Position numbers and translations under genes: made by a program. A stretch of 64,000 nt of DNA. Source: an uncultured Prevotellaceae bacterium. GTDB lineage: Bacteria > Bacteroidota > Bacteroidia > Bacteroidales > Muribaculaceae. Location: NCBI GenBank assembly GCA_900318065.1, contig ONIY01000006.1, positions 1 through 64,000 of the forward strand, read 5' to 3'. The notes under the pieces are model-generated. The model did not search any database. It had not been told where the DNA came from and saw only the letters and a program-made list of their open reading frames with translations. Of the stretch, positions 1 through 64,000 are shown in pieces (position 1 is the stretch's first letter; the number at the start of each line of letters is the position of its first letter).

Positions 1-163
1 TTACGGAGGGTTTGACCAATCCTGACAACTCGCTCGCATCTTCCAGCGTCTTGCCACGCTCCATCCCATGCAACTCCCCATGCTCCATGCAGTACTCCCT
101 CAGGAACTCCAAATCGAGTCCCTCCTTGTAGGTGTTGAAGTGCTTGTTTGGTTGGTGGGTCAT
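1..163 (-). CDS. Hypothetical protein, 3' end outside window
   Basis: An open frame of 54 codons starts with ATG at 163 and runs off the left edge. It begins MTHQPNKHFNTYKEGLD and is rich in charged residues, with no domain I recognise. It lies 29 bp downstream of the AbiH stop on the same strand, so it is probably the last visible member of the defence operon. The real length and function cannot be judged from this piece. Confidence 0.5.
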   Translation of the reverse strand, partial: MTHQPNKHFNTYKEGLDLEFLREYCMEHGELHGMERGKTLEDASELSGLVKPSV

Positions 164-192
164 AGTTATAAAAATCTATTTAATGTGATAAA

Positions 193-1098
193 TTATTCGA
201 ACACTTTCAAGTAATAATCCCTCAATCTTAAAAATGAAGCAGTTTTCTGTGCATTTTCCATGTCTTTCTTGCTAAAGTAATATAAACACCATTTGCAATC
301 TGAATTAACAAAAGATGATATCTCCATCAAGTAAGGCATGTCAATGATATTATAGGACAGTCCCATTATGCATATTACTTTGCAATTATGTAGGGATTGA
401 AAGAAACACTTGTATCGGTTAATATTTTCTATAGGTACTTTTGTCCATTGGTTCATAATCTCAATTACCTCGCTGTAAGCATTTTGATACGGTAATAGTA
501 TTCCATCATCACCATAAGGCTCATTAGTATCACGATAATTATCATGACCAATAACAAACTCATCCCCTTTAACCAATCTACTCCCATGTATGTGTAATAT
601 GTTCTTTTCGGGAATATGATAACATTTCTCCAAAGTCTCTGTATAATTAAATGTTAAATATTTTGAAGACGTTGGTAATTCCAAATCAGCTTCTATTCCC
701 CCAATGCTTATGCTCTTTACCCATTCAATGAAGGCATTTCTGAAGTCATTCATCACTTCTCCCAAAATAGTAGGAATACTGTCTTCCAATCCTGCTTGCC
801 ACTGTCCTGGATGATCATATTTGAAATCGTCTGAACTATCTGGTTCACAAAAGTTCGTAATGTCATTCTCGCGATAATCGCCCAAAGCGTTCTCTATGTC
901 TGCCCAGAAATCACAATCATTGCTGAAAAATGTGTCCATTAAACTCACCAAGTGGGTATCTTTATTATTCTGTACCCACTTCTTGAAATCAACATATTTT
1001 GATTCTATTAAATGGTGTATGTCAAAACCATTACCAATAACATACAACCTCTCATTATCCTTTATTCTCAAGTCTGGAAACAACTCAAGCTGTATCAT
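193..1098 (-). CDS. AbiH-family abortive infection protein
   Basis: This 301-residue protein carries the two signatures of the AbiH family. Near residue 18 is LYVIGNGFDIHH followed by SKYVDF; near residue 150 is TFNYTETLEKCY followed by ILHIHG. AbiH of Lactococcus was described as a phage abortive-infection protein; its molecular activity is not established. The length is normal for the family. It is fifth in a minus-strand run that also has RloA/RloB-like and Kiwa-like genes, with gaps of under 20 bp, so co-transcription is likely. That it acts against phage is inferred from family and neighbourhood. Confidence 0.85.
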   Translation of the reverse strand: MIQLELFPDLRIKDNERLYVIGNGFDIHHLIESKYVDFKKWVQNNKDTHLVSLMDTFFSNDCDFWADIENALGDYRENDITNFCEPDSSDDFKYDHPGQWQAGLEDSIPTILGEVMNDFRNAFIEWVKSISIGGIEADLELPTSSKYLTFNYTETLEKCYHIPEKNILHIHGSRLVKGDEFVIGHDNYRDTNEPYGDDGILLPYQNAYSEVIEIMNQWTKVPIENINRYKCFFQSLHNCKVICIMGLSYNIIDMPYLMEISSFVNSDCKWCLYYFSKKDMENAQKTASFLRLRDYYLKVFE

Positions 1099-1112
1099 GA
1101 TAGGAATTGTTG

Positions 1113-1946
1113 TTACATGTCATCAACAGAATGAGCAACACGCATCTTTCCACCAATTTCCGTTGTATAATATCTTTGGAGAATGCAATAAATCAAATCT
1201 TTCAATTGCTCATCATTGGCTACTTCACACACATCTGCACCAGGATTATAGTTCAACCCAGGACGATATTTTTGAGCATATGCCTTTAGTGCTTTCTTGT
1301 CATCGTCTGTGTAATTGTCATATATCTCCTTAGCCTCTTTTATATTTCTTCTATTTGGGGTTTTAACCTTATCTGCTGTAAATTCCCCACCAAGTTGAAT
1401 AAAATCTAACTGTAGGAAAGTCTCGACTTCCTTATTTGTCGCCTCTTTATAAAGTTCCTCTATTCCAGGAAATAGCGGTTTTACAGTTGGAATAGATTTG
1501 AAGTAGAGTTTGTTCTCTGTCAGATGATAAACGGCGTCAGGTTCTTTGTTTATTACTACTAACTGGTTATCTGTCCTCAATTGAGGTTCGGCTTCCAAAG
1601 AGAATGAAAGGAATGTCTTGTTTTCATACACATTGCCGGAAAAGAGACGCTGAAACATAAACTTGTCTCCGTCTTGAACTGCACATAGAAATTTTAACCC
1701 AGAATATTCTGCCACCTGCAACTGCGAGTAGTCACCAGCATTAAATGGTTCTTCAATCCAAGTCTTGAAATATGGCTTTTCTCTGAACCCTTCAACCGCA
1801 AACCATTCCCCCTCATGGAGTTTGTATTCGTCATTATACTCTCTAGACTTGTCAAGAGCTACGTCTTGATAAGTCGTATTGTCAGACAAAACGAGCCTCA
1901 TGTTGGCCTTCTTCCGCGTATCAATTCTTGCTAACAAATAATCCAT
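1113..1946 (-). CDS. Putative Kiwa KwaB-like protein
   Basis: A soluble 277-residue protein with no transmembrane segment. The N-terminal half is beta-rich and the C-terminal half (from about residue 165, PLFPGIEELYKEATNKEVETF) is helical. It follows a 4-TM protein of KwaA type by 2 bp. In Kiwa, KwaA is the membrane partner and KwaB a DUF4868 cytosolic protein that limits phage replication. The assignment rests on size, the tight pairing and general architecture; I see no decisive catalytic motif. If not KwaB, it is an unknown member of the defence operon. Confidence 0.5.
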   Translation of the reverse strand: MDYLLARIDTRKKANMRLVLSDNTTYQDVALDKSREYNDEYKLHEGEWFAVEGFREKPYFKTWIEEPFNAGDYSQLQVAEYSGLKFLCAVQDGDKFMFQRLFSGNVYENKTFLSFSLEAEPQLRTDNQLVVINKEPDAVYHLTENKLYFKSIPTVKPLFPGIEELYKEATNKEVETFLQLDFIQLGGEFTADKVKTPNRRNIKEAKEIYDNYTDDDKKALKAYAQKYRPGLNYNPGADVCEVANDEQLKDLIYCILQRYYTTEIGGKMRVAHSVDDM

Positions 1947-1948
1947 AA

Positions 1949-2569
1949 TTAATCTATAAATGTGAACTCATTTAGTTTATATAATTGCGTAAATTCTACA
2001 TTATCTCCATAGGCGAATTTTTCCTTAGACATAAGCAGACATTTCTTCCCACTCTTGAAAGTGATATAATAAAACTTGTATTGGGTAATACTAAATAGTG
2101 GATTGAACATATACACATTCGAGAACAGTAAACAAACGAACAACAGTATAAATGTTATCATCAGTGCCTGGGCGTTGTTGACACTCAGTGCGAAAAAGAA
2201 CAGGCCGAAGTAAGTAATCATCATACCATCACTTGCAGGTTCTATTGATGTAATGTTTCCTTTTGGCATATCAATGTTCGGCAGAAACTTTGATGCACAT
2301 TGAAGCAAAAATGCTAATCCTATTAGTATAGAGACATACAAAATATATGAGCAATAACTTGGTATGTTTGTTTCCAGCCATTGTGAAAAGCATGTCCATT
2401 CAAATTTTCTTGCCACGCTATCAAGTGTAAGATCATTATTTACGGCATATGTAAAAAAGACCAGACTTAAGGCCAGCAATGTATATAATGGCTTGAAAAA
2501 AACATAAGTCAGCTTTTTAAAATACTTACCAAAAAACTTTTTCATTTTATCTAAAACCTCCTTTTTCAT
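1949..2569 (-). CDS. Putative Kiwa KwaA-like 4-TM membrane protein
   Basis: A 206-residue protein with four hydrophobic segments at about residues 24-43, 72-92, 115-130 and 133-152. A short cytosolic tail follows with the pattern MFNPLFSITQYKFYYITF and LLMSKEKF, which resembles the end of KwaA proteins. The start overlaps the stop of the RloB-like gene by 4 bp (ATGA), showing translational coupling. KwaA is thought to sense phage at the inner membrane and recruit KwaB. The identification is by architecture and the C-terminal pattern, so moderate. Confidence 0.55.
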   Translation of the reverse strand: MKKEVLDKMKKFFGKYFKKLTYVFFKPLYTLLALSLVFFTYAVNNDLTLDSVARKFEWTCFSQWLETNIPSYCSYILYVSILIGLAFLLQCASKFLPNIDMPKGNITSIEPASDGMMITYFGLFFFALSVNNAQALMITFILLFVCLLFSNVYMFNPLFSITQYKFYYITFKSGKKCLLMSKEKFAYGDNVEFTQLYKLNEFTFID

Positions 2570-3264
2570 TTCTTTTCTAGTAATAATCTGGGGTATTCGA
2601 GTTCCTCTACCAACTTATCTACCATTGTGCAAGGCTTATGGGCTGCATAGTCGGTGCCTGTATAAAGTCCACGTAGCTGCTGGGCAAAGCGCTTGGCAAG
2701 ATCCTCACGGCCATAGTGCTGAAGCAGGCTGTATATATCGGGGTTGCCTTTCTTGTATTTAAAGCTATTGTCACCCATATTCTTCCTGAAAACTTCTTCC
2801 AGCTTTTTTATGTAATCTGCGCGGCCAATACCTGTATCAAGATACTCAAAGTGTAAGTAGTACCATAGTTCGAATGCTTCATTCGTCCATGCACTTTGGA
2901 AGCCCAACTTGTGGGCTTTTTTGATGGCATCGTTGAAATCGTCGAAGTCATCCTTGTCAAAGACGACCCACACACGATCAAAAGACATGGCATTTTTACG
3001 CTCCAGTTCTGTCTTGATTTCCTGTGTTCTGTCAACTAAAGCTACCGTAGCCCTGCCTTCGCCCTCAATCGTCACCTCGCGAACGGCTGAGATGTAATTA
3101 TTTATAAGAGCCTCGAAGTAGTGCGGCTCTGTCTTCGTACCTTCACAGACTATGAGGAAACGCACGAGTTTTTCGCGAATGTTCTCCTTGCGTTTCTTGG
3201 CAGCTTTGGCTTCTTTGCGTTCCCGCCTCAGCTTTGCGATTTCTTCTTTTCTTGAATATCCCAT
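2566..3264 (-). CDS. rloB: RloB-like Toprim-type protein
   Basis: A 232-residue protein with a very basic N-terminus (residues 1-35, many K/R). The motif RFLIVCEGTKTEPHYF is near residue 36 and RVWVVFDKDDFDD near residue 98. The Glu of CEGTKTE and the Asp cluster fit the acidic residues of Toprim-like nuclease folds, as in the RloB family. It lies 9 bp behind the RloA-like ATPase. Paired AAA ATPase plus Toprim proteins act as anti-phage sensor/effector systems (PARIS is a related arrangement). Which nucleic acid it cuts, if any, is not visible. Confidence 0.8.
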   Translation of the reverse strand: MGYSRKEEIAKLRRERKEAKAAKKRKENIREKLVRFLIVCEGTKTEPHYFEALINNYISAVREVTIEGEGRATVALVDRTQEIKTELERKNAMSFDRVWVVFDKDDFDDFNDAIKKAHKLGFQSAWTNEAFELWYYLHFEYLDTGIGRADYIKKLEEVFRKNMGDNSFKYKKGNPDIYSLLQHYGREDLAKRFAQQLRGLYTGTDYAAHKPCTMVDKLVEELEYPRLLLEKK

Positions 3265-3273
3265 AGCAACCCT

Positions 3274-4551
3274 TTATTTACCGATGAAAGGTATAGCACC
3301 ATAGCGTCCGCGAATATAATCGCGCTTGATATCACGGTCATTGCGGACTTTCTTTCCCTCCTCATCCTTGAATTCCACAAGTGAGTAGATGTCAGTAGAT
3401 TCCACCTTGTCTTTCTCGGCAAACCAAATCTGGTCGCGACGAACAATATCTAAATCGAGCAGATTGGTGTCATGAGTGGCAAAGATAAGCTGTGCTCCAT
3501 GCTTGTTCTTCTCTGGATCCATAAACAGAAGCACAATATTGCGAGTAAGAAGCGGATGCAGTTTTGCATCCAGTTCATCCACAATCAGTGTCTTGCCCTC
3601 GTTCAATGTGTCGAAAATCGGCCCGGAAATTTCTATCACTTTCTTTGTTCCCTCTGACTCCATCTGGTTCTTATGGAAATTACGCTCACCAATCACAAGT
3701 CCATTCTCATCATAGATATTATGAGTAGTTATCGGTTCAACGAAACTACCCGTGGCTATGTCTTTTTCCAATTGTGACCTTATCGACTTGGGGGCACTTT
3801 CCAAGGCTTCTTTGGGAATATCAACCTTCTTGACCGAAAAACGGGTAAAGCCCAGTTGCAAGGTCTTGAAGAACTCCTGAGCCTGGTCAGCACCATTCAG
3901 ATGTTCCAAAAACATTCTAAGTGTAAATGCCTCGTAGCCCTCGCTGTCGATTCCCGAAAGTACATTACATTCTCCAAACCAACCTAATATGGAATTGGAC
4001 TTCTCGCCCTTCAGCTGAGCCACAAGCGACAGGAAGAGACGATTCGAGTTGGTCAAATCTTCTTTTCCGTGACCTTCAGGGAATCTTTTCGCAGACACTT
4101 CAATGATGTCTCGCGAGCGCATAAAGGAGCGCATAAAGAGCTCGTACTCTTTCTCGCCAAACCGCTTCTCATAAAGCCACTCAGAGATGATGTCGGTTTT
4201 GTTGTATTCAAAACCATAACGATAAAGCACCTCGTCTTTTATAAACTGTATCTCAAACAACGTAGCTTGCGAGTCAGAGTTTTCATCCAATGCAAAAGGA
4301 TCGTAAGGTAGCGCATCACCCTCATTCAGACGCACAGAACGTCTGACCATGCTTCGCATAGTAGATATGGCCTGAATCAAATTACTCTTACCACCTGAGT
4401 TAGCACCATAAAAAACAGCCAGTGGGAGCAGGCTATACTTGCCCTTATTGATGACAGACTCTTTATGTTCCTTAATGGAACTTGCCTCCATACTGAACGT
4501 ACGCTCCTGCTTAAATGACCGATAGTTCTTGACTGTAAAATTTGTAATCAT
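3274..4551 (-). CDS. rloA: RloA-like AAA/ABC-type ATPase
   Basis: A 425-residue AAA_21-type ATPase. It has an N-terminal beta strand MITNFTVKNYRSFKQE, Walker A FYGANSGGKSNLI near residue 50, Walker B LIVDELDAKLHP near residue 320 and an H-loop LIFATHDTNLLD near residue 355, as in SMC/OLD-like proteins. It is the first gene of the minus-strand defence operon and has RloB directly behind it. In such pairs the ATPase is the likely scaffold or sensor and the Toprim partner the effector. The length and all ATPase motifs are intact. Confidence 0.85.
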   Translation of the reverse strand: MITNFTVKNYRSFKQERTFSMEASSIKEHKESVINKGKYSLLPLAVFYGANSGGKSNLIQAISTMRSMVRRSVRLNEGDALPYDPFALDENSDSQATLFEIQFIKDEVLYRYGFEYNKTDIISEWLYEKRFGEKEYELFMRSFMRSRDIIEVSAKRFPEGHGKEDLTNSNRLFLSLVAQLKGEKSNSILGWFGECNVLSGIDSEGYEAFTLRMFLEHLNGADQAQEFFKTLQLGFTRFSVKKVDIPKEALESAPKSIRSQLEKDIATGSFVEPITTHNIYDENGLVIGERNFHKNQMESEGTKKVIEISGPIFDTLNEGKTLIVDELDAKLHPLLTRNIVLLFMDPEKNKHGAQLIFATHDTNLLDLDIVRRDQIWFAEKDKVESTDIYSLVEFKDEEGKKVRNDRDIKRDYIRGRYGAIPFIGK

Positions 4552-4864
4552 ATCTCAAATTTTTGACAAAGATACATAATTTGTTAGATATAGCCAATAA
4601 AAATTGAGAAATAATCTCATAATTGACAATGTTTAGCATATATATTGTGTGATAAATTGTATCCTGCAATTATTCTCCTCGTTGAAAATACCTTTGGTAT
4701 AGTCGGTTACTCCACTTGGCAGAATGTTTTCCATAATGCACAAATGCACCTATTTTGAGGTTTACAAAAGTTAAATACATTAAATAATCATCTTTATCAG
4801 TATTTAAAGAATTCGCGCAATCACTTTTCTGCCGTTTAGCAGGAAATAAATTGAAATACAATAA
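4552..4864. other. AT-rich intergenic region upstream of the defence operon
   Basis: This 313-bp stretch separates the leftward defence operon from rightward gene remnants. It should hold the operon promoter, but I see no clear TAnnTTTG box on the minus strand close to 4551. A 90-codon minus-strand frame at 4670-4942 has the composition of random AT-rich DNA and runs across the next remnant, so I do not call it. Confidence 0.4.
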
Positions 4865-5427
4865 CTTGCAAATACAATTCTTGAAATAACTATAACTCAG
4901 GCGAACGAAGATTCTAAAAAAATTATAATAAAAAGACTTCAATCATATTATCCACATATAGAAAATCTTTTAAATAAAGATGACAAATTAATCTGTTCTC
5001 TACCATATCAATCTCGTAATGACCTTAATGATTTACGCATTGAGCTTGGATACGCACTTAATGGCATCAGAAATGGTATTGAGGATGAAATTGAAGAAGG
5101 CATAGATGAAGAGGATTTTGAGAACCAAGAGAAATTTGATGCAATAAATTTCAGTTATGGCTTACGTGCTGTAAAAGATGGGAGGATCGCTTTTTAACCA
5201 CACTTAACCCCGAGTCTCTTCTTGAGTTGGATGATGAAGCATTCGCTGGTTGCACCAATCTTGAGCAAGTACGATTCTTGGGCAGTTCTCTGGAGATGTT
5301 TGGCAATGATGTTTTTACTGGTTGCCCAATAAAGGAAGTTATCGTTTCCGAAGGCTGTCGAGAGTTTTATGAGCGTATTTTACCAAACAGCTTGGCATCT
5401 ATGATTGTTGAGGATGTTGAATTTTAA
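4865..5427 (+). pseudogene. Frameshifted leucine-rich-repeat (BspA-like) remnant
   Basis: Two overlapping frames read as one protein if one base is corrected near 5190. The first (4865-5197) has no start codon and ends GLRAVKDGRIAF at a stop. The second continues as LTTLNPESLLELDDEAFAG and CTNLEQVRFLGSSLEMFG, then FTGCPIKEVIV. The D-EAF-GCTNLE-V pattern is typical of LRR_5 (BspA-type) repeats. The break is at the T run in ATCGCTTTTTAACC. The missing 5' end and the frameshift mark this as a decayed gene or the tail of a deleted one. Confidence 0.65.
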
Positions 5428-5437
5428 TTATACTAAC

Positions 5438-5617
5438 ATGACTAAGAAAAAGAATTTTGGCATTGACTCGGTCAAGGACCTTGTTAATGCACGCAAGGAG
5501 TCGACGACACATGCACAAGTGAGAACAATCGTTTTGCTCGCTGCAGCAACTTGTGTGGCGAAACTAGTTAAGAACATTTTTAAAAAACAAGATTATGGCA
5601 CTGTTTGGAATTCCTAA
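5438..5617 (+). CDS. Small protein with one hydrophobic segment
   Basis: A 59-codon frame starting MTKKKNFGIDSVKDLV. A hydrophobic stretch VRTIVLLAAATCVAKLV lies at residues 28-44. Its 3' end overlaps the start of the next frame by 23 bp. It resembles the N-terminus of that neighbour in layout (short helix, then a hydrophobic segment), so the two may be a duplicated membrane-anchored pair. I do not recognise the family. Confidence 0.4.
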   Translation: MTKKKNFGIDSVKDLVNARKESTTHAQVRTIVLLAAATCVAKLVKNIFKKQDYGTVWNS

Positions 5618-6946
5618 AGATCTCAAAGATTTGATGAATAGCAAAAAATCAGGAGTGGCTCTTGCACTTCTTGCAGCTGGCACCTTAATATATCATGGCA
5701 TTAAGGCGGGATGCAGGTCATTGGGCAACTATATCGAAGAGAGAGCTAAAAGAAAGACCAACCGAATGCAGGCTGATAGTATGACTGAGTTTGAGAACCT
5801 CAAATTTGAGCATCGTAAAGCTGAGCGTGCTGAGAAGGAGGAGTATGCAAGGCGTATACGTCAAGAGTCTAAATCAAGCCAGGAGACGAATACGACTCCA
5901 GAATGTTGACTTGCCAATCTTTTCCTTGCCAAGCAGAACAATAAAGCCACCTAACTCGATTAGACCTTCCACCAAACATTTCAATCTAGCACCAACATTT
6001 CTGAGCTGATTATCCAACGACCTCCCTTTGGGTGTGTGAACTTCCTCATGATGCAATTGGCGATTGATATAGCAAAAGGTGCATACTTCGAATTTATTTC
6101 TCAGAATGAACAGAAAAATCATTCTCCACTTAAAGTACTCTATATAGACCTTGAGATGAAGATAAGAGAGTTAAAAGAGCGCTTAAAAAACATAGATATT
6201 CCAACCAATTTGCTATGGGAGTCAGAAATAAACAGTATAGGTTCTCTCATTAGCTATATTCGTGAGAACATTAAAGGCGGCACTGAATGCGTAGTTATTC
6301 TTGACAATTTGAAGAAAATGGCGGAAAGATCCACTAACCACCATGAGGTGAATGATATCTTCAGAGCACTCAAAAAACTGCAAAAAGAGTTGAGTCAGGA
6401 AGGCATAACCCTTACAATAATCGTAGCGAACCACACTGTGAAAGGCTACAATCCATACAAACCGATCTCAACTTCAGATGCCGCTAGTTCGGTCGAGATT
6501 TCTCAATTCTCAACAGGTGTAATTGCTTTGGCTCCAGCTAAAGACGGTAAGACCATGATTAAGAAAGTGTCCTCACGCAATTTTCCAACCGACGATACCG
6601 TGTTGGTTGTCAAGATGGTTAAAGAGCCCTATCAACACTTCAAGTACGTAAAACCTGTAGCGAGGCTGAGGCTTTGCCAATCGAGACTAAGGCAAGTAAA
6701 GCTTCTACTCCAGGTAAGACTGACGATGTTGGACAGTTTGAGAAAAGAATGAAAGCAGCTGGTCTAAATGAGACACAGATTAAACATGTTTTGGAACTTG
6801 ACGACGAAATCGACAGAATAAAGCTGCTGCTCTCTTTCAACCCCAATCCCAAACTCACACAAGAGGAAATTGGAGAGATCATGGGTTGTCGCCGAGAAAC
6901 AATCAACCGGAAGCTCAAAGAAGACAGAATGAAGCGAAGAAGCTAA
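5595..6946 (+). pseudogene. RecA/RepA-like ATPase disrupted by an internal inversion and a frameshift
   Basis: The frame from 5595 (MALFGIPKDLKDLM, one hydrophobic segment near residues 20-40, then a charged helix) stops just past 5903. The frame from 6042 resumes with FLMMQLAIDIAKG, LKVLYIDLEM and CVVILDNLKKMAE, the core of an AAA_25/RepA-like ATPase. The missing P-loop GKEKIGKST is present on the opposite strand at 5904-6041. Flipping those 138 bp joins both parts in frame. A further one-base slip near 6650 separates the C-terminal part (EALPIETK, then a helix-turn-helix LTQEEIGEIMGCRRETINRK at about 6860-6920). As it stands the gene cannot make the full ATPase. Confidence 0.75.
5904..6041 (-). 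other. 138-bp inverted segment carrying the Walker A motif
   Basis: Read on the minus strand this block is open for 46 codons and encodes GLIELGGFIVLLGKEKIGKST, of which the last nine residues are a P-loop. It is bounded by GAA at 5901-5903 and TTC at 6042-6044, a 3-bp inverted repeat. Re-inversion places it in frame with both flanks: PE|VHTPKG on the left and GKST|FLMMQ on the right. No long inverted repeats are seen at the ends, so site-specific switching is not proven. Confidence 0.8.
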
Positions 6947-7004
6947 GCAACACAAACTGAAGGCAAAATTTCTAAATGAATTTAGAACTGAATCTTAATG
7001 ATGA

Positions 7005-7043
7005 GATAGGGTTGGTCATACGTGACTGACCCTATCTTTTTTT
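7005..7043 (+). terminator. Rho-independent terminator
   Basis: GATAGGGT at 7005-7012 pairs with ACCCTATC at 7029-7036, with further pairing inside the loop, and is followed by seven T. It lies 60 bp after the end of the ATPase remnant and would end its transcript. Confidence 0.8.
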
Positions 7044-7083
7044 GTGCTTACTGGTTATAACTGCAACATCTTTAATTGTGCTC

Positions 7084-7177
7084 TTCCGCTGATTATAGAC
7101 TATTTTTTATGCTATTTTCAGGGGAAACACAATAAAATACATGCATTTCCGCTGATTATAGGCCTCTGATAGAGGCC
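7084..7177. repeat. Direct repeat TTCCGCTGATTATAG x2 with adjacent hairpin
   Basis: TTCCGCTGATTATAG occurs at 7084-7098 and again at 7147-7161, 63 bp apart. The second copy runs into the perfect hairpin GGCCTC-TGATA-GAGGCC at 7161-7177. The stretch is non-coding and sits between the ATPase remnant and the next pseudogene. It could be a remnant of an attachment or replication site of the lost element. Confidence 0.5.
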
Positions 7178-7222
7178 CCTTCTCCACAATACAAAAAAAT
7201 ATAGACTATCTGGCAGAAACCA

Positions 7223-7790
7223 ATAGTTCGTTCGCAAGGGAAAAGGAGAAGTTGTCACCTATGCAGGTGTTGGAGCAAATGAACTTGTTAGAACGTCCTG
7301 TTGAACAAACTGGATCAAGAATGTCGCACTAATGATGTTTTCATATCATCCAGAAAAATTCTTCCCTGGTACTTAGATAGACATCGTATTCTACTCTCAA
7401 GGAAAGGATGGTGCCTCTACAACTTTATTGAAATAGAGCCATACCGCGATCCAGTGCATCTTACACTTAGAAAAGCATTGTACTATCTGAAGTATATTGT
7501 AGTCAGAAAAACATCCACAATCCCAAAGACGATGAACACTCTATTGTAGTTTATAACTACATATATCAGGCTCTGGAATAGAGTCTTGTGAATGCATACT
7601 ATCGCCATCAGTATGATGAGTATCACCCCGTGGAGGTTAACATTATGCCTGACATGATTGAGATTATCAGTTATGGAGGTGCAAAACGTAGTATTAAACT
7701 GGACGATCTTCGAGCTGGTATGAGAGTCAACTAAGGTTGCTTTCAAGAACAATAGGAGACAACTTATAGGCATATCATTGTGATACCAGT
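7223..7790 (+). pseudogene. Broken AlbA_2/HATPase_c_4-type ATP-binding gene
   Basis: Short frames separated by stops show the pattern of the RecG-like/AlbA_2 family. At about 7550-7730 the translation reads VVYNYIYQALE, stop, LVNAYYRHQYDEYHPVEVNI, then PDMIEIISYGGAKR and LDDLRAGMR. The order AL-NA-Y-R-Y, V-I-PD-IEI-S-GG is that of the C-terminal ATPase-like domain. Several in-frame stops and no start codon make it a clear pseudogene. It ends about 60 bp from the stop of the E2-E1-JAB gene, which lies on the other strand. Confidence 0.55.
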
Positions 7791-7851
7791 AACGATATGG
7801 CTAATCGTCATCTGCAGAAACACAAACAAAGCTGTTCAACTACCAAGTATG

Positions 7852-10068
7852 CTAATATAGAGTCAGTACCACGCAACTCATACCAGCAGGAGCCACCAGC
7901 ACCTCCAATATTGGCTTTGTCACACCTTTAGCCATCATTTCCTCCGCTTTTTTATCAAACTCTTCATAATCGGTTTCACTAAAGTCGTTAGGGCCATTAG
8001 GATGCGAATGCCACTCGCCCACATATCCGAACGTAGCTCCGGAACGACGCTCAACATGCGACAGCTTCTTCTTTACGCCCTTTTTCCCTAAGACCAAATA
8101 GTCTCCTCTATGTATCGTATCTTCTGGCGCCTCAATAGTGTCTATGACATGTATCGTCTTTGTCTTAAGATTGCATTGTCCTAAAAGGTATCCGCCTGTT
8201 TCATATCCGCCAGCCGCCTCGGTCTGCTCCTCTATATCCTTAAATGCATGCTCACCTATACGAACCTTCCAGGGGCTTGCATCAAAACTATAGTATGGAG
8301 ATTCTTCTATTCTTTGAACTGTCAGGCTTCCGTCTTCGTCACATTTATATATCCAACAGCCGCCATCAGGATATTTACCCGCAAAGACATCCTTAATCGT
8401 AATACTCATCGCTGAAGCATACAATGAGATGACATCGTCCGCCAGTATGAATGTTTCCGAATTACAGCCAAGCCCCACATTTAATAATGCTGACGGTTCC
8501 TGCGACACCGCCTTCTCCCTCATTAGATAATTGCAAACAAAATCATCGGTCTTGTATTGGGCATAGAATGTCGCCATTAAGTCATCCAGTCTTGCCCCGT
8601 CACCTTTACCTTCGCACAACAACAAACCGAAACTCCCATTATCATATATAGCCGCACTAATGGCTGTCGGTCTGTTCTCTATATTCACCAACTGATTGTT
8701 AACCACCTTCGAGGCTGTAAAATCAAGGAGGTAGTCGGGCTTTCGCTGACTCATGATGTCCGCGTCCTCTAAGACTGACTTGATGCCCTTACGGGAAGAG
8801 CCTGCCTTTATCCCTTCAAGGCAGTACATAAGGTCAGTAACTCTTTCCAATTCGCTGGCCTTATTCTTATTCACCGAATCATCGAAGAGCACATGACGGC
8901 TCAGATTATGCTCACTCAACGTATCTGGATCCGAAAACAGGATATTGGTGATACCGGCACGAACCAAGTGCATCGCGATTTTTGAGCCAAGGGCTCCGCA
9001 ACCTGCAATGATTAAGGATGGGTTTATTCCCATATCCAAGTTTGATATCTCGTGCGCCTTCCTGTTTGTGAATGGTGATTCATGCATGTGGGATTGCACC
9101 TTCGATGTGGGTGTCACCACATATTTCCCTTTATTATCAGTGTCACACATTATTTCAAAATTCACAAATTGGTAGAAAGAATTCACACCTATCAGCTTCT
9201 TGCTTCTTCTTATCGCCAGGATAATAATAACGCTCGCACTATCGCCATTCGTTCTACCTATAGTTCCATTAACCGCATCCTCTATTTCCACGCCATGCTT
9301 GCTGGCATAGTTCTGGAGTTCCAAATACGTCTTTGGCATTACAACATCATATCCGTCACAACTCTTTTTACTGCCATCCCAGCATACCGAACCGGGAATT
9401 ATATCATTTTTAGCCAGTCCGGGCAATTTCAAAAGCCAGAAGTTAGCACTTGTCAGTCTGATTAATTTCTTTTCCGACAGCTTACAAACAGCTATAAAGA
9501 TATCTTTCTGCTGGCCGTCAGCCTTGCCTATCTCGTCCGATAGTTGCTCATAGTCATATATGATGGTTGCAGTATACCCCTCAAGTCTCAATGGCTCAAA
9601 CTCTCCGCCGTTTTCTATATTAACTCCTGATGCCAAATCATCATACCACGACCGTAGATGCTTGACAAAGTCTTCTATCTCCATATTGGCAAACCACTCG
9701 TCGCCGTTACCTCGAAACAGGCAAATGGGCCTGAGTCCGTTCCTGTCACAATAGATATGAGGGGCATGGGCAAAATCAAAATCGTTACGGCCAATATACG
9801 CACGTGGCACTCTGTCTGGATAATCAGAAGTAAACTCCACAAACACAGGCTCCACGGCTCGCACCAATGCCGTAGCCTCATCATACCTTGTCGGTAGGTC
9901 TAGCGTCAAATCCAACCTGACTACAACAGAGCTATGATAACGGTAATAGACATTATCAAAAGAGACGCCATGCATTCTGGCGACTCTTTTGACATCTTTT
10001 TGTACACATTGCGGGACTTCCCTCATCGTACACTCATTGAATTGCGGATAATCGTTACTTACTGCCAT
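7852..10068 (-). CDS. E2-E1-JAB triple-fusion ubiquitin-like conjugation enzyme
   Basis: A 738-residue protein from the ATG at 10068; a longer frame reaches 10224 but overlaps the upstream gene by 170 bp. Residues about 1-150 look like a bacterial E2 (APHIYCDRNGLRPICLF, candidate Cys). A ThiF/E1 domain follows with the nucleotide loop IIAGCGALGSKIAMHL and a candidate catalytic Cys in GLGCNSETF. The C-terminus is a JAB/JAMM isopeptidase: the Glu of ETGGYLLGQ and the zinc motif EWHSHPNGPNDFSETD. E1-E2 would activate and transfer a protein C-terminus and JAB would process or remove it, like Cap2 plus Cap3 of type II CBASS but in one chain. No ubiquitin-like protein or CD-NTase is adjacent. Confidence 0.85.
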   Translation of the reverse strand: MAVSNDYPQFNECTMREVPQCVQKDVKRVARMHGVSFDNVYYRYHSSVVVRLDLTLDLPTRYDEATALVRAVEPVFVEFTSDYPDRVPRAYIGRNDFDFAHAPHIYCDRNGLRPICLFRGNGDEWFANMEIEDFVKHLRSWYDDLASGVNIENGGEFEPLRLEGYTATIIYDYEQLSDEIGKADGQQKDIFIAVCKLSEKKLIRLTSANFWLLKLPGLAKNDIIPGSVCWDGSKKSCDGYDVVMPKTYLELQNYASKHGVEIEDAVNGTIGRTNGDSASVIIILAIRRSKKLIGVNSFYQFVNFEIMCDTDNKGKYVVTPTSKVQSHMHESPFTNRKAHEISNLDMGINPSLIIAGCGALGSKIAMHLVRAGITNILFSDPDTLSEHNLSRHVLFDDSVNKNKASELERVTDLMYCLEGIKAGSSRKGIKSVLEDADIMSQRKPDYLLDFTASKVVNNQLVNIENRPTAISAAIYDNGSFGLLLCEGKGDGARLDDLMATFYAQYKTDDFVCNYLMREKAVSQEPSALLNVGLGCNSETFILADDVISLYASAMSITIKDVFAGKYPDGGCWIYKCDEDGSLTVQRIEESPYYSFDASPWKVRIGEHAFKDIEEQTEAAGGYETGGYLLGQCNLKTKTIHVIDTIEAPEDTIHRGDYLVLGKKGVKKKLSHVERRSGATFGYVGEWHSHPNGPNDFSETDYEEFDKKAEEMMAKGVTKPILEVLVAPAGMSCVVLTLY

Positions 10069-11206
10069 AGGTTGATTTTCTTCCCGTTGTTCCACTGCTG
10101 CCGACGGCGGCTCCTGCCGAACCTGTCTGCTGATTCTTGTCCTTTCTCTGAAAACCGCTGGACGTGACCTCGTACACCACTGGCTTGGGGTTCTTCGAGT
10201 CCGGTTCCTCAGCCAAAGAGACAAACTTGTCCGAACCTATCAGTTTTACATATTCCTTTTTGGCAGGATAATGAGGCGGATTGTCATCGTCATCCTTAAT
10301 CTGCTTCGACGATGCAATAATTACCGCCCCACTTGTTTTGTGGTCTTTAATCAGATTCTTTGACGAGTCTACAGGTTCATCCGTCTCTCCCTTCTTATAA
10401 GGCACATCGTTGAAGTATGTCCAAGAACAGTGATGGGGTGCCAAGAAAATATCAAAGTCTAATTTGTCTTTATTGCTATGGGAAGAACTTTGGTTCTGAA
10501 TCTCCTCCCATATATAGTGATCGGCATCTCCACCAAACAGGTACAACGCGGATGGCTCAGTATTCGTTCTGACATATTTGAACCTTGCTTGCATCACGAT
10601 GGATGTCACATTCTTGTCCGACTCTGCCCGTCCATCAACCAGACTATCCTTGAATGGAGAATGAACAAAGAATTCCAGTAATGGCATGGTCTTGCCATTC
10701 ACCTTCTTTATCGTCTCCCCTGGTATATAAGAAGGCACTTTTTCATACTTCTTGTCTCCATCATATCCGATGATGACAAGTCGGTTGCCTGCCTTGTTTT
10801 TGTCTGGAGAATCCTCATCCCACAACTTACGACGTCTGTTGGCCTCCTTCTTCAATGCCTTTGCTGGCGTGCTGGTAGCATCAGAGAAAAGCATTGGTGT
10901 CACCATCAACTCATCAATAATAACGAGGTCATCCTCCAAGTCATCATCAGAGTAATCATCTGGATTACCTAAATAGTAATTGGTGTCAATACCCCTACAG
11001 TGGTCCTCGTCGGGGTGCGTCAGCATAAACAAGTCCAGATGGTACCTGCCTTCGCTGTCAGTTGTCAACTCGTTCAACAAATCTTCCATAACATCATAAC
11101 AATCATCATTATTTCTGATGTTTGCGTCAATCTGAATGGTAGTCTTATCGACCTTAATTAAAACGGTATCACCATTATCTACCGGATAAAACTTAATCTT
11201 ACTCAT
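10055..11206 (-). CDS. MBL-fold metallo-hydrolase with Gly/Ser-rich tail
   Basis: A 383-residue protein with the metallo-beta-lactamase signature HPDEDHCRG near residue 63 (HxxxDH) and later metal ligands in FGGDADH and APHHCSW. It belongs to the ComEC/Rec2-like group of MBL hydrolases. The last 25 residues are low-complexity (GSAGAAVGSSGTTG, then basic, ending YGSK). The 3' end overlaps the E2-E1-JAB start by 14 bp. MBL enzymes of this kind cut phosphodiester or related bonds; the substrate is unknown. The flexible tail could be what the E1/E2 enzyme acts on. Confidence 0.8.
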   Translation of the reverse strand: MSKIKFYPVDNGDTVLIKVDKTTIQIDANIRNNDDCYDVMEDLLNELTTDSEGRYHLDLFMLTHPDEDHCRGIDTNYYLGNPDDYSDDDLEDDLVIIDELMVTPMLFSDATSTPAKALKKEANRRRKLWDEDSPDKNKAGNRLVIIGYDGDKKYEKVPSYIPGETIKKVNGKTMPLLEFFVHSPFKDSLVDGRAESDKNVTSIVMQARFKYVRTNTEPSALYLFGGDADHYIWEEIQNQSSSHSNKDKLDFDIFLAPHHCSWTYFNDVPYKKGETDEPVDSSKNLIKDHKTSGAVIIASSKQIKDDDDNPPHYPAKKEYVKLIGSDKFVSLAEEPDSKNPKPVVYEVTSSGFQRKDKNQQTGSAGAAVGSSGTTGRKSTYGSK

Positions 11207-11215
11207 ATTCTTTTT

Positions 11216-11959
11216 CTAAAAATAGTTATTTTCATTATCATCTAAGTTCATAAACACATCATACATTCTCTTGGCAAATGTTCTTCCGTTACAATATGCC
11301 ACCCATGCTACCGGTATCGTAAGTATCAATATCAGCAGGCCTATCCCTGCAAGATGCTCTCCAAGAGGCAGCTCATAATACCATTTGTTAATTGCGGCCA
11401 TTACAAATACCAGTATGGCATCAACCAACAACGCAGCCGTTAGGTTTCGCCAGAATCCATACAGATAATTCTGCTCGAATCGTATATCATCAAACCTCGT
11501 TACATCAAGCAGCCACATTACGGCTTCATCAATACGCTTCACGTACTTTTTGTTTTTATAGGTCTTGGGCTTGTATTTCTGGAGATCTATTTTCTTATGG
11601 ATCATTATCTTTCCTCTTATTTCAGTCCTCTGCTCCTCAGTATAAGTGTTGTCATTGCTATAAAGAATGCGTGTTGTTGGTTTCAATCGATCACAGAAAA
11701 GAATTCGTTCAGGATAAAACTTAGCAATTGATTGGAGCATAAACTTAAGCAAAAACAGCAAGGCTGCACTGATGGCAGAAATTGACAAAAGGTAAGTAAG
11801 GGCTTTTAACCACACATTTACCCCCATCATATCATTAACTCCCATAGCCACACCTAAGATAATAGGTACAGCCAAGCTCAAATACGCAGGGTACTTTCTG
11901 GCTTTCATGTTATACTCTTTATTTCTTTTCTCTTTTGTTTCTCTGTCAATTTGTATCAT
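11216..11959 (-). CDS. Four-TM membrane protein of the E2-E1-JAB cassette
   Basis: A 247-residue protein with hydrophobic segments near residues 24-42, 50-74, 170-190 and 200-222. A basic cytosolic loop between the second and third carries repeated K/Y residues (DLQKYKPKTYKNKKYVKR). An internal ATG at codon 18 (MKARKYPAYL) is an alternative start. It is the first gene of the cassette, 9 bp before the MBL gene. Membrane proteins in such conflict cassettes are often the killing effectors; that role here is inference. I do not recognise a named family. Confidence 0.6.
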   Translation of the reverse strand: MIQIDRETKEKRNKEYNMKARKYPAYLSLAVPIILGVAMGVNDMMGVNVWLKALTYLLSISAISAALLFLLKFMLQSIAKFYPERILFCDRLKPTTRILYSNDNTYTEEQRTEIRGKIMIHKKIDLQKYKPKTYKNKKYVKRIDEAVMWLLDVTRFDDIRFEQNYLYGFWRNLTAALLVDAILVFVMAAINKWYYELPLGEHLAGIGLLILILTIPVAWVAYCNGRTFAKRMYDVFMNLDDNENNYF

Positions 11960-11988
11960 ACATATATTTTAATTTAAATTTTCGCCTG

Positions 11989-12020
11989 CAAAATTACAAC
12001 TTATACACAAATTCACAAAA
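11989..12020 (-). promoter_or_regulatory. Bacteroidota-type promoter for the E2-E1-JAB cassette
   Basis: On the minus strand TTTG (12020-12017) is followed after 20 bp by TAATTTTG (11996-11989), which matches the -33/-7 (TAnnTTTG) consensus of Bacteroidota. It lies 30 bp upstream of the membrane-protein ATG. Confidence 0.6.
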
Positions 12021-12021
12021 T

Positions 12022-12052
12022 ATTTTGCTGGCAAAATGTGAAAATATCACAT
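12022..12052. promoter_or_regulatory. Two overlapping palindromes between divergent promoters
   Basis: ATTTTGC-TG-GCAAAAT (12022-12037) overlaps ATGTGA-AAATA-TCACAT (12036-12052). They lie exactly between the leftward cassette promoter and the rightward ATPase promoter, so they are candidate operators that could control both. Confidence 0.5.
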
Positions 12053-12089
12053 TTCGCATCCTCCATATAAAATGTTCCCCACCATTTTC

Positions 12090-12120
12090 TTGCTTAAATG
12101 AGATTAATTCGTTACCTTTG
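12090..12120 (+). promoter_or_regulatory. Bacteroidota-type promoter for the orphan ATPase
   Basis: TTGC at 12090-12093 and TACCTTTG at 12113-12120 (TAnnTTTG), about 19-20 bp apart, 35 bp before the ATG at 12155. Confidence 0.65.
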
Positions 12121-12154
12121 CAACCATGTTTAATAATAATTGTATATTATATAT

Positions 12155-13531
12155 ATGTTACAGCAATTCACGGCAGTTAATTTTCTGTCTTTCAAGGGTC
12201 AAGAGGTTTTCAAACTGAAACCCAGCAGGGGCACATTAAAAAGTCATCACAAGGTAGAACCAGTTAAAGGATTTACTGTTTTGAAGACAGCTATTATGTT
12301 TGGTGCCAACGCCAGCGGAAAGAGCAATTTTGTCAAGGGCATCGATCTTGGGAAAAGACTTGTGCTCGAAGGAACCCCAATAGGTAATCCCATGGAATAT
12401 CACCCCTTCCGCTTACATGCTGAAAACAAGAAAAAAGACACCACTTTCATCTACGTGATTTTGTGTAACAACAAAAAATACGAATACGGCTTTAGTTACA
12501 ATGCAGAGCGAGTTTCAAAAGAATGGCTAAAGCAAATCACAAAAAAAACAGAATACTCTATTTTCGAAAGAAACATAAACGCAGATAATTCTTTCGACAT
12601 TTCATATCTTCTCAAACTCAATAAGAAAGAAAGCGAAAAACAGTTCCTGACAGTATTTGCCAAGGCCACTCCCCCAAAATCATTATTCCTCCATGAAGTT
12701 TTAAGCCGCAATGTTCATGATAATGTATCGAACATTGAAGACCTTGAAAACATTCTGGCTTGGTTCATCAATACACTTAAGACCATTTTCCCTGCAACTC
12801 CTTATAAACAGGGTAGTATGCTAAAAGCAGTTGACGACAACAAACTAAAGGAAGGTTTTGGTGCAATACTGCGCTTTTTTGATACAGGCATTGCATCAAT
12901 CGACTTGGAAAAAGTAGATTTCAATAAATTGGGAATCCCGCAGGATTTGAAAAACTTAATACAAACAGATTTATCCAAATCAAACACAAACGAAGCCTTT
13001 GGTTCACTCCGTTTCGAAGATAATCTCTATTTGATAACTATATCAGATGGAGATATTGTCGCAAAGAAACTAATGATTATTCATAAACGCATTGATGTTG
13101 ATGATTATGAATTATTCTCCATCGGTGAAGAAAGCGATGGCACACAACGACTATTCGATTTTATTCCCCTAATATTAGATTTCATACAAGGCGACAAAGT
13201 TTTTATAATCGACGAAATGGAACGCAGTTTACATCCTGCATTAATGATAAAATTGATAGAACTTTATTATAAGTATTCAGAAGAGATATCAACTCAACTG
13301 ATATTCACGACTCACAATAGTTCACTAATGAGTTATGAATTGTTGCGTAGCGATGAAATATGGATTGTCAACAAATCATCTAGTGGTATAAGTTCTTTGA
13401 GTCGATTCGACGAATCCTATAATCCACGGTTTGACAAGATACTACAACCACAGTATCTTAAAGGTGAATATGATGGCATTCCAAGATTTGATGAAGAAGA
13501 GTTGCTAAAACTCATCAGACTCCTAAGATAA
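12155..13531 (+). CDS. Orphan RloA/OLD-like AAA ATPase
   Basis: A 458-residue ATPase from ATG 12155 (MLQQFTAVNFLSF); an in-frame ATG 15 bp earlier is possible. It has Walker A MFGANASGKSNFV, the signature-like GEESDGTQRLFDF, Walker B VFIIDEMERSLHP and H-loop LIFTTHNSSLM, in the AAA_15/AAA_21 order. It resembles the RloA gene at 3274-4551 in build but has no RloB or other nuclease partner behind it. It is divergent from the E2-E1-JAB cassette and shares its control region. A defence role is likely from context; it may act alone or with that cassette. Confidence 0.75.
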   Translation: MLQQFTAVNFLSFKGQEVFKLKPSRGTLKSHHKVEPVKGFTVLKTAIMFGANASGKSNFVKGIDLGKRLVLEGTPIGNPMEYHPFRLHAENKKKDTTFIYVILCNNKKYEYGFSYNAERVSKEWLKQITKKTEYSIFERNINADNSFDISYLLKLNKKESEKQFLTVFAKATPPKSLFLHEVLSRNVHDNVSNIEDLENILAWFINTLKTIFPATPYKQGSMLKAVDDNKLKEGFGAILRFFDTGIASIDLEKVDFNKLGIPQDLKNLIQTDLSKSNTNEAFGSLRFEDNLYLITISDGDIVAKKLMIIHKRIDVDDYELFSIGEESDGTQRLFDFIPLILDFIQGDKVFIIDEMERSLHPALMIKLIELYYKYSEEISTQLIFTTHNSSLMSYELLRSDEIWIVNKSSSGISSLSRFDESYNPRFDKILQPQYLKGEYDGIPRFDEEELLKLIRLLR

Positions 13532-14265
13532 ACACCCATACAAACATCTTTAGCCACACACAAATATGGCATATATCACACTAAAATAGACAATTTTAGA
13601 CGAATTTAATCATTTAAAGTGCAAAAACAAATTAGCAATGTTTATGTGAATGTTGAACTAGAGAAATCTTAAAGATTGGTGTGATGAGAGAATTATAAGT
13701 ATAGAAGTATAGAAAATGAAATACTTTCAATCAATAAAGAAATTAAAGAACTTAAGAAACAAGAGCGTCAAGTTTTTTACTTGCATCTAATTCTAGAGTT
13801 AAGTTCTTTTATTTCAGCACGAAATAATGCATTAAACAAAAAGCTAGATGAAAATGAAGAAAAAGATAAGAAGCGTGAAGAATTTTAATCTTTACTAAAC
13901 ACCATTAATTCATACAAACAAATCTTTATGATGAAATGGGTATTAGTATAATACTAACATTTAAATTGAAGGATGAGGCCTCATTATTAGACTTTTATTT
14001 GAATAGAAACCGCCATTAGGCGTTTTTTTGTTATAGGTATGGTGCTGCACCATGCTTTTGTTTTTAGCTGGACTTTCCGCAGACTCTGCTTAAGAATTAT
14101 ATGTGATGTGGCCATAATAATTTTATGAAAGTTATCATTGCCGTACTGCTGTCAACAGAATCTTTTAAATTATAAAACGGTTGGTTTACATTTGTATTGA
14201 AAATCAACCGCTTTTTTATGATACTGACAATTAATGGACAACAGGTTGTGCTGAAGAAGGACGCA
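13532..14265. other. Non-coding region with a small start-less ORF
   Basis: About 730 bp of AT-rich DNA. A plus-strand open frame at about 13693-13888 (EILSINKEIKELKKQERQVF and a charged end DENEEKDKKREEF) would be a short coiled-coil protein but lacks a start codon, so it is probably a remnant. A terminator lies at 14005-14029. I see nothing else that I can name. Confidence 0.4.
14005..14029 (+). terminator. Terminator hairpin CGCC-ATTA-GGCG with T tract
   Basis: AAACCGCC-ATTA-GGCGTTTTTTT: CGCC at 14011-14014, GGCG at 14019-14022, then seven T. It lies far behind the orphan ATPase and may end its transcript or that of the small remnant. Confidence 0.55.
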
Positions 14266-14300
14266 TAGATAAAAAAAGAAAAGCGACATCAAAATCGCTC
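14266..14300 (-). terminator. Terminator of the serine-recombinase operon
   Basis: On the minus strand AGCGA-TTTTGATG-TCGCT (14299-14282) is followed by a T-rich tail. It lies 16 bp after the stop of the 14316-14555 gene. Confidence 0.65.
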
Positions 14301-14315
14301 TTCTCTTGTTGTGGT

Positions 14316-14555
14316 TTAGAAGTAGTTGAAATTACCTCTTTCCCTCCATTTTAATCGTTTAATGACTCTTATTGTCTTGGCTTTGGGAAATTTTCTCTTA
14401 GCCTTGATGTAAGCAGTTATTTTGTTAGTGCTCTCAATGTACACCTTATTCCCATCAACCTTAACAATCCAAATGCTGGGTGTCGGGACGGTAGGTGTAG
14501 GAAGGCTTACAATAATTAGCCATTCCATTAGTTTCTCTAATAGTTTTTTCTTCAT
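14316..14555 (-). CDS. Small hypothetical protein behind the recombinase
   Basis: A 79-residue protein, MKKKLLEKLMEWLII and a basic C-terminal half (TAYIKAKRKFPKAKTIRVIK). Its ATG overlaps the TGA of the recombinase 3' part (ATGA), so it was translated coupled to it before the phage inserted. It now lies downstream of the prophage and may have lost its promoter. No family recognised. Confidence 0.6.
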   Translation of the reverse strand: MKKKLLEKLMEWLIIVSLPTPTVPTPSIWIVKVDGNKVYIESTNKITAYIKAKRKFPKAKTIRVIKRLKWRERGNFNYF

Positions 14556-14781
14556 AATTTAAACTGTTTTTTGATTCGTTGGATTGTTGATATTGAGGTG
14601 CTGGTAAGTTTCGCTGTGTTCCTGATTGAGTAACCACGTTTCAGCAGCGATATGACCTCCTTGTACTCCTCACGTTTTTTATCCTCGCTCTTGATGCTCC
14701 CAGTCTTGCGTCCCAACTTGCCACCATTTCTCACATATTGGGCCCGTCCTGAATTCAAGCGGTACTGGATATTACTCCTCT
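14552..14781 (-). pseudogene. Serine recombinase, 3' part (HTH_7 domain), cut by prophage
   Basis: Reading from the junction at 14781 the frame gives RSNIQYRLNSGRAQYVRNGG, LGRKTGS and a helix-turn-helix GYSIRNTAKLTSTSISTIQR. This is the C-terminal end of a resolvase-type serine recombinase (linker helix plus HTH_7). There is no native start; a TTG at 14758 could be used. The catalytic N-terminal part is at 55963-56377 on the same strand. Joining the two at the duplicated CCTCT gives GNIER-SNIQYRLNSGR with no frame change. Confidence 0.9.
14777..14781. repeat. Target-site duplication CCTCT (left)
   Basis: CCTCT is the host sequence directly left of the prophage. The same five bases follow its right end (55958-55962). 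Five base pairs is the duplication size of Mu-type transposition. Confidence 0.9.
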
Positions 14782-15415
14782 ATGGGGCACAGAACGAAGC
14801 GTATAATGTAGAGAGGGGACGAAAAACACCGAAAGCCGTTTATTTACAAAGAGTTGCGAGGGTTGAGGCTATGAGGTCGGCACAAAACGAAACGTTTACA
14901 TAGGCTTACGTTTGCTTTACGTTTGAGGCAAATTCGTTTACGTCCGTGGGACGATAGATTTACGCACAGAGGGCTGCACGTTTACGCGTGTGGCCTTTTT
15001 TGTTTGCGTGTGGGTAAATCCTTTGTATGTGGGCGTTTAGCGCGTCTGTGGGCTTTATATTGCGTCCACGTTTGAACGGTGTTCTGATGGCATTAGAAGG
15101 CGGTGGGTCTGGAAAAGTCCGTGTTCCGGTCCCAGAGGGCGAAATTGGCGAAAAATGAGGGGTGGGGTTACAGGTGGGGTTACAAAGTGGGGTTACATTT
15201 TCGGAAAACTGGGGTTACAAAACTCTTGCCCACGCATACCGTGTGAGGGGGGGGCAACGAGCCAAAAAACGGAGTAAAGTGTAGGAAACTGACCCTTTTC
15301 GTGCAACTTTTTCGGGGGTGTAATCTGGCGTAAAGCCCCATAAATAGGGGATTTCTTATGTTCCGACCATGTGTTTAGGTGGGGGGAACACCCCTCACGG
15401 GGTATCAGGGGTACC
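14782..15415. promoter_or_regulatory. Prophage left end with terminal and operator-like repeats
   Basis: This 634-bp non-coding region starts with L1 GCACAGAACGAAGCGT (14787-14802) and has L2 GCACAAAACGAAACGTTT (14880-14897), both like the right-end repeats. Five or six TTTACG-type motifs follow between 14891 and 14988. TGGGGTTACA occurs four times at 15163, 15175, 15188 and 15210. These are candidate transposase and repressor binding sites. An 81-codon minus frame at 15193-15438 crosses the repeats and is not called. Confidence 0.6.
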
Positions 15416-16060
15416 CTACTCCAGTCGGATAATGCCAATGACGAGGGCTACGGCATAGATGTCCTCGTATGGTAGTTCAAACGGATCATATTCTTTGTTG
15501 TCGGAAACGATGAGGACGTGCTGCTTGTCAGATCCGGGCTTTATGCGCTTGATAATTGCACCCTGCGCCGTGTCAAGGACGTAGGGTTTGTTCCATTGGA
15601 AGAATAAGCCAGACATAGGGACACGTTGGCAAGCCACGATGTCACCAGAGATATATGTAGGCATCATGCTGTTTCCTTTTACTGGCATCAGGAAGTCGGC
15701 ACCGCTGAAAGCCGGTACCACATAACGCTCACATTCATACTCAAAAACAGATTGCTCCCCCGTCAGGGCACCAGCCATTGCACTGAATGGTATGAGTGGG
15801 ATGCCTTCTTTGGGGTTTTCTGTGAATTTTGCTTTTTGTGGTATGCTCTCACGAAGCATATTCCCTTCCCCTGTTACCAACCATATAGGCGAAAGTTCTG
15901 GATATACACTTAGGATATTTTCTAATTTATCCGTACCGATGGCCCCACCACTCTTTAAGGACTTTCCAAATGAGGCATTGGACATTCCTATGCTCTTTTC
16001 GAAGGCACTGACTGCAATGCCTTTCGAGTCGATAAATTGCTTTATTCTGTCTAAAATCAT
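15416..16060 (-). CDS. Phage repressor with S24/LexA-like peptidase domain
   Basis: A 214-residue protein from the ATG at 16060; the frame is open to 16150 but that extension lies in the promoter region. The N-terminus has a CI-type helix-turn-helix (AVSAFEKSIGMSNASFGKSL). The C-terminus is a LexA/S24 autoprotease with the catalytic Ser in GNSMMPTYISGDIV and Lys in AIIKRIKPG. It would keep the lytic genes off and self-cleave upon RecA activation. It is divergent from the early operon, the classic lysogeny switch layout. Confidence 0.9.
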   Translation of the reverse strand: MILDRIKQFIDSKGIAVSAFEKSIGMSNASFGKSLKSGGAIGTDKLENILSVYPELSPIWLVTGEGNMLRESIPQKAKFTENPKEGIPLIPFSAMAGALTGEQSVFEYECERYVVPAFSGADFLMPVKGNSMMPTYISGDIVACQRVPMSGLFFQWNKPYVLDTAQGAIIKRIKPGSDKQHVLIVSDNKEYDPFELPYEDIYAVALVIGIIRLE

Positions 16061-16119
16061 AGTCAAAACCAAAAAAAATCGCCCTAATTGAGAAAAAATC
16101 CTCAAAAAGTTTTTGTATT

Positions 16120-16141
16120 TAGGAAATTTCCTATATCTTTG
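16120..16141 (+). promoter_or_regulatory. Early promoter with 14-bp palindromic operator
   Basis: TAGGAAATTTCCTA (16120-16133) is a perfect palindrome directly before the -7 box TATCTTTG (16134-16141). It fits a repressor operator that blocks the rightward early promoter, 85 bp before the first early gene. Confidence 0.65.
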
Positions 16142-16225
16142 CAGCGTCATTCATTATTGAACGGCGCGCCAAAGGTACGAAAATTTGGCGAGATAGACGA
16201 ATTTTAACAGTTAAAACTTAAAAAT

Positions 16226-16630
16226 ATGACACGAAAAGAGTTTGAAGATCGCACTGGCTTAGAGGTCACTGCACTGGAATTTAGCAAGGTGCATGACATC
16301 TACATGGCAGCGGGTGAAATGGATAAGGACACTTTCTGTAAGGAATGGAAGCAACACGGAGAAAGCAAGTTGCTTGCAGAGTTGTGGAATACAGTAAAGC
16401 GTGAGCACGACATGGGCATGGAGAAAAAAGAGGAATGCGATAAACTGCACCAAGAGCGGTGGGAACTTGTGGACTTTCTGCTGGAACGTGCCCAGAAGTT
16501 CGGTGACGAAGAACTGCTTATTAAGGCCATTGACATGGTAGGCCATGCAGATGTGATACGCAGGAAACTGACATTGGAAATGCCCTTGTGGGAGCGTGAC
16601 CGTGAGTACATTAAACACAACCTTAAATAA
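16226..16630 (+). CDS. Early phage protein, unknown function
   Basis: A 134-residue, charged, mostly helical protein (MTRKEFEDRTGLEVTALEF at the start). It is the first gene of the rightward early operon, 8 bp before the next. No motif that I recognise. First early genes of Mu-like phages often regulate lysis/lysogeny, but nothing here proves that. Confidence 0.7.
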   Translation: MTRKEFEDRTGLEVTALEFSKVHDIYMAAGEMDKDTFCKEWKQHGESKLLAELWNTVKREHDMGMEKKEECDKLHQERWELVDFLLERAQKFGDEELLIKAIDMVGHADVIRRKLTLEMPLWERDREYIKHNLK

Positions 16631-16637
16631 GTAGAGT

Positions 16638-16856
16638 ATGAAAGTAGCAGTAGTAAGGGTCAACAAGACCGAGAAAGATAAGTTCGCTGCGTTTATTGAC
16701 GAAGTGAACGAGTGCCCGGACACGGCGGCAATCCTTAAAGAGGGCTATTATGAGGACACCTTGACGATAGCAGCTGTTGGAACTCTGGCTATGGAGTACA
16801 CTTTGCGCAAGGTGGAATGTACGTTCAATGATTATTCAATAACAACAATAAAATAA
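16638..16856 (+). CDS. Small early phage protein, unknown function
   Basis: A 72-residue protein starting MKVAVVRVNKTEKDKFAAFI. It lies between two early genes with an 8-bp gap upstream and direct contact downstream. No domain recognised. Confidence 0.65.
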   Translation: MKVAVVRVNKTEKDKFAAFIDEVNECPDTAAILKEGYYEDTLTIAAVGTLAMEYTLRKVECTFNDYSITTIK

Positions 16857-17255
16857 ATGATTATGGCAAAGACAAGAAGTGCGAGAACCATCAAGGTCTC
16901 GAAAGAAAACAAGGCGAAACTCGCCAAGATGTTCGACTGCACCGATCGTATGGTGTACAAGGCCCTGTGCTTTGAGTGCCAGACATTGCTGGCAAGGAAG
17001 ATCCAGTACGTCGCCCGTAAGGAAATGGGCGGCTGGGTTGAGGCTGCCGTTCCTGAAGACGAGATCTTCTACGACACAATGGACAGCGGTGAGCGTTTCA
17101 TGCGCCAGTATTTCAACAACGGTGCCGTTCTGGAGATCAGCATGACCACGGGCGAGGGTGTTGTACGTTTCAAAGGTTCGCCCAGGTATCGCTATGAAGA
17201 GGTGCTTGTGAGTGACATCCCTACCATTCAGAACTACGCAAGGAACTTGAAGTAA
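16857..17255 (+). CDS. Early phage protein with possible HTH
   Basis: A 132-residue protein; ATG at 16857, or 16863 (MAKTRSARTIKVSKENKAKL). Residues 16-35 (ENKAKLAKMFDCTDRMVYKA) read like a short helix-turn-helix. The rest has no recognised domain. It ends 10 bp before the transposase start. Confidence 0.65.
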   Translation: MIMAKTRSARTIKVSKENKAKLAKMFDCTDRMVYKALCFECQTLLARKIQYVARKEMGGWVEAAVPEDEIFYDTMDSGERFMRQYFNNGAVLEISMTTGEGVVRFKGSPRYRYEEVLVSDIPTIQNYARNLK

Positions 17256-17265
17256 GGAGGGGAAG

Positions 17266-19254
17266 ATGGAGTATTACGGAAACAGGCTTTGCATAAGTGC
17301 CCGTGAACTTGTAGATGGCGGTGTGATGAGCATCCCTAACTACAAGGCGATGGCGAGCCGTGGACGCATCGACGTGGTGCGTCGTGGCGGTGGTGCAGCC
17401 GGTCAGTATGCCCTTGTTGCCGTTGAAAGTCTTCCACGCGATTACAGAGCCAAGGTTCAAGCCCTCTATCCCGATGGCGACCTTACTCACCTGAAGGGTT
17501 GGGTGTGCAGCAACTACGAGATTGACCAGGCTGCGGTGGCGTTTTTCCACAGCAGGGAGCAAGCAGGTCTTGACCTGCCCCCTGAGAAGATTAAGGAGTA
17601 TGTGGTGAACGCCAGTGTACTGAACTGCTGCATCCGCTTGTATGAGCGTGCGGCAACAGCCCAAAAGCTGTTTGGCGGCAAATACAACTGGGAGCAGATG
17701 GCGAATGCCATTACAGCCCTACGTGAAGAGTACGGACATACGCTCCCCACGAGTACGCTTCGCTTTCGGAAGAAAGTAAACGAGTACAAGAAGGAAGGCT
17801 ACGGCTGTCTTATCAGCGGCAAGTTCGGCAACCAAAGTGCAAGAAAGGTTGACGTGAAGACAGAGCACTTGATTCTCGGTCTGGCGGTACTACCCAACAA
17901 GCCATTTAACACGAACATTGCGGAAATGTACAATATGTTCGTGTGCGGAGAACTGGGTGAAGTTTACGACCCGAAGACAGGCGAACTGATGAATCCCGAC
18001 GACTTCGTGGATAAGAATGGTGATCCAAAATCTCTGAGCGAGAGTACCATCTGCAACGTCCTAAATAAGCCCAGCAACAAGTTACTGATTGACCAGAAAC
18101 TGATGAGTTGGACGACGTTCATGCACGAGGCAATGCCACACGTTCACCGTCACGGCGGTGACTTCTCTTTGTCACAGATAACGATGGATGACGTTGACCT
18201 GACGAGAAAACTGAAGGACACCAAGCAGCGCGTCCATGCCTACTATGCCTACGACGTAGTGAGCCAGTGCGTGGTCGGTGCCAGTTACGCCCGTAAAAAG
18301 GACGAAGGTCTGGTGGTAGATTGCTTCCGCGACATGTTCCGGCTGATTGAGAAGCAGGGCTGGGGAATGCCTGCAGGTATCGAGGTGGAGAACCACTTGA
18401 TGACCCAATACAAAGACGGCTTCCTGCAAGCCGGTGTCGCTTTCCCATTCGTTCACTTCTGCGCCCCCCAGAACTCACAGGAAAAGTATGCTGAGCCTCT
18501 GAACGGTGCGAAGAAGCGCAGCGTGATCCACAAGAACCACGAGGGCATTGGCCGTTTCTACGGCAAGGGCAAGTGGCGTCAGGAGTACAAGAAAGTGAGC
18601 GACGAGACCAACGAACTCTATGAGGACAAGGAATACTTCAGTTGGGACCAGTTGGTGGCAGAAGACCGACGTGACAGTTATGAGTGGAACCACCAACTGC
18701 ACCCCAACCAGAAGAAGTTCCCCGGCATGACAAGGTGGGACGTTCTCTGTGAGCGCATCAATCCGACCCTGCAGCCACTCGACAAACTGACGCTGGCTCG
18801 CTACATCGGTGAGCGTGTGGAAACAAGTATCAGGAGGAACTCGACGGTGCGTGTGGCACATGAAGACTGGTGGCTGAGTGACACCAGCGTTCTGGAGAAA
18901 CTTCGCCCGAATGACTATCAGGTGACCGCCTACTATATGCCAGACGAGGAAGGCAAACCAACGGAAGTTTACATCTTCCAAGGTGACAAGTACATCGACC
19001 ACGTGGAGAAAGTACAGACTTACAACCGTGTGATGGCAGAGCAAACCGAAGAGGACACCGTGAACTATATCGAGCAGCGCAAGAAGATTGCGAAGTTCAG
19101 CAAGTATGTAAAAGACCACGCTATCGACGAGGTGGGCATATTGAAGCCATCGGCAACGCCACAACAGGCAGAAGCCGTGGCACTGGAGCCCCAGATTAAG
19201 GAGGAGCAGCCAGTCAGAAGCCAATGGAAGCCCGACCCGATAGCCGATATTTAG
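17266..19254 (+). CDS. muA: MuA-like DDE transposase
   Basis: A 662-residue protein, the same size as Mu A. The N-terminal DNA-binding part starts CISARELVDGGVMSIPNYK. The catalytic core has Asp308 (TMDDVDLT), an acidic residue in the second strand region (GIEVENHL, Glu373/Glu375) and Glu406 (NSQEKYAEPLNG), the order of the DDE/RNase-H fold. It would cut and join the phage ends during integration and replicative transposition. The C-terminal tail (residues about 600-662) would bind MuB. It is followed by MuB, as in Mu. Confidence 0.9.
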   Translation: MEYYGNRLCISARELVDGGVMSIPNYKAMASRGRIDVVRRGGGAAGQYALVAVESLPRDYRAKVQALYPDGDLTHLKGWVCSNYEIDQAAVAFFHSREQAGLDLPPEKIKEYVVNASVLNCCIRLYERAATAQKLFGGKYNWEQMANAITALREEYGHTLPTSTLRFRKKVNEYKKEGYGCLISGKFGNQSARKVDVKTEHLILGLAVLPNKPFNTNIAEMYNMFVCGELGEVYDPKTGELMNPDDFVDKNGDPKSLSESTICNVLNKPSNKLLIDQKLMSWTTFMHEAMPHVHRHGGDFSLSQITMDDVDLTRKLKDTKQRVHAYYAYDVVSQCVVGASYARKKDEGLVVDCFRDMFRLIEKQGWGMPAGIEVENHLMTQYKDGFLQAGVAFPFVHFCAPQNSQEKYAEPLNGAKKRSVIHKNHEGIGRFYGKGKWRQEYKKVSDETNELYEDKEYFSWDQLVAEDRRDSYEWNHQLHPNQKKFPGMTRWDVLCERINPTLQPLDKLTLARYIGERVETSIRRNSTVRVAHEDWWLSDTSVLEKLRPNDYQVTAYYMPDEEGKPTEVYIFQGDKYIDHVEKVQTYNRVMAEQTEEDTVNYIEQRKKIAKFSKYVKDHAIDEVGILKPSATPQQAEAVALEPQIKEEQPVRSQWKPDPIADI

Positions 19255-19279
19255 AAACCCATTAAAACGCCGTTAGAAT

Positions 19280-20155
19280 ATGATTACAACAGCGAACAAA
19301 CAGCGGATTCTGGAGGCGATAGCCACCAACCGCGCAAACTACCCCAGCGATGCCAAGCACGCTGCCGCGCTGGGAATTTCTGCAAGCGTGTACAACAGTC
19401 TGAAGAAGGGTCAGACGGATAAGGCTCTGAGTGATGCCAACTGGGTGAACATTGCCCGCCGTCTGGACGTGAACCTGCGCGACTCTATCGAGTGGAAGGG
19501 CGCAAGGACCGCGACCTTCGACTATATCACCACACAGTTAGAGGCTTGCCAGGAGCGTAGCCTGAGCGTGATATTGTGCGACCTTCCGAACATTGGCAAG
19601 ACGTACACCGCTCGATGGTATGTGAATGAGCACCGCAACGCCGTGTATATCGACTGCAGCCAGGTGAAGACAAAACGCGCCCTGGTTAAGAAAATAGCCA
19701 ACGAGTTCGGCGTGGGTGCCACGGGCAAGTACCAGGACACCTATGAGGATTTGGTTTACTATCTGCGCTCGATGGAGCGCCCTCTGGTGGTGCTTGACGA
19801 AGCCGGCGACCTTGCATACGAGGCTTTTCTTGAACTCAAAGCCCTTTGGAACGCCACCGAAATGTGCTGCGGCTGGTATATGATGGGAGCCGACGGACTG
19901 GCAGCCAAGATCAACCGCAACGTGGAAGGCAAGAAGGTGGGTTACGCTGAGATCTTCTCACGTTACGGCGGCAAGTACAGCCGTGTCACTCCGGACCAGG
20001 AAGACGACCGCAAGGCGTTCTTGATGGAGCAGGCGCGAGTTGTGGCCAGCGTGAACGCCCCGGAGGGAACCGATATCGGTCAGATCGTGCGCAAGAGCCA
20101 GGGCGGTCTGAGACGAGTCTATACAGAAATTGAAAAACTAAAGAAAGGAGCCTGA
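19280..20155 (+). CDS. muB: MuB-like target-DNA AAA+ ATPase
   Basis: A 291-residue protein. The first 65 residues form a helix-turn-helix region (KHAAALGISASVYNSLKKG) as in Mu B. The P-loop is unusual, LCDLPNIGKTYT at about residues 97-108, lacking the first Gly. Walker B is LVVLDEAGDL near residue 170. Mu B binds target DNA, stimulates the transposase and gives target immunity. The adjacent position after MuA supports the call. Confidence 0.9.
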   Translation: MITTANKQRILEAIATNRANYPSDAKHAAALGISASVYNSLKKGQTDKALSDANWVNIARRLDVNLRDSIEWKGARTATFDYITTQLEACQERSLSVILCDLPNIGKTYTARWYVNEHRNAVYIDCSQVKTKRALVKKIANEFGVGATGKYQDTYEDLVYYLRSMERPLVVLDEAGDLAYEAFLELKALWNATEMCCGWYMMGADGLAAKINRNVEGKKVGYAEIFSRYGGKYSRVTPDQEDDRKAFLMEQARVVASVNAPEGTDIGQIVRKSQGGLRRVYTEIEKLKKGA

Positions 20156-20156
20156 T

Positions 20157-20399
20157 ATGATAACAAGAATAAACTTAGAAGATGTTGGGCAGGACCTTCT
20201 CTGGTTACGGGTGAACGAAGGAGGGCTTGTCGAGGAAGCCGGTCCGTTTCAAAATGAAATATGGAAGGATGCCTATATTCCGCTTTGGCTGGTTGAGGTA
20301 GGGAGCCCCTGCCCAATACACAAATATCCCAATATCATTCGGGGCTTTTTGAAGTACAAAGTTGTATCTATCAGAAAAGAAAAGGAGCCAAAGAAATGA
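20157..20399 (+). CDS. Small early phage protein, unknown function
   Basis: An 80-residue protein (MITRINLEDVGQDLLWLRV). The stop overlaps the start of the RecA-like gene by 4 bp (ATGA), so the two are coupled. No domain recognised. Confidence 0.65.
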   Translation: MITRINLEDVGQDLLWLRVNEGGLVEEAGPFQNEIWKDAYIPLWLVEVGSPCPIHKYPNIIRGFLKYKVVSIRKEKEPKK

Positions 20400-21016
20400 A
20401 ACGAGCCTACAGCCCGAAAGAAATAGCCAAGAAGACCTACAAGACGCTGCCGTGGGGTGGCAGGTGGGAAGAATCCTTCGGTTTGCCGGAGGAGAACTCC
20501 ACCTGGTTCATCAGCGGCGCGTCTGCCAGCGGCAAGAGTTCTTTCGTGATGCAACTGGCCTACGAACTGACCCACTACGGGCAGGTGCTCTACCTGAGTT
20601 ATGAGGAGGGGCTGAACCAAAGTTTCCAAGAGCGTATGCTGCGGTTTGACCTTGACAAGAAGCAGGGCTGGTTCCGAGTGGTGACCAGTGACACCGTGGA
20701 AGACCTGACAGAGCGTCTGAAGAAGCGACACAGCGCGAAGTTCATCATCGTTGACTCGTTCCAGGACGCAGGCTGGGAATGGCCGGAAACGAAAGCCCTG
20801 CTTGAAGCCTTCCCGAAGAAGAGTTTCATCTTCATCAGTCAGGAAGCCAAAGGGCAACCGTTGGGGAAACCAGCCGTCAGGCTTCGCTACCGTGCCGGTG
20901 TGAAAGTAAGGGTCGTAGGTTTCCGAGCCTATTGCCAAGGGCGTTTCAATCCCGATGCCGGCAACAGTTTCGTAGTGTGGGAAGAAGGCGTGTTAAGAAC
21001 AACCAATAACGTATGA
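20396..21016 (+). CDS. RecA-like P-loop ATPase of the early operon
   Basis: A 206-residue protein with Walker A WFISGASASGKSSFVMQLA near residue 38 and Walker B AKFIIVDSFQD near residue 115. The C-terminus ends with FVVWEEGVL, typical of a short RecA/AAA_25 fold. Mu itself has no such second ATPase beside MuB; in Bacteroidota relatives it may help replication or recombination. The role is inferred. Confidence 0.75.
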   Translation: MKRAYSPKEIAKKTYKTLPWGGRWEESFGLPEENSTWFISGASASGKSSFVMQLAYELTHYGQVLYLSYEEGLNQSFQERMLRFDLDKKQGWFRVVTSDTVEDLTERLKKRHSAKFIIVDSFQDAGWEWPETKALLEAFPKKSFIFISQEAKGQPLGKPAVRLRYRAGVKVRVVGFRAYCQGRFNPDAGNSFVVWEEGVLRTTNNV

Positions 21017-21020
21017 GGCT

Positions 21021-21224
21021 ATGGATAAGTACCAGTTATTAGTGAAAGGCGACAATGTCGGGATGGTGATTGACGACTGGATGTACAGCGGCAAGTGCGA
21101 CCTCACCCTACGGATGGCCAAGACCAAGGGCTGCCGTGTGATAGAGACCACCGACCCCCTGTATGCAGCGAGAATACTAAACTATCTTCGAGCCGCCGAG
21201 AAAGTGAACATAGTAAAACAATAA
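21021..21224 (+). CDS. Small early phage protein, unknown function
   Basis: A 67-residue protein (MDKYQLLVKGDNVGMVIDDW). It starts 4 bp after the RecA-like gene and ends 12 bp before the next. No domain recognised. Confidence 0.65.
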   Translation: MDKYQLLVKGDNVGMVIDDWMYSGKCDLTLRMAKTKGCRVIETTDPLYAARILNYLRAAEKVNIVKQ

Positions 21225-21236
21225 AATAGCGAGACA

Positions 21237-21701
21237 ATGAGCAAGAAAGTTTACATCAGCGGTGCGATAGCGCACTATGATCTGGAGGAGCGCAAGGCAG
21301 CATTCAGTGCAGCAGCGACCCACCTCCGTGCACAAGGCTACGAGCCTATGAACCCTTTCGAGAACGGACTGCCTCAGCCAGGCGACTGGAGAGAGCACAT
21401 GAGAGTTGACATTGACATGCTGCTGGAGTGCCAGTACATCTACATGCTGAAGGGCTGGTGGGTGAGCAAGGGTGCGAAGCTGGAATTGGACGTGGCGACG
21501 AGTTGCGGTCTGAAGCCTATGTTTGAGGAAGACGACGTACACAACGAGGAACACAAGTGCTGCATCTGCGGCAAGACCTTCTACGGCTACGGCAATGACC
21601 CCTACCCAGTGAAAGAGGAAGGCGAGTGTTGCGAATCCTGCCATTGGGACGTTGTGCTGAAGGAACGATTCAGACTGGCAAAGGAAAAGAATCAAGTTTA
21701 A
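21237..21701 (+). CDS. DUF4406-like protein with zinc-binding C-terminus
   Basis: A 154-residue protein. The N-terminal part (KKVYISGAIAHYDLEERKAAF, with GWWVSKGAKLELDVAT later) matches the nucleoside deoxyribosyltransferase-like fold of DUF4406. The C-terminal part has CCICGKTFYG and CCESCHWD, a four-cysteine zinc site. DUF4406 genes are common in phages; a nucleotide-related role is possible but unproven. Confidence 0.7.
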   Translation: MSKKVYISGAIAHYDLEERKAAFSAAATHLRAQGYEPMNPFENGLPQPGDWREHMRVDIDMLLECQYIYMLKGWWVSKGAKLELDVATSCGLKPMFEEDDVHNEEHKCCICGKTFYGYGNDPYPVKEEGECCESCHWDVVLKERFRLAKEKNQV

Positions 21702-21719
21702 TTTTAACCAGATAGCAAT

Positions 21720-21899
21720 ATGAAAGTTTACATTGAGAAAGCCATCCGCCCTAAGTGGTGGAACCCAATTTTCTGGGTGCTGGTAGCAATTACCATTTGT
21801 GTCGGCATTGCCATTGGTTGTGTGTGGGCAATAGTCGGTTTCGGTGCCGGTGTCATTGAAGGAACCAAAGAATTCGGGAGAGTCGTTTGGAAACACTGA
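21720..21899 (+). CDS. Single-TM small phage protein
   Basis: A 59-residue protein from ATG 21720 to TGA 21899 with a basic, Trp-rich start (AIRPKWWNPIFW) and one strong membrane helix (VLVAITICVGIAIGCVWAIV). It is followed at once by the next gene. A small membrane protein in this early position could act on superinfection or host membrane; that is a guess. Confidence 0.55.
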   Translation: MKVYIEKAIRPKWWNPIFWVLVAITICVGIAIGCVWAIVGFGAGVIEGTKEFGRVVWKH

Positions 21900-21900
21900 T

Positions 21901-22218
21901 ATGGAGATTATGGCAACAAAACGAAAGAAACCGACTACCATTCCCTGCTGTGTGGGAGTGGTGACTGTGACCACTGTGGTGTCACAACCTGGCATCCGAA
22001 CCACTTACAAGAGCAGCATCGGCTTCGCCAGTGCTGACGTAACCCCAAAGCGGCGTAAGGACATTGCAAATGAAATGAAGGCCTCAATCAGAGAGTATGT
22101 ACTGAAGAACCGCGATGCCTACGGCATAAAGAGCCAGGCCGATGTCAAGTTCTATGCCGGTGTGAAGATACTGGAGTGTGACGGACTAACAGGTTTCAGA
22201 AATGGGAAAGATAAGTAA
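21901..22218 (+). CDS. Early phage protein, unknown function
   Basis: A 105-residue protein from ATG 21901 (MEIMATKRKK), with a second possible start at 21910. It has a Thr/Val-rich part (VVTVTTVVSQP) and a helical end. It overlaps the GemA-like gene by 17 bp. No family recognised. Confidence 0.6.
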   Translation: MEIMATKRKKPTTIPCCVGVVTVTTVVSQPGIRTTYKSSIGFASADVTPKRRKDIANEMKASIREYVLKNRDAYGIKSQADVKFYAGVKILECDGLTGFRNGKDK

Positions 22219-22684
22219 CTACCACCGCTTCTATGCCTCACTGAACCGTCTGCCAGGCGGTAATACCGAGGATATGAAAGAGACCCTTGTGTCGAGTTTC
22301 ACGGACGGTCGGACTACGAGCCTGAAGGAAATGACGCAGAAAGAGTACAACGCTATGTGCGCCTCGCTGGAGGAACGCACCGGCTGGAAGGAGCAACTGA
22401 AGAAGAAGCGCAGCCTGTGCCTGAAGCTGATGCAGAAGGCAGGTATCGACACCACCGACTGGCAGCGCATCAACGACTTCTGCAGGAACCCGAAGATTGC
22501 CGGCAAGGAGTTCGCCCAGTTGGGCGTGAAAGACCTCGACGCGCTGCAGGTGAAGTTGCGTGCCATTATGAGCAAGGGCGGTTTGAGACCAGCCAAGGCT
22601 CAGGAGGCAGCGACAGAGTCGCAGCATACCAGACAAGAAGTAACCTATATCGCCGTGCCTTTGGTGGGTATGGGTCAAGCATAA
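22202..22684 (+). CDS. gemA: GemA-like (gp16/DUF1018) regulatory protein
   Basis: A 160-residue protein with NYHRFYASLNRLPG at the start and a core of SLEERTGWKEQLKKK, LMQKAGIDTTDWQRINDFC and IAGKEFAQLGVKDLDAL, the pattern of Mu gp16/GemA (DUF1018). GemA modulates host gene expression and DNA supercoiling in Mu. Its position next to Gam fits Mu gene order. Confidence 0.8.
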   Translation: MGKISNYHRFYASLNRLPGGNTEDMKETLVSSFTDGRTTSLKEMTQKEYNAMCASLEERTGWKEQLKKKRSLCLKLMQKAGIDTTDWQRINDFCRNPKIAGKEFAQLGVKDLDALQVKLRAIMSKGGLRPAKAQEAATESQHTRQEVTYIAVPLVGMGQA

Positions 22685-22726
22685 ATTAAGTTCACCCTAA
22701 TAATAACAATCAAAAAACAAGAGACA

Positions 22727-23287
22727 ATGGCAAGACAGAAAAAGACCATTATCACCGGCGTGTCCCGCGAGGCCGCTGATGAAGCATTCGCAACCTATGC
22801 GAAGAGTGACGCACAGATTCAGAAAATCAATGCAGAGATAGAACTGCAGTGCGCCAAGATCCGTGAGAAGTACGCCGACAAGTTGGCCACCCTGGGCGCT
22901 GAGAAGGACAAAGCCTTTGACGTGCTCCAGAGCTTCGCCACCGAGAACCAGGCAGAGTTGTTCACCAAGAGGAAGAGCCTCGACATGGCTCACGGCACCA
23001 TCGGCTTCCGCACCGGCACACCGAAATTGAAGACCCTGAAGGGCTTTACCTGGGCGAGTGCGCTGACGCTGGTAAAGAAGTTCATGCCTGGCTATGTGCG
23101 CACCAGCGAGGAAATCGCCAAGGACAAACTGCTGGCTGACCGCGAACTGGAGGCTGTTGAGTTCATTGAGAACGACATCACCAAGAAACAGATACCGATG
23201 GGTACTGCTATGGCCGAGTGCGGTATCATGGTGACTCAGGACGAGACCTTCTATGTAGAACCCAAGAAAGAGGAGACCACCGTATGA
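22727..23287 (+). CDS. gam: Host-nuclease inhibitor Gam
   Basis: A 186-residue protein with the long antiparallel helices of Mu Gam (QIQKINAEIELQCAKIREKY) and the central GTIGFRTGTPKLKTL, followed by WASALTLVKKF. Mu Gam is a Ku-like dimer that coats DNA ends and blocks RecBCD-type nucleases. The stop overlaps the next start by 4 bp. Confidence 0.9.
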   Translation: MARQKKTIITGVSREAADEAFATYAKSDAQIQKINAEIELQCAKIREKYADKLATLGAEKDKAFDVLQSFATENQAELFTKRKSLDMAHGTIGFRTGTPKLKTLKGFTWASALTLVKKFMPGYVRTSEEIAKDKLLADRELEAVEFIENDITKKQIPMGTAMAECGIMVTQDETFYVEPKKEETTV

Positions 23288-23460
23288 TCAAGGAAGTGAC
23301 CAAACCGGAGAAAGTTGCCTTGTGCCGTGAATGCCACGGCACGGGCAAGGTCACTAAGTTGGGCTTTTCGAGAAAATGCCCTAACTGTGACGGCAGCGGC
23401 AGAGTGCTTGTGAGTTGCGAAATGAAACTCCACATCCGCCCGTATAAAGAAAGTAAGTAA
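23284..23460 (+). CDS. DnaJ-type zinc-finger small protein
   Basis: A 58-residue protein from the ATG overlapping the Gam stop. It carries two CxxCxGxG-like motifs, CRECHGTGKV and CPNCDGSGRV, the DnaJ zinc-finger repeat. It probably binds one zinc ion. The role in the phage is unknown. Confidence 0.65.
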   Translation: MIKEVTKPEKVALCRECHGTGKVTKLGFSRKCPNCDGSGRVLVSCEMKLHIRPYKESK

Positions 23461-23484
23461 CCCCGATATGTCTAATCAAGCTGC

Positions 23485-23775
23485 ATGGGACCCAAGAAGC
23501 GAAAAGGAAAAAGTTATGCGAAACGAGTAGCCGACATCAATCAGATTTACGACACCTACGTCAGAACAGGCCTCCCGAACAGGGAGATATGGAAGCGTTA
23601 CGTTTATCCGAAATACGGCATTTGTGAACGCACCTTTTATAATCTGCTGAAGGCATCGTCCAATCCTCAATTTGAGGAGCGGGCGGCGCTTTCAGCAGAG
23701 GGCTTTTTGTTCCCTGAGCTATTATTCCCCGAAGATGAAGTCAGAGACCCAGGCTATTTTAAGAAGAATCCTTAA
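23485..23775 (+). CDS. HTH protein of the early/middle region
   Basis: A 96-residue protein starting MGPKKRKGKSYAKRVADI. The part IYDTYVRTGLPNREIWKRYV with YGICERTFYNLLKA has the look of a Mor/C-like or terminase-like helix-turn-helix. Its last 41 bp overlap the start of the gpG gene. It could be a transcription activator; the family is not certain. Confidence 0.6.
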   Translation: MGPKKRKGKSYAKRVADINQIYDTYVRTGLPNREIWKRYVYPKYGICERTFYNLLKASSNPQFEERAALSAEGFLFPELLFPEDEVRDPGYFKKNP

Positions 23776-24298
23776 GGACATACAAGTGGAGATGTCCGAC
23801 GAGTTCGACCAGAACTTTGAGCGTGAGGCATTCTTTAGCGAGGTATGGCAGCGCAGGCGTAGCCCGATGCGTCCAGACGGTCATATCCTCGTCGATACAG
23901 GTCAGTTGCGCCGTAGCATCCAGAGCCGGACTACCGAGAACAGCATCACGTTCTACACCGACCTGCCCTACGCAGCCATTCACAATGAGGGTGGCGAGAT
24001 AGTAGTTACCCCAAGGATGAAGAAATACTTCTGGCACAAATACTACGAGGCGACCGGCTCCTTTGGGCGCAAGAAAGACGGCAGCCGGAGGAATGACAAG
24101 CGCACGGTGCAACTGAGTGACGAAGCCGAGTTCTGGAAGTTTATGGCACTAAAGAAAGCCGGTACCACCATCAAGATTCCGCGCCGTCGTTTCCTCGGTA
24201 CCAGTCCGGAGGTGGAGCAAGCGGTGCGGACTATCATCGAGGAGAACCTGAGCGGATATATCGAAGAAGCCATCAATTTTGAAATACACGAGAAATGA
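23735..24298 (+). CDS. Virion morphogenesis protein (Mu gpG-like)
   Basis: A 187-residue protein; ATG 23735 (MKSETQAILRRILKDIQ) is preferred over an upstream in-frame start. Family motifs are FEREAFFSEVWQRRRSP, ILVDTGQLRRSI and YAAIHNEGGEI, then a C-terminal FLGTSPEVEQ. Mu gpG-type proteins act in head or tail completion. It is coupled to the next gene by a 4-bp overlap. Confidence 0.85.
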   Translation: MKSETQAILRRILKDIQVEMSDEFDQNFEREAFFSEVWQRRRSPMRPDGHILVDTGQLRRSIQSRTTENSITFYTDLPYAAIHNEGGEIVVTPRMKKYFWHKYYEATGSFGRKKDGSRRNDKRTVQLSDEAEFWKFMALKKAGTTIKIPRRRFLGTSPEVEQAVRTIIEENLSGYIEEAINFEIHEK

Positions 24299-24798
24299 GA
24301 AAAGAAGTATATCAGATGCTCATAGAGCAACTTTCCAAACTATATGTGACGCCGGAAGGTGACTACGGAGTAGCACAAACTGAAGACGATGCTCCTGAAG
24401 GCTGGGAACGCGCCATCAAGCACATCGACCTGTGGAACCACAACGTGGAGTTCATCGAGCAGGAAGAGAACTGGGAGCGTCCGGCGGTGTTCGTGGAGTT
24501 CCAGCCCATCCAGTGGAACGCCATACAGTCAGGAGTGGAGTACCGTGCAGAGCCGATAGTGCACCTTCATGTGGTGACGGACTGGCAGGGCAGCAGTTCT
24601 GCAGATAGTGAGTTCCGTGAACAGAGCCTGAAGGTGTTCGACTTACTGGAGGCGATACACCAGCAGTTGGCTTGCAGGAGAGGCAAGACGTTTCTGGAGT
24701 TTGACCTTGTAGGAAGCAGCACAAACCACAACCACGAGGAGATTATTGAGAACATAGAAACCTACCAGTGCGTGGCGATAAAAAGCCTGGAAATGTAA
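24295..24798 (+). CDS. Phage tail completion-like protein
   Basis: A 167-residue protein (MRKEVYQMLIEQLSKLYV, then VFVEFQPIQWNAIQSGVEYR and IVHLHVVTDWQ). The alternation of strands with a final LVGSSTNHNHEEI resembles head-tail or tail-terminator proteins, which often follow gpG-type genes. It is the last gene before a terminator. Confidence 0.6.
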   Translation: MRKEVYQMLIEQLSKLYVTPEGDYGVAQTEDDAPEGWERAIKHIDLWNHNVEFIEQEENWERPAVFVEFQPIQWNAIQSGVEYRAEPIVHLHVVTDWQGSSSADSEFREQSLKVFDLLEAIHQQLACRRGKTFLEFDLVGSSTNHNHEEIIENIETYQCVAIKSLEM

Positions 24799-24820
24799 GA
24801 AAAACAGCCTTAGAATGAAA

Positions 24821-24859
24821 AAAATCCGCTACTTTTGTTGGAAGTAACGGATTTTTTTG
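24821..24859 (+). terminator. Terminator of the rightward early/middle operon
   Basis: ATCCGCTACTT (24824-24834) pairs with AAGTAACGGAT (24842-24852) with one mismatch, followed by TTTTTTT. It lies 25 bp behind the last gene. Confidence 0.8.
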
Positions 24860-24867
24860 TACCTTTG
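24860..24867 (+). promoter_or_regulatory. TACCTTTG -7 box directed towards the MuF 3' end
   Basis: A perfect TAnnTTTG box begins directly after the terminator T tract. The only thing downstream on this strand is a short stretch with a small hairpin (ACCG-CCGCCTT-CGGT then TTTTAT, about 24918-24938) and the antisense of MuF. It could drive a ~60-nt RNA, or be chance. Confidence 0.35.
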
Positions 24868-24934
24868 CACTTGCAATAAAGCACTGAGGGAATGGCACTC
24901 TGGCAATTTAGACCTAACCGCCGCCTTCGGTGTT

Positions 24935-26125
24935 TTATTCGTTTATATCATTTATTGAGTAGAGATAGTATTTTATTACTATGTGTCCACTATCCCTATG
25001 CTTGACTTCCTTAGCAACATTTAACCGTACGGTTCTTCCATGCAATTCTGCCTTATAATAGTAGAAATGTTCTATATTATCAGCTCTCGGATGCGTTAAA
25101 GCAGAATCATCAATATAGGTGCTGTTTTCAAGGAGCGCTCCCAAATCTTTTAAGTCTTCTTTTAGCAAGACTCTTGATCTGCCGAATGTATCAGAGAAAA
25201 GGTGTTTATTCCCATAAGTAGAGAACCCGACTTTGATTGTACCCTCGTCGATGGGCTTTTCATGCCTGATTTGGAGCAACGGTTCCATTTCGTGGAGATA
25301 GTGTGTCCTTTCGATTGCAGTTGCTGACTTTTCATTATCCCCTGCACATCGATGCAGAAGTTCGCATGCAGCGCACACTTCGTTGTCAGGAACAAAAGCG
25401 AGTTTTAGTTTCCCCTTTGCAATGTCGCAGTCCCGGCACCGTTTGATGGTGTACGGATTGTAGTCCGGAATAGTTTTCTTCTCTATGCCAGGATTGAAGT
25501 GGAAGATGCCCTTAGTGTCCTTACCCGTTGCCTCCTCACCGAGTGCCATTGCCTCGTCGTGTGGTGTCACGGGGTACTTTGACCTGCGCACCTGTACGAC
25601 GGTGCAGCGGCAGTTCCAGCCGTTTGGTGGGTAATACTCCTGCCAGAACGGGTCAGACATTGGGAGTGTCACACGATCGAGCGCGGCGTGTTCCGGACGC
25701 ACCTTTTTGTCTCGCTGAGTGCGGTACTGCAGATTGTATCGGTCGCCGTCCTGCATGAAGCCCTCCCACTTGGCAGCCATGTCAGCCGAGGCCTGGCAGA
25801 AGTTATATTCCGCACGGAGGTAGTTCTGGTTGTAGGTGCGGTCTATCCTCTGAACGTCATTCAAAAACTGTTCGAATGGTTTTCTATTGCCGTTCTCGTC
25901 GATGAGAGACGGGAACGCCTCGTTGAGTTCGTGGAACGTCTTCATGCCTGAGAAGATGTAGTTCGACCGCTGAAGACGCTGGCGCATGGCATCCGACATT
26001 TTGACTTGCTGGAAGCCGGAGTTGAGCGCGTCGGCATGTGTCTCTATGAACTCCTGCATTTTCGGTGTCTCCAGTAACTCTATGCGGAACTGTGACCCCT
26101 GTTCCTTGTAGAGTGTCTTCATCAT
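24935..26125 (-). CDS. MuF minor head protein fused to a nuclease-like C-terminal domain
   Basis: A 396-residue frame from ATG 26125. The MuF/SPP1 gp7 signature is present: RPEHAALDRVTLPMSDPFW and PPNGWNCRCTVVQVRR. A cysteine cluster CRDCDIAKG / CAACELLHRC follows. The last 120 residues (from HYLHEMEPLL to the end HIVIKYYLYSIND) resemble the phage Barnase/EndoU/ColicinE5/RelE-like nuclease domains found fused to MuF proteins. The frame stays open upstream to about 26311 and encodes conserved-looking LSPSDYLGLHERYARILADG without a start codon (see findings). Encapsidated MuF proteins could enter the cell with the DNA. Confidence 0.8.
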   Translation of the reverse strand: MMKTLYKEQGSQFRIELLETPKMQEFIETHADALNSGFQQVKMSDAMRQRLQRSNYIFSGMKTFHELNEAFPSLIDENGNRKPFEQFLNDVQRIDRTYNQNYLRAEYNFCQASADMAAKWEGFMQDGDRYNLQYRTQRDKKVRPEHAALDRVTLPMSDPFWQEYYPPNGWNCRCTVVQVRRSKYPVTPHDEAMALGEEATGKDTKGIFHFNPGIEKKTIPDYNPYTIKRCRDCDIAKGKLKLAFVPDNEVCAACELLHRCAGDNEKSATAIERTHYLHEMEPLLQIRHEKPIDEGTIKVGFSTYGNKHLFSDTFGRSRVLLKEDLKDLGALLENSTYIDDSALTHPRADNIEHFYYYKAELHGRTVRLNVAKEVKHRDSGHIVIKYYLYSINDINE

Positions 26126-26250
26126 TCCCTCGAACAGGCGCGAGAGTTCCTGACGTATCTCGTCCTCACGGGCGAAAGTGGCGACGGGAAGACCGCCGTC
26201 CGCAAGGATTCGGGCATAGCGTTCGTGCAGCCCCAGGTAATCACTGGGGC

Positions 26251-27585
26251 TCAGTCGAAAAAAGGGCGCGCATTTTGTTCCTGTCGCGTCTTTTTGTCCG
26301 GCTTGGGCGTTTTATTGCCTTTGGGGTCTTCATCGTCCTGTGGCGGCTCTGGTGGCGCGACAGGCGGCAACATCTGCCTACGTTCCCCTACAGGCATGTT
26401 GTATTTCTCCTCGAAGTAGGCAGGGTCAACCTCATACTCATTGAGCACCATCGTCTCGTATGCCACCTGCTGCTCCGGCGTATAGTCCACTGAGTAGTCC
26501 CAGTCGAAGTGGATTCCTTTGAGCGGGAAGCCGTGACGGATCATGTGCGGCAGCAGCTGATTGTTTACCATGTCACGGATGGTGTCGCAGTCCGCCTCGA
26601 TGAGGTTCTGGAAGACTTCAAGGTGCGTTTCAGACTGTGAGAGGCTGGATCCGTCCTCGATGGTCATAGTCTGCCCGATGATCAGTTTGGAGAGTTCCGA
26701 GTTGGCACGATCGATGCGCTTGTCATAGACATTGAAAGCATCGCCCCGTGAAGACTCCACGACCTCGATGTTCGTACCCTCCTGGAATATGCCCCATCCC
26801 TCGGTACCCATGTCGGCCATCATCTTTTCCATCTTGGCGAGTTCCTTGTCATCGCGTGTGGTGGTCCGTGCAATGCGCATCGGCATACCGAAGATCTCGG
26901 CAAAGGTGTCCCAGAACGCCAGGGCATTTTTCTTCGGGATGGTCTGTGTTGCGGCTTTGAGGTAAAGCCCCAGACTGTCTGGCTGCCCCACCTCAATGAG
27001 CCAGTCGGCAAACGGTGTGTCGTGGTAGTCAATGCCGGTGTGCCAGTCCTGTCCGAGGTCAGGAACGACACGGTGATATTCCGGAATGACATGCTTACGC
27101 GGAATGAGGCGCACCCCGTCATAGGTCTGCCGTCCGTTTATGTCGGTGGTGATGTTGCCCAGTTCTATGAGCGAGTGCCCCCAGTAGTTAGCGTCGAGGG
27201 CGAACTTCATTAGCAGTTTGAACCAGGAGGTGTTGAAGTAGTTTGCTGCCTCCTCGTCCTCGTCACCCTTCTCGTTGACCAGTTTGAAGGAACGGGCCAT
27301 GACAAAGCCCTCGCGCTGCTGTATGCAGCCGGAGAGGTGCAAATCCACCTCCACATCGCGGTATATGTCGTATAGCCTCTGACGGTTCGGACTATCCACG
27401 TTTATTGCCAACTGCCAGGCATTTCTCCAGTCCCCGATATCCTTTCGGGTGAGCGAGTCGGTGGTGCGCTGTAGTTCCATGACCGTCTTCTTGAAGCGCT
27501 GCGCATCCTTCTTAGCCAGGCGCAATGTTCCGAACGGGGTGCGCACCAGCAGTTTATTGTCTGTATTTTTGTTTCTCTTTCCCAT
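26251..27585 (-). CDS. Portal protein (DUF935, Mu gp29-like)
   Basis: A 444-residue protein with family motifs RKDIGDWRNAWQLAI, IYRDVEVDLHLSGCIQQR, GHSLIELGNI and FDWDYSVDYTPEQQV. DUF935 proteins form the dodecameric portal through which DNA enters the head. The C-terminal 40 residues are Pro/Lys-rich. It lies between gp36 and MuF as in Mu-like phages. Confidence 0.9.
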   Translation of the reverse strand: MGKRNKNTDNKLLVRTPFGTLRLAKKDAQRFKKTVMELQRTTDSLTRKDIGDWRNAWQLAINVDSPNRQRLYDIYRDVEVDLHLSGCIQQREGFVMARSFKLVNEKGDEDEEAANYFNTSWFKLLMKFALDANYWGHSLIELGNITTDINGRQTYDGVRLIPRKHVIPEYHRVVPDLGQDWHTGIDYHDTPFADWLIEVGQPDSLGLYLKAATQTIPKKNALAFWDTFAEIFGMPMRIARTTTRDDKELAKMEKMMADMGTEGWGIFQEGTNIEVVESSRGDAFNVYDKRIDRANSELSKLIIGQTMTIEDGSSLSQSETHLEVFQNLIEADCDTIRDMVNNQLLPHMIRHGFPLKGIHFDWDYSVDYTPEQQVAYETMVLNEYEVDPAYFEEKYNMPVGERRQMLPPVAPPEPPQDDEDPKGNKTPKPDKKTRQEQNARPFFD

Positions 27586-27590
27586 GATTG

Positions 27591-28010
27591 TTACCAGTTA
27601 TGACGTAGTTTCTTCTGACAGCCGTACACCATCGGGAAGCCGACGGGGTTTCCGTCCTCGTCGGTGGCAAGTGGCAGATCCGGCACGATTTTCCCTGCCT
27701 GAACTCCCTCCAGCCACTTGATGGCGCGTTCGTAACGTTCCTTTCGTATCTCCATGCCCATCTTCTGCGGTGCCGATGCAGCCATGTGATAGAGTGCGAT
27801 GTCGCAGGTGTACATGACCACGAGCCTGTTCCGCTCCGTGCCAACGGCACTGAAGATGGCGCTGGTGTCGTATTTGGGTCTGAGGTAGCCGCTGATTTCC
27901 TCGACGGCTTCCGTCTCGGCATTGGCCCGGTTCTCCTGGCTGACCTGTGAGACAACCTTCAGAGCCTGGTCGCCGATGACCACCTTGTAGTCTTCATCCG
28001 TGATAAACAT
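27591..28010 (-). CDS. gp36-like (DUF1320) head-tail connector protein
   Basis: A 139-residue protein: MFITDEDYKVVIGDQALKV, ETEAVEEISGYLRPKYD and YTCDIALYHMAAS are the DUF1320/Mu gp36 pattern (helical head-completion fold). It ends 6 bp before the portal start. Confidence 0.85.
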   Translation of the reverse strand: MFITDEDYKVVIGDQALKVVSQVSQENRANAETEAVEEISGYLRPKYDTSAIFSAVGTERNRLVVMYTCDIALYHMAASAPQKMGMEIRKERYERAIKWLEGVQAGKIVPDLPLATDEDGNPVGFPMVYGCQKKLRHNW

Positions 28011-28020
28011 AGCCAGAAGT

Positions 28021-28251
28021 TTAGAGTGTTATGTAAAGAGCCTTTGCTTCAAGGTCGGCAATGGTGGTACCTTTCCGGAACACCCCACCGGCTATGAACT
28101 TTTTGAGTTCCTGCTTGGAGAGGACTTCGAGGTGTTTGTTAATGACCAGCACCATATATTTACGGTGCGTGATATGGTGAAAGCGGTCTGCTTTCTTGAC
28201 GGCACGCTTGAAGCGGAAGCCGAAAATGAGGTCTTTAATGAGTTGGAACAT
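28021..28251 (-). CDS. Small basic phage protein between gp36 and terminase
   Basis: A 76-residue protein starting MFQLIKDLIFGFRFKRAVKK, with RKYMVLVINKHLEVLSKQEL. A longer frame starts inside the terminase gene, but the ATG at 28251, directly after the terminase stop, fits the operon best. No family recognised. Confidence 0.65.
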   Translation of the reverse strand: MFQLIKDLIFGFRFKRAVKKADRFHHITHRKYMVLVINKHLEVLSKQELKKFIAGGVFRKGTTIADLEAKALYITL

Positions 28252-28252
28252 A

Positions 28253-29815
28253 TTACCATTGGTTTTTGGAGGTCGGACGTTTGCCGAACCTCGGTGAATA
28301 AATCTGTTGTCTTGTATTTCTCTGCAGGATCCAGATGGCACCCTCGTCGGCATCAGGCGCGTCGTCGTTCCCGGACATACCCTTCTCGAATGCCAACAGC
28401 TGCTCCAGTCCGGCTTGCATGTCGGGGTCTTCCTTCTGTGCTTGGTCGTAGAACACGAAGCCACGCTCCCAGAGCGGACTGATGGCCTCGATACGCTGGA
28501 ACTTGTCCGGTTTTTTGCGCGTGTCGCCCGTGATGGGGAGTTGGTAGCCACGCAGATTGCCCTCCTCCGTGAAGTCGTCGAGTATCATATCCTGCATAAA
28601 TGAAGCCTCCATCGCAAAGCGTATGGCAATGCCTACTTCCTGGCTCCACTCGTAGAGGTCGTAACACCAGCGCACCAGTTCCGCTACCGATGCCTTGCGC
28701 ACGAAAGCGCGGAGGTGCCAGAGCTCCGTCTTGCGCTTTGCCCATAGTTTGGCCGCCTTGGTGTCGTTGGTCTTCTTGCTTTTCCAGGACGGGTCGATAT
28801 AGAGGACAAATTCGGTAAAGTCCTTCCACGCTGGACGCTTCGCCCACTTGATCCATTCCTGCCGGAAGACGGTGCCCTCCACGATGGGGTTGTGCATCAT
28901 CTCCTTGTTCCAGGCACGATAGCCCACGAACTCCATGTACTCACGAGCCTCCTCCTTGGTCCATTTCTCTTTCCATACGGGGTTGCCCTCATTGTCAACG
29001 GCATATACCGTTGAGACGTGGACGCCCTTTGTGGCGCATATATTCGCCAGGACGGAAGTCTTGGATATGAGGTTGCCCACCATGAGGAAGCGACCGCGAC
29101 CCACGTCGAGCGCTCCGAAGAGTGCCTCCTTTACCCAGTCGGTGAGTTCACGGACACGCCGTTCGTTACGGCATAGTTCGTCGTCGTCGAGGTCGTCGAT
29201 GACAATGTAGTCAGGACGCGACTCACGCTTACGGAGACCACGTGGCGACTGCCCACGGCCACAAGCCAGGAAATACACCCCGTCCTTGGTGGTGAACTCA
29301 CCCTCCGTCCAGTTGCCGAGCGTCATTTGTTTGCCGAAATCAGCAATGATGCGTTTGTTATACTGGAGCTCCGCCTGAATGTCACCCAGCAGTCGGTCGG
29401 CGGAGTCCTCGGACTTTCCGACAATCACCATGAAATTGATGAGCCGCTTCGGTTGGAACATCAACCAGAGCGGCATGAAGATGTCGAAGTGTGTGGACTT
29501 GGCGTGACCGCGTGGCCACTTGAAGACCGCCTTCAGGTTCGGCGTGTTTTTTACGAGTTTGGCTGCCGCATTGTGAAATGGGGCATTGTGGATGGTGCGT
29601 ATGGCTTCGCCAGTCACCTTGTCACGGAGTGTAAGGAAATGCGGAAAGTAATACTCACAGAAAGCGGCATAGTCTTTCTGGAGGCGGCGTATGCGCTGCT
29701 CCTTCTGGGTGGCATTCTCACGTACGAGACTTTTCGTGTCGGTCAGGTTTTGGATCTGCCGGCAATGCTCCCTCCACTCCTCCTGTACTTTCTTAAATTC
29801 CGCGATAGTGGACAT
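28253..29815 (-). CDS. terL: Terminase large subunit (Mu gp28-like)
   Basis: A 520-residue protein. The ATPase part has FKWPRGHAKSTHFD (Walker A, near residue 90), YIVIDDLDDDELCRN (Walker B) and a motif III-like FLMVGNLIS. The nuclease part has VLYIDPSWKSKKTND and FAMEASFMQDM, acidic residues of the RNase-H-like domain. It pumps and cuts phage DNA during packaging. The gene is coupled to the small subunit 3 bp upstream. Confidence 0.9.
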   Translation of the reverse strand: MSTIAEFKKVQEEWREHCRQIQNLTDTKSLVRENATQKEQRIRRLQKDYAAFCEYYFPHFLTLRDKVTGEAIRTIHNAPFHNAAAKLVKNTPNLKAVFKWPRGHAKSTHFDIFMPLWLMFQPKRLINFMVIVGKSEDSADRLLGDIQAELQYNKRIIADFGKQMTLGNWTEGEFTTKDGVYFLACGRGQSPRGLRKRESRPDYIVIDDLDDDELCRNERRVRELTDWVKEALFGALDVGRGRFLMVGNLISKTSVLANICATKGVHVSTVYAVDNEGNPVWKEKWTKEEAREYMEFVGYRAWNKEMMHNPIVEGTVFRQEWIKWAKRPAWKDFTEFVLYIDPSWKSKKTNDTKAAKLWAKRKTELWHLRAFVRKASVAELVRWCYDLYEWSQEVGIAIRFAMEASFMQDMILDDFTEEGNLRGYQLPITGDTRKKPDKFQRIEAISPLWERGFVFYDQAQKEDPDMQAGLEQLLAFEKGMSGNDDAPDADEGAIWILQRNTRQQIYSPRFGKRPTSKNQW

Positions 29816-29818
29816 AGT

Positions 29819-30292
29819 TTAGAGTTCTGCAGGGTGAGACATCTTTTCCATGAGGAACTTGTTCTGGTACTTGTTGATGGCCTTGATAAGTTCCGGCGTG
29901 ATGTCCGGATCGTAGCAAGCCTGGTCCTGAATCCATCGATTGAATGCCATGAAGACCTCGATGGCATCGATGACGTTTGCCTTCTTGTCGAGTTTCTCAA
30001 TCGTTGACGAGAGTTTCGACAGTTTGTCGGCGAGTGCCCCGATAGCCTCTGGGTCGCCTGAATCATTGACCTGCGCAATGAGGTTGTCGATAGCGAGGAG
30101 CAACTTGTTGACCAGTTCAGGGCGTGAGATATTCTTGGCTGCACGCGCCTCCTTCCATCCGTCGGTGCTGCACCACTTAGAGACAGACTGCCTTGACACG
30201 CCCAACTGGTCGGCAATCTCCGTCAGTTCCATGCCGGACATGTACAGTGACCGTCCGAGCTGTTTCTTTCTTTCAATTTCTGCTTTTGTCAT
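29819..30292 (-). CDS. Terminase small subunit-like HTH protein
   Basis: A 157-residue protein; ATG 30292 (MTKAEIERKKQLGRSLYM) is chosen because the longer frame runs through the promoter region. It has a helix-turn-helix ELTEIADQLGVSRQSVSKWC and a helical C-terminus, as in Mu gp27/DUF1804-type small terminases. It is the first gene of the leftward packaging block. Confidence 0.8.
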   Translation of the reverse strand: MTKAEIERKKQLGRSLYMSGMELTEIADQLGVSRQSVSKWCSTDGWKEARAAKNISRPELVNKLLLAIDNLIAQVNDSGDPEAIGALADKLSKLSSTIEKLDKKANVIDAIEVFMAFNRWIQDQACYDPDITPELIKAINKYQNKFLMEKMSHPAEL

Positions 30293-30489
30293 AAAAACGT
30301 TTTTATTAAAGGAGTTGAAAACTGGTGCAAAGTTGGTTATTTTCAGGCAGTAGAGAAAAAATGTGTGCAATGGTTTCATAGAAGTGTGCAACCGTTTCAC
30401 ACTTTTTTTGTAGGGTCGATTAAAGGACGCAACTTTGCACAAAAAACAATCGCAGCTGTGCGTTTCCGCACAGCATAAAGAACGAAAAA
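30293..30489. promoter_or_regulatory. Divergent late promoter region with tandem activator-site-like repeats
   Basis: GTGTGCAATGGTTTCA (30363-30378) and GTGTGCAACCGTTTCA (30384-30399) are tandem, 21 bp apart. The second is part of an imperfect 19-bp palindrome GTGTGCAACCGTTTCACAC. AACTTTGCAC lies on the plus strand (30431-30440) and on the minus strand (AACTTTGCACC, about 30335-30325), placing similar -7-like boxes on either side. This fits one activator driving both structural blocks. An 8-bp perfect hairpin GCTGTGCG-TTTC-CGCACAGC (30455-30474) lies in the rightward leader. Confidence 0.6.
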
Positions 30490-31440
30490 ATGAGCAAGAC
30501 AAAAAGAGTAAGAATCAGCAACGAGAGCCTGAACAGCTACGGCACGAGGGTTCTGACGGCGGGCATGAACGTGGAGCAGTACAACCGTAACCCCGTACTA
30601 TTGTATATGCACGAGCGCGGTCAGGTCATCGGCTATGTTAAGGACTTGAAGGTGGAAGGTGACGAGGTGACCGGCGAACTGATGTTTGACGAAGCCACGG
30701 AACTGAGCCAGCGCTGCAAGAAGCAGTGGGAGTTCGGCAGTCTGAAGATGGTGAGTGCCGGTATCGACATTCTGGAACTGAGCGAAGACCCGAAGCACCT
30801 GGTGCAGGGTCAGACCAGCCCGACCATCAGCAAGAGCAAACTGCTTGAGGTGTCGCTTGTTGACATTGGCGCGAATGACGATGCCATCGTGCTGCAGAAA
30901 GACGGCAAGCGCATAGAGTTAGGCAAAGACGGCGGTGTAGAGTTGCCGCTGCTGCATAGTAATAACAACAAAAATCAAAAACCAAAGCAAATGGATCAAG
31001 AGAAGTTAGCCCTTCAATTGGGCTTGCCTAAGGATGCCGACGAAGCGACCATCAACGCGAAGCTGGCAAAGCTGCAGGCTGACGGTGCGGAGGCTGAGAC
31101 CCTGCGCCAGGAACGCGACACGCTGCGTGCCGCCCGTATTGAAACCTTGGTGAACGCTGCCATTGCCGAGAAGAAGATCGGTGAGGACAAGAAGCAGCAG
31201 TTCCTGGACCTCGGCAAGAAAATTGGTGCCGACGAGTTGAAGCAGACCTTAGACGCCATGTCGCCCCAGGTAAAGCTGAGCAACATCGTGAATGGCGGCG
31301 GTGCTCCAGCCGGTGGCCATGCCGAGTACAAGAAACTGAGCGACGTGCCGAGCGACGAGTTGTCGAAGATGCGTGAGCAGAACCCGGCGCAGTACAAGAA
31401 ACTGTACAAGGCCGAGTACGGCATTGAATGTGAAATCTGA
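30490..31440 (+). CDS. Prohead protease fused to scaffold
   Basis: A 316-residue protein. Residues 1-140 are HK97-type serine protease-like: LLYMHERGQVIG (His), SLKMVSAGIDI (Ser) and LEVSLVDIGANDDA. A low-complexity link (about residue 155) leads to a helical scaffold part (KLALQLGLPKDADEATINAK, then long coiled coil). Self-cleavage during head assembly is the usual role, as in Mu gpI/gpZ. First gene of the rightward late block. Confidence 0.8.
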   Translation: MSKTKRVRISNESLNSYGTRVLTAGMNVEQYNRNPVLLYMHERGQVIGYVKDLKVEGDEVTGELMFDEATELSQRCKKQWEFGSLKMVSAGIDILELSEDPKHLVQGQTSPTISKSKLLEVSLVDIGANDDAIVLQKDGKRIELGKDGGVELPLLHSNNNKNQKPKQMDQEKLALQLGLPKDADEATINAKLAKLQADGAEAETLRQERDTLRAARIETLVNAAIAEKKIGEDKKQQFLDLGKKIGADELKQTLDAMSPQVKLSNIVNGGGAPAGGHAEYKKLSDVPSDELSKMREQNPAQYKKLYKAEYGIECEI

Positions 31441-31468
31441 AGTTAAACCAACAAAAAAGAAAAGAGAA

Positions 31469-32545
31469 ATGATTCGACTTTTTGCAATGATCGCTGCGGT
31501 TCTGGTGAACTGCGTGATGGGCAGCACCCTTGCTGCCGTGGTCGGCGTTGACCCCGCCGTGGGTGCCGTCGGCCTGAATGTGTTAGCCGCCACCGTGGGC
31601 AATGTCGCCCCTGCCGGTAGCCTCCGTGCCGGAGTCTATACCGAGATCTGGACCGGCGAACTGGTGAAGTACCTTCGCCGTGGCCTTGAAGCCACATGGC
31701 TTGACGGCATTCCCGACAGTTCGAGTATCGTGAACAATGACGTGATTCACCTTGTGGAGGTAGGCGTTGACCCTGACGTGCTGATCAACAACACGACCTA
31801 TCCTATCCCCTTGCAGGCACTCAATGACGCAGACATCGCCATTCAGCTTGACAAGTTCCAGACGAAGGTGACCCCTGTGACCGATGACGAACTCTACGCC
31901 ATCAGTTACGACAAGATGTCGCGCGTGAAGGAGAGCCACGGTAATGCCATCAATGACTCGAAGTTTGCGAAGGCAGCCCATGCGCTGTGTGCGCAGAAGA
32001 ATACAGCCACCACCCCGGTACTGACTACTACTGGTGCGCGTGATGCCGACACAGGCCGACTGAAGTTGTGCGTCCAGGACATTATCAACCTGAAGCGTGC
32101 GCTTGACAAGTTGAAGGTTCCTGCCGACAACCGCCGTCTGGTATTGTGCACCGACCATGTGAACGACCTGCTGGAGACCAGCCAGGTGTTCAAGGAGCAG
32201 TACAACATCAACCGCAATGACGGTACCGTAGGCAAACTGTTCGGCTTCAACATCTACGAGTTCGCCAACAATCCGCTGTACACCACCGCAGGTCAGAAGA
32301 AAGCCGTCGGTGCTACCGCTGAGACTGGCGAGTTCCAGTGCTCCTTTGCGTTCTACGTTCCCCGTGTGTTCAAGGCCACCGGTTCTACGAAGATGTACTA
32401 CAGCGAGGCAAGCACCGACCCGGAGTACCAGCGCAACAAGATCAACTTCCGCCACTACTTCGTTTGTCTGCCTAAGAAGGCCGATGCCGGCGGCGTGATC
32501 ATGAGCGGCTATCAGGCTACTGCAGCAGCTATTCCTGAAGGATAA
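31469..32545 (+). CDS. Major capsid protein
   Basis: A 358-residue protein from ATG 31469; an earlier in-frame start overlaps the scaffold gene. The Ala/Val-rich N-terminus is followed by GVYTEIWTGELVKYLRRG, IQLDKFQTKVTPVTDDELY and near the end RNKINFRHYFVCLPKKADAG. This is the pattern of Bacteroidota phage major capsid proteins with an HK97-like fold. Position directly after protease-scaffold supports it. Confidence 0.85.
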   Translation: MIRLFAMIAAVLVNCVMGSTLAAVVGVDPAVGAVGLNVLAATVGNVAPAGSLRAGVYTEIWTGELVKYLRRGLEATWLDGIPDSSSIVNNDVIHLVEVGVDPDVLINNTTYPIPLQALNDADIAIQLDKFQTKVTPVTDDELYAISYDKMSRVKESHGNAINDSKFAKAAHALCAQKNTATTPVLTTTGARDADTGRLKLCVQDIINLKRALDKLKVPADNRRLVLCTDHVNDLLETSQVFKEQYNINRNDGTVGKLFGFNIYEFANNPLYTTAGQKKAVGATAETGEFQCSFAFYVPRVFKATGSTKMYYSEASTDPEYQRNKINFRHYFVCLPKKADAGGVIMSGYQATAAAIPEG

Positions 32546-32580
32546 GTAACCCCAAGTTAAAACCGTAAAAACAGAAAGAA

Positions 32581-32853
32581 ATGAAACTGATTGTAAAGAA
32601 CGTATTTCGTGACAAGACCGACCATGTGACGGTCTATGAGCCAGAGACCATTCTGGAAGTGAAGGACAAGGAACGTGCTGCCGACCTCGTTAAGCGTGGT
32701 CTGTGCGCCGAGTATAAGGGCAAGAAGGATGCCGCCGTGACCCTTGGCGAGGAAACCCCTGAGGCTCCTGCGGAGGGATCACCAGAGACCCCTGCGGAGG
32801 AATCACCAGAGACCCCTGCGGAAGGTGAGAAGCCTAAAAGCGAGAAGCAATGA
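32581..32853 (+). CDS. Small head protein with tandem Pro/Glu repeats
   Basis: A 90-residue protein. The first 55 residues (MKLIVKNVFRDKTDHVTVYE) resemble phage head fibre or gpD-like small proteins; the tail has three tandem copies of PE(A/T)PAE(G/E)S. The nucleotide repeat has a unit of about 30 bp. It overlaps the amidase start by 4 bp. Function unknown. Confidence 0.65.
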   Translation: MKLIVKNVFRDKTDHVTVYEPETILEVKDKERAADLVKRGLCAEYKGKKDAAVTLGEETPEAPAEGSPETPAEESPETPAEGEKPKSEKQ

Positions 32854-33317
32854 GTAAGCCCCTGCAATATCTTGTAATCCACTGCACAGCCACGCGCGAA
32901 GGCCGTGAGGTGAAAAGCAGTGAAATTCGCCACTGGCACACAGACCCTGTGTCGAAGGGTGGTCGTGGCTGGAAGCAGGTGGGTTACACAGATATGATAC
33001 ACTTGGACGGCAAGGTGGAGCGTCTGGTGAAGAACAACGAGGATGCCTTAGTGGACCCTTGGGAAATCACCAACGGAGCAGTGGGCTACAATGCCATCAG
33101 CCGCCACGTGGTGTATGTCGGAGGTCTGGCCGTTGACGGTCAGACTCCGAAAGACACCCGGACTGCGGCACAGAAAGCGGCATTGAAAGCCTATGTGCTG
33201 GACTTCCACAAACGTTTCCCGAAAGTGAAGATCATCGGCCACAGGGAGGTCGCTAACAAGGCCTGTCCGAGTTTCGACGTTCAAAAGTGGCTCAAAGAAA
33301 TAGGAATCAATCAATAG
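32850..33317 (+). CDS. N-acetylmuramoyl-L-alanine amidase (endolysin)
   Basis: A 155-residue Amidase_2 domain: LVIHCTATREGREV carries the first zinc His, IGHREVANKACPSFDVQKWL the last His and the Cys ligand, and ISRHVVYVGGL the middle strand. It cuts the peptide stem from peptidoglycan at lysis. There is no signal peptide, so it needs a holin or other export. It is followed by the spanin-like pair. Confidence 0.9.
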   Translation: MSKPLQYLVIHCTATREGREVKSSEIRHWHTDPVSKGGRGWKQVGYTDMIHLDGKVERLVKNNEDALVDPWEITNGAVGYNAISRHVVYVGGLAVDGQTPKDTRTAAQKAALKAYVLDFHKRFPKVKIIGHREVANKACPSFDVQKWLKEIGINQ

Positions 33318-33324
33318 TTGATAT

Positions 33325-33840
33325 ATGGAAATGGACCTCAGTCAAATCCTCAACGTGATATTAGGCGGTAGCCTGGTCGGTGCCATTATCTCCATCGTGA
33401 CCATCCGGAGTGCCTTGAAGAAGGCGCGTGCGGAGGCAGAGAAGGCTCTGGCCGAAAGCGACACGGTGAAGATAACAAACACTGAGCAAGCCACCCGTAT
33501 ATTGGTTGAGAACATTGTAGAACCCTTAAAACAAGAGTTGAATGAGACACGGAAAGACCTTGGCTCGACGAAACGCGAGATGGCCCGGCTCAGGAAAGCT
33601 ATTGACGATGCCAACAGTTGCCGCTATAGTGCTGAGTGTCCTGTTCTTGACAGGATGCGCCGCACATCGAAAGAGCGTGACGAAGGCAAAGGAAGAGCAG
33701 TTGTCGGAAACCATCCGCACGGACAGCGTGATTCGCCTGGCTATAGACAGCGTAAGCGAACTGGTAGAAATCCGGACGGAGCCAGTGAAGGTGCCGATGT
33801 CGGCGGTGACGTTGACGATAGCGACGGACAGCCTCCGTAG
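33325..33840 (+). CDS. Inner-membrane spanin-like protein
   Basis: A 171-residue protein with one N-terminal membrane helix (ILNVILGGSLVGAIISIVTI) followed by a long coiled coil (KKARAEAEKALAESDTVKI to MARLRKAIDDA). Its last 78 codons share DNA with the lipoprotein gene in another frame. This is the layout of i-spanin genes (Rz). The C-terminal part (from about residue 110) is Gly/Asp-rich and may be constrained by the overlapping frame. Confidence 0.65.
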   Translation: MEMDLSQILNVILGGSLVGAIISIVTIRSALKKARAEAEKALAESDTVKITNTEQATRILVENIVEPLKQELNETRKDLGSTKREMARLRKAIDDANSCRYSAECPVLDRMRRTSKERDEGKGRAVVGNHPHGQRDSPGYRQRKRTGRNPDGASEGADVGGDVDDSDGQPP

Positions 33841-34186
33841 CCTCCCTGCCGGAGCAAGCTATTCAGAGCGCAGCGGTCAGGCGAGCGTGAAGGTATCACG
33901 CAAGGCAGCTACTGCCACCGAGCCCGAGTACATCTATGTGTATGCCTCGTGCGACAGTCTGCAGCTGCAGTGCGAGCGTTACGAGCGCCAGATACGGAAC
34001 CTTCACAGCCAGTACGATGAGCGCCTGAACGAGATGCAAAACCGCTTGGCAGCCACGTCGCATGAACTGGAGGAGGTGAAGGAAAAGCCCCCTAATGCTA
34101 TTGGAACGGCATTGAAATGGTATTTTTACGGACTATTGTCCGGTATATTAGCAACAATCATCATCTTTATAAAACTGAAAAAATGA
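33608..34186 (+). CDS. Outer-membrane spanin-like lipoprotein
   Basis: A 192-residue protein from ATG 33608 with signal MPTVAAIVLSVLFLTGCAA and lipobox LTGC. A coiled coil (QLQCERYERQIRNLHSQYDE) is followed by a C-terminal membrane helix (WYFYGLLSGILATIIIFI). It starts inside the i-spanin-like gene in another frame, like Rz1 in Rz. The second membrane helix is unusual for Rz1 and suggests a protein that might span both membranes itself. Overlaps the next start (ATGA). Confidence 0.65.
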   Translation: MPTVAAIVLSVLFLTGCAAHRKSVTKAKEEQLSETIRTDSVIRLAIDSVSELVEIRTEPVKVPMSAVTLTIATDSLRSLPAGASYSERSGQASVKVSRKAATATEPEYIYVYASCDSLQLQCERYERQIRNLHSQYDERLNEMQNRLAATSHELEEVKEKPPNAIGTALKWYFYGLLSGILATIIIFIKLKK

Positions 34187-34683
34187 ACAAGAATTTTATC
34201 TACGGCATAGCAGCCGTAAAGTTTGGAACCGCAGTAATCGGTTACATTGAGAAAGGCAGTTGGGACTGGGGCGGCACGAAGCCAGAAACCACCGACGTGG
34301 AAGCCGAGCAGGTGCCTGATGCCCCGGTACTGACCTTGGTTCAGAAGAACGGTCAGATCAGCCCGACGTTCAACCTCATCCAGTTAGACTACGAGAACCT
34401 GCACAACGTGCTTGGCGGCGAGTTGGTAACTACTGGTGAGGGGCAAAATGCCACCGTTACTGGATGGAAAGCCCCGACGAGCCTTGTGGAGAAGAGCGGC
34501 CAGTGGACCATTGACTTCGTGAGCGGTCAGACGATGACCATCCCGAACGGTACTATCCTGGCGAACCTTGGCGGCAAGTTGACCTTGACCGAGGTGTCGA
34601 AGGTAGAGTGCCAGTTGAAGGTGAACAAGCCCGCCGCTGGTGGTGCTCCATACGAAATCAACAACACCCCTGCTGAAGGCTGA
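34183..34683 (+). CDS. Tail tube-like protein
   Basis: A 166-residue protein from ATG 34183 (MNKNFIYGIAAVKFGTAVIG). It has an acidic middle (PETTDVEAEQVPDAP) and beta-rich repeats (NGTILANLGGKLTLTEVSKV). The position before the tail chaperone pair and tape measure fits a tail tube subunit. The family match is by position and fold pattern. Confidence 0.6.
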   Translation: MNKNFIYGIAAVKFGTAVIGYIEKGSWDWGGTKPETTDVEAEQVPDAPVLTLVQKNGQISPTFNLIQLDYENLHNVLGGELVTTGEGQNATVTGWKAPTSLVEKSGQWTIDFVSGQTMTIPNGTILANLGGKLTLTEVSKVECQLKVNKPAAGGAPYEINNTPAEG

Positions 34684-35162
34684 TGGACGCGCATATCATC
34701 CAAGAGATCCAGAGAGAGGGAGCGGAAGCCTTGCTGAACGTGGGCGTTTCCCTCCCTCTCAAGGATTTTAAGGTGCCGTTCCGGAAGGAACCGCTGCACC
34801 TGAGGCTTACAATGAAGCGCCCGACGATGGCCCGACAGATACAGATAGCGCGGACGTGGCTGAGTGTAGGCATGACGTTGGCTGAGTTCGAAGCATTGGA
34901 CTATGACGGTCAGATGGCGTTCCTGGCGAAGCACGGCAAGAAGTTGAGCCGCATGATAGCCCTGACGATGCCCCACTGGTGGCTGCCGACGTGCGTATTG
35001 TCGTGGTTTATCCGCCACCGCATGAAGTGGGAGTACCAGAAAGCGGCGTTTGAGAAGTTCGTGACCCTGATGGGCACAAGCCCTTTTATGCCTATTATCA
35101 GATCAGCAGAGATGGCGAATCCGATGAAGCTGAGACTGAGCCAGGGAAGGAAGGGGAGTTAA
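34683..35162 (+). CDS. Tail assembly chaperone G-like, frame 0 product
   Basis: A 159-residue protein (MDAHIIQEIQREGAEALLNV, a helical core, WWLPTCVLSWFIRHRMKWEY). Its 3' part overlaps an ATG-less frame in -1. The slippery heptamer C CCT TTT (35081-35087) sits in the zero frame at SPF. The adjacent tape measure supports the call: long tails use a G and a GT fusion made by frameshifting. Confidence 0.75.
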   Translation: MDAHIIQEIQREGAEALLNVGVSLPLKDFKVPFRKEPLHLRLTMKRPTMARQIQIARTWLSVGMTLAEFEALDYDGQMAFLAKHGKKLSRMIALTMPHWWLPTCVLSWFIRHRMKWEYQKAAFEKFVTLMGTSPFMPIIRSAEMANPMKLRLSQGRKGS

Positions 35163-35389
35163 AGAGCCGTTGGGAAGGCTCCCATAGCCCCTTCGGATTT
35201 ATATGGTCGATAGCGAATGCTACAGGCTGGAGTGTTGACTACATTCTGAATGGTGTAAACTACCAGACGCTGATTATGATGATTGCCGACGCACCGCGCT
35301 ATGTGGATGTGAAGAAAAAGAAAGAGAACCAGAGTGCCGAGGACGAAGCTGCAGGTATTGTCGGCTTTTACCAAAGCCAGTTGAAGTAA
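35088..35389 (+). CDS. Tail chaperone T extension, made by -1 frameshift
   Basis: In the -1 frame after CCCTTTT the reading continues YAYYQISRDGESDEAETE and onwards to GWSVDYILNGVNYQTLIMM, IADAPRYV and a charged end, stopping at 35389. There is no ATG in the first half of this frame, yet the sequence looks strongly protein-like; the W-Y-L-V-Y-L-M-ADAPRY pattern is typical of tail chaperone T domains. The product would be a fusion of about 236 residues with the upstream gene. Confidence 0.8.
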
Positions 35390-35428
35390 CGAGGTTGCGA
35401 TGCCATCGCAACAAACAAAACAAGAAGC

Positions 35429-38400
35429 ATGAAACCAGTAGAGATAGAGTTCCTGATGAAGGACGGCTTGTCGAAAGGAGTAGATAAGAGCCGTGCAGGT
35501 ATCGAGCAGTTGCTTGATGCCTCTCGTCGTTTAGGCGAAGTTCTGAGCCAAAGCGGTGAGGAAGGAGCAAGGGCTTCAGACAAATACAACAGCAAACTTG
35601 TCGGTTTGCGTCAAGGGGTGGAAAAGATGTCCGCCTCCCTGAAGGCTATGGGTGTGTCTGAAAAAGAGACAGCCGGTGTGCTGATGAAGTCGAGCGAGCA
35701 GAACGTGAAGTTTGTCGAGGCACAAGCCGGACGGCTCCGTTCTATGGAAGATACACTGCGCTCTGCCCTGGAGAGTGGAAATACTGCATTGGCTGAAACG
35801 ACCAAGCAAGAAATGGAACAGGTGGAGACCTGGATGAACGAAGCACTTGATGCTATACAGAAAAATGCAGAACTGATACCCACTATCGTCAAGAATGCCT
35901 CCTCTACAGTTCCAGATCAGCAGACCGAGAGTATGAGAGCGCAACTTAGACTGCTGACCAATGAGATTGCCAGTACCACCGTTGAATATCGCCGAATGAC
36001 TGATGCGGAGAGAAACTCCGCTGCTGGTATGGAACTGAAGCGTAAGTTGGAGGACCTGATAAAGAAAGCCGGAGAGTTGCGTGATGCGATGGACGATGCC
36101 AACACCCAAATTCGTGGAGAGGCTTCCGACACAAAGCACTTGGATGGTATTGCGCAAGGCTTGAATGTCGTTACATCCTCTGCAGGTGCCGCTGTGAGTG
36201 TTTTCCAGATGTTCGGTGCAAGCCAGGAAGATTTGATAAACATTCAAACTAAACTCCAGGCAACACTCGCCATCAGCAATGCCCTGACTGTTATTCAGAA
36301 CAACCTCCAGAAAGAGAGTTCCCTTATGATGGGAATCCGTACCGTTCAGGAGAAAGCACATGCGGCAGCAATCTCTATACGAACAGCAGCCGAAGGAAGA
36401 GGTATAATTGTGACCAAGGCTGCCACCATAGCGCAGGCTGCTTTCAATCTTGTGGCTAAAGCAAATCCTTATGTACTCTTGGCGACAGCCATCCTGACTG
36501 TGGTAGGCGCGTTGGTGGCCTTCACGGTAGGCTCTAAAGAAGCAACAGCAGCCGAGAAACGTCAGCGAGAGGAAAGTGAGCGTCTGAGGAAGCAACAGGA
36601 AGACATGTCCCGTGCCCTTGGTCAGGCGGCAGGTAACGTGGAGGCTAAATATCGTTCCCTGCAACAGCAATGGAGCCGCTTGAAGACAGAGAGCGAGAAG
36701 AACAAGTGGATCAAGGAAAACGCCAACAAGTTTCATGAGTTAGGATTGAATGTAAACTCCGTGACCGATGCGGAACAAGTGTTGGTGAATATGGCTCCGC
36801 AAGTCATAGCTGCATTAAAAGCCGTAGCAGAGGCTGAGGCGTATAGTGATCTCTATAAACAGGCTATCAAGGAACGTGCGGAAAAGTGGGAGCACCGTGT
36901 GAAAAGCCGTGCGACTGGAGATTACTATACGACAGCCAAACAAGGTGAGAAGATTTCTGATGATGAATATAGGGCTGCAGGACTGACGGCTGGGGACATC
37001 AACTACAGTACAATGTATTCCCCCAGTGCCGGAATATCCTACACACAGAACCTTGGCTTAACTAAATCGGGCGTGGATAAGGTGAATGCCTATCGTAGAG
37101 AACAAGCCAGAGAAACGAACAGGCAACTCCAGGCTGGTCTTAACGAAACAGTGGATTTCTACGCAGACAAATGGGAACAGGCAGAACAGAAGGCTGCTGA
37201 AGCCAAATCAAAAATACCAGCTCATCTCCGTTACAATGGTGGCGGCGATTCCGGAGGCTCTGGAGGTTCTGGAAGAAATGGTGGTGGCGGCAATGGTGGC
37301 GGCAATGACCTTAAAGAAGAGGAAGACCGTGCCGAGGCACTTACAGAACTACAGGCAAAGAACCGTCAAGCTGAGATAGACCTGATGGCGGAGGGGGCGG
37401 AAAAAAAACGTGCCCAGTTGCGTCTGGACTATGACAAAGAGATAGCGGAACTTGCTGCTCTTGAAAAGGAATGGCGCGATGCGCAGAAGGGAGAACTGAC
37501 TAAGGACCAAAAGGACGCATTAGATGCTGCCCGTACCTTGGCAAAATCAAAACTTGCCGCAGGAGAGGCTGAAATAGCAGATGAGGAAGCGGAACGGGAA
37601 AGAGTACGCCGTAAGGCACAACTACAGTCGATGCGCCAGTACCTGAAGGAATATGGCGATGAATTACAACAAGAGTTGGCTATCACGGAGGACTATCGGG
37701 ATCAGATTGCAGAAGCGCGTGCCAATGGTGACGAGGGAAAAGCGTTGCTCCTTGAACGGAAGCTACAGGAGGAATTGAGCAATAAGAGACTGACCAACTT
37801 GCGCAACTCGCAAGAGTACATTCGCGCGTTTGAGAATTTGGGCAATACCTCAACCCAAACATTGCAGTCACTCATAAAGAAGTTCGAGGATGCCAAGGAA
37901 GCAGCAGCCAAGAGCCTTGACCCCTATCAACTGAGGGAGTACACAGAGACTCTTCAGCAGATGTATGATGAACTTGATAACCGAAACCCATTTGAGGCTC
38001 TGACTAAGGCATTGAAAGACCTTGCAGACGCTCAGAAAGAAGTTAAAGATGCGCAGGACATCTATGACAAAGTAAAGGGAGGCCATACCGTTATCAATGC
38101 TTCAACAGGCAGCACCTATACGGAAGCAGAGGCAAGCCGACTGCTCGCCGCAGCCAAAGACAAAGAGTCGAAGGCTTATACCAAGCTGATTAAAGCATCA
38201 ACGGATTGTGCGAAAAGACTTAATCAGTTTGCTGACACATTGAACCAACTCGGTGAGATGGTCGGCGGGAAACTTGGTGACTCTCTTGGTGCCCTCGGCA
38301 ATATACTTGGCTCTGTTGGTGGTGCCTTTGAGAACATCAAGAATATCAACGTCAATGCAACAGGCTTCGAGAAGGCGCTTGGGCAGTTCTCAGCCGTGGC

Positions 38401-39853
38401 AGGTACTGTGTCCGCAATGGTTGATATGAACCTGGCACTCGACAAACTGCTGCCGGATGCGGAGTCGCTGTACGAGCACTATGCTGCCAAGCAACGTGAG
38501 CTTAACGAGAAGCGAATGCGTATGATTGAGTTGGAGATTGAGCAGTTGGAACAGCGACTCACCAGCGAGTCATGGTTCTACGAGAACGGATTGACTCAAC
38601 TAAAGAAGAACGCAGAACTGAACGCACAATACGCAAAGGCTTATGGTGAGGTAGCTGCGATGCCGCAAGAAATCTATAGGAATGCCAGTAGCGGTTTCTC
38701 AAAATGGGCGCCAGCCATCTTGGGAGCGATTATAGGTATAGTTGCAGGTATCCTGACATTCGGTGCAGGGGCAGGTCCAGGAGCAGCCCTTGGTGCAGCC
38801 ATCGGTTCTGCGATTGGAGGAACGGCCATCGGTGCCGCCCTTGGTGCGACCGTTGTGGCCGCCATCGGCACAGCCATCTTCTCAGGCGTCGGAGCCGCAT
38901 TGGGTAATGCTGTCAGAGCCGGTATTGACGGTCTGACCTATAAGGAAGGTCAGACTGCCGCCATCAACAACATGCGTGTGCAGACAAGGCATAAAACATT
39001 CTTCCGATCAGAAAAGACGCAAGACTTGCAGTCGTGGGTGAAAGAGAATTGGGGACAAGACTTGTTCGAGGAAGTCAAAGGTGTGCAACTCATCGACCCA
39101 GAGGTGGCAAAGAAAATCTTGGAAAAAGGTCCGACTTTGGTTGGCGAGACGCGTGAGACTCTTGAACAACTGCTTGAATACAGCGAAAAGATACGGGAAT
39201 TTATCGACGAGGTGCATGAATATGTGTCCGAAGCATTCTCCCCCCTCGTTGATAATCTCACGGATGCTTTGTGGGATTGGCTTTCCAATGGTGAAGATGT
39301 CATGGATAAGTTCAGAGAGTATGCCGCTGATACGTTCAAAAACATAGCGCAGGACGCTCTGAAAGCCATGATAACGAAGAATATCTTCGAACCGTTCCAA
39401 GAGCAGCTTGAAGATTTGACCATCGCCTACTCGACAGGTCAGATTGACGAGACTGCCTATATGGCCGCTGTTGCTGAGTTCGCCAAGCAAGCCTCCGCTG
39501 CTATTGAAGCCCAGTTGCCAGTCCTGCAAAACGCTGCACAGGTAATGGAGATGGCTATGGAGGGTGCAGGTATCGACATTGTTGGTAATGACACCGTTCA
39601 GCAGAGCGGCAAGGCCGGAGCCTTCACGACGATGAGCCAGGATCAGGCAGGCAAACTGGAGGGGCTGTTCGTAAGCGGACAGATGCACTGGGCGAGCATG
39701 GACGACAGGCTGGAGGACGTAGCCAGCCGTATGAGTTCGGTGCAGGACCACCTGCGCCAGATAGCAACGAACACGGGCAGCAGCGCTCAGTCGCTGGGTG
39801 AGATTAAGGAAGACATCAAGAAAATGATACGTGACGGACTGAAAGTGAAATAG
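35429..39853 (+). CDS. Tape measure protein
   Basis: A 1474-residue protein, about 220 nm of tail if helical throughout. It is mostly coiled coil (KQREESERLRKQQEDMSRAL), with a Gly-rich hinge (GGGDSGGSGGSGRNGGGG) near residue 610 and hydrophobic Gly/Ala segments near residues 350-370 and 1095-1165 (AIGSAIGGTAIGAALGATVV) that could insert in the host membrane. It sets tail length and fills the tube. It lies directly behind the frameshifting chaperones. Confidence 0.9.
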   Translation: MKPVEIEFLMKDGLSKGVDKSRAGIEQLLDASRRLGEVLSQSGEEGARASDKYNSKLVGLRQGVEKMSASLKAMGVSEKETAGVLMKSSEQNVKFVEAQAGRLRSMEDTLRSALESGNTALAETTKQEMEQVETWMNEALDAIQKNAELIPTIVKNASSTVPDQQTESMRAQLRLLTNEIASTTVEYRRMTDAERNSAAGMELKRKLEDLIKKAGELRDAMDDANTQIRGEASDTKHLDGIAQGLNVVTSSAGAAVSVFQMFGASQEDLINIQTKLQATLAISNALTVIQNNLQKESSLMMGIRTVQEKAHAAAISIRTAAEGRGIIVTKAATIAQAAFNLVAKANPYVLLATAILTVVGALVAFTVGSKEATAAEKRQREESERLRKQQEDMSRALGQAAGNVEAKYRSLQQQWSRLKTESEKNKWIKENANKFHELGLNVNSVTDAEQVLVNMAPQVIAALKAVAEAEAYSDLYKQAIKERAEKWEHRVKSRATGDYYTTAKQGEKISDDEYRAAGLTAGDINYSTMYSPSAGISYTQNLGLTKSGVDKVNAYRREQARETNRQLQAGLNETVDFYADKWEQAEQKAAEAKSKIPAHLRYNGGGDSGGSGGSGRNGGGGNGGGNDLKEEEDRAEALTELQAKNRQAEIDLMAEGAEKKRAQLRLDYDKEIAELAALEKEWRDAQKGELTKDQKDALDAARTLAKSKLAAGEAEIADEEAERERVRRKAQLQSMRQYLKEYGDELQQELAITEDYRDQIAEARANGDEGKALLLERKLQEELSNKRLTNLRNSQEYIRAFENLGNTSTQTLQSLIKKFEDAKEAAAKSLDPYQLREYTETLQQMYDELDNRNPFEALTKALKDLADAQKEVKDAQDIYDKVKGGHTVINASTGSTYTEAEASRLLAAAKDKESKAYTKLIKASTDCAKRLNQFADTLNQLGEMVGGKLGDSLGALGNILGSVGGAFENIKNINVNATGFEKALGQFSAVAGTVSAMVDMNLALDKLLPDAESLYEHYAAKQRELNEKRMRMIELEIEQLEQRLTSESWFYENGLTQLKKNAELNAQYAKAYGEVAAMPQEIYRNASSGFSKWAPAILGAIIGIVAGILTFGAGAGPGAALGAAIGSAIGGTAIGAALGATVVAAIGTAIFSGVGAALGNAVRAGIDGLTYKEGQTAAINNMRVQTRHKTFFRSEKTQDLQSWVKENWGQDLFEEVKGVQLIDPEVAKKILEKGPTLVGETRETLEQLLEYSEKIREFIDEVHEYVSEAFSPLVDNLTDALWDWLSNGEDVMDKFREYAADTFKNIAQDALKAMITKNIFEPFQEQLEDLTIAYSTGQIDETAYMAAVAEFAKQASAAIEAQLPVLQNAAQVMEMAMEGAGIDIVGNDTVQQSGKAGAFTTMSQDQAGKLEGLFVSGQMHWASMDDRLEDVASRMSSVQDHLRQIATNTGSSAQSLGEIKEDIKKMIRDGLKVK

Positions 39854-39856
39854 ATT

Positions 39857-40321
39857 ATGGCACATATACTATCAGGACAGGTGCTGATTAACGGCACCGA
39901 CATCTGGCAGGAGTACGGCGTGTTCCTGACGGAGGAGAAGAAAGGCGGCAGGGATAACCTGAACGCCATCCTCACGCCGAGCAAGACGAAGACGCACGTA
40001 GGTGTTGACATCAGGGAGGCTAACGGCAAGAAATACTCCCGGACGCTGACGGTGGCGAACCAGGAGCGCGAGGTGACGCTTCACTTTGCCCAATATGCGC
40101 AGACGAGGACGGAGTGGCTGCAGAAGTACCAGGCGTTCATCCAGTTCCTGAAGACGGGCGAGAACGGCTGGCTGACGGTGCGTTTCCCCTCCCTCGGACT
40201 GACCCTGCGCATGTATTATTCGTCGAGCACCCAGTTCCGGAGCCTGACCTATCTGTGGAAGGAGGGTGTGCAGGCAGGACGTTACAAGGTGACGTTCAAG
40301 GAACCCGAACCCATTATATAA
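39857..40321 (+). CDS. Distal tail (Dit)-like protein
   Basis: A 154-residue protein: ILSGQVLINGTDIWQEYGVF, then GVDIREANGKKYSRTLTVAN and GWLTVRFPSLGLTLRMYY. The beta-rich pattern and position after the tape measure match small distal-tail hub proteins. The family name is tentative. Confidence 0.6.
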   Translation: MAHILSGQVLINGTDIWQEYGVFLTEEKKGGRDNLNAILTPSKTKTHVGVDIREANGKKYSRTLTVANQEREVTLHFAQYAQTRTEWLQKYQAFIQFLKTGENGWLTVRFPSLGLTLRMYYSSSTQFRSLTYLWKEGVQAGRYKVTFKEPEPII

Positions 40322-40345
40322 ACGATATTAAAACGTCATTAGAAT

Positions 40346-43300
40346 ATGCTTCTAACACTATATGACCAGTACGGCAATGAGAAAGCGGAACTGCAAGCCA
40401 ACGACAGCAGTACGCAGGACAAGGAGGTTCAGGCAGACAATGTGCTGAGCCTGGGCTTCACGCTGTATGAGCATGTGGCCATCGACGTGAATGACTACGT
40501 GGACTTCGGCGGTGAGCGTTACTGGGCCGTGGAGAAATACGAGCCTGCGGAAAAGAGCAGCGTGGAATGGGAGTACAGTCTGAAGCTGTACGGCATAGAG
40601 AGCCTTATCAAGCGTTTTCTGGTACTGAACAACACGGACGGCGATAACGAGGCAGTGTTCACGCTGACCGCCCGTCCCGTGGATCATGTGCGCCTGATAG
40701 TGAAGTGCATCAACGACGGCATGGACCAGACAACGAACTTCAAGGTGGGCAGCGTGGAAGGCACCGATAACGTGGTGATCAACTACGAAGGCAAATACTG
40801 CGATGAAGCCCTGAAAGAACTTGCCGAGACGGTAGGCGTGGAATGGTGGTTTGACGGCGAGACGCTGAACCTGAGCCGCTGTGAGTGGGGCAGCGCGGTT
40901 GTGCTTGGCTACGGCGAGGGGCTGACCAGCCTGGAGCAGGACAAGGCCGACAACGTGAAGTTCTACACGCGGCTGTTCCCGATAGGCAGCAGCCGGAACA
41001 TCGACAGGGAGCGCTATGGCGCAAGCCGACTGCAGTTGCCCGGCGGTGCGAAGTATGTGGACATGGGCGACCTTGTGCAGAAATACGGTGTCATACACCA
41101 CTATGAGCAGGAAGCCTTCAGCGGCATCTATCCACGGCGGGTCGGTGTGGTGAGCAGCGTGCGCTCGAGAGAGGTGCAGGACAGCGACGGCAAGCCCTAT
41201 ACCATCTACTACTTCAAGGACAACGGCCTGACGTTTGACCCGAACGCCTACGAGATAGGCGGTCTGGTGAAACACGTGAGTTTTCAGGAGGGCTCAGAAC
41301 TTGCCGGACTGGGGACGGACAATGACCACTACTTTGAGGTGAACTTCGACAGCGAGACACGCGAGTTTGAGATCATCACGATATGGCCCTACGATGACGA
41401 CCGGCAGTTGCCCGGCGACACGTTGGTACCGAAGCCCGGTGACAAGTATATTCTGTGGAACATCCGGATGCCGGACGAGTATTACACGCTTGCCGAGACC
41501 GAGTTCCAGAGCGCTGTGGAGGAATACAACCGCAAGCACACCCAGGACGTGAGCCGCTACAAGGCGCCGACCGACCATGTGTGGATAGAGGACACCGGCA
41601 CGGAACTGGAGGTCGGGCGACGTGTGCGCCTGAAGAGTCAGGAGTATTTTCCGAGGCTGGGCTACAGAGAGAGCCGAATCACACGCATAAGCCGGAGCGT
41701 GAACCTACCAAGCCAGATGGACTTGGAGATTAGCGACGCACTGAGTAGCGGAACACTGGATAAGATAGACGATGCCATCAGCGACGCGAAGAGTTATGCC
41801 GGCAGCATACTGGGTGCGGTGAACGTCCCCGACCTTATCAGGAGTTGGGACGAGACAAAGCCGACGGACAACAACATCTACAGCGCGCGGCGGACGCACA
41901 AGGAGTTCCTGAGCAAGAACACTGCAGACAGGGCCAAGAAAAAGATCATCTTCGACGAGGGCATCGAGGCTGGCGACTTTGAAGCCGGTTCACGAGGCGG
42001 CCATATCGACGGCCAGGGCAATGCCGAACTGCTGACGCTGGTGGTGCGCCAACTGCTGCGCAGCGCGAGGTTCGTGGACGGCTTCGGCGGTGAGGGATGG
42101 CAGTTGTGGATAGATGAGCAGGAACTGGCTAACCTGACCATCGACAAACTGACGGTGCGCCAGGTGATGACCGTGTTTGAACTGCTGGTAGAGAAAATCC
42201 GTAGCGTTGGCGGTCAGATTGTGGTGAGTGCCGCCAATGGAAAAATAAAGACCGTGGAGGAGGTGGACGGCTACTACAAGATCACCTTCGAGCAAGAGAA
42301 TACCTTCCAGGCACACGATTTGATGCGCAGCCAGACCTTCACAGGCGGCAACCTGAAATCGTACTGGGTGGAGGTGGCTGCAGTTGACGGCAATTCGGTA
42401 CTGGTAGAAACGAGTGAGTTTGACGCCAGTCTTCCGGCTGAAGCCGACGAGGTGGTGCTGATGGGCAACACCGAGAACGCGCTGCGCCAGAACCTGATAC
42501 TTATATCAGCCACCGAGGACGGCCAGCCTCGCATAGACGTGATGGACGGTGTGAAGGCGAAGAACTTCACGGACTGCCTGCGTGCGCGTCTGGGCAACCT
42601 GGACGGCATCAAGGATGACTGGTTCCCGGCAGACAACCAGCCCCACGGCAACGGCCTGTACAGCGACAACGCCTACCTGCGCGGCACGTTCCTGTTGGTA
42701 ACGGGCGAAGACATCAAGACAAAGTTTGAGATAACTGAGGGCAAGATAGCAAGTAGCGTGAGTGCGCTGCGCCAGGACTTTGCCATTGACAGAGGCTACC
42801 TGAACAACCCCAGTTTTGACGAGGGGCTGAGCAAGTGGCTGACGGAGAACGAGACAGTGTTCTGGCTGGTTGGTAACAAATGGATCTGGGCCAACGAGAA
42901 CGTGCTGACCAAGAAAGGCGACGGTGCAAGCGTGACGAAAGACGACGGTCGTGTGGTGGTCAGGATCAAGAACAAGTATATCACCCAGAAGAACGCGAAC
43001 CTGCGCAGCAAGCCGACGATGGAGACGAACCCGACGACGGGACAGAAGGAGGCGAAGCCGGTATATCTGAGTTTCCTGTACCGCTGCGCGGAGGCTGGCA
43101 CGCTGAAGGTGCGTTTCGAGGGTGTTGACAAGGCTGGCTTCGAGAACTTCAACTCTATGGACGTGGAGGAAGAACTGGCAGTGACCGACGGCTACAAGCA
43201 GTACACCTGCAACGGGCTGTGGAACGGCACAGGCGACTTCAAACTGAGTTTCACTGGCGACATCTACCTGTATATGCTCATACTGAGCACAGACAAGATT

Positions 43301-44308
43301 GAGAGCCTGACGTATAAGTACCGGACGCTGTTCGAGCAGAGTGAGAAGCTGGTGAAGATAGCCGCCCAGAACTTCGACCAGAACGGCAACGTGCTTGCTG
43401 AGAGCGGCATTATGGTGAAAGCCGAGGGCACCGGCATCTATGCCCAGGGTCCCGACGGGAAACTGGCACTGATAGGCGTTGGCGTGGAGGAAAGTTACAC
43501 CGACGAGGAGGGTCAGGAACAGACGCGGACGGTGATTAAGCTGACCGCTGACAACATCAAACTGGAGGGACTGGTGACAGCAAACCAGAATTTCAAGATT
43601 AAGGAAGACGGCAGCATCGAGGCTGTGAATGGTAAGTTCACAGGAGAAATCAATGCCAGCAGTGGAACGATAGGCGGTTTCGCCATAAGTTCTCATTCTC
43701 TGGTATCGCAAGACTACGATGGCAGTGAAATGTATCTTAGCAGCGATCTGTTGCGTTTCACGGACACTAACGGCACGAACAATAGTGTCTATATAGGAGC
43801 CGATACCGTCCCCCCATCTTCCGGCGGCTCTTGGTCGTGCCCGATGCGTGTTAGCGTGGAGCGTGACGATGGTGATGACGGTATCAAAATATACTCAAAT
43901 ATAGGAATCCATATCAGCGCGACTGGTGCAAAAAGTTGGGATGACATGCCCTTCACCGGCAATCATGCCCTGTATATTGCCGACGGTGACATTTGCGGTT
44001 TCCGTCTTCGCACCCGTCGAGTAAGCAAGAACCAGACGCTGAGCGACTATGACGGCGTGATACTGACAGTAGGCAGCGAGAATATTACCCTGACCCTTCC
44101 TGCTAACCCGAAAGAAGGTCAGATTTATATGTTCAAGCAGATGTCTTCGGGCAGTTATACCCTACAGGTTGGCGACTCCAGCCATAATATCAATGACGGG
44201 CGAACAAACAGGAAACAGTCTTGGACTGTAAATTCTGGATGTTTTGTGATTCTCGTCTGGGACAGAGTGAACAAACTCTGGTGTGCAGGATATACGAACA
44301 ACAACTAA
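40346..44308 (+). CDS. Tail tip/baseplate protein
   Basis: A 1320-residue protein. The first 500 residues (MLLTLYDQYGNEKAELQAND, HVAIDVNDYVDFGGERYWAV, RLFPIGSSRNIDRERYG) match prophage tail-hub/tail-associated proteins of Bacteroidota. The middle is carbohydrate-binding-like (YLNNPSFDEGLSKWL, about residue 815). The end has glycine-rich beta repeats (GKFTGEINASSGTIGGFAI), as in proteins that carry side fibres. It likely links the tube to the adhesin. Confidence 0.75.
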   Translation: MLLTLYDQYGNEKAELQANDSSTQDKEVQADNVLSLGFTLYEHVAIDVNDYVDFGGERYWAVEKYEPAEKSSVEWEYSLKLYGIESLIKRFLVLNNTDGDNEAVFTLTARPVDHVRLIVKCINDGMDQTTNFKVGSVEGTDNVVINYEGKYCDEALKELAETVGVEWWFDGETLNLSRCEWGSAVVLGYGEGLTSLEQDKADNVKFYTRLFPIGSSRNIDRERYGASRLQLPGGAKYVDMGDLVQKYGVIHHYEQEAFSGIYPRRVGVVSSVRSREVQDSDGKPYTIYYFKDNGLTFDPNAYEIGGLVKHVSFQEGSELAGLGTDNDHYFEVNFDSETREFEIITIWPYDDDRQLPGDTLVPKPGDKYILWNIRMPDEYYTLAETEFQSAVEEYNRKHTQDVSRYKAPTDHVWIEDTGTELEVGRRVRLKSQEYFPRLGYRESRITRISRSVNLPSQMDLEISDALSSGTLDKIDDAISDAKSYAGSILGAVNVPDLIRSWDETKPTDNNIYSARRTHKEFLSKNTADRAKKKIIFDEGIEAGDFEAGSRGGHIDGQGNAELLTLVVRQLLRSARFVDGFGGEGWQLWIDEQELANLTIDKLTVRQVMTVFELLVEKIRSVGGQIVVSAANGKIKTVEEVDGYYKITFEQENTFQAHDLMRSQTFTGGNLKSYWVEVAAVDGNSVLVETSEFDASLPAEADEVVLMGNTENALRQNLILISATEDGQPRIDVMDGVKAKNFTDCLRARLGNLDGIKDDWFPADNQPHGNGLYSDNAYLRGTFLLVTGEDIKTKFEITEGKIASSVSALRQDFAIDRGYLNNPSFDEGLSKWLTENETVFWLVGNKWIWANENVLTKKGDGASVTKDDGRVVVRIKNKYITQKNANLRSKPTMETNPTTGQKEAKPVYLSFLYRCAEAGTLKVRFEGVDKAGFENFNSMDVEEELAVTDGYKQYTCNGLWNGTGDFKLSFTGDIYLYMLILSTDKIESLTYKYRTLFEQSEKLVKIAAQNFDQNGNVLAESGIMVKAEGTGIYAQGPDGKLALIGVGVEESYTDEEGQEQTRTVIKLTADNIKLEGLVTANQNFKIKEDGSIEAVNGKFTGEINASSGTIGGFAISSHSLVSQDYDGSEMYLSSDLLRFTDTNGTNNSVYIGADTVPPSSGGSWSCPMRVSVERDDGDDGIKIYSNIGIHISATGAKSWDDMPFTGNHALYIADGDICGFRLRTRRVSKNQTLSDYDGVILTVGSENITLTLPANPKEGQIYMFKQMSSGSYTLQVGDSSHNINDGRTNRKQSWTVNSGCFVILVWDRVNKLWCAGYTNNN

Positions 44309-44320
44309 AAATACACAGCA

Positions 44321-44602
44321 ATGGCAAAAATCAATTTTCAGCAATTTGAGATGTGGGACGGCATCGCCCACAGACAAAAAACGACTGTAGATGCCCGTGA
44401 AGGTATTGCAGACCTCATATATCGCAATACCATAGGAATGCGTGGTCATTCGCTTGCCCATAAAGTGTATGAGAGCGAAGGTGCCATTGACTACACAGAA
44501 GAGGAAGTCCGTACGCTATGTGGAATAGTGGAGCGTCTTGGCACGGGTCCCGCTATCGACGGACTTCACGAGCAGTTGAACCTGAACAATAAGGAGGATT
44601 AA
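44321..44602 (+). CDS. Small tail-region protein
   Basis: A 93-residue protein (MAKINFQQFEMWDGIAHRQK and a helical end VERLGTGPAIDGLHEQL). It ends 2 bp before the adhesin start. It may be a connector or chaperone of the adhesin; no family recognised. Confidence 0.65.
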   Translation: MAKINFQQFEMWDGIAHRQKTTVDAREGIADLIYRNTIGMRGHSLAHKVYESEGAIDYTEEEVRTLCGIVERLGTGPAIDGLHEQLNLNNKED

Positions 44603-44604
44603 CT

Positions 44605-47600
44605 ATGACAGAGCAAGAGAAACAAGAAATCAAGCAGGAAGTGCTGAACGCCATCAAGAGCGAGAGCCAGGGCGTGACGGAACTGGAGGAAGTGTCGAGC
44701 CTTGACGGGGTGAAGACCCTGCCCGCGCTTCGCGGCACGGAACTGGTGAGTGCGCCTGTAAGTCTGCTGGGCAAGCCGGCTACCGATGCGGCAGCGCAGG
44801 CACTGGCAGCGAAAGCAGCGGCAGAAGGAGCAGCCGGAACCGCCAACACCGCCGCGGGCAATGCCGACGCAAAGGCTCAGGCGGCACAGACGGCGGCACA
44901 AGCGGCCACGGATGCGAAAGAAGCGACGGAGCAAGCCACACAAGCAGCCGAAGCCGTGGTGGAACAATATGAGGACGTGGCAGTGTTGGCTCGGAACGGT
45001 GCCACAGCCCGTTTTGCCGGCATATTGGATGACGTGACGCTGGCGGAGCAGAGCTTCACCAGTGTGGATGCCATCTACTATGTGACGGCGAAGAAACTGT
45101 TTGTCGGCAAGAATGGCACAAGATACAGCATGTCTTGGAAAGGTTGTGAAATGTACAACGACCTGACCGCTGACCCGATAGGCATCAGGAAGGACAAACT
45201 CTACCTGCAGGGCGACACACTCTATGCCTGGAGCGACGAAGATAATGCCCTTGTGGAGGCCAGCGGCACCGGCGGCGGCAATACCATCAACGTGACGGAG
45301 ACCTATCCGCTGGACAATGGCTTTTACACCCTTGCCACCGCCATCAGAGCCGTGGAGGAGAAGAAGCGCGTGAAAGGCGCATGTGTGACCTTCGAGGTGA
45401 GCCAGGGCAAGTGGCAGACGAAGCAGTTTGTGGGTACCAGCCTGACCAGTTGGGAGAGCGAGAGCAGCTGGGACGACTTCGGCGGTGGCGGCACGGTGAA
45501 GAGCGTGACGCTGAACGGTCAGAAGAAGACCCCCGACGCCCAAGGCAACATAGACCTGACGGTGGACGAGTTGACGGTGGATGCGAGCCTGGATGCCCAG
45601 AGCACGAACCCTGTGGAGAACCGCGCCGTTGCTGGCAAGTTCAACGAGATAGAGAGTGCGACCCTGTTTGACAGCGACGTGGAGGAAGGCGACGACGGCA
45701 CCCAGACGGTGACGCTGAAGAACAAGAGCGGTGCGGCCATTACCCAGTTCACGCTGGCAGCCGGCGGTGGCGGTGGCGGCGGCGACACCCAGGCGACGAA
45801 GATTGTGCTGGGCGCAAGCGTGAACCAGGGCATCATCAAAGAAGGCGGGAACTGCGTGCTGACGTGGAGCTATGACCATCAATATACCAGCGGCGATGAT
45901 GCAGGCCAGACAACAGGGCAGAAGGCAACGGTGGAGATAAGGGTGCTTCGAGGCTCCATCCTTGCCTACAGCGTCACGACGGAAGACGTGAGCAAAGGCA
46001 CCTACACGCTGGATGTGAGCAAATACCTGCAGGTGGGCACGACCGACATCTACGTGAAGGCGACGACCACCGACCCGACTACGGGCAAGACACAGACGAA
46101 GCAGGCGTATGCGAACGTGAAGGTGGTGAACCTGAGCCTGCAGAGCAGTTACAGCCTGAGCAGCGGTCTGAGCACCGGCGGCTACGGCTCGACGGAAAGC
46201 GCGGTCATCCCCTACACCGTGCAGGGCACCGGCACGAAGGTCGTCACCCTGTATGTGGACGGGAGCCAGTACGAGACTGCGACCGTGACCAGGAGCGGCG
46301 CGACTAACGGCAGTTTCACGATACCGATGAGCGGACTGACCATAGGCCGTCACACGGTGCAGATGGTGGCCGAGATGGATGCCAGCGCCGACCTGACGCT
46401 GAGGAGCGAGAGCATCTACATGGACATCTTCAAGGCCGGCAGCAGTGCCCCGCTGATCGGCACGAAGCACACGTTCCAGGACGGACGCATCTTCACGACA
46501 GACCACCGCACCCCACGTCTGGCAGCCGGACAGTATGAGCAGCTGACCTTCGAGTATGCCGTGTATGACGCAGGCGTTACCCCTGCCCCGATGAGTGTGT
46601 GGCAGAACGGGGAGAAGGTGCAGGACGTGTCGGTTCCCCGTAGCACCCAGACCTACGCCAACCGCTTCACGGAGCAGGGCGCACAGACCATGAAACTGGT
46701 GAGCGGCGCGACGGAATACCCGTTCTATATCGACGTGAGCAAGAGCAGCATCGACGTGGAGGAAGCGACCCTTGACCTGCGGCTGAAGCTGAGCGCCGCC
46801 GGCAGGAGCAACGGCGAGAGCGACCCCGTGCACTGGGAGCACGGCGAGGTGAAGACCACCTTCGAGAACGTGGACTGGCAGACGAGCGGGTGGACCGGCG
46901 AGTCGCTGAAGCTGATGAACGGCGCGAAAGCCTACATCGACTTCAAGCCCTTCACGCAGGATGCCGCCACGACGGGCCGCACGTTTGAGGTGGAACTGAA
47001 GGTGAGCAACATCACGGACAAGGAGAGCGACGTGGTGAGTTGCCTGGACGGAGTGAAGGGCTTCCAGATCACGGCAGACAAGGCCATGATGTACACCGGC
47101 TCGACGAAGGAGGTGGAGGACGAGGACGGCAACAAGACCACCCAGCCCGTGGGCGTTGGCCGCCAGTACGGTCAGGATATGTGGGTGAAGATTGCTTTCG
47201 TGATTGGCAAGCGCTCAGAAGGGCGCCTGATGGAACTCTACGTGAACGGTACGCGCTGCGCTGCCGACATCTACGGTGACAGCGACAACTTCATGCAGGA
47301 CACGCCGAAGGGAATCACGCTGGACAGCACGGGTGCAGACGTGGAGGTGCGGACGGTGCATGTGTATGACCGTGCGCTGAGCGACGACGAGGAAATGGAC
47401 AACCACATCGTGAACCGCCAGACGCTGGACGAGATGGCCGCCCTGTTTGAAGAGAACGACGTGCTGGGCGAGGACGGACGGAGCATCGACTTCCAGAAAC
47501 TGCGTAACAAGGGCAAGGGCATCATGCTCGTGGTGCGCCAGGGCGGACTGGACCCTGTGAACGCCGAGAACAACAAGAAGACCGACTTCCTTGCCGACGT

Positions 47601-50600
47601 GCACCTGTGGCTTCCGGACGGACGGTACATCTACCTGCACAACGTATATATCAGAATCCAGGGCACGAGCTCGACGAAATACCCGACGAAGAACTACCGC
47701 ATCTACTGCGCGAAGGGAGAGAATCCGGAGATGTATATCAACGGCGTGAAGCAGACGGAACTGAAGATCGCCCTGCGCGTGGGACAGAAGAAAGTGAAGA
47801 TCCTTTGTGCCAAGGCTGACTACTCAGACTCGTCAATGGCTCAGAACACCGGCGGCGCGAAGCTGTGGAACAACCTGATGAAGTCGCTGGGGTTCCTGAC
47901 CCCGCCTCAGCAGGTGGACAGCAACGTGAGGACAGCCGTGGACGGTTTTCCTATCGACGTGTTCTCGGCAGAGAGCCTGGAGGACACGCCGACCTACTAC
48001 GGCCAGTACAACCTGAACCACGACAAGAGCGACTGGCAGGCTATCATCGGCATGGAAGGCGTGGATGGTTTCACGCCGACAGAACCCATCGCCTTCGAGT
48101 TCCTGAACAACACGCAGCCGCTGTGCCTGTTCCAGGGACAGAGCGACCTGGACGCGCAGGCGGCAGCGGAGTTTGACAACGCCCTGGAGTTCAACTACCC
48201 GGCGAAGACGGGTGGCGAGGATACGAAGTGGGCCAATGCGCCGACGGCGAAGAAAAACGCCTTCAAGCGTCTGTGGGGCTGGATTAGGGACTGTGTGCCG
48301 GCAGGCGCGACACCGAGCGACGTGAGCACGTTTGTCTCGAGCGAGTTCAAAACGGAGGTGAGCCAGTACCTGAACCTGAACTTCCTGCTGTGCTGGTGGC
48401 TGTTCACGGATTACTTCGCCAACGTGGACCAGCGGGCGAAGAACATGATAGCCGCGACGTGGGATGCGCTGGTGTGGTATCTGCTGTATTACGACGGCGA
48501 CACCCAGATTGGCGACCGCAACGACTCGATGCTGGCATACCTGTACAACGTGACGCGAGAGACGTGGGACAGCGACAAGAACAAATACGCCTTTGAGGGC
48601 CACGACTCGTGGCTGTGGTGCCTGGTTCTCGCCAACTTCAAGGATGAGATCAAGGCGATGGCCACGACGATGAGAGAGAAACTGACCGAGGAACTGGTGA
48701 ACCAGATGTTCGACGAGGAGCAGCAGGGGAACTGGTGCGGCAGAGCCTACAACAAGAGCGGCGAAATCAAGTACATCAAGCCCCAGACCGAGGGTGTGCA
48801 GACGAAGACCGGCATCGTGAAGTACCCGTATATCTACGCCCTGAAGGGTGACAAGCAGGCATTCAGGCACTGGTTCATCCAGAACCGCTTCGCCCTGCTC
48901 GACGCGAAGTATGAGACGGGCAACTATCTCTCTGACAACATAGACATGTATATGAGCCGCCAGGCGACGGAGGCGGCCAACACCATCGTGGTGAAGGCGA
49001 GCGAACTCTACTACTTCGGCTACGGCACGAACAACGCCCCCCACCTGCAGCCGAGCGAGGAGGCCAAGAAAGGCGGCACGGTGACGCTGGTGTTCAGCAA
49101 CGCCTTCACGGTGAACGACCCGATAAGAATCTACGGCGCGAGCCGCATTGCCGAACTGAACATGGAGGGAGCGGCGAACAACCTGACGGGTGACCTGAAC
49201 CTGAACAAGTGCAAGGTGCTGCGTGTGCTTGACCTGCAGACGAACGGGAGCGGCAGCACCGGCTGGTGTCTGGTACTGGACCAGTGCCGCCAGTTGACCG
49301 ACGTGAACCTGTACGGTCAGGCGAGTGCGAAGACCGGCACGCTGAGCAGCACGGAACTGGACTTCAGGAACCAGACGCGACTGAAGACGCTGGACGCTCG
49401 CGGCGTGAACGTCCAAGCGGTGCTGTTTGCTCAGGGCTGTCCTCTGACGACCGCCAAACTGGGCAGCAACATCCAGACGCTGAGACTGGAGTATCTGCCC
49501 GACCTGAAGGAGAGCGGACTGACGCTGCAGAACTGGCGGACGGTGAAGACGCTGCGCTATGCCGGTTGCCCGAACATCAGCTGGCAGTCGATGATCAGCA
49601 AGTGCGTGAACGTGGAACGTGTGCGCATCGAGGGCATCAGCGTGGAAGACGACGGAACCCTGCTGAACCGCTACAAGAACCTGAAGGGCGTGGACGCGAG
49701 CGGCAACGCCGTGGACTACTGCGCCCTTGTGGGCACGGTGCAGCTGACGAGCTACATGGACGACGAGGACTATGCCGCCATGCAAGCGAGATACCCGGAG
49801 CTGACGATCCTGCAGCCCGACTACTCGATGCTGGAGTTTGACGACACGGTGAGCGACGACGCCAACGTGAGCAACCTGGACAACGGGACGGGCTACAAGT
49901 TCGGCACGGACTATGTGGCGAGCGGCCATGTGCTGGCACTGCTGAAGAGGCGCTACCGCTGCCTGGCGAAGGTGACGAAGAAGCCGACCTCGCGGAACAT
50001 CACCCATGCAGGCGTGGCGACGACGCAGAACAATGGGGATGGCGAGGCGACCATCTATCCGCTCCATGCAGAGAACTCGAACTACTACGCCGATGCCCAG
50101 GAACTGAAGAACTGCTCGGCGGCTAAGCTGGACAGCACGGAGGGCGACTGGATGATGTATGAGCCCCACCGCTGGTTCAAGGGTGTGAACGACTACCTGA
50201 ACGGCAAGCACTATGCTTGCTGGAGCAGCAACGAGCGTATGCCGAAGAAGCCGGACTGCGACATTGTGACCCTGGACGAGATCAAGGATGCCGGTGACTA
50301 CCGGAATAACTACAAGATCATGAGCGGCAAGGAGACGCTGGCGCAGAGCTACACGGCAGACAACAGCTACGCCGTCTGCAGGGTGGGCGTGAGCGGCTAC
50401 AAGAAAGTGCGCTTCCCAAGTGTGCCAGGCACGAACCTTGTGTGTGCCGTGTTCACGGACTCAGCTGGTCTCGTAGTGGGCACGGTAGTGGTGAGCACGC
50501 TCGGCTCGAAGTTCGTTGCCGGCATGTACCTGATAGCCGACGTTCCGGCAAATGCCGTTGCCCTGAACTTCTCGATTCTGAAGACTGCGGAGTTTGACAT

Positions 50601-51486
50601 GGTGGTGCTGAGCAACAGCACGAAGATAGAGGACATGGAACCCGACTGGGTGGAGGTGGAGCCCTACCTGTGCGCCGTAGTGGGCAGCAGCGTGGTCGGG
50701 GACAAACTGAGAGCCTGTATCACCGGCGGCTCGACAGCAGCGAGCATGACGTGGACTGACTTCCACTTCTACTCTGCCCAAAGAGGTATGCAGCAGATAG
50801 ACGGCCTGATGCACAACGACATCGCCAACCTGTTCTTTGCCAAGTACGGGCGGCGAGACAGCCAGATGCAGTGCGGCGCGGGACAAAACTCAAACACCAG
50901 AACCACCGGCGGCACTGCGAAGATAGGCATGCAGGACACGGTGAACACGAACGGCACGACCGTGGGCGGCGTGGAAGGCAACGGTAAGGCCTTCTACAAG
51001 GAGACGAACACGGACGGCGAGACGGTGTTCTACCAGTTGAACAACACGAACTGCCTCGGCTACGAGGACATCTACGGCCATAAATATGATATGATGGACT
51101 GCGTGGACGTTCCGAACGACAGCGGTAACGGCGGCAAGTGGCGATACCTGATGCCTGACGGAACATACCGACGGGTAAAGGGCGTGGAGGCCACCGGCTG
51201 GATCAACGGCGTGACACACGGAAAATATATGGACGTGGTGCCAGCAGCCGCTTCGGGCAGCAGCACGACATACTATTGTGACTACTATTACTACAGTGGT
51301 TCCACAGGCCGTGTGGTCTATCGCGGCAACAACCACGCGTATGCGAATGGCGGTGTGTCGTGCGCGTATGCGTTTAGCGATGCGTCGAGCTCGCATGCGT
51401 ATGTCGGGTCGCGTCTGGCCTTCCGCGGCAAAATCGTGGTGGCGGAGAGCGTGGCCGCGTACAAGGCGGCAGTCGAGGTAGCGTAA
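44605..51486 (+). CDS. Tail adhesin, diversity-generating retroelement target
   Basis: A 2293-residue protein. The N-terminus is an Ala-rich coiled coil (about residues 50-125, AAAEGAAGTANTAAGNADAK). Ig-like beta domains follow, then a LamG-like region near residue 930 (VRTVHVYDRALSDDEEMDN) and leucine-rich-like repeats near 1570-1700. The last 130 residues are the C-type-lectin-like fold of DGR target proteins (EDIYGHKYDMMDCVDV, TYYCDYYYYSGSTG, VGSRLAFRGK). The variable repeat at 51306-51426 covers its ligand-binding face. It would bind the host receptor; the retroelement changes its specificity. Confidence 0.95.
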   Translation: MTEQEKQEIKQEVLNAIKSESQGVTELEEVSSLDGVKTLPALRGTELVSAPVSLLGKPATDAAAQALAAKAAAEGAAGTANTAAGNADAKAQAAQTAAQAATDAKEATEQATQAAEAVVEQYEDVAVLARNGATARFAGILDDVTLAEQSFTSVDAIYYVTAKKLFVGKNGTRYSMSWKGCEMYNDLTADPIGIRKDKLYLQGDTLYAWSDEDNALVEASGTGGGNTINVTETYPLDNGFYTLATAIRAVEEKKRVKGACVTFEVSQGKWQTKQFVGTSLTSWESESSWDDFGGGGTVKSVTLNGQKKTPDAQGNIDLTVDELTVDASLDAQSTNPVENRAVAGKFNEIESATLFDSDVEEGDDGTQTVTLKNKSGAAITQFTLAAGGGGGGGDTQATKIVLGASVNQGIIKEGGNCVLTWSYDHQYTSGDDAGQTTGQKATVEIRVLRGSILAYSVTTEDVSKGTYTLDVSKYLQVGTTDIYVKATTTDPTTGKTQTKQAYANVKVVNLSLQSSYSLSSGLSTGGYGSTESAVIPYTVQGTGTKVVTLYVDGSQYETATVTRSGATNGSFTIPMSGLTIGRHTVQMVAEMDASADLTLRSESIYMDIFKAGSSAPLIGTKHTFQDGRIFTTDHRTPRLAAGQYEQLTFEYAVYDAGVTPAPMSVWQNGEKVQDVSVPRSTQTYANRFTEQGAQTMKLVSGATEYPFYIDVSKSSIDVEEATLDLRLKLSAAGRSNGESDPVHWEHGEVKTTFENVDWQTSGWTGESLKLMNGAKAYIDFKPFTQDAATTGRTFEVELKVSNITDKESDVVSCLDGVKGFQITADKAMMYTGSTKEVEDEDGNKTTQPVGVGRQYGQDMWVKIAFVIGKRSEGRLMELYVNGTRCAADIYGDSDNFMQDTPKGITLDSTGADVEVRTVHVYDRALSDDEEMDNHIVNRQTLDEMAALFEENDVLGEDGRSIDFQKLRNKGKGIMLVVRQGGLDPVNAENNKKTDFLADVHLWLPDGRYIYLHNVYIRIQGTSSTKYPTKNYRIYCAKGENPEMYINGVKQTELKIALRVGQKKVKILCAKADYSDSSMAQNTGGAKLWNNLMKSLGFLTPPQQVDSNVRTAVDGFPIDVFSAESLEDTPTYYGQYNLNHDKSDWQAIIGMEGVDGFTPTEPIAFEFLNNTQPLCLFQGQSDLDAQAAAEFDNALEFNYPAKTGGEDTKWANAPTAKKNAFKRLWGWIRDCVPAGATPSDVSTFVSSEFKTEVSQYLNLNFLLCWWLFTDYFANVDQRAKNMIAATWDALVWYLLYYDGDTQIGDRNDSMLAYLYNVTRETWDSDKNKYAFEGHDSWLWCLVLANFKDEIKAMATTMREKLTEELVNQMFDEEQQGNWCGRAYNKSGEIKYIKPQTEGVQTKTGIVKYPYIYALKGDKQAFRHWFIQNRFALLDAKYETGNYLSDNIDMYMSRQATEAANTIVVKASELYYFGYGTNNAPHLQPSEEAKKGGTVTLVFSNAFTVNDPIRIYGASRIAELNMEGAANNLTGDLNLNKCKVLRVLDLQTNGSGSTGWCLVLDQCRQLTDVNLYGQASAKTGTLSSTELDFRNQTRLKTLDARGVNVQAVLFAQGCPLTTAKLGSNIQTLRLEYLPDLKESGLTLQNWRTVKTLRYAGCPNISWQSMISKCVNVERVRIEGISVEDDGTLLNRYKNLKGVDASGNAVDYCALVGTVQLTSYMDDEDYAAMQARYPELTILQPDYSMLEFDDTVSDDANVSNLDNGTGYKFGTDYVASGHVLALLKRRYRCLAKVTKKPTSRNITHAGVATTQNNGDGEATIYPLHAENSNYYADAQELKNCSAAKLDSTEGDWMMYEPHRWFKGVNDYLNGKHYACWSSNERMPKKPDCDIVTLDEIKDAGDYRNNYKIMSGKETLAQSYTADNSYAVCRVGVSGYKKVRFPSVPGTNLVCAVFTDSAGLVVGTVVVSTLGSKFVAGMYLIADVPANAVALNFSILKTAEFDMVVLSNSTKIEDMEPDWVEVEPYLCAVVGSSVVGDKLRACITGGSTAASMTWTDFHFYSAQRGMQQIDGLMHNDIANLFFAKYGRRDSQMQCGAGQNSNTRTTGGTAKIGMQDTVNTNGTTVGGVEGNGKAFYKETNTDGETVFYQLNNTNCLGYEDIYGHKYDMMDCVDVPNDSGNGGKWRYLMPDGTYRRVKGVEATGWINGVTHGKYMDVVPAAASGSSTTYYCDYYYYSGSTGRVVYRGNNHAYANGGVSCAYAFSDASSSHAYVGSRLAFRGKIVVAESVAAYKAAVEVA
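51306..51426 (+). repeat. DGR variable repeat (VR)
   Basis: 121 bp in the 3' end of the adhesin, matching 51672-51792. There are 15 differences, all where the template has A (to T 7, to C 4, to G 4). Twelve codons change, mostly Asn codons (Asn to His, Tyr, Phe, Ser, Arg), plus Tyr to Cys and Asp to Ala. No other base differs. This is the mark of adenine-specific mutagenic retrohoming. Confidence 0.97.
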
Positions 51487-51530
51487 GCGGAAAAGCGAAA
51501 ACGGGAGCGAAGCGACAAAGCGTAAAGCGT

Positions 51531-51576
51531 GATGTCTGAGGTACGAAGACATCAAGAAATACGGGCGTAAGCCCGT
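51531..51576 (+). other. Two hairpins downstream of the VR
   Basis: GATGTCT (51531-51537) pairs with AGACATC (51547-51553). ACGGGC-GTAA-GCCCGT (51561-51576) is a perfect 6-bp stem with a 4-base loop. DGR targets often have such a stem-loop behind the VR that aids target recognition; the distance here (about 105-135 bp) is longer than in the Bordetella phage. They could instead end adhesin transcription, though no T tract follows. Confidence 0.55.
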
Positions 51577-51616
51577 CGAAGTTGGTGGAATTTTCGGTAG
51601 CCTCGCTGAAAATGAG

Positions 51617-51624
51617 TACCTTTG
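51617..51624 (+). promoter_or_regulatory. Promoter -7 box before the template repeat
   Basis: TACCTTTG matches TAnnTTTG and lies 48 bp before the TR. It would start a separate transcript for the template RNA and perhaps the RT. I see no perfect -33 TTG at the usual distance. Confidence 0.6.
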
Positions 51625-52025
51625 CAGTCGGAAAGCTGACAATATGCACTTTTCAGGGTGGAAGCTCCCATAGGCCGTGTGGTCTATCGCGGCAACAACA
51701 ACGCGAATGCGAATGGCGGTGTGTCGTACGCGAATGCGAATAACGATGCGTCGAACTCGAATGCGAATGTCGGGTCGCGTCTGGACAACAACCAAAGAAA
51801 CTGAAATCGGCGTACAGCGACGGGGACGTGTCCCCAGTGCGGTGCCGAGGGAGCCGAGCCCCACCAACAGCGGCTTAACCTCTATAAAGAGGACATGACA
51901 CCGCTCATGTGCCGGAAAGGTGAAAAACGGAGTGACGGGTAGAGTTTGGTAGGTCGGTAACGGCTCGAAGAACTTGGACCCACGGAAGGAAGGCTTCGGC
52001 CTTCGCAAACAACAATTTTTGAACT
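51625..52025 (+). ncRNA. Template RNA with structured 3' spacer
   Basis: From the predicted promoter the transcript runs through TR and a 233-base spacer before the RT. The spacer holds several stems: GGGGAC-GT-GTCCCC (51822-51835), CCTCT-ATAA-AGAGG near 51882-51895 and GAAGGC-TTCG-GCCTTC (51989-52004). In the Bordetella DGR the RNA between TR and RT is needed for cDNA priming. Such a role here is inferred. A 73-codon frame over the TR is an Arg-rich shadow and not a gene. Confidence 0.65.
51672..51792 (+). repeat. DGR template repeat (TR)
   Basis: 121 bp, identical to the VR except at 15 adenines. It is rich in AAC/AAT codons in the VR frame (AACAACAACGCGAATGCGAA), the usual design that lets A-mutagenesis reach many amino acids while avoiding stops. 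It lies between the target gene and the RT on the same strand. Confidence 0.97.
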
Positions 52026-53330
52026 ATGCGCAGAGAAGGTTACATCATTGAGGAAATCGTTGAGTACGGCAATATGTCGGACTCCTTCGATACGGTGCTC
52101 CGAGGCACGAAGCGGAAACGCTCACGCCAGGGGCGCTGGCTCCTTGCGCATAGGGACGAGGTGATACGGGACCTGACGGAGCGTATAGCGTCCGGCACGT
52201 TCACCGTGAAGGACTACAGGGAGCGCGAGATCGTGGAAGGCGGCAAGCTGCGCAAGATACAGGTGCTCTCCATGTATGACCGCATCGGCGTACATGCCGT
52301 GATGAATGTCGTGGACAGGCACATGCGCAAGCGCTTTATCCGCACCACCTCGGCCAGTATCAAGGAACGCGGGATGCACGACCTGCTGGCGTATATCCGG
52401 CGCGACCTGGAGGAAGATCCTGACGGAACGCGGTACTGCTACAAGTTCGACATCTCGAAGTTCTACGACAACGTGCAGCCGGACTTTGTGATGTACTGCG
52501 TGAAGCGGATTTTCAAGGACAAAAGGCTCATTGCCCTGCTGGACGGCTTTGTCCGCATGATGCCGTCGGGCATCAGCATCGGGCTGCGTAGTTCGCAGGG
52601 GCTGGGCAATCTCTTATTGTCTGTATTTTTAGACCACTATTTGAAGGACAGGTACGGCGTGCGTCATTTCTACCGCTATTGTGATGACGGCGTGGTACTC
52701 GGAAAATCGAAAGCGGAATTGTGGCTCGTGCGTGACGTGGTACACGAACTGGTGGAGCATATAGACTTGGAGGTGAAAGCCAACGAGCGCGTGTTCCCGG
52801 TAAGTGAGGGCATCGACTTCCTGGGCTATGTGATTTACAGTTCCAAGCATGTGGAACTGCGCAAGCGCATCAAGCAGAAGATGGCCCGCAAGATGCACGA
52901 GGTCAGGAGTAGGAAAAGAAGGCGTGAATTGATAGCGAGCTTCTATGGCATGGCAAAGCACGCCAATTGTAACATGTTGTTTAATAAATTAACAGGCAAA
53001 CAGATGAAATCATTCAAGGATTTGAAAGTCGCTTACAAACCGGAGGACGGCAAGAAGCGCTTCTCTGGTGCGGTGGTAAGCATCAGGGAATTGGTGAACC
53101 TGCCCATCGTAGTCAAGGACTTCGAGACAGGCATCAAGACAGAGCAGGGCGAGGACCGCTGCATCGTGGCCATCGAGCAGAACGGCGAGCCCAAGAAGTT
53201 TTTCACCAACAGCGAGGAGATGAAGAATATCCTCGCCCAGATTAGAGAAATGCCCGACGGGTTCCCCTTCGAGACCACCATCAAGACGGAGACCTTCGGC
53301 AAAGGTAGAACCAAGTACGTTTTCACTTAG
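52026..53330 (+). CDS. DGR reverse transcriptase with extra C-terminal domain
   Basis: A 434-residue protein. Residues about 1-325 are the RT: YCYKFDISKFYDNV (first Asp), SIGLRSSQGLGNLL (the DGR-type IGxxxSQ), FYRYCDDGVVLGKS (YxDD) and GIDFLGYVIY. It copies the TR RNA into error-prone cDNA with changes at A. The last ~100 residues (LVNLPIVVKDFETG, CIVAIEQNGEPKKFFTNSEE, PFETTIK) look like a small beta-rich domain fused to the RT. No separate Avd-like gene is seen nearby. Confidence 0.93.
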   Translation: MRREGYIIEEIVEYGNMSDSFDTVLRGTKRKRSRQGRWLLAHRDEVIRDLTERIASGTFTVKDYREREIVEGGKLRKIQVLSMYDRIGVHAVMNVVDRHMRKRFIRTTSASIKERGMHDLLAYIRRDLEEDPDGTRYCYKFDISKFYDNVQPDFVMYCVKRIFKDKRLIALLDGFVRMMPSGISIGLRSSQGLGNLLLSVFLDHYLKDRYGVRHFYRYCDDGVVLGKSKAELWLVRDVVHELVEHIDLEVKANERVFPVSEGIDFLGYVIYSSKHVELRKRIKQKMARKMHEVRSRKRRRELIASFYGMAKHANCNMLFNKLTGKQMKSFKDLKVAYKPEDGKKRFSGAVVSIRELVNLPIVVKDFETGIKTEQGEDRCIVAIEQNGEPKKFFTNSEEMKNILAQIREMPDGFPFETTIKTETFGKGRTKYVFT

Positions 53331-53335
53331 AGACA

Positions 53336-53821
53336 ATGCAAAGGACAGAAGGAACCGCCGGTGTAAAACTGATTGAATGCGTCAGCCCGGCAAGAAACAA
53401 GTGGCGCGTCCGCTGGGACGTGCAGGAACATGAGGACGGATCTGCCGACTACATGGAGGCGGAGTTCGCCCACAAGCCGACTGACGAGGAAATCAAGGCC
53501 GCTGTCATTGGCTGGTACAATCAGCAGACCGACCAGACCATCCTGTCCGGCTTCGAGTATGAGGGCGACCCTGTGTGGCTGTCCTCTGAGAACCAGTTCA
53601 ACTACAAGGCAGCCTACGACCTCGCCGTACAGTCGAATGGTACGACGCTACCTGTGAAGTTCAAGTTCGGTACAGACGAGCAGCCGAAGTATCGGGTGTT
53701 TGAAAGACTGGAGGAACTGGCTGACTTCTACACGAAGGCCATGCGTTTTATCCAGGACACGCTGGATGCTGGATGGCAGAAGAAAGATGCGTTCAACCCG
53801 GAAGACTATCGGGATGAATAA
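53336..53821 (+). CDS. DUF4376-like protein behind the RT
   Basis: A 161-residue protein: WRVRWDVQEHEDGSADYMEA, then DPVWLSSENQFNYKAAYDLA and LPVKFKFGTDEQPKYRVFER. The WLS-ENQ-N-KAAYD and P-KFKFG pattern resembles DUF4376-type tail fibre accessory proteins. It starts 5 bp after the RT, so it is made with it. It might help fold the adhesin or take part in the DGR; the sequence does not decide. Confidence 0.6.
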   Translation: MQRTEGTAGVKLIECVSPARNKWRVRWDVQEHEDGSADYMEAEFAHKPTDEEIKAAVIGWYNQQTDQTILSGFEYEGDPVWLSSENQFNYKAAYDLAVQSNGTTLPVKFKFGTDEQPKYRVFERLEELADFYTKAMRFIQDTLDAGWQKKDAFNPEDYRDE

Positions 53822-53845
53822 ACTCTGAAGGAAGCCCTTGGGGGT

Positions 53846-53981
53846 GGGCATAAAAAAGCCCCCAGCCTGTTAATATAGACGCCAATCATTTATTAACAAC
53901 GCACCCATACAGGAGACAGCTGGGGGCCTATGCCCTTCACTCCCCTGTATGGGTTTTTATATGCGAAATAAATGATTGGCG
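53846..53981 (+). other. Nested and crossing inverted repeats, candidate structured RNA
   Basis: Three pairs of arms are present. A: CGCCAATCATTTATT (53880-53894) with its complement at 53967-53981, 15 bp perfect. B: ACCCATACAGG (53903-53913) with 53944-53954, 11 bp perfect. C: GGGCATA and GCCCCCAGC (53846-53866) with GCTGGGGGC and TATGCCC (53919-53935), 16 bp with a bulge. Order C-A-B-C'-B'-A' means helix C crosses A and B, giving a pseudoknot or two exclusive folds. It lies between the DGR operon and the Mor-like gene. T runs are weak, so it is not a simple terminator. Confidence 0.7.
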
Positions 53982-54007
53982 GTACAAAGGTATAAAAAAA
54001 TAATGAA

Positions 54008-54250
54008 ATGACGCTGTTTGAGATATTAAATTTCAATAAAGAGCTTATTGACAGGCTTATTTCGGTCGGTTTTAAGCCCGACGACTGCCGTTACGTGGCA
54101 CTTTACGCAGATTATATGAAGATGCACGGACGTGGCGAGAAAGTGACGTATATCGTGACTCTGCTCTCTGACAAGTACAAGGTGAGCGAGCGCAAGGTGT
54201 ACAACATCATCAAGAAGTTTGAGACTAACTGCACGGCTGGTGCAGTGTGA
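54008..54250 (+). CDS. Mor/C-like HTH transcription activator
   Basis: An 80-residue protein with a helical start (MTLFEILNFNKELIDRLISV) and a C-terminal helix-turn-helix (IVTLLSDKYKVSERKVYNII), the shape of the DNA-binding part of Mu Mor/C. These proteins activate middle or late phage promoters. It is shorter than Mu Mor (129 residues). It is a good candidate to bind the repeats at 30363-30399. Confidence 0.65.
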   Translation: MTLFEILNFNKELIDRLISVGFKPDDCRYVALYADYMKMHGRGEKVTYIVTLLSDKYKVSERKVYNIIKKFETNCTAGAV

Positions 54251-54268
54251 TTTGGCTTGAACTTTCCC

Positions 54269-54295
54269 TTGTCTCGCTGAATGACCGTACCTTTG
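54269..54295 (+). promoter_or_regulatory. Promoter for the methylase gene
   Basis: TTG at 54269-54271 and TACCTTTG at 54288-54295, 22 bp before the methylase ATG. GTCTCGCTGA overlaps this site and GCGAGAC follows at about 54311, an inverted match that might be an operator. Confidence 0.55.
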
Positions 54296-54317
54296 CGGTG
54301 ATAAAATTAGCGAGACA

Positions 54318-55148
54318 ATGAGAAAGCAATATCTATCGGCACCGCTTCCTTTCCAGGGACAGAAGCGTATGTTTGCCAAAGAGTACATTAATGTGCTCCA
54401 GCAGTTCCCTGACGGTACGACATTCGTGGACCTGTTCGGCGGCTCTGGCTTATTATCACACATAGCCAAGTGCCAGAAGCCGCATTCCAAGGTAGTATAT
54501 AACGACTTTGACGGCTATCGCCAGCGGCTTGAAGCCCTGCCTGTCACCAATGCGCTGCTGGCAGAACTGAGGGAGATTGTGGATGTGCCACGCCACAAGC
54601 CCATATTGGGGGAGACAAAGGAACGTGTGCTGTCCTGCGTCCGCAAATACCTACACGACTACGGCTATATCGACTATATCACGCTGTCCTCGTCGATTAT
54701 GTTCTCTATGAAGTACGCCACCGAGTTTTCGGATCTGGAGAAGGAAACACTATATAATAATATAAGGACGACCGACTATGAACCGTGCTTGGACTACCTC
54801 GACGGGCTGACCATTACCTCCTGTGACTACAGGGAGGTGTTTGAGCAGTACAAGGACGTGCCAGGTGTGGTGTTCCTGGTTGACCCTCCGTATTTGAGCA
54901 CGGACAGCAAGACATACAAGATGTACTGGAAATTGTCAGACTACCTCGATGTGCTGACGGTGCTTGCCGGACATCGCTTTATCTATTTCACCTCTAACAA
55001 GTCTTCTATCGTTGAACTGTGCGACTGGATGGGTAAGCATCCGGAACTGGGCAACCCGTTTGAGAACTGCCAGCGTCGTGAGTTCAATGCCCACATGAAT
55101 TACAGCGCGTCCTACACGGACATCATGCTATATACGAAAGCCGCTTAA
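54318..55148 (+). CDS. dam: DNA adenine methylase (D12 class)
   Basis: A 276-residue protein with the SAM site FVDLFGGSGLLSHIA near residue 35 (motif I) and the catalytic VVFLVDPPYLSTDS (DPPY) near residue 190. The start LSAPLPFQGQKR matches the N-terminal motif X of Dam-type enzymes. It methylates N6 of adenine in a short target. In a phage it may protect DNA from host restriction or control transposition; the target is not visible. Confidence 0.9.
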   Translation: MRKQYLSAPLPFQGQKRMFAKEYINVLQQFPDGTTFVDLFGGSGLLSHIAKCQKPHSKVVYNDFDGYRQRLEALPVTNALLAELREIVDVPRHKPILGETKERVLSCVRKYLHDYGYIDYITLSSSIMFSMKYATEFSDLEKETLYNNIRTTDYEPCLDYLDGLTITSCDYREVFEQYKDVPGVVFLVDPPYLSTDSKTYKMYWKLSDYLDVLTVLAGHRFIYFTSNKSSIVELCDWMGKHPELGNPFENCQRREFNAHMNYSASYTDIMLYTKAA

Positions 55149-55173
55149 ACAACATTCTAATACCGTTTGAACG

Positions 55174-55812
55174 ATGAACAAATACTACCAGATACTGGGC
55201 AAGGTTCTGGAGAAAGGAAAGACCCAGACGAACAAGAAAGGAAATATCCGCTACCTGCTCAATGAGCAGTTGTCATTGACCCCTGCCGACCTGCTCGATA
55301 TATTCGAGAGCCACGGCATAGCCAGGAAGAAACTGAAGAATGAGTTGCAACTTTTTATGCAGGGTGAGCGGAACGTGGAACGATACCGCGACGTGGGCAT
55401 CAACTGGTGGGACTATTGCGGTTCTGTCCTGGTGAACAGTTACCCGACCTACTTTGAGAAACTGCCTCCACTCATTGCGAAGATAAACCGCGAGAAGCGC
55501 AACAGCAAGAACTATGTGCTGTTCCTCGGTGAGACTGGTGCAGAGAGCAACCAAGCCCCATGCCTGAGCCTCGTGCAGTTCCAGATAGACGACGGGGAAC
55601 TGGTACTGTCAGCATACCAGCGAAGCAGCGACGCGAACCTTGGCTTGCCGGCTGATATTTACCATCTCTACCTCATGGCTCGGCAGATAGATTTGCCTCT
55701 GAAAAGCATAACGCTGAACCTTGGCAACGTACACATATACGAGAACAACCAGGAACGCACACGCCAGCTGCTTGATGGCGACGAGAATGTGAAGTTTGAT
55801 TTGAACGTTTGA
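55174..55812 (+). CDS. Phage protein of unknown function at the right end
   Basis: A 212-residue protein: MNKYYQILGKVLEKGKTQTN, LSLTPADLLDIFESHGIARK and LASLVQ-like strands (PCLSLVQFQIDDGELVLSAY, YHLYLMARQIDLPLKSITLN). The second half (about residues 125-205, FLGETGAESN to NLGNVHIYENNQE) resembles the fold of thymidylate synthase-like proteins, since the end LNLGNVHIYENN is like the nucleotide-binding part of that family. The catalytic Cys of thymidylate synthase is not evident. Last gene before the terminator. Confidence 0.55.
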   Translation: MNKYYQILGKVLEKGKTQTNKKGNIRYLLNEQLSLTPADLLDIFESHGIARKKLKNELQLFMQGERNVERYRDVGINWWDYCGSVLVNSYPTYFEKLPPLIAKINREKRNSKNYVLFLGETGAESNQAPCLSLVQFQIDDGELVLSAYQRSSDANLGLPADIYHLYLMARQIDLPLKSITLNLGNVHIYENNQERTRQLLDGDENVKFDLNV

Positions 55813-55830
55813 AACAACATGGAGAAAAAG

Positions 55831-55862
55831 AAAACGCCCCAGAGAAATCTGAGGCGTTTTTT
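55831..55862 (+). terminator. Terminator at the right end of the prophage
   Basis: AAAACGCCCCAGA (55831-55843) pairs with TCTGAGGCGTTTT (55848-55860) with one mismatch and a GAAA loop, followed by T. It ends the last phage operon. Confidence 0.85.
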
Positions 55863-55889
55863 CGTTGTGGGGAAGGAACCCGAAAAAGT

Positions 55890-55950
55890 AACATTTCGTT
55901 TTGCGAAGCGGAACGCGTCGTTTAATTTTTCAGGAACATTTCGTTTTGCG
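55890..55950. repeat. Right-end repeats (transposase sites)
   Basis: AACATTTCGTTTTGCG occurs exactly at 55890-55905 and 55935-55950, 45 bp apart; the second lies 7 bp from the prophage end. The complement CGCAAAACGAAATGTT resembles the left-end motifs at 14787 and 14880. These are the likely MuA binding sites R1 and R2. Confidence 0.75.
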
Positions 55951-55957
55951 GATTATA

Positions 55958-55962
55958 CCTCT
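55958..55962. repeat. Target-site duplication CCTCT (right)
   Basis: Second copy of the 5-bp host sequence found at 14777-14781. Host recombinase sequence continues from here. Confidence 0.9.
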
Positions 55963-56377
55963 CTATATTTCCCATCTCAGCCAAAACGGTAATAAGGATG
56001 GATGCAATTGGGTTGACTTCTCCATTAGGTTGCAGCGAGTATAAGCCAAGGTTCTGAATGTAGACTGAAACCTTAGCCTCATGTAGCTGCTCAAGGGATT
56101 TCAGTACTTGCAGCGTCGATCTCCCTAAGCGGCTCAGTTCAGATAGTAGGAGGTAATCGACATGGTTCTTGGTGCAGTAGTCAAGGCACTCGGTCAGAAC
56201 TTGTCGCTCCTCATTTTTCTTCGCCCCTGAAATATGCTCTTCATAGATTTTGACAATTTCCATATCCTGGGCTTCGCTGAATTTTTGAAGGTCTGTGATT
56301 TGTCGTGATGTGTCCTGCCTGTCATTTTCAGAACTCACCCTGGCATAAATCACGGCCCTCTTGTTTTTTGCGTTCAT
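55963..56377 (-). pseudogene. Serine recombinase, 5' part (catalytic domain), cut by prophage
   Basis: From ATG 56377 (MNAKNKRAVIYARVSSENDR) the catalytic Ser lies in ARVSSEN, with SRLGRS arginines near residue 88. The host part stops after LAEMGNIER. Beyond 55958 the frame runs into the phage for about 11 foreign residues (YNPQNEMFLKN) and stops. It keeps the catalytic domain but has lost the DNA-binding domain at 14552-14781. The full gene was about 210 residues, a resolvase/invertase size. Confidence 0.9.
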
Positions 56378-56494
56378 AATAATCTTTGAATTAAAAGAAT
56401 ATATTGAAAGGGTGTATCCATTAGCCGTTACAGACTTTTTTGAATACACCCATGAAATGAACACACTAATGGCTCATCGGCAGCACTAGTGTTA

Positions 56495-56848
56495 CTATCC
56501 TGTGACAATACCGTATTCCTGACAAATCCTTTCGCTGTAATTGTCAGTTTTCTCCACAGCATCATCTATCACAGAAATCAAGTCTCCAAGGAAGATGTGT
56601 TCTGTAGTTTTCACAATTCTCTCATTTTCGTCGATAAGTGAAACCTCGAATAAATCTTCTCCTTCGTTATATGCCACCTGGGCATTTCCCTTGTGCTTAA
56701 ACCCTTGCACATGAAACTTAACACCCAGATTTATCACATGTATTGAAGCCGGGTCTATTCCCCAGCTCCAAACAACAGGTAAATTGCTCTTGAAAATCTC
56801 AAAGATATACTCAGCTATTTTCAAGTTATAGTCGAAATCTCTGTCCAT
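56495..56848 (-). CDS. Hypothetical protein of the recombinase element
   Basis: A 117-residue protein (MDRDFDYNLKIAEYIFEIFK, HVINLGVKFHVQGFKHKGNA). It lies 5 bp behind the HTH gene and 117 bp ahead of the recombinase start. No family recognised. Confidence 0.65.
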   Translation of the reverse strand: MDRDFDYNLKIAEYIFEIFKSNLPVVWSWGIDPASIHVINLGVKFHVQGFKHKGNAQVAYNEGEDLFEVSLIDENERIVKTTEHIFLGDLISVIDDAVEKTDNYSERICQEYGIVTG

Positions 56849-56853
56849 AATAG

Positions 56854-57156
56854 TTAATTGCCAATTTTGTTACGTTCAATTAATTCAATAATCTCACTAC
56901 GTTTGAATTTTACTTTTCTGCCAATTTTATAGCATTTAATTATTCCTGCCTTTCTCCATTGATAAAGTGTACGGGTGGTTATCTGGAACATTTTTGACGC
57001 TTCATGATGGTCAATATACTCATCCTTACACAAAATCGGGTTTGTGGAAAATAGATCTTGCAAATAAGTTTTTATCTCACGTAGTTCACTCTTAACCTCT
57101 TCTAAATCATCAGGTTTAATGATGATAAGTTGATTGGTGATGTCATCCATAGTCAT
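56854..57156 (-). CDS. Excisionase-like HTH_17 (MerR-type) protein
   Basis: A 100-residue protein. Residues about 48-97 (EYIDHHEASKMFQITTRTLY, then WRKAGIIKCYKIGRKVKFKR) are the HTH_17 DNA-binding domain used by excisionases and regulators of Bacteroidota mobile elements. The N-terminal half is helical. It overlaps the preceding small gene by 4 bp. It may direct or control the recombinase that followed. Confidence 0.8.
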   Translation of the reverse strand: MTMDDITNQLIIIKPDDLEEVKSELREIKTYLQDLFSTNPILCKDEYIDHHEASKMFQITTRTLYQWRKAGIIKCYKIGRKVKFKRSEIIELIERNKIGN

Positions 57157-57332
57157 TTCTTGTTAATGTCCTTGATTAACTTTCGATTAAGTGCGTTTAA
57201 GGCTTTATAAACTCGCTGGTATGCCTTCTCGTATTCGGTTCCCTGGAGTCTCAGCCCTGCACTTACCAAATCATTTCCAGCGTTAAACACATCTTTCTGT
57301 GCCCAACGCAATTCTTGTTCACTCAGTCTCAT
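57153..57332 (-). CDS. Small helical protein
   Basis: A 59-residue protein (MRLSEQELRWAQKDVFNAGN to LNRKLIKDINKK). Both ends overlap its neighbours by 4 bp (ATGA), which strongly supports it as a real coupled gene. Family unknown. Confidence 0.65.
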   Translation of the reverse strand: MRLSEQELRWAQKDVFNAGNDLVSAGLRLQGTEYEKAYQRVYKALNALNRKLIKDINKK

Positions 57333-57550
57333 CCTAGCACAATGTATTTAGTGTTAACATCTTCTTCGCTCACACCAAAAGGAAGGCCGTAGCTAATTTC
57401 TTCGCCTTTCAAGTGAGAGAAAAGGTAAAATAGCTCATGAAACGAATTGCCCTCGTCGTCGCCGGAGATTAAGATATACTTGTCTCCATTGCCTTTCGCT
57501 ATCTCCTCCTTACATGCTTTAAGGAGCTGCTTTATAGTGATTGTCTCCAT
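57329..57550 (-). CDS. Small hypothetical protein
   Basis: A 73-residue protein (METITIKQLLKACKEEIAKG, DKYILISGDDEGNSFHELFY). It is coupled to the next gene by ATGA and lies 5 bp after the previous one. The VxISGDDEGN-H-L pattern is common in small proteins of Bacteroidota conjugative elements. Function unknown. Confidence 0.65.
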   Translation of the reverse strand: METITIKQLLKACKEEIAKGNGDKYILISGDDEGNSFHELFYLFSHLKGEEISYGLPFGVSEEDVNTKYIVLG

Positions 57551-57555
57551 AGTTG

Positions 57556-57807
57556 TTACATTAAATAGATTGTGTTGTTAATTACCGTCTTGTAAGTGCA
57601 GCCGTCCTCAGGGATTCGCACCTTCTTGAATACATACTGCCACCAATGGTCTTTTCTCAAAGGAGTCTGGTCCATTAGCATTTCAACGATTGATTTGTGA
57701 ATTGGGAAGACATAGGTCAAAGCTCTACGTCGACTTCCATCACTGAGTTGTAGCCAGTACTTGATAGTCATGGCTTTCGTCTTTGCTTTAGTTTTTGTTC
57801 GTGCCAT
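57556..57807 (-). CDS. Small basic hypothetical protein
   Basis: An 83-residue protein starting MARTKTKAKTKAMTIKYWLQ, with SDGSRRRALTYVFPIHKS. The Lys/Thr-rich start may bind nucleic acid. Part of the minus-strand row of small genes. Family unknown. Confidence 0.6.
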   Translation of the reverse strand: MARTKTKAKTKAMTIKYWLQLSDGSRRRALTYVFPIHKSIVEMLMDQTPLRKDHWWQYVFKKVRIPEDGCTYKTVINNTIYLM

Positions 57808-57812
57808 AGTCG

Positions 57813-57968
57813 TTAAAGTTTTTGAGTCCTGATGAGCTCCAGCCTATCGATCCCCCAGTACTCATGTTCAACTTCTTGTCTTGCTTCACTCTCTGTTCTA
57901 GCGTCGACCCAGATATTTGAACCATCTGGATCACCTGCTTGGTAGATTCTGAAATAAAATCTTGTCAT
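57813..57968 (-). CDS. Small hypothetical protein
   Basis: A 51-residue protein, MTRFYFRIYQAGDPDGSNIW followed by VDARTESEARQEVEHEYWG. It stops 5 bp before the next start. The pattern is regular and protein-like; family unknown. Confidence 0.55.
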   Translation of the reverse strand: MTRFYFRIYQAGDPDGSNIWVDARTESEARQEVEHEYWGIDRLELIRTQKL

Positions 57969-58038
57969 GTTGATTACGTTTTATGCAGCAAGAGCCCCCA
58001 TGTGATGATGAGAGCCCTTGTTGCTGGTTAATAAACTT

Positions 58039-59004
58039 CTATAGATAGTCTCGCGTTTTCCAATATTCGATATCATCCTTCACCATGTCATAGGTTTGCT
58101 CCAACTCCAGCTTATTGATAGATGGATAGTAGTCTTTGAACACGGCCCAGATATCATTGAAACTTAGCTCGGGATGACTGGTAACTACTTCATAGATTTC
58201 ATCATAGTAGTAGTCGTAGAAGCCATTATCATAAAAGGCGCTATAGCCACCCTTATACTCGTACTCGTGTGGATATACGTCAGTGCAGTTCTCAATTATA
58301 TGCTCAACTAATGCCAAGCAATTGAGCAAATCGGCCTTTACTGTATATTCCTGGTCAGTGTGAGGTTGATAATAACCACATGACATATTACAGCAGCTTA
58401 CGTTCAGTCCTTTCTCTTTCAAGGTCAAAACATCGGTCATCATTCCGCTTTCCTCTTGATAACCGAAGTCCTTGTATCCGGTTGCCTCGAGAAATTGGGT
58501 GGTACATAACTCGGTACAGCAAATATTTGTTATTATATCGCTGTTCCCACGTCTATCGCATTCTATCACGAACCTACAGTCATCGAAGAAATCCATTTTT
58601 GCTTTGCCACTGCCAACACAGCCGGTCTCCTCGCCAACGAAGAATGCAACTTTAAGCACGTTAAATTTCTCTAGGCATTTTAAGGCAATAAAAATTCCAT
58701 TTTTATCGTCTGCCCCAAGTCCTTCAAATCGCTTGTTCTTAGCGCTCCAACCAAAGATTATGTCGTTAGTTTCTATAGCTTGAAAATCTTTAGAATGTTG
58801 AGTCTGTACTTGGTCAATGTGAGCCACAATGCAGGGATAGGTTTCAGCACAATCTTTCGTTACATAGATATTGCCCACCTTTTTATCCAGTTCAATCTTG
58901 CAGTCCTTCATGTGATGTTTTATGTACCACAATAGGAACTGGATCATCTTCTGTTCTTTACCCGACTTTGTATGTATCGAGTAGATTTTCTTTAGTAGTT
59001 TCAT
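58039..59004 (-). CDS. M20/M28-type metallopeptidase-like protein
   Basis: A 321-residue protein with all ligands of an M20-like di-zinc peptidase: PCIVAHIDQVQ (His), GLGADDKNGIFI (bridging Asp), GEETGCVGSGKA (catalytic and ligand Glu), RFVIECDRRGNSD (Asp/Glu) and YYQPHTDQEYT (His). It resembles PepT-like aminopeptidases without the dimerisation domain, hence its short size. Such genes occur in Bacteroidota mobile elements; the substrate is unknown. It starts 2 bp after the preceding stop. Confidence 0.8.
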   Translation of the reverse strand: MKLLKKIYSIHTKSGKEQKMIQFLLWYIKHHMKDCKIELDKKVGNIYVTKDCAETYPCIVAHIDQVQTQHSKDFQAIETNDIIFGWSAKNKRFEGLGADDKNGIFIALKCLEKFNVLKVAFFVGEETGCVGSGKAKMDFFDDCRFVIECDRRGNSDIITNICCTELCTTQFLEATGYKDFGYQEESGMMTDVLTLKEKGLNVSCCNMSCGYYQPHTDQEYTVKADLLNCLALVEHIIENCTDVYPHEYEYKGGYSAFYDNGFYDYYYDEIYEVVTSHPELSFNDIWAVFKDYYPSINKLELEQTYDMVKDDIEYWKTRDYL

Positions 59005-59006
59005 GT

Positions 59007-59411
59007 TTACACAGCTATTAAAGTTTCCTCCTCGACTTCTTGCTCTTGCTCTGCCTCAAAGCCAAAAGGAAGCTTGGTTAGTTCGTTAATCTGGTCGTAA
59101 ATCTCGTTTCCATGCTTGTGAAGAATCTCACAGTCTACATAGAGGTCAACCACTTTCTTTCTAATGGTTTTCTCCTCATAGATACCTTCTTCCTTATTCC
59201 AAGCATGGTAGGTGGTAAGTTCATCTGCATTCTCGAAATACTCTTTATCGAAATCACAGTAGAACCAGTTCTTTTTCTTAAATTCAAGCTCTGCCTGATT
59301 CTTGCAATCGTCACAGCAGAAGTCCTGATTCAACAAATCACTGTGAGAGTGCTCGTCTCGTGGGTAATACTCAGGATCAAGAAAACGTCCAGAGCAATAA
59401 GGACAATCCAA
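59007..59411 (-). CDS. Zinc-ribbon-containing protein, likely 3' part of a split gene
   Basis: A 134-residue frame starting MDCPYCSGRF with a second pair CCDDCKNQ and a third CDFDKEYFE. The frame is open upstream of the ATG, coding EDYDGDWIHYEDILDC, which would be the natural continuation of the gene before it. So the real gene probably begins at or before 60166, and a one-base slip near 59465 splits it. The end is acidic. Confidence 0.6.
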   Translation of the reverse strand: MDCPYCSGRFLDPEYYPRDEHSHSDLLNQDFCCDDCKNQAELEFKKKNWFYCDFDKEYFENADELTTYHAWNKEEGIYEEKTIRKKVVDLYVDCEILHKHGNEIYDQINELTKLPFGFEAEQEQEVEEETLIAV

Positions 59412-60166
59412 GATATCCTCATAGTGAATCCAATCGCCATCATAGTCTTCAAAATCTCTTCAAAATCGTCTAAGTCCTCACTGTCGCAACTCATTTCAGA
59501 TCCATGATAATAGACAGTAACAGTATCGGCCACATCACGATCATGATATTCATCGTAAGCGCTCTCTTCATCCTCAATCTCGCCGTTCGTAGTGTCCAAG
59601 CGATATTGATAGTCGCAATCAGAATAATTGTAGGCTACATTATCATCCATGTTATACCACTTGAACGAGTCCTGGTAACTGAGATAATCACCCCAGTCCA
59701 AGTCACATGAAATAGTGAATCTCTTGCAGTTAAGTGAGTTTCCTTCATTATCGACGAAACCTCTTGAATTTCCACAGTCTGCCCCGACGAACTTATATCC
59801 GTCAATCTGGTTGTCTTGAATTAAAGAATCAACAAGTGCTCTCTTAAGAATCTCGTTGGAATCTGATGAGTACTGCCTTTCACACAGCCTCCAAACTTTC
59901 CCGTCCTCGTCTTTTGCGGCAGTATAAATCACAGCTCTCGCAATCACTTTATCGTTCTTATTGGTGAGATATGCTGCTTTTGCCTTGACTGCATCACTAT
60001 AGAAAGATGAAAGTCCACGGCCGGTCATGCATGAATGAAAATCACCTTCACATGCCTCTCTGCTATAAATCTTCTCGAAATTATCGTCAACGTGAAGGGT
60101 GTATTTGGGAAGCGACCCCTGTACATAAACCTGCCAGTCCATGCAGAACTCCTCAGCCAGGAACAC
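59330..60166 (-). CDS. Hypothetical protein, likely 5' part of a split gene
   Basis: A 278-residue frame from GTG 60166. The first ~230 residues are regular (MDWQVYVQGSLPKYTLHVDD, HSCMTGRGLSSFYSDAVKAK, GSEMSCDSEDLDDFEEIL). The last ~45 residues change to a hydrophobic non-native tail where it overlaps the zinc-ribbon gene in another frame. Open frame also continues upstream to the stop of the 60254 gene without ATG (KKAGRFYTQLIEETSIGKAL). Corrected, the protein would be about 390 residues or more. Function unknown. Confidence 0.6.
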   Translation of the reverse strand: MFLAEEFCMDWQVYVQGSLPKYTLHVDDNFEKIYSREACEGDFHSCMTGRGLSSFYSDAVKAKAAYLTNKNDKVIARAVIYTAAKDEDGKVWRLCERQYSSDSNEILKRALVDSLIQDNQIDGYKFVGADCGNSRGFVDNEGNSLNCKRFTISCDLDWGDYLSYQDSFKWYNMDDNVAYNYSDCDYQYRLDTTNGEIEDEESAYDEYHDRDVADTVTVYYHGSEMSCDSEDLDDFEEILKTMMAIGFTMRISWIVLIALDVFLILSITHETSTLTVIC

Positions 60167-60253
60167 TTTTACCTGTTGTGGAAGTGCTTTACCAATTGAT
60201 GTTTCCTCGATAAGCTGGGTATAGAATCGACCCGCCTTCTTTTTGAAAATGTC

Positions 60254-60604
60254 TTACCGCTCGTGATTGTAGTAACGAACGAAGCCGATAGTCCCGTCCT
60301 CTGGCACACCTCTGTATTCATCAGTCTCACATATGCCCGAGTAATAGACGTACTTACCTAAAACCACATCATAGGCAAGATTCTCATTCCTGCCTGCCTC
60401 AATGATTTTATTTGTAACCACTTGCTTAAGCTCGGCCATACTTGATATTCCGAGCAAATCGTAGTCACCATGTTCTCGACACCAGCGCCATACCTCTTTC
60501 GACTTAAGTAGCGCCAGTAAGATTTTGTTCCTTCTTGTGCCGTTAGAGATTCCAAATAAACCTTGGAACTCAGTAGCATTGTTAAAACTTCTGATTTTGT
60601 TCAT
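60254..60604 (-). CDS. Hypothetical protein of the host element
   Basis: A 116-residue protein (MNKIRSFNNATEFQGLFGIS, NGTRRNKILLALLKSKEVWR). The next open frame begins in the same register directly after its TAA, so read-through or an ancestral fusion is possible. No family recognised. Confidence 0.6.
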   Translation of the reverse strand: MNKIRSFNNATEFQGLFGISNGTRRNKILLALLKSKEVWRWCREHGDYDLLGISSMAELKQVVTNKIIEAGRNENLAYDVVLGKYVYYSGICETDEYRGVPEDGTIGFVRYYNHER

Positions 60605-60644
60605 TTTTCTTGTCTTTAAAATGTTGATAATTAGTTTGTTTTAA

Positions 60645-60683
60645 ATGAAAAAAGAGGACCCACATTTTGTTGTGAATCCTCTT
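60645..60683 (-). terminator. Terminator behind the DUF3871 gene
   Basis: On the minus strand AAGAGGA (60683-60677) pairs with TCCTCTT (60658-60652), followed by a run of T. It lies 26 bp after the DUF3871 stop. Confidence 0.75.
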
Positions 60684-60708
60684 CGGTTCATGGCTACATA
60701 CGGCCGGC

Positions 60709-61725
60709 TTAACTAATAAACCAGCTATACCCACTGTCTTCGTTTCTTAGTCCCTGTGCTATGCCAAGACTCGTTGTAAGTGCATTCGCCTCTCTTGCCA
60801 GGAAAGTGTCTATATAGCTTCCCTTACATGCACCAGTCAATAGGTTGTAGAAATCCCACATGCTCAGCTCTCCGTTATCGTCGACGCTGAAATTTGGGTC
60901 TCTGTAGTATTGCCTTGCTACATTGTTCACCATTGAATCGGTGATAAGCATCTGCGGTATCTCCCTCTGTATCTTAGCTGGGAGATAATTGTACAGGCGC
61001 ATTTTCCCAAGAATTAATGCGAATTGAGTCTCAGACAGGTAAAGGTCTTCAAGCGATTTCAGCAGGTAGATGTGCTTTGCCATGTCGTAAGTGTCGAGCA
61101 AATGAAGCGAGTGTTGGTAGATCTCGCTTGGTGATATTGCTCTAATCTCGTCTCGATAGCCGTCTGTCCAAATGCATTGGTTACAGCAGACGGTATTCTG
61201 GAAGCCGACAGCGAGTGAAAATTTCTGTGCTGTCAGTCTCCCGTTTAGATTGTCTCGGCCATAGGACTTAACTCCCACGACCGACAAGTTCAGCCTGTTA
61301 CCATTCACGTCCTTATGAATACTAGGCACGTTTATGCAAAAGGCCATTCTCTCGTAATATTGCGTCATTTCATGTGGAAGCAGTTCAGAGCTTTTCTTGT
61401 TAATCGCTTCTGGAATTCTGCCTCGAATAATATGACTTACTCTTACCTGGGGCTCCTCAATTTGCTCTGACCGATAATAGTCACGTATAGCTTGATATGT
61501 TGCCCCGATAAATTGTGAGTGTGATAGAACCGCCTCATTATCTTTTGCGAAATTTGGTATCACACAGACGTTCTGAAGGCTCTCTAAGGTTATAGGTATA
61601 GAGTTAGCCTCGATGAATGGGGATGGTGTTGTGGAATCATCCCCAATGGTTTGATTGTCCACCACTTCTGCAGCTACTATAGGAAGGTAGCTCGGGTGAA
61701 CCATTGTAGTTGTTTGTTCTTCCAT
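60709..61725 (-). CDS. DUF3871 protein
   Basis: A 338-residue protein with the DUF3871 pattern: IRGRIPEAINKKSSELLPHE, YERMAFCINVPSIHKDVNGN, KFSLAVGFQNTVCCNQCIWT and SMWDFYNLLTGACKGSYIDT. It resembles phage/plasmid DUF932-type proteins. It is typical of Bacteroidota conjugative or mobilisable elements; its activity is unknown. Confidence 0.85.
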   Translation of the reverse strand: MEEQTTTMVHPSYLPIVAAEVVDNQTIGDDSTTPSPFIEANSIPITLESLQNVCVIPNFAKDNEAVLSHSQFIGATYQAIRDYYRSEQIEEPQVRVSHIIRGRIPEAINKKSSELLPHEMTQYYERMAFCINVPSIHKDVNGNRLNLSVVGVKSYGRDNLNGRLTAQKFSLAVGFQNTVCCNQCIWTDGYRDEIRAISPSEIYQHSLHLLDTYDMAKHIYLLKSLEDLYLSETQFALILGKMRLYNYLPAKIQREIPQMLITDSMVNNVARQYYRDPNFSVDDNGELSMWDFYNLLTGACKGSYIDTFLAREANALTTSLGIAQGLRNEDSGYSWFIS

Positions 61726-61756
61726 TTTTTCCTTTCTCTTTAAAATGGTTTGTTAA

Positions 61757-61924
61757 TTACTTCGGCGGCGGTCTCAATTTCTGATACGCCTGCCATAATT
61801 TTTTGCTTTGTTTGATAATCGTTGCTATAGTCTCAAGCCCGATTACAATAATGTCGATGATGTTGCCCTTGTCATTTGTCGATTTCTTCTTCGTCGCACT
61901 CTTCTTCGGGGCCATCTTCATCAT
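61757..61924 (-). CDS. Small basic protein
   Basis: A 55-residue protein from ATG 61924 (MMKMAPKKSATKKKSTNDKG) with a hydrophobic middle (NIIDIIVIGLETIATIIKQS). A longer frame reaches 61987 but overlaps the neighbouring gene. It is 31 bp ahead of the DUF3871 start. Function unknown. Confidence 0.45.
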   Translation of the reverse strand: MMKMAPKKSATKKKSTNDKGNIIDIIVIGLETIATIIKQSKKLWQAYQKLRPPPK

Positions 61925-62048
61925 CGACAGTCTCTTTCTCGTCTTTTGTTTGTTTTTGTGGTCTAAAGCGGTCCCATAACTCAACACCTAAATTCATGAT
62001 GAGCATTGCCGCTGCCACAATGTTTAATGATTTAATAGTTTTCTCCAT
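61872..62048 (-). CDS. Small acidic protein with hydrophobic N-terminus
   Basis: A 58-residue protein (MEKTIKSLNIVAAAMLIMNL, then VELWDRFRPQKQTKDEKETV and a very acidic end). It overlaps the next small gene by 53 bp in another frame. The two together look like a basic/acidic pair. Function unknown. Confidence 0.5.
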   Translation of the reverse strand: MEKTIKSLNIVAAAMLIMNLGVELWDRFRPQKQTKDEKETVDDEDGPEEECDEEEIDK

Positions 62049-62402
62049 GTTTTGTCTCTCTTGTTATTGTGTTTAGTTAATAATATGTTATAATTCTCTC
62101 AATTATAAGGGGATAAGTCGAAATGAGAAAAATCAAAATCAATGCATTCTTAATCATCAAAAGTTGTAGATGTAGTGCTATAAGTCCCGAAAAAAATCGA
62201 GTTATAGCTCACTATCTCGTCTCAAAAATCCTACATTCTTCTGAAAATCACCATGTTGTATTTTTGGACTTTTATGGAATTGTATTGGGGGGAGCAGCAA
62301 GAAATTTACCACATTTCTGCACTAATCTTATAAAAAACATGCTTATATTTTTCTGGAATCGGTATTTTTTGTATATTTGCAGAAAAAAAATAAAGCACTT
62401 TT
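62049..62402 (+). other. Intergenic region with a promoter for the ATPase_2 gene
   Basis: This 354-bp region separates the leftward element genes from the rightward ATPase. It has the -7 box TATATTTG at 62372-62379, 24 bp before the ATG, inside the left repeat of that gene. A 110-codon frame across it is not convincing. Confidence 0.5.
62335..62370. repeat. Left flanking repeat of the ATPase_2 gene
   Basis: AAAACATGCTTAT begins a ~36-bp block that recurs with about six mismatches at 63867-63901 (direct repeat). Within it TGCTTATATTTTTCTGG (62340-62356) is a perfect 17-bp inverted match to 63911-63927. The repeat overlaps the promoter of the gene. Confidence 0.7.
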
Positions 62403-63845
62403 ATGGGAATAATTGGTCGAGAAAAAGAGATAGCAGAACTATATCAGTTATATGATAGCGGCAAATCAGAGTTTGTGGCAGTATATGGTCGTCGCCGTGT
62501 CGGGAAGACTTTTCTTGTTGACGAAAGTCTGAAAGGAAAAATCACTTTTCGCCATGCGGGTCTCTCTCCTGTTGACAAAGAGAACAGTAAGAACAGTTTG
62601 AAATATCAACTTCGCCAGTTCTATATTTCTCTTCAGCAGCATGGCATGAAGAGGAGCAAGTGTCCTACCTCATGGATGGAGGCATTCTTTCTGTTGTCAC
62701 AATTTCTCGAGAATCACGATACAGGTAAGAGGCAAGTGGTATTTCTTGATGAGCTGCCATGGCTCGACACTCCCAAATCGGGATTCATCACAGCTTTTGA
62801 GGGATTCTGGAACTCTTGGGCATGCCATCGCGACAACCTCATGCTTATTGTGTGTGGATCGGCAAACTCTTGGATGCTCAACAACTTAGTAAACAATCAT
62901 GGTGGACTATATGGACGCATTACTTGGGAAATAAAGCTTCATCCATTCAAACTTTCTGAATGTGAGCAGTTTTACAAGAGTCAGGACTTAAACATGACCC
63001 GTTACGACATAGTGCAGAGCTATATGATTCTTGGTGGTATTCCTTATTACATGAGATATTTAAGAAAAGAGTTCAGCCTTGCGCAGAATCTTGACGCACT
63101 GTTCTTTGCCGAAGATGCACGATTGCGTGATGAATACAATCGCTTATTTGCATCGGTGTTTTCCAATCCCGAAGAAATGAAACGGATTGTAGAACTGCTT
63201 GCCACAAGACATTCGGGTTTCACACGCAAAGAACTGATTGATTTGGGACATTTCAAAGATAGCGGATATTTCTCTAAAATGCTTATGGCACTTATTGCAA
63301 GCGACTTCATTCAGACTTATGTGCCTTTCGGGAAATCAAAACGCGATTTAATGTACAAGCTGACCGACCACTTCTGTCTCTTCTATCTGAGGTTTGTTGA
63401 GAACAGAACTGAGCTTGACCCAGAGTTCTGGATGCATAATGTGAATGCACCGGCCATCAATAGTTGGCGTGGTATCGCTTTTGAGGAAGTCTGCTTCAAT
63501 CATGTTTATCAAATCAAGGCAGCATTAAGTATACTTGGAGTGTCATCCACACAGTCGCCATTAATAATAAAAGGTGATGGTGACAAAGAGGGCACTCAGA
63601 TAGACCTCATTATTAACAGAAAGGATAATGTTGCAAGCGTGTGTGAGATGAAGTTTTACAATGCACCGTTTACAGTTAATAAGGAATATCACTTCAAGAT
63701 TGTCCAACGTAATAACCAATTGGCCGAACTGCTGCCTCGACATGCTTCAATACATAACGTGCTTGTCTCAACTTATGGTATCAAAGACAATGAGTACAGC
63801 GGAGACTTTCAGTCTGTGGTATGCCTTGACGATTTATTTAGATAA
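62403..63845 (+). CDS. ATPase_2/DUF234 protein (P-loop ATPase with nuclease-like C-terminus)
   Basis: A 480-residue protein. The N-terminus has VYGRRRVGKTFLVDES (Walker A) and VVFLDELPWLDT (Walker B), the ATPase_2 family. A winged-helix region follows near residue 270 (HSGFTRKELIDLGHFKDSGY). The C-terminal DUF234 has GTQIDLIINRKDNVASVCEM and KFYNA, a D...ExK pattern of PD-(D/E)XK nucleases. These genes are common, often multi-copy, in Bacteroidales; their role is unclear. Its own flanking repeats suggest it moves or duplicates as a unit. Confidence 0.85.
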   Translation: MGIIGREKEIAELYQLYDSGKSEFVAVYGRRRVGKTFLVDESLKGKITFRHAGLSPVDKENSKNSLKYQLRQFYISLQQHGMKRSKCPTSWMEAFFLLSQFLENHDTGKRQVVFLDELPWLDTPKSGFITAFEGFWNSWACHRDNLMLIVCGSANSWMLNNLVNNHGGLYGRITWEIKLHPFKLSECEQFYKSQDLNMTRYDIVQSYMILGGIPYYMRYLRKEFSLAQNLDALFFAEDARLRDEYNRLFASVFSNPEEMKRIVELLATRHSGFTRKELIDLGHFKDSGYFSKMLMALIASDFIQTYVPFGKSKRDLMYKLTDHFCLFYLRFVENRTELDPEFWMHNVNAPAINSWRGIAFEEVCFNHVYQIKAALSILGVSSTQSPLIIKGDGDKEGTQIDLIINRKDNVASVCEMKFYNAPFTVNKEYHFKIVQRNNQLAELLPRHASIHNVLVSTYGIKDNEYSGDFQSVVCLDDLFR

Positions 63846-63866
63846 TTGTGGAATAAAAACCGACAA

Positions 63867-63927
63867 AAACATGCTTATGATTTACTAGAATTGGCATTTT
63901 AACCCTGATCCCAGAAAAATATAAGCA
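63867..63927. repeat. Right flanking repeats of the ATPase_2 gene
   Basis: The direct copy AAAACATGCTTATGATTTAC starts here (63867-63901), and CCAGAAAAATATAAGCA (63911-63927) is the exact 17-bp complement of the left block. Both lie within 85 bp of the stop codon. Confidence 0.7.
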
Positions 63928-63946
63928 CTTCTTATTTTTCAAAAAT

Positions 63947-63980
63947 CAGCCATTTTCGAGATTTTTTTTGAAAACGGCTG
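63947..63980 (+). terminator. Terminator-like hairpin after the ATPase_2 gene
   Basis: CAGCCATTTTC (63947-63957) pairs with GAAAACGGCTG (63970-63980) with one mismatch around a T-rich loop. No long T tract follows, so it may be a weak terminator or part of the repeat unit. Confidence 0.45.
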
Positions 63981-64000
63981 AATTTTCCGAAGGTGCGAAA

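Follow-up and report, generated by a model that had tools for sequence, protein, structure and literature searches.

The window, a stretch of 64,000 nucleotides from an uncultured Prevotellaceae bacterium, carries a Mu-like prophage that very probably contains a working diversity-generating retroelement (DGR) of the hankyphage type. The element is real and complete in its core parts and, though new, it is an ordinary case of the family originally discovered in the Bacteroides hankyphage (Bacteroides phage p00, BK010646). Because its architecture and activity have already been published for the hankyphage, it belongs to a known kind, to which the window adds a more distant phage. Two features of its relatives seem less ordinary, judged from their sequences: a layout that places the template repeat (TR) and the rewritten repeat (VR) on opposite strands at a distance of about 25 kb, and VRs bearing the TR sequence of another resident cassette.

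The prophage and its kinship with the hankyphage

The prophage and the genes that mark it as Mu-like are the following:

14782–55957, + strand: whole Mu-like prophage (41,176 bp), with CCTCT at 14777–14781 and again at 55958–55962
15416–16150, − strand: CI-like repressor (phrog_4, 1.1e-24; phrog_6201, 4.5e-10)
17266–19254, + strand: MuA-like transposase (phrog_310 transposase, 5.3e-54), positioned as the Mu A-like gene of p00
19280–20155, + strand: MuB-like transposition protein (phrog_296 DNA transposition protein, 2.1e-47), positioned as the Mu B-like gene of p00

The original prediction had placed the DGR inside a Mu-like prophage, and both the MuA- and MuB-like proteins and the insertion site bear this out. 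When the flanks are joined with one CCTCT, an open frame of 246 aa runs across the junction; if the joint is displaced by a base or two, the open frame shrinks to at most 179. The right-hand piece of the interrupted gene encodes a Resolvase domain. Judging from the sequence, the insertion splits a recombinase gene and is bordered by a 5-bp target-site duplication, CCTCT, and removal of the phage with the duplication restores the open recombinase frame. Four relatives (L004, L006, L084 and L085) share their sequence with the window up to GGATTATA at 55957 and beyond it diverge both from the window and from one another, and the ends first guessed, 15302 and 55893, were dropped because the shared sequence continues to 55957. 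In L083, 45 bp have been lost at the right end of the prophage, so that the end is not visible there.

Like p00, the prophage is a Mu-like transposable phage, and the two share their late-gene order, in which a huge target ORF with a C-terminal VR is followed by the TR, the reverse transcriptase (RT), a small ORF, and the thymidylate synthase and N6-methyltransferase genes. The p00 record annotates VR, TR and RT at the corresponding places. The two phages differ in that the RT proteins are 79% identical, the methyltransferase and thymidylate synthase genes have changed places, and megablast aligns only 20% of a 9.8-kb target-to-methyltransferase query, at 75.6%. Going by this 9.8-kb stretch, the phage in the window probably falls outside the p00 genus (>70% genome similarity). 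It has the traits of the hankyphage group, namely Mu-like transposition proteins, a 5-bp duplication and the gene order that includes the DGR. For the hankyphage itself, adenine-only VR/TR differences and a 5-bp target duplication are described by Benler et al. 2018 (PMC6199706), and DGR activity in cultures and in packaged DNA is described in PMC12135933.

The repeat pair and the position of its end

The DGR has these components and neighbouring features:

44605–51486, + strand: target gene, 2293 aa, phage tail-type according to PHROGs, with the VR at its C-terminus
51306–51418, + strand: VR, 113 bp, at the 3' end of the target gene; homology with the TR stops at 51418
51403–51418, + strand: unmutated 3' end of the VR, GTCGGGTCGCGTCTGG, with the same letters in VR and TR
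51419–51428, + strand: CCTTCCGCGG, immediately 3' of the VR and outside the TR/VR repeat, encoding AFRG
51530–51554, + strand: inverted repeat TGATGTCT..AGACATCA, 112 bp 3' of the VR core
51672–51784, + strand: TR, 113 bp, with 26 adenines and 11 AAY codons
51805–51982, + strand: structured RNA between TR and RT, Rfam RF03068 (RT-3), 128.4 bits
52026–53330, + strand: RT, 434 aa, with IGLRSSQ and YCDD (RVT_1, phrog_1423)
53336–53821, + strand: DUF4376 protein, 161 aa, directly 3' of the RT (DUF4376, 5.6e-6)

In the available sequence of the window's genome, the TR and the VR are each present once. Within the 113-bp core, all ten VR/TR mismatches are located at TR adenines (26 being available), a placement that would arise at random with a chance of about 8.6e-8. 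The last changed core base is 51400, nine core codons are altered through their adenines, and a stop codon is unreachable in this way from any core TR codon, in agreement with the earlier claim that no codon had been changed to a stop.

The original prediction had drawn a longer VR (51306–51426), aligned with the TR over 121 bp without gaps and carrying 15 mismatches, all at TR adenines (A to T 7, A to C 4, A to G 4), in 12 changed codons. That alignment is correct letter for letter, but the VR was drawn 8 bp too long, since the VR/TR ends of the relatives show the repeat to be its first 113 bp. Ten of the adenine changes and nine of the codons belong to the core; the other five differences (51419, 51421, 51422, 51424 and 51425) and the remaining three codons lie past the repeat. 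We marked the repeat end by the TR motif CGTCTG, present in 40 of 51 compared rows, the window and its two copies L003 and L083 included; the other 11 rows, with another end, a short aligned stretch or an unusable sequence, were left uncounted. One base past CGTCTG, the VR continues as CCTTCCGCGG in 40 of the 40 counted rows, whereas the TR continues variably, as ACAACAAC, AAATCAAG, CAAACTAT or otherwise. A VR side that stays constant while the TR side varies argues that the five positions are not products of mutagenesis, and the differences at 51419–51425 are best read, on this comparison, as a fixed difference between the VR end and the sequence following the TR. The longer VR, with all 15 changes produced by the element, is made tempting by an A on the TR side at every one of the five extra positions; the constancy of CCTTCCGCGG on the VR side despite the variable TR side renders it scarcely credible. 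The peptide SRLAFRG is invariant across 35 aligned target proteins as well, which adds little because the pattern used to select these proteins required most of these letters. By analogy with BPP-1, the shared stretch GTCGGGTCGCGTCTGG within the 113-bp repeat is likely to be the homing-initiation (IMH-like) segment.

A repeat could also consist of diverged gene copies, or of a pseudo-duplication, whose differences came to lie on adenines by accident. The mere existence of a repeat is all that speaks for such an origin; against it stand the small chance computed from the core alone, the RT and the RT-3 RNA adjoining the repeat, and the recurrence of the adenine bias in 35 side-by-side TR/VR pairs, that of the window included. 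In these pairs 340 of 894 TR adenines are changed (to T 158, to G 141, to C 41), compared with 50 of 2,886 other bases, and 45 of those 50 non-adenine changes occur in four VRs (L028, L078, L105 and L112) that fit another TR. The pooled counts in effect exclude accidental divergence.

Activity of the element in its lineage

The comparison with sister prophages carrying the same TR, proposed together with the claim that the system had worked in this lineage, upheld that claim. The 113-bp TR of the window recurs unchanged in L005 and L006, that of L004 and L084 is two bases off, and the VRs of these four sisters are all different from one another and from that of the window. Set against the VR of L005, that of the window shows 12 differing sites, every one of them at a TR adenine; the share at TR adenines is 15 of 18 for L004 (three elsewhere) and 13 of 14 for L084 (one elsewhere). 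L005 and L006 form a natural pair in which the rewritten patch is almost the sole difference between two phage sequences: they differ at 12 of 13,119 aligned bases, and 11 of these differences are in the VR, all 11 at TR adenines. L003 and L083 represent the same phage as the window with an identical VR, and as they carry the window's own VR they provide no independent support.

DGR activity in the lineage is thus well supported by sequence comparison, and the pair of sister phages suggests that the element still works in nature. It might be argued that the copy in the window is a fossil, a decayed DGR whose VR was rewritten long ago and whose machinery is now dead. In favour of this, RUG716 and L003 (which may be the same record) contain the identical phage, VR included, and breakage of such elements is seen in three relatives (L098, L123 and L132) whose target frame continues directly into the TR. 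Yet the RT frame of the window is intact and keeps its YCDD, the VR is free of any non-adenine change, and nearly all that separates L005 from L006 lies in the VR, at TR adenines. We consider decay very unlikely, and the element in the window very likely to be active.

Components of the element and proposed mechanism

The spacer between TR and RT matches the whole RT-3 model of Rfam, its 128.4 bits comparing with a gathering score of 40.5 (E 2.5e-32, full model covered); the alignment of this RNA from 45 loci has a mean column identity of 53%. In the RT, the predicted IGxxxSQ and YCDD motifs were found as IGLRSSQ and YCDD, which we take to be the mark of a DGR-class enzyme. The protein matches RVT_1 (1.3e-13) and phrog_1423 (1.4e-111), and its best PDB sequence match is 8ub7_A (E 1.1e-19), presumably the BPP-1 enzyme, whereas matches to the NCBIfam models (group II, retron and others) all lie below the cut-offs. 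The RT is of the DGR class and adjoins the TR. In the phage collection, 125 records contain matches to the RT protein; the best full-length ones among the matches listed are 79–80% identical, and one further phage record, outside the matches listed, is 95–99% identical.

The small protein encoded directly 3' of the RT is predicted by AlphaFold2 (pLDDT 95.3) to adopt an alpha/beta fold with strands and three long helices. Searched against BFVD it gave eight matches at E ≤ 0.001, several of them named DUF4376. Among the relatives, the frames picked by script 3' of the RT comprise 84 distinct ones, a number that covers only the loci where some frame was found; two of these are RT pieces (L032, L077), two are incomplete (L036, L120), and the rest resemble the DUF4376 protein in their first 50 residues. 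Across the order, a search for the DUF4376 family found it in 4 of 393 genomes, the window's own among them, too few to lead to further co-resident cassettes. Avd is a four-helix bundle and, to our knowledge, is not universal among DGRs. No Avd-type accessory protein was recognised in the window, the predicted fold of the RT neighbour being different, and the identification of the DUF4376 protein as Avd is not supported by that alpha/beta fold or by a PDB search, which returned no match at E ≤ 0.001. On the predicted structure, the DUF4376 protein is taken as a conserved partner of the RT that is not an Avd homologue, and it may fill the accessory role despite its non-Avd fold. The hankyphage papers label the small ORF beside the RT Avd or Avd-like (PMC6199706; figure legend of PMC12135933), and the comparison with Avd given in PMC6199706 is based on isoelectric point and molecular weight.

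The target protein matches phrog_14959 (E 0, function unknown) and the tail protein phrog_5302 (E 2.8e-18). For a C-type lectin fold, AlphaFold2 reached a pLDDT of only 39, and Pfam gave no domain. Searches of PDB sequences with the target returned no credible match; the cutinases and PET hydrolases that appeared, at E 0.026 or worse, were taken as chance.

The element resembles the DGR of Bordetella phage BPP-1 in its tail-type target and in the set of parts used for mutagenic homing there, namely TR, VR, RT and a structured spacer RNA (PMC3240598, PMC12875486). It differs in having no recognised Avd and no hairpin close behind the VR. BPP-1 requires an inverted repeat just behind the VR, and in its relatives this lies 4–34 bp after the VR, according to PMC3240598. 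No BPP-1-like hairpin starts within 45 bp behind the VR of the window, and a 6-bp stem within this distance was found for 9 of 52 distinct VRs (shuffled sequences, stem of at least 6 bp: 17 of 260). Farther away, a stem of 6–14 bp starting 60–150 bp behind the VR is present in 50 of the 52, compared with 49 of 260 shuffles, although the independent cases are fewer than 52 because many VR flanks are near-copies; the two VRs lacking it are those of L005 and L006. The inverted repeat at 51530–51554 may act as a terminator, or it may be a target hairpin in a displaced position.

We propose that transcription would cover the TR together with the RT-3 RNA that follows, and that the RT would copy the TR part and misread its adenines, as published for BPP-1 and consistent with the published activity of the hankyphage. 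The cDNA would then home to the 3' end of the gene for the 2293-aa tail-type protein and take the place of the 113-bp VR, a step whose outcome is seen in the sequences compared here. Because the adenines lie mainly in AAY codons, the changes fall on chosen residues and never make a stop. The benefit, going by published work on relatives, would likely be a changing receptor-binding surface.

A second layout with distant TR and VR

The relatives comprised 135 loci; after eight with a partial RT had been omitted and the window added, 128 were scanned. The first VR search gave no pair in 72 of them. Eighteen of these 72, from 16 genomes or records, were searched again at greater range with the target C-terminus as query. 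In 12 of the 16, a distance of 24.6–26.0 kb separates the TR-like place from the target end, which is on the opposite strand. The remaining four consist of two with target–TR fusions (L098, L123) and two fragments; the fusion in L132 is in a third genome. At all 12 RT loci of the distant layout, relatives of the window's terminase, portal and head proteins occupy the approximately 6.1 kb that end shortly before the TR. TR and VR were compared in 10 of the 12 (L092 and L014 being left out), and they match without any non-adenine difference in 6 of the 12 (L102, L073, L136, L104, L089 and L030). Two such differences were counted in L041, four in L094, ten in L135, and seven in L126, for which the other TRs considered were only the places listed by the target C-terminus search. 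The VR that fits L073 also adjoins another cassette, L078. Second, distal VRs have been reported in four gut prophage species (PMC12629997), and a survey states that remote targets would be missed (PMC8144416).

Possible crossing of templates between resident cassettes

By pattern, we collected 51 distinct VRs, and for 46 of them TRs of equal length allowed a comparison; L126/L146, with seven non-adenine differences, was left out of this set. Since the search patterns demand conserved ends, VRs with other ends were missed. For 40 of the 46 there is a TR from which the VR differs at no base other than adenines; for the other six there is one with a single non-adenine difference. For 44 VRs a TR was available from the same genome or locus, and six of these clearly misfit the expected TR (4 to 13 non-adenine differences) and fit another. 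Two are in Mediterranea massiliensis, where the VR beside cassette A (L112) shows no non-adenine difference from the TR of a second prophage and six from its own, while the VR of that second prophage (L154) shows none from the TR of cassette A and four from its own. Parabacteroides massiliensis presents the same exchange (L105 and L167), with 0 versus 13 and 0 versus 10 non-adenine differences. The fifth, L078, from an IMG record, has its fitting TR 25 kb away on the same contig, and the sixth, L028, is a fragment without a fitting TR in its own record. A weaker case is L023, with two differences from its own TR and none from the TR of other phages.

The flanks of the L112 VR are identical to those of L111 and L114 over 700 bp upstream and 400 bp downstream. 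L111 and L114 come from two other host genomes, and their VRs match the template of cassette A; in L112, then, the VR alone would have changed hands. On these sequences we incline to the view that DGRs of this family act across cassettes and prophages, the TR of one resident phage rewriting the VR of another (homing in trans). Misassembly could produce the same picture. One of the two prophages of Parabacteroides massiliensis is either rearranged or misassembled, since its target frame, next to cassette A, has only 787 aa, compared with the usual ~2200, and one IMG record has a single VR situated between both cassettes. The stretch common to L112 and L154, however, spans only 11 letters at the 5' boundary of the VR and 21 at the 3' boundary, and misassembly would thus require two chimeric joins on very short overlaps for each VR. 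Crossing is not universal: Bacteroides finegoldii has two cassettes with both VRs in cis, and Phocaeicola plebeius and Paraprevotella clara have one VR each in cis. In the titles and abstract openings of the papers listed, we found no report of a natural exchange between resident prophages.

If homing in trans does occur, resident prophages would draw on a common stock of templates to diversify their tails, and co-resident phages could diversify each other's tail proteins. The 25-kb layout together with neighbour-written VRs would then imply that homing needs little beyond matching repeat ends, and the way in which the cDNA locates its target would become testable in culturable strains.

Template arrangement in related DGRs

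A second layout occurs in the DGR family of the window, in which the VR lies about 25 kb away from the TR and RT, on the opposite strand. In seven pairs of loci with this remote layout (L102/L138, L089/L145, L104/L144, L136/L143, L030/L147, L041/L149 and L073/L141), the TR/VR differences are located at adenines only, or nearly so. An inverted repeat starting 60–150 bp past the VR is present in 50 of 52 VR loci (51530–51554 in the window); its sequence differs among loci, and it is frequently long where the VR is remote.

The VRs of L112 and L154 (both from Mediterranea massiliensis), L105 and L167 (both from Parabacteroides massiliensis), L078/L073 and L028 do not fit their expected TR. What they match instead is a TR that belongs to a different cassette or prophage, a pattern compatible with homing in trans among co-resident prophages.

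At three further loci, the TR directly continues the target frame and a separate VR is absent, the fused frame extending up to 9881 (L098), 9834 (L123) or 9864 (L132). Such fusions would arise if recombination had removed the sequence separating the VR from the TR; alternatively, that sequence may have collapsed during assembly.

Insertion site and neighbourhood of the prophage

The prophage insertion splits a recombinase (Resolvase-domain) gene (14777–14781/55958–55962). Since the flank of the same phage in RUG716 (L083) exhibits 98.4% identity with that of the window, both copies probably share the insertion site. Defence-like genes are abundant around the prophage (14781 and below, from 193; 55958–63845):

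193–1098, AbiH match
2566–4551, RloB/AbiLii and AAA/AbiLi matches
7852–10224, ThiF/E2/JAB ubiquitin-like protein
12140–13531, AAA/AbiLi match
62403–63845, PDC-S27 match
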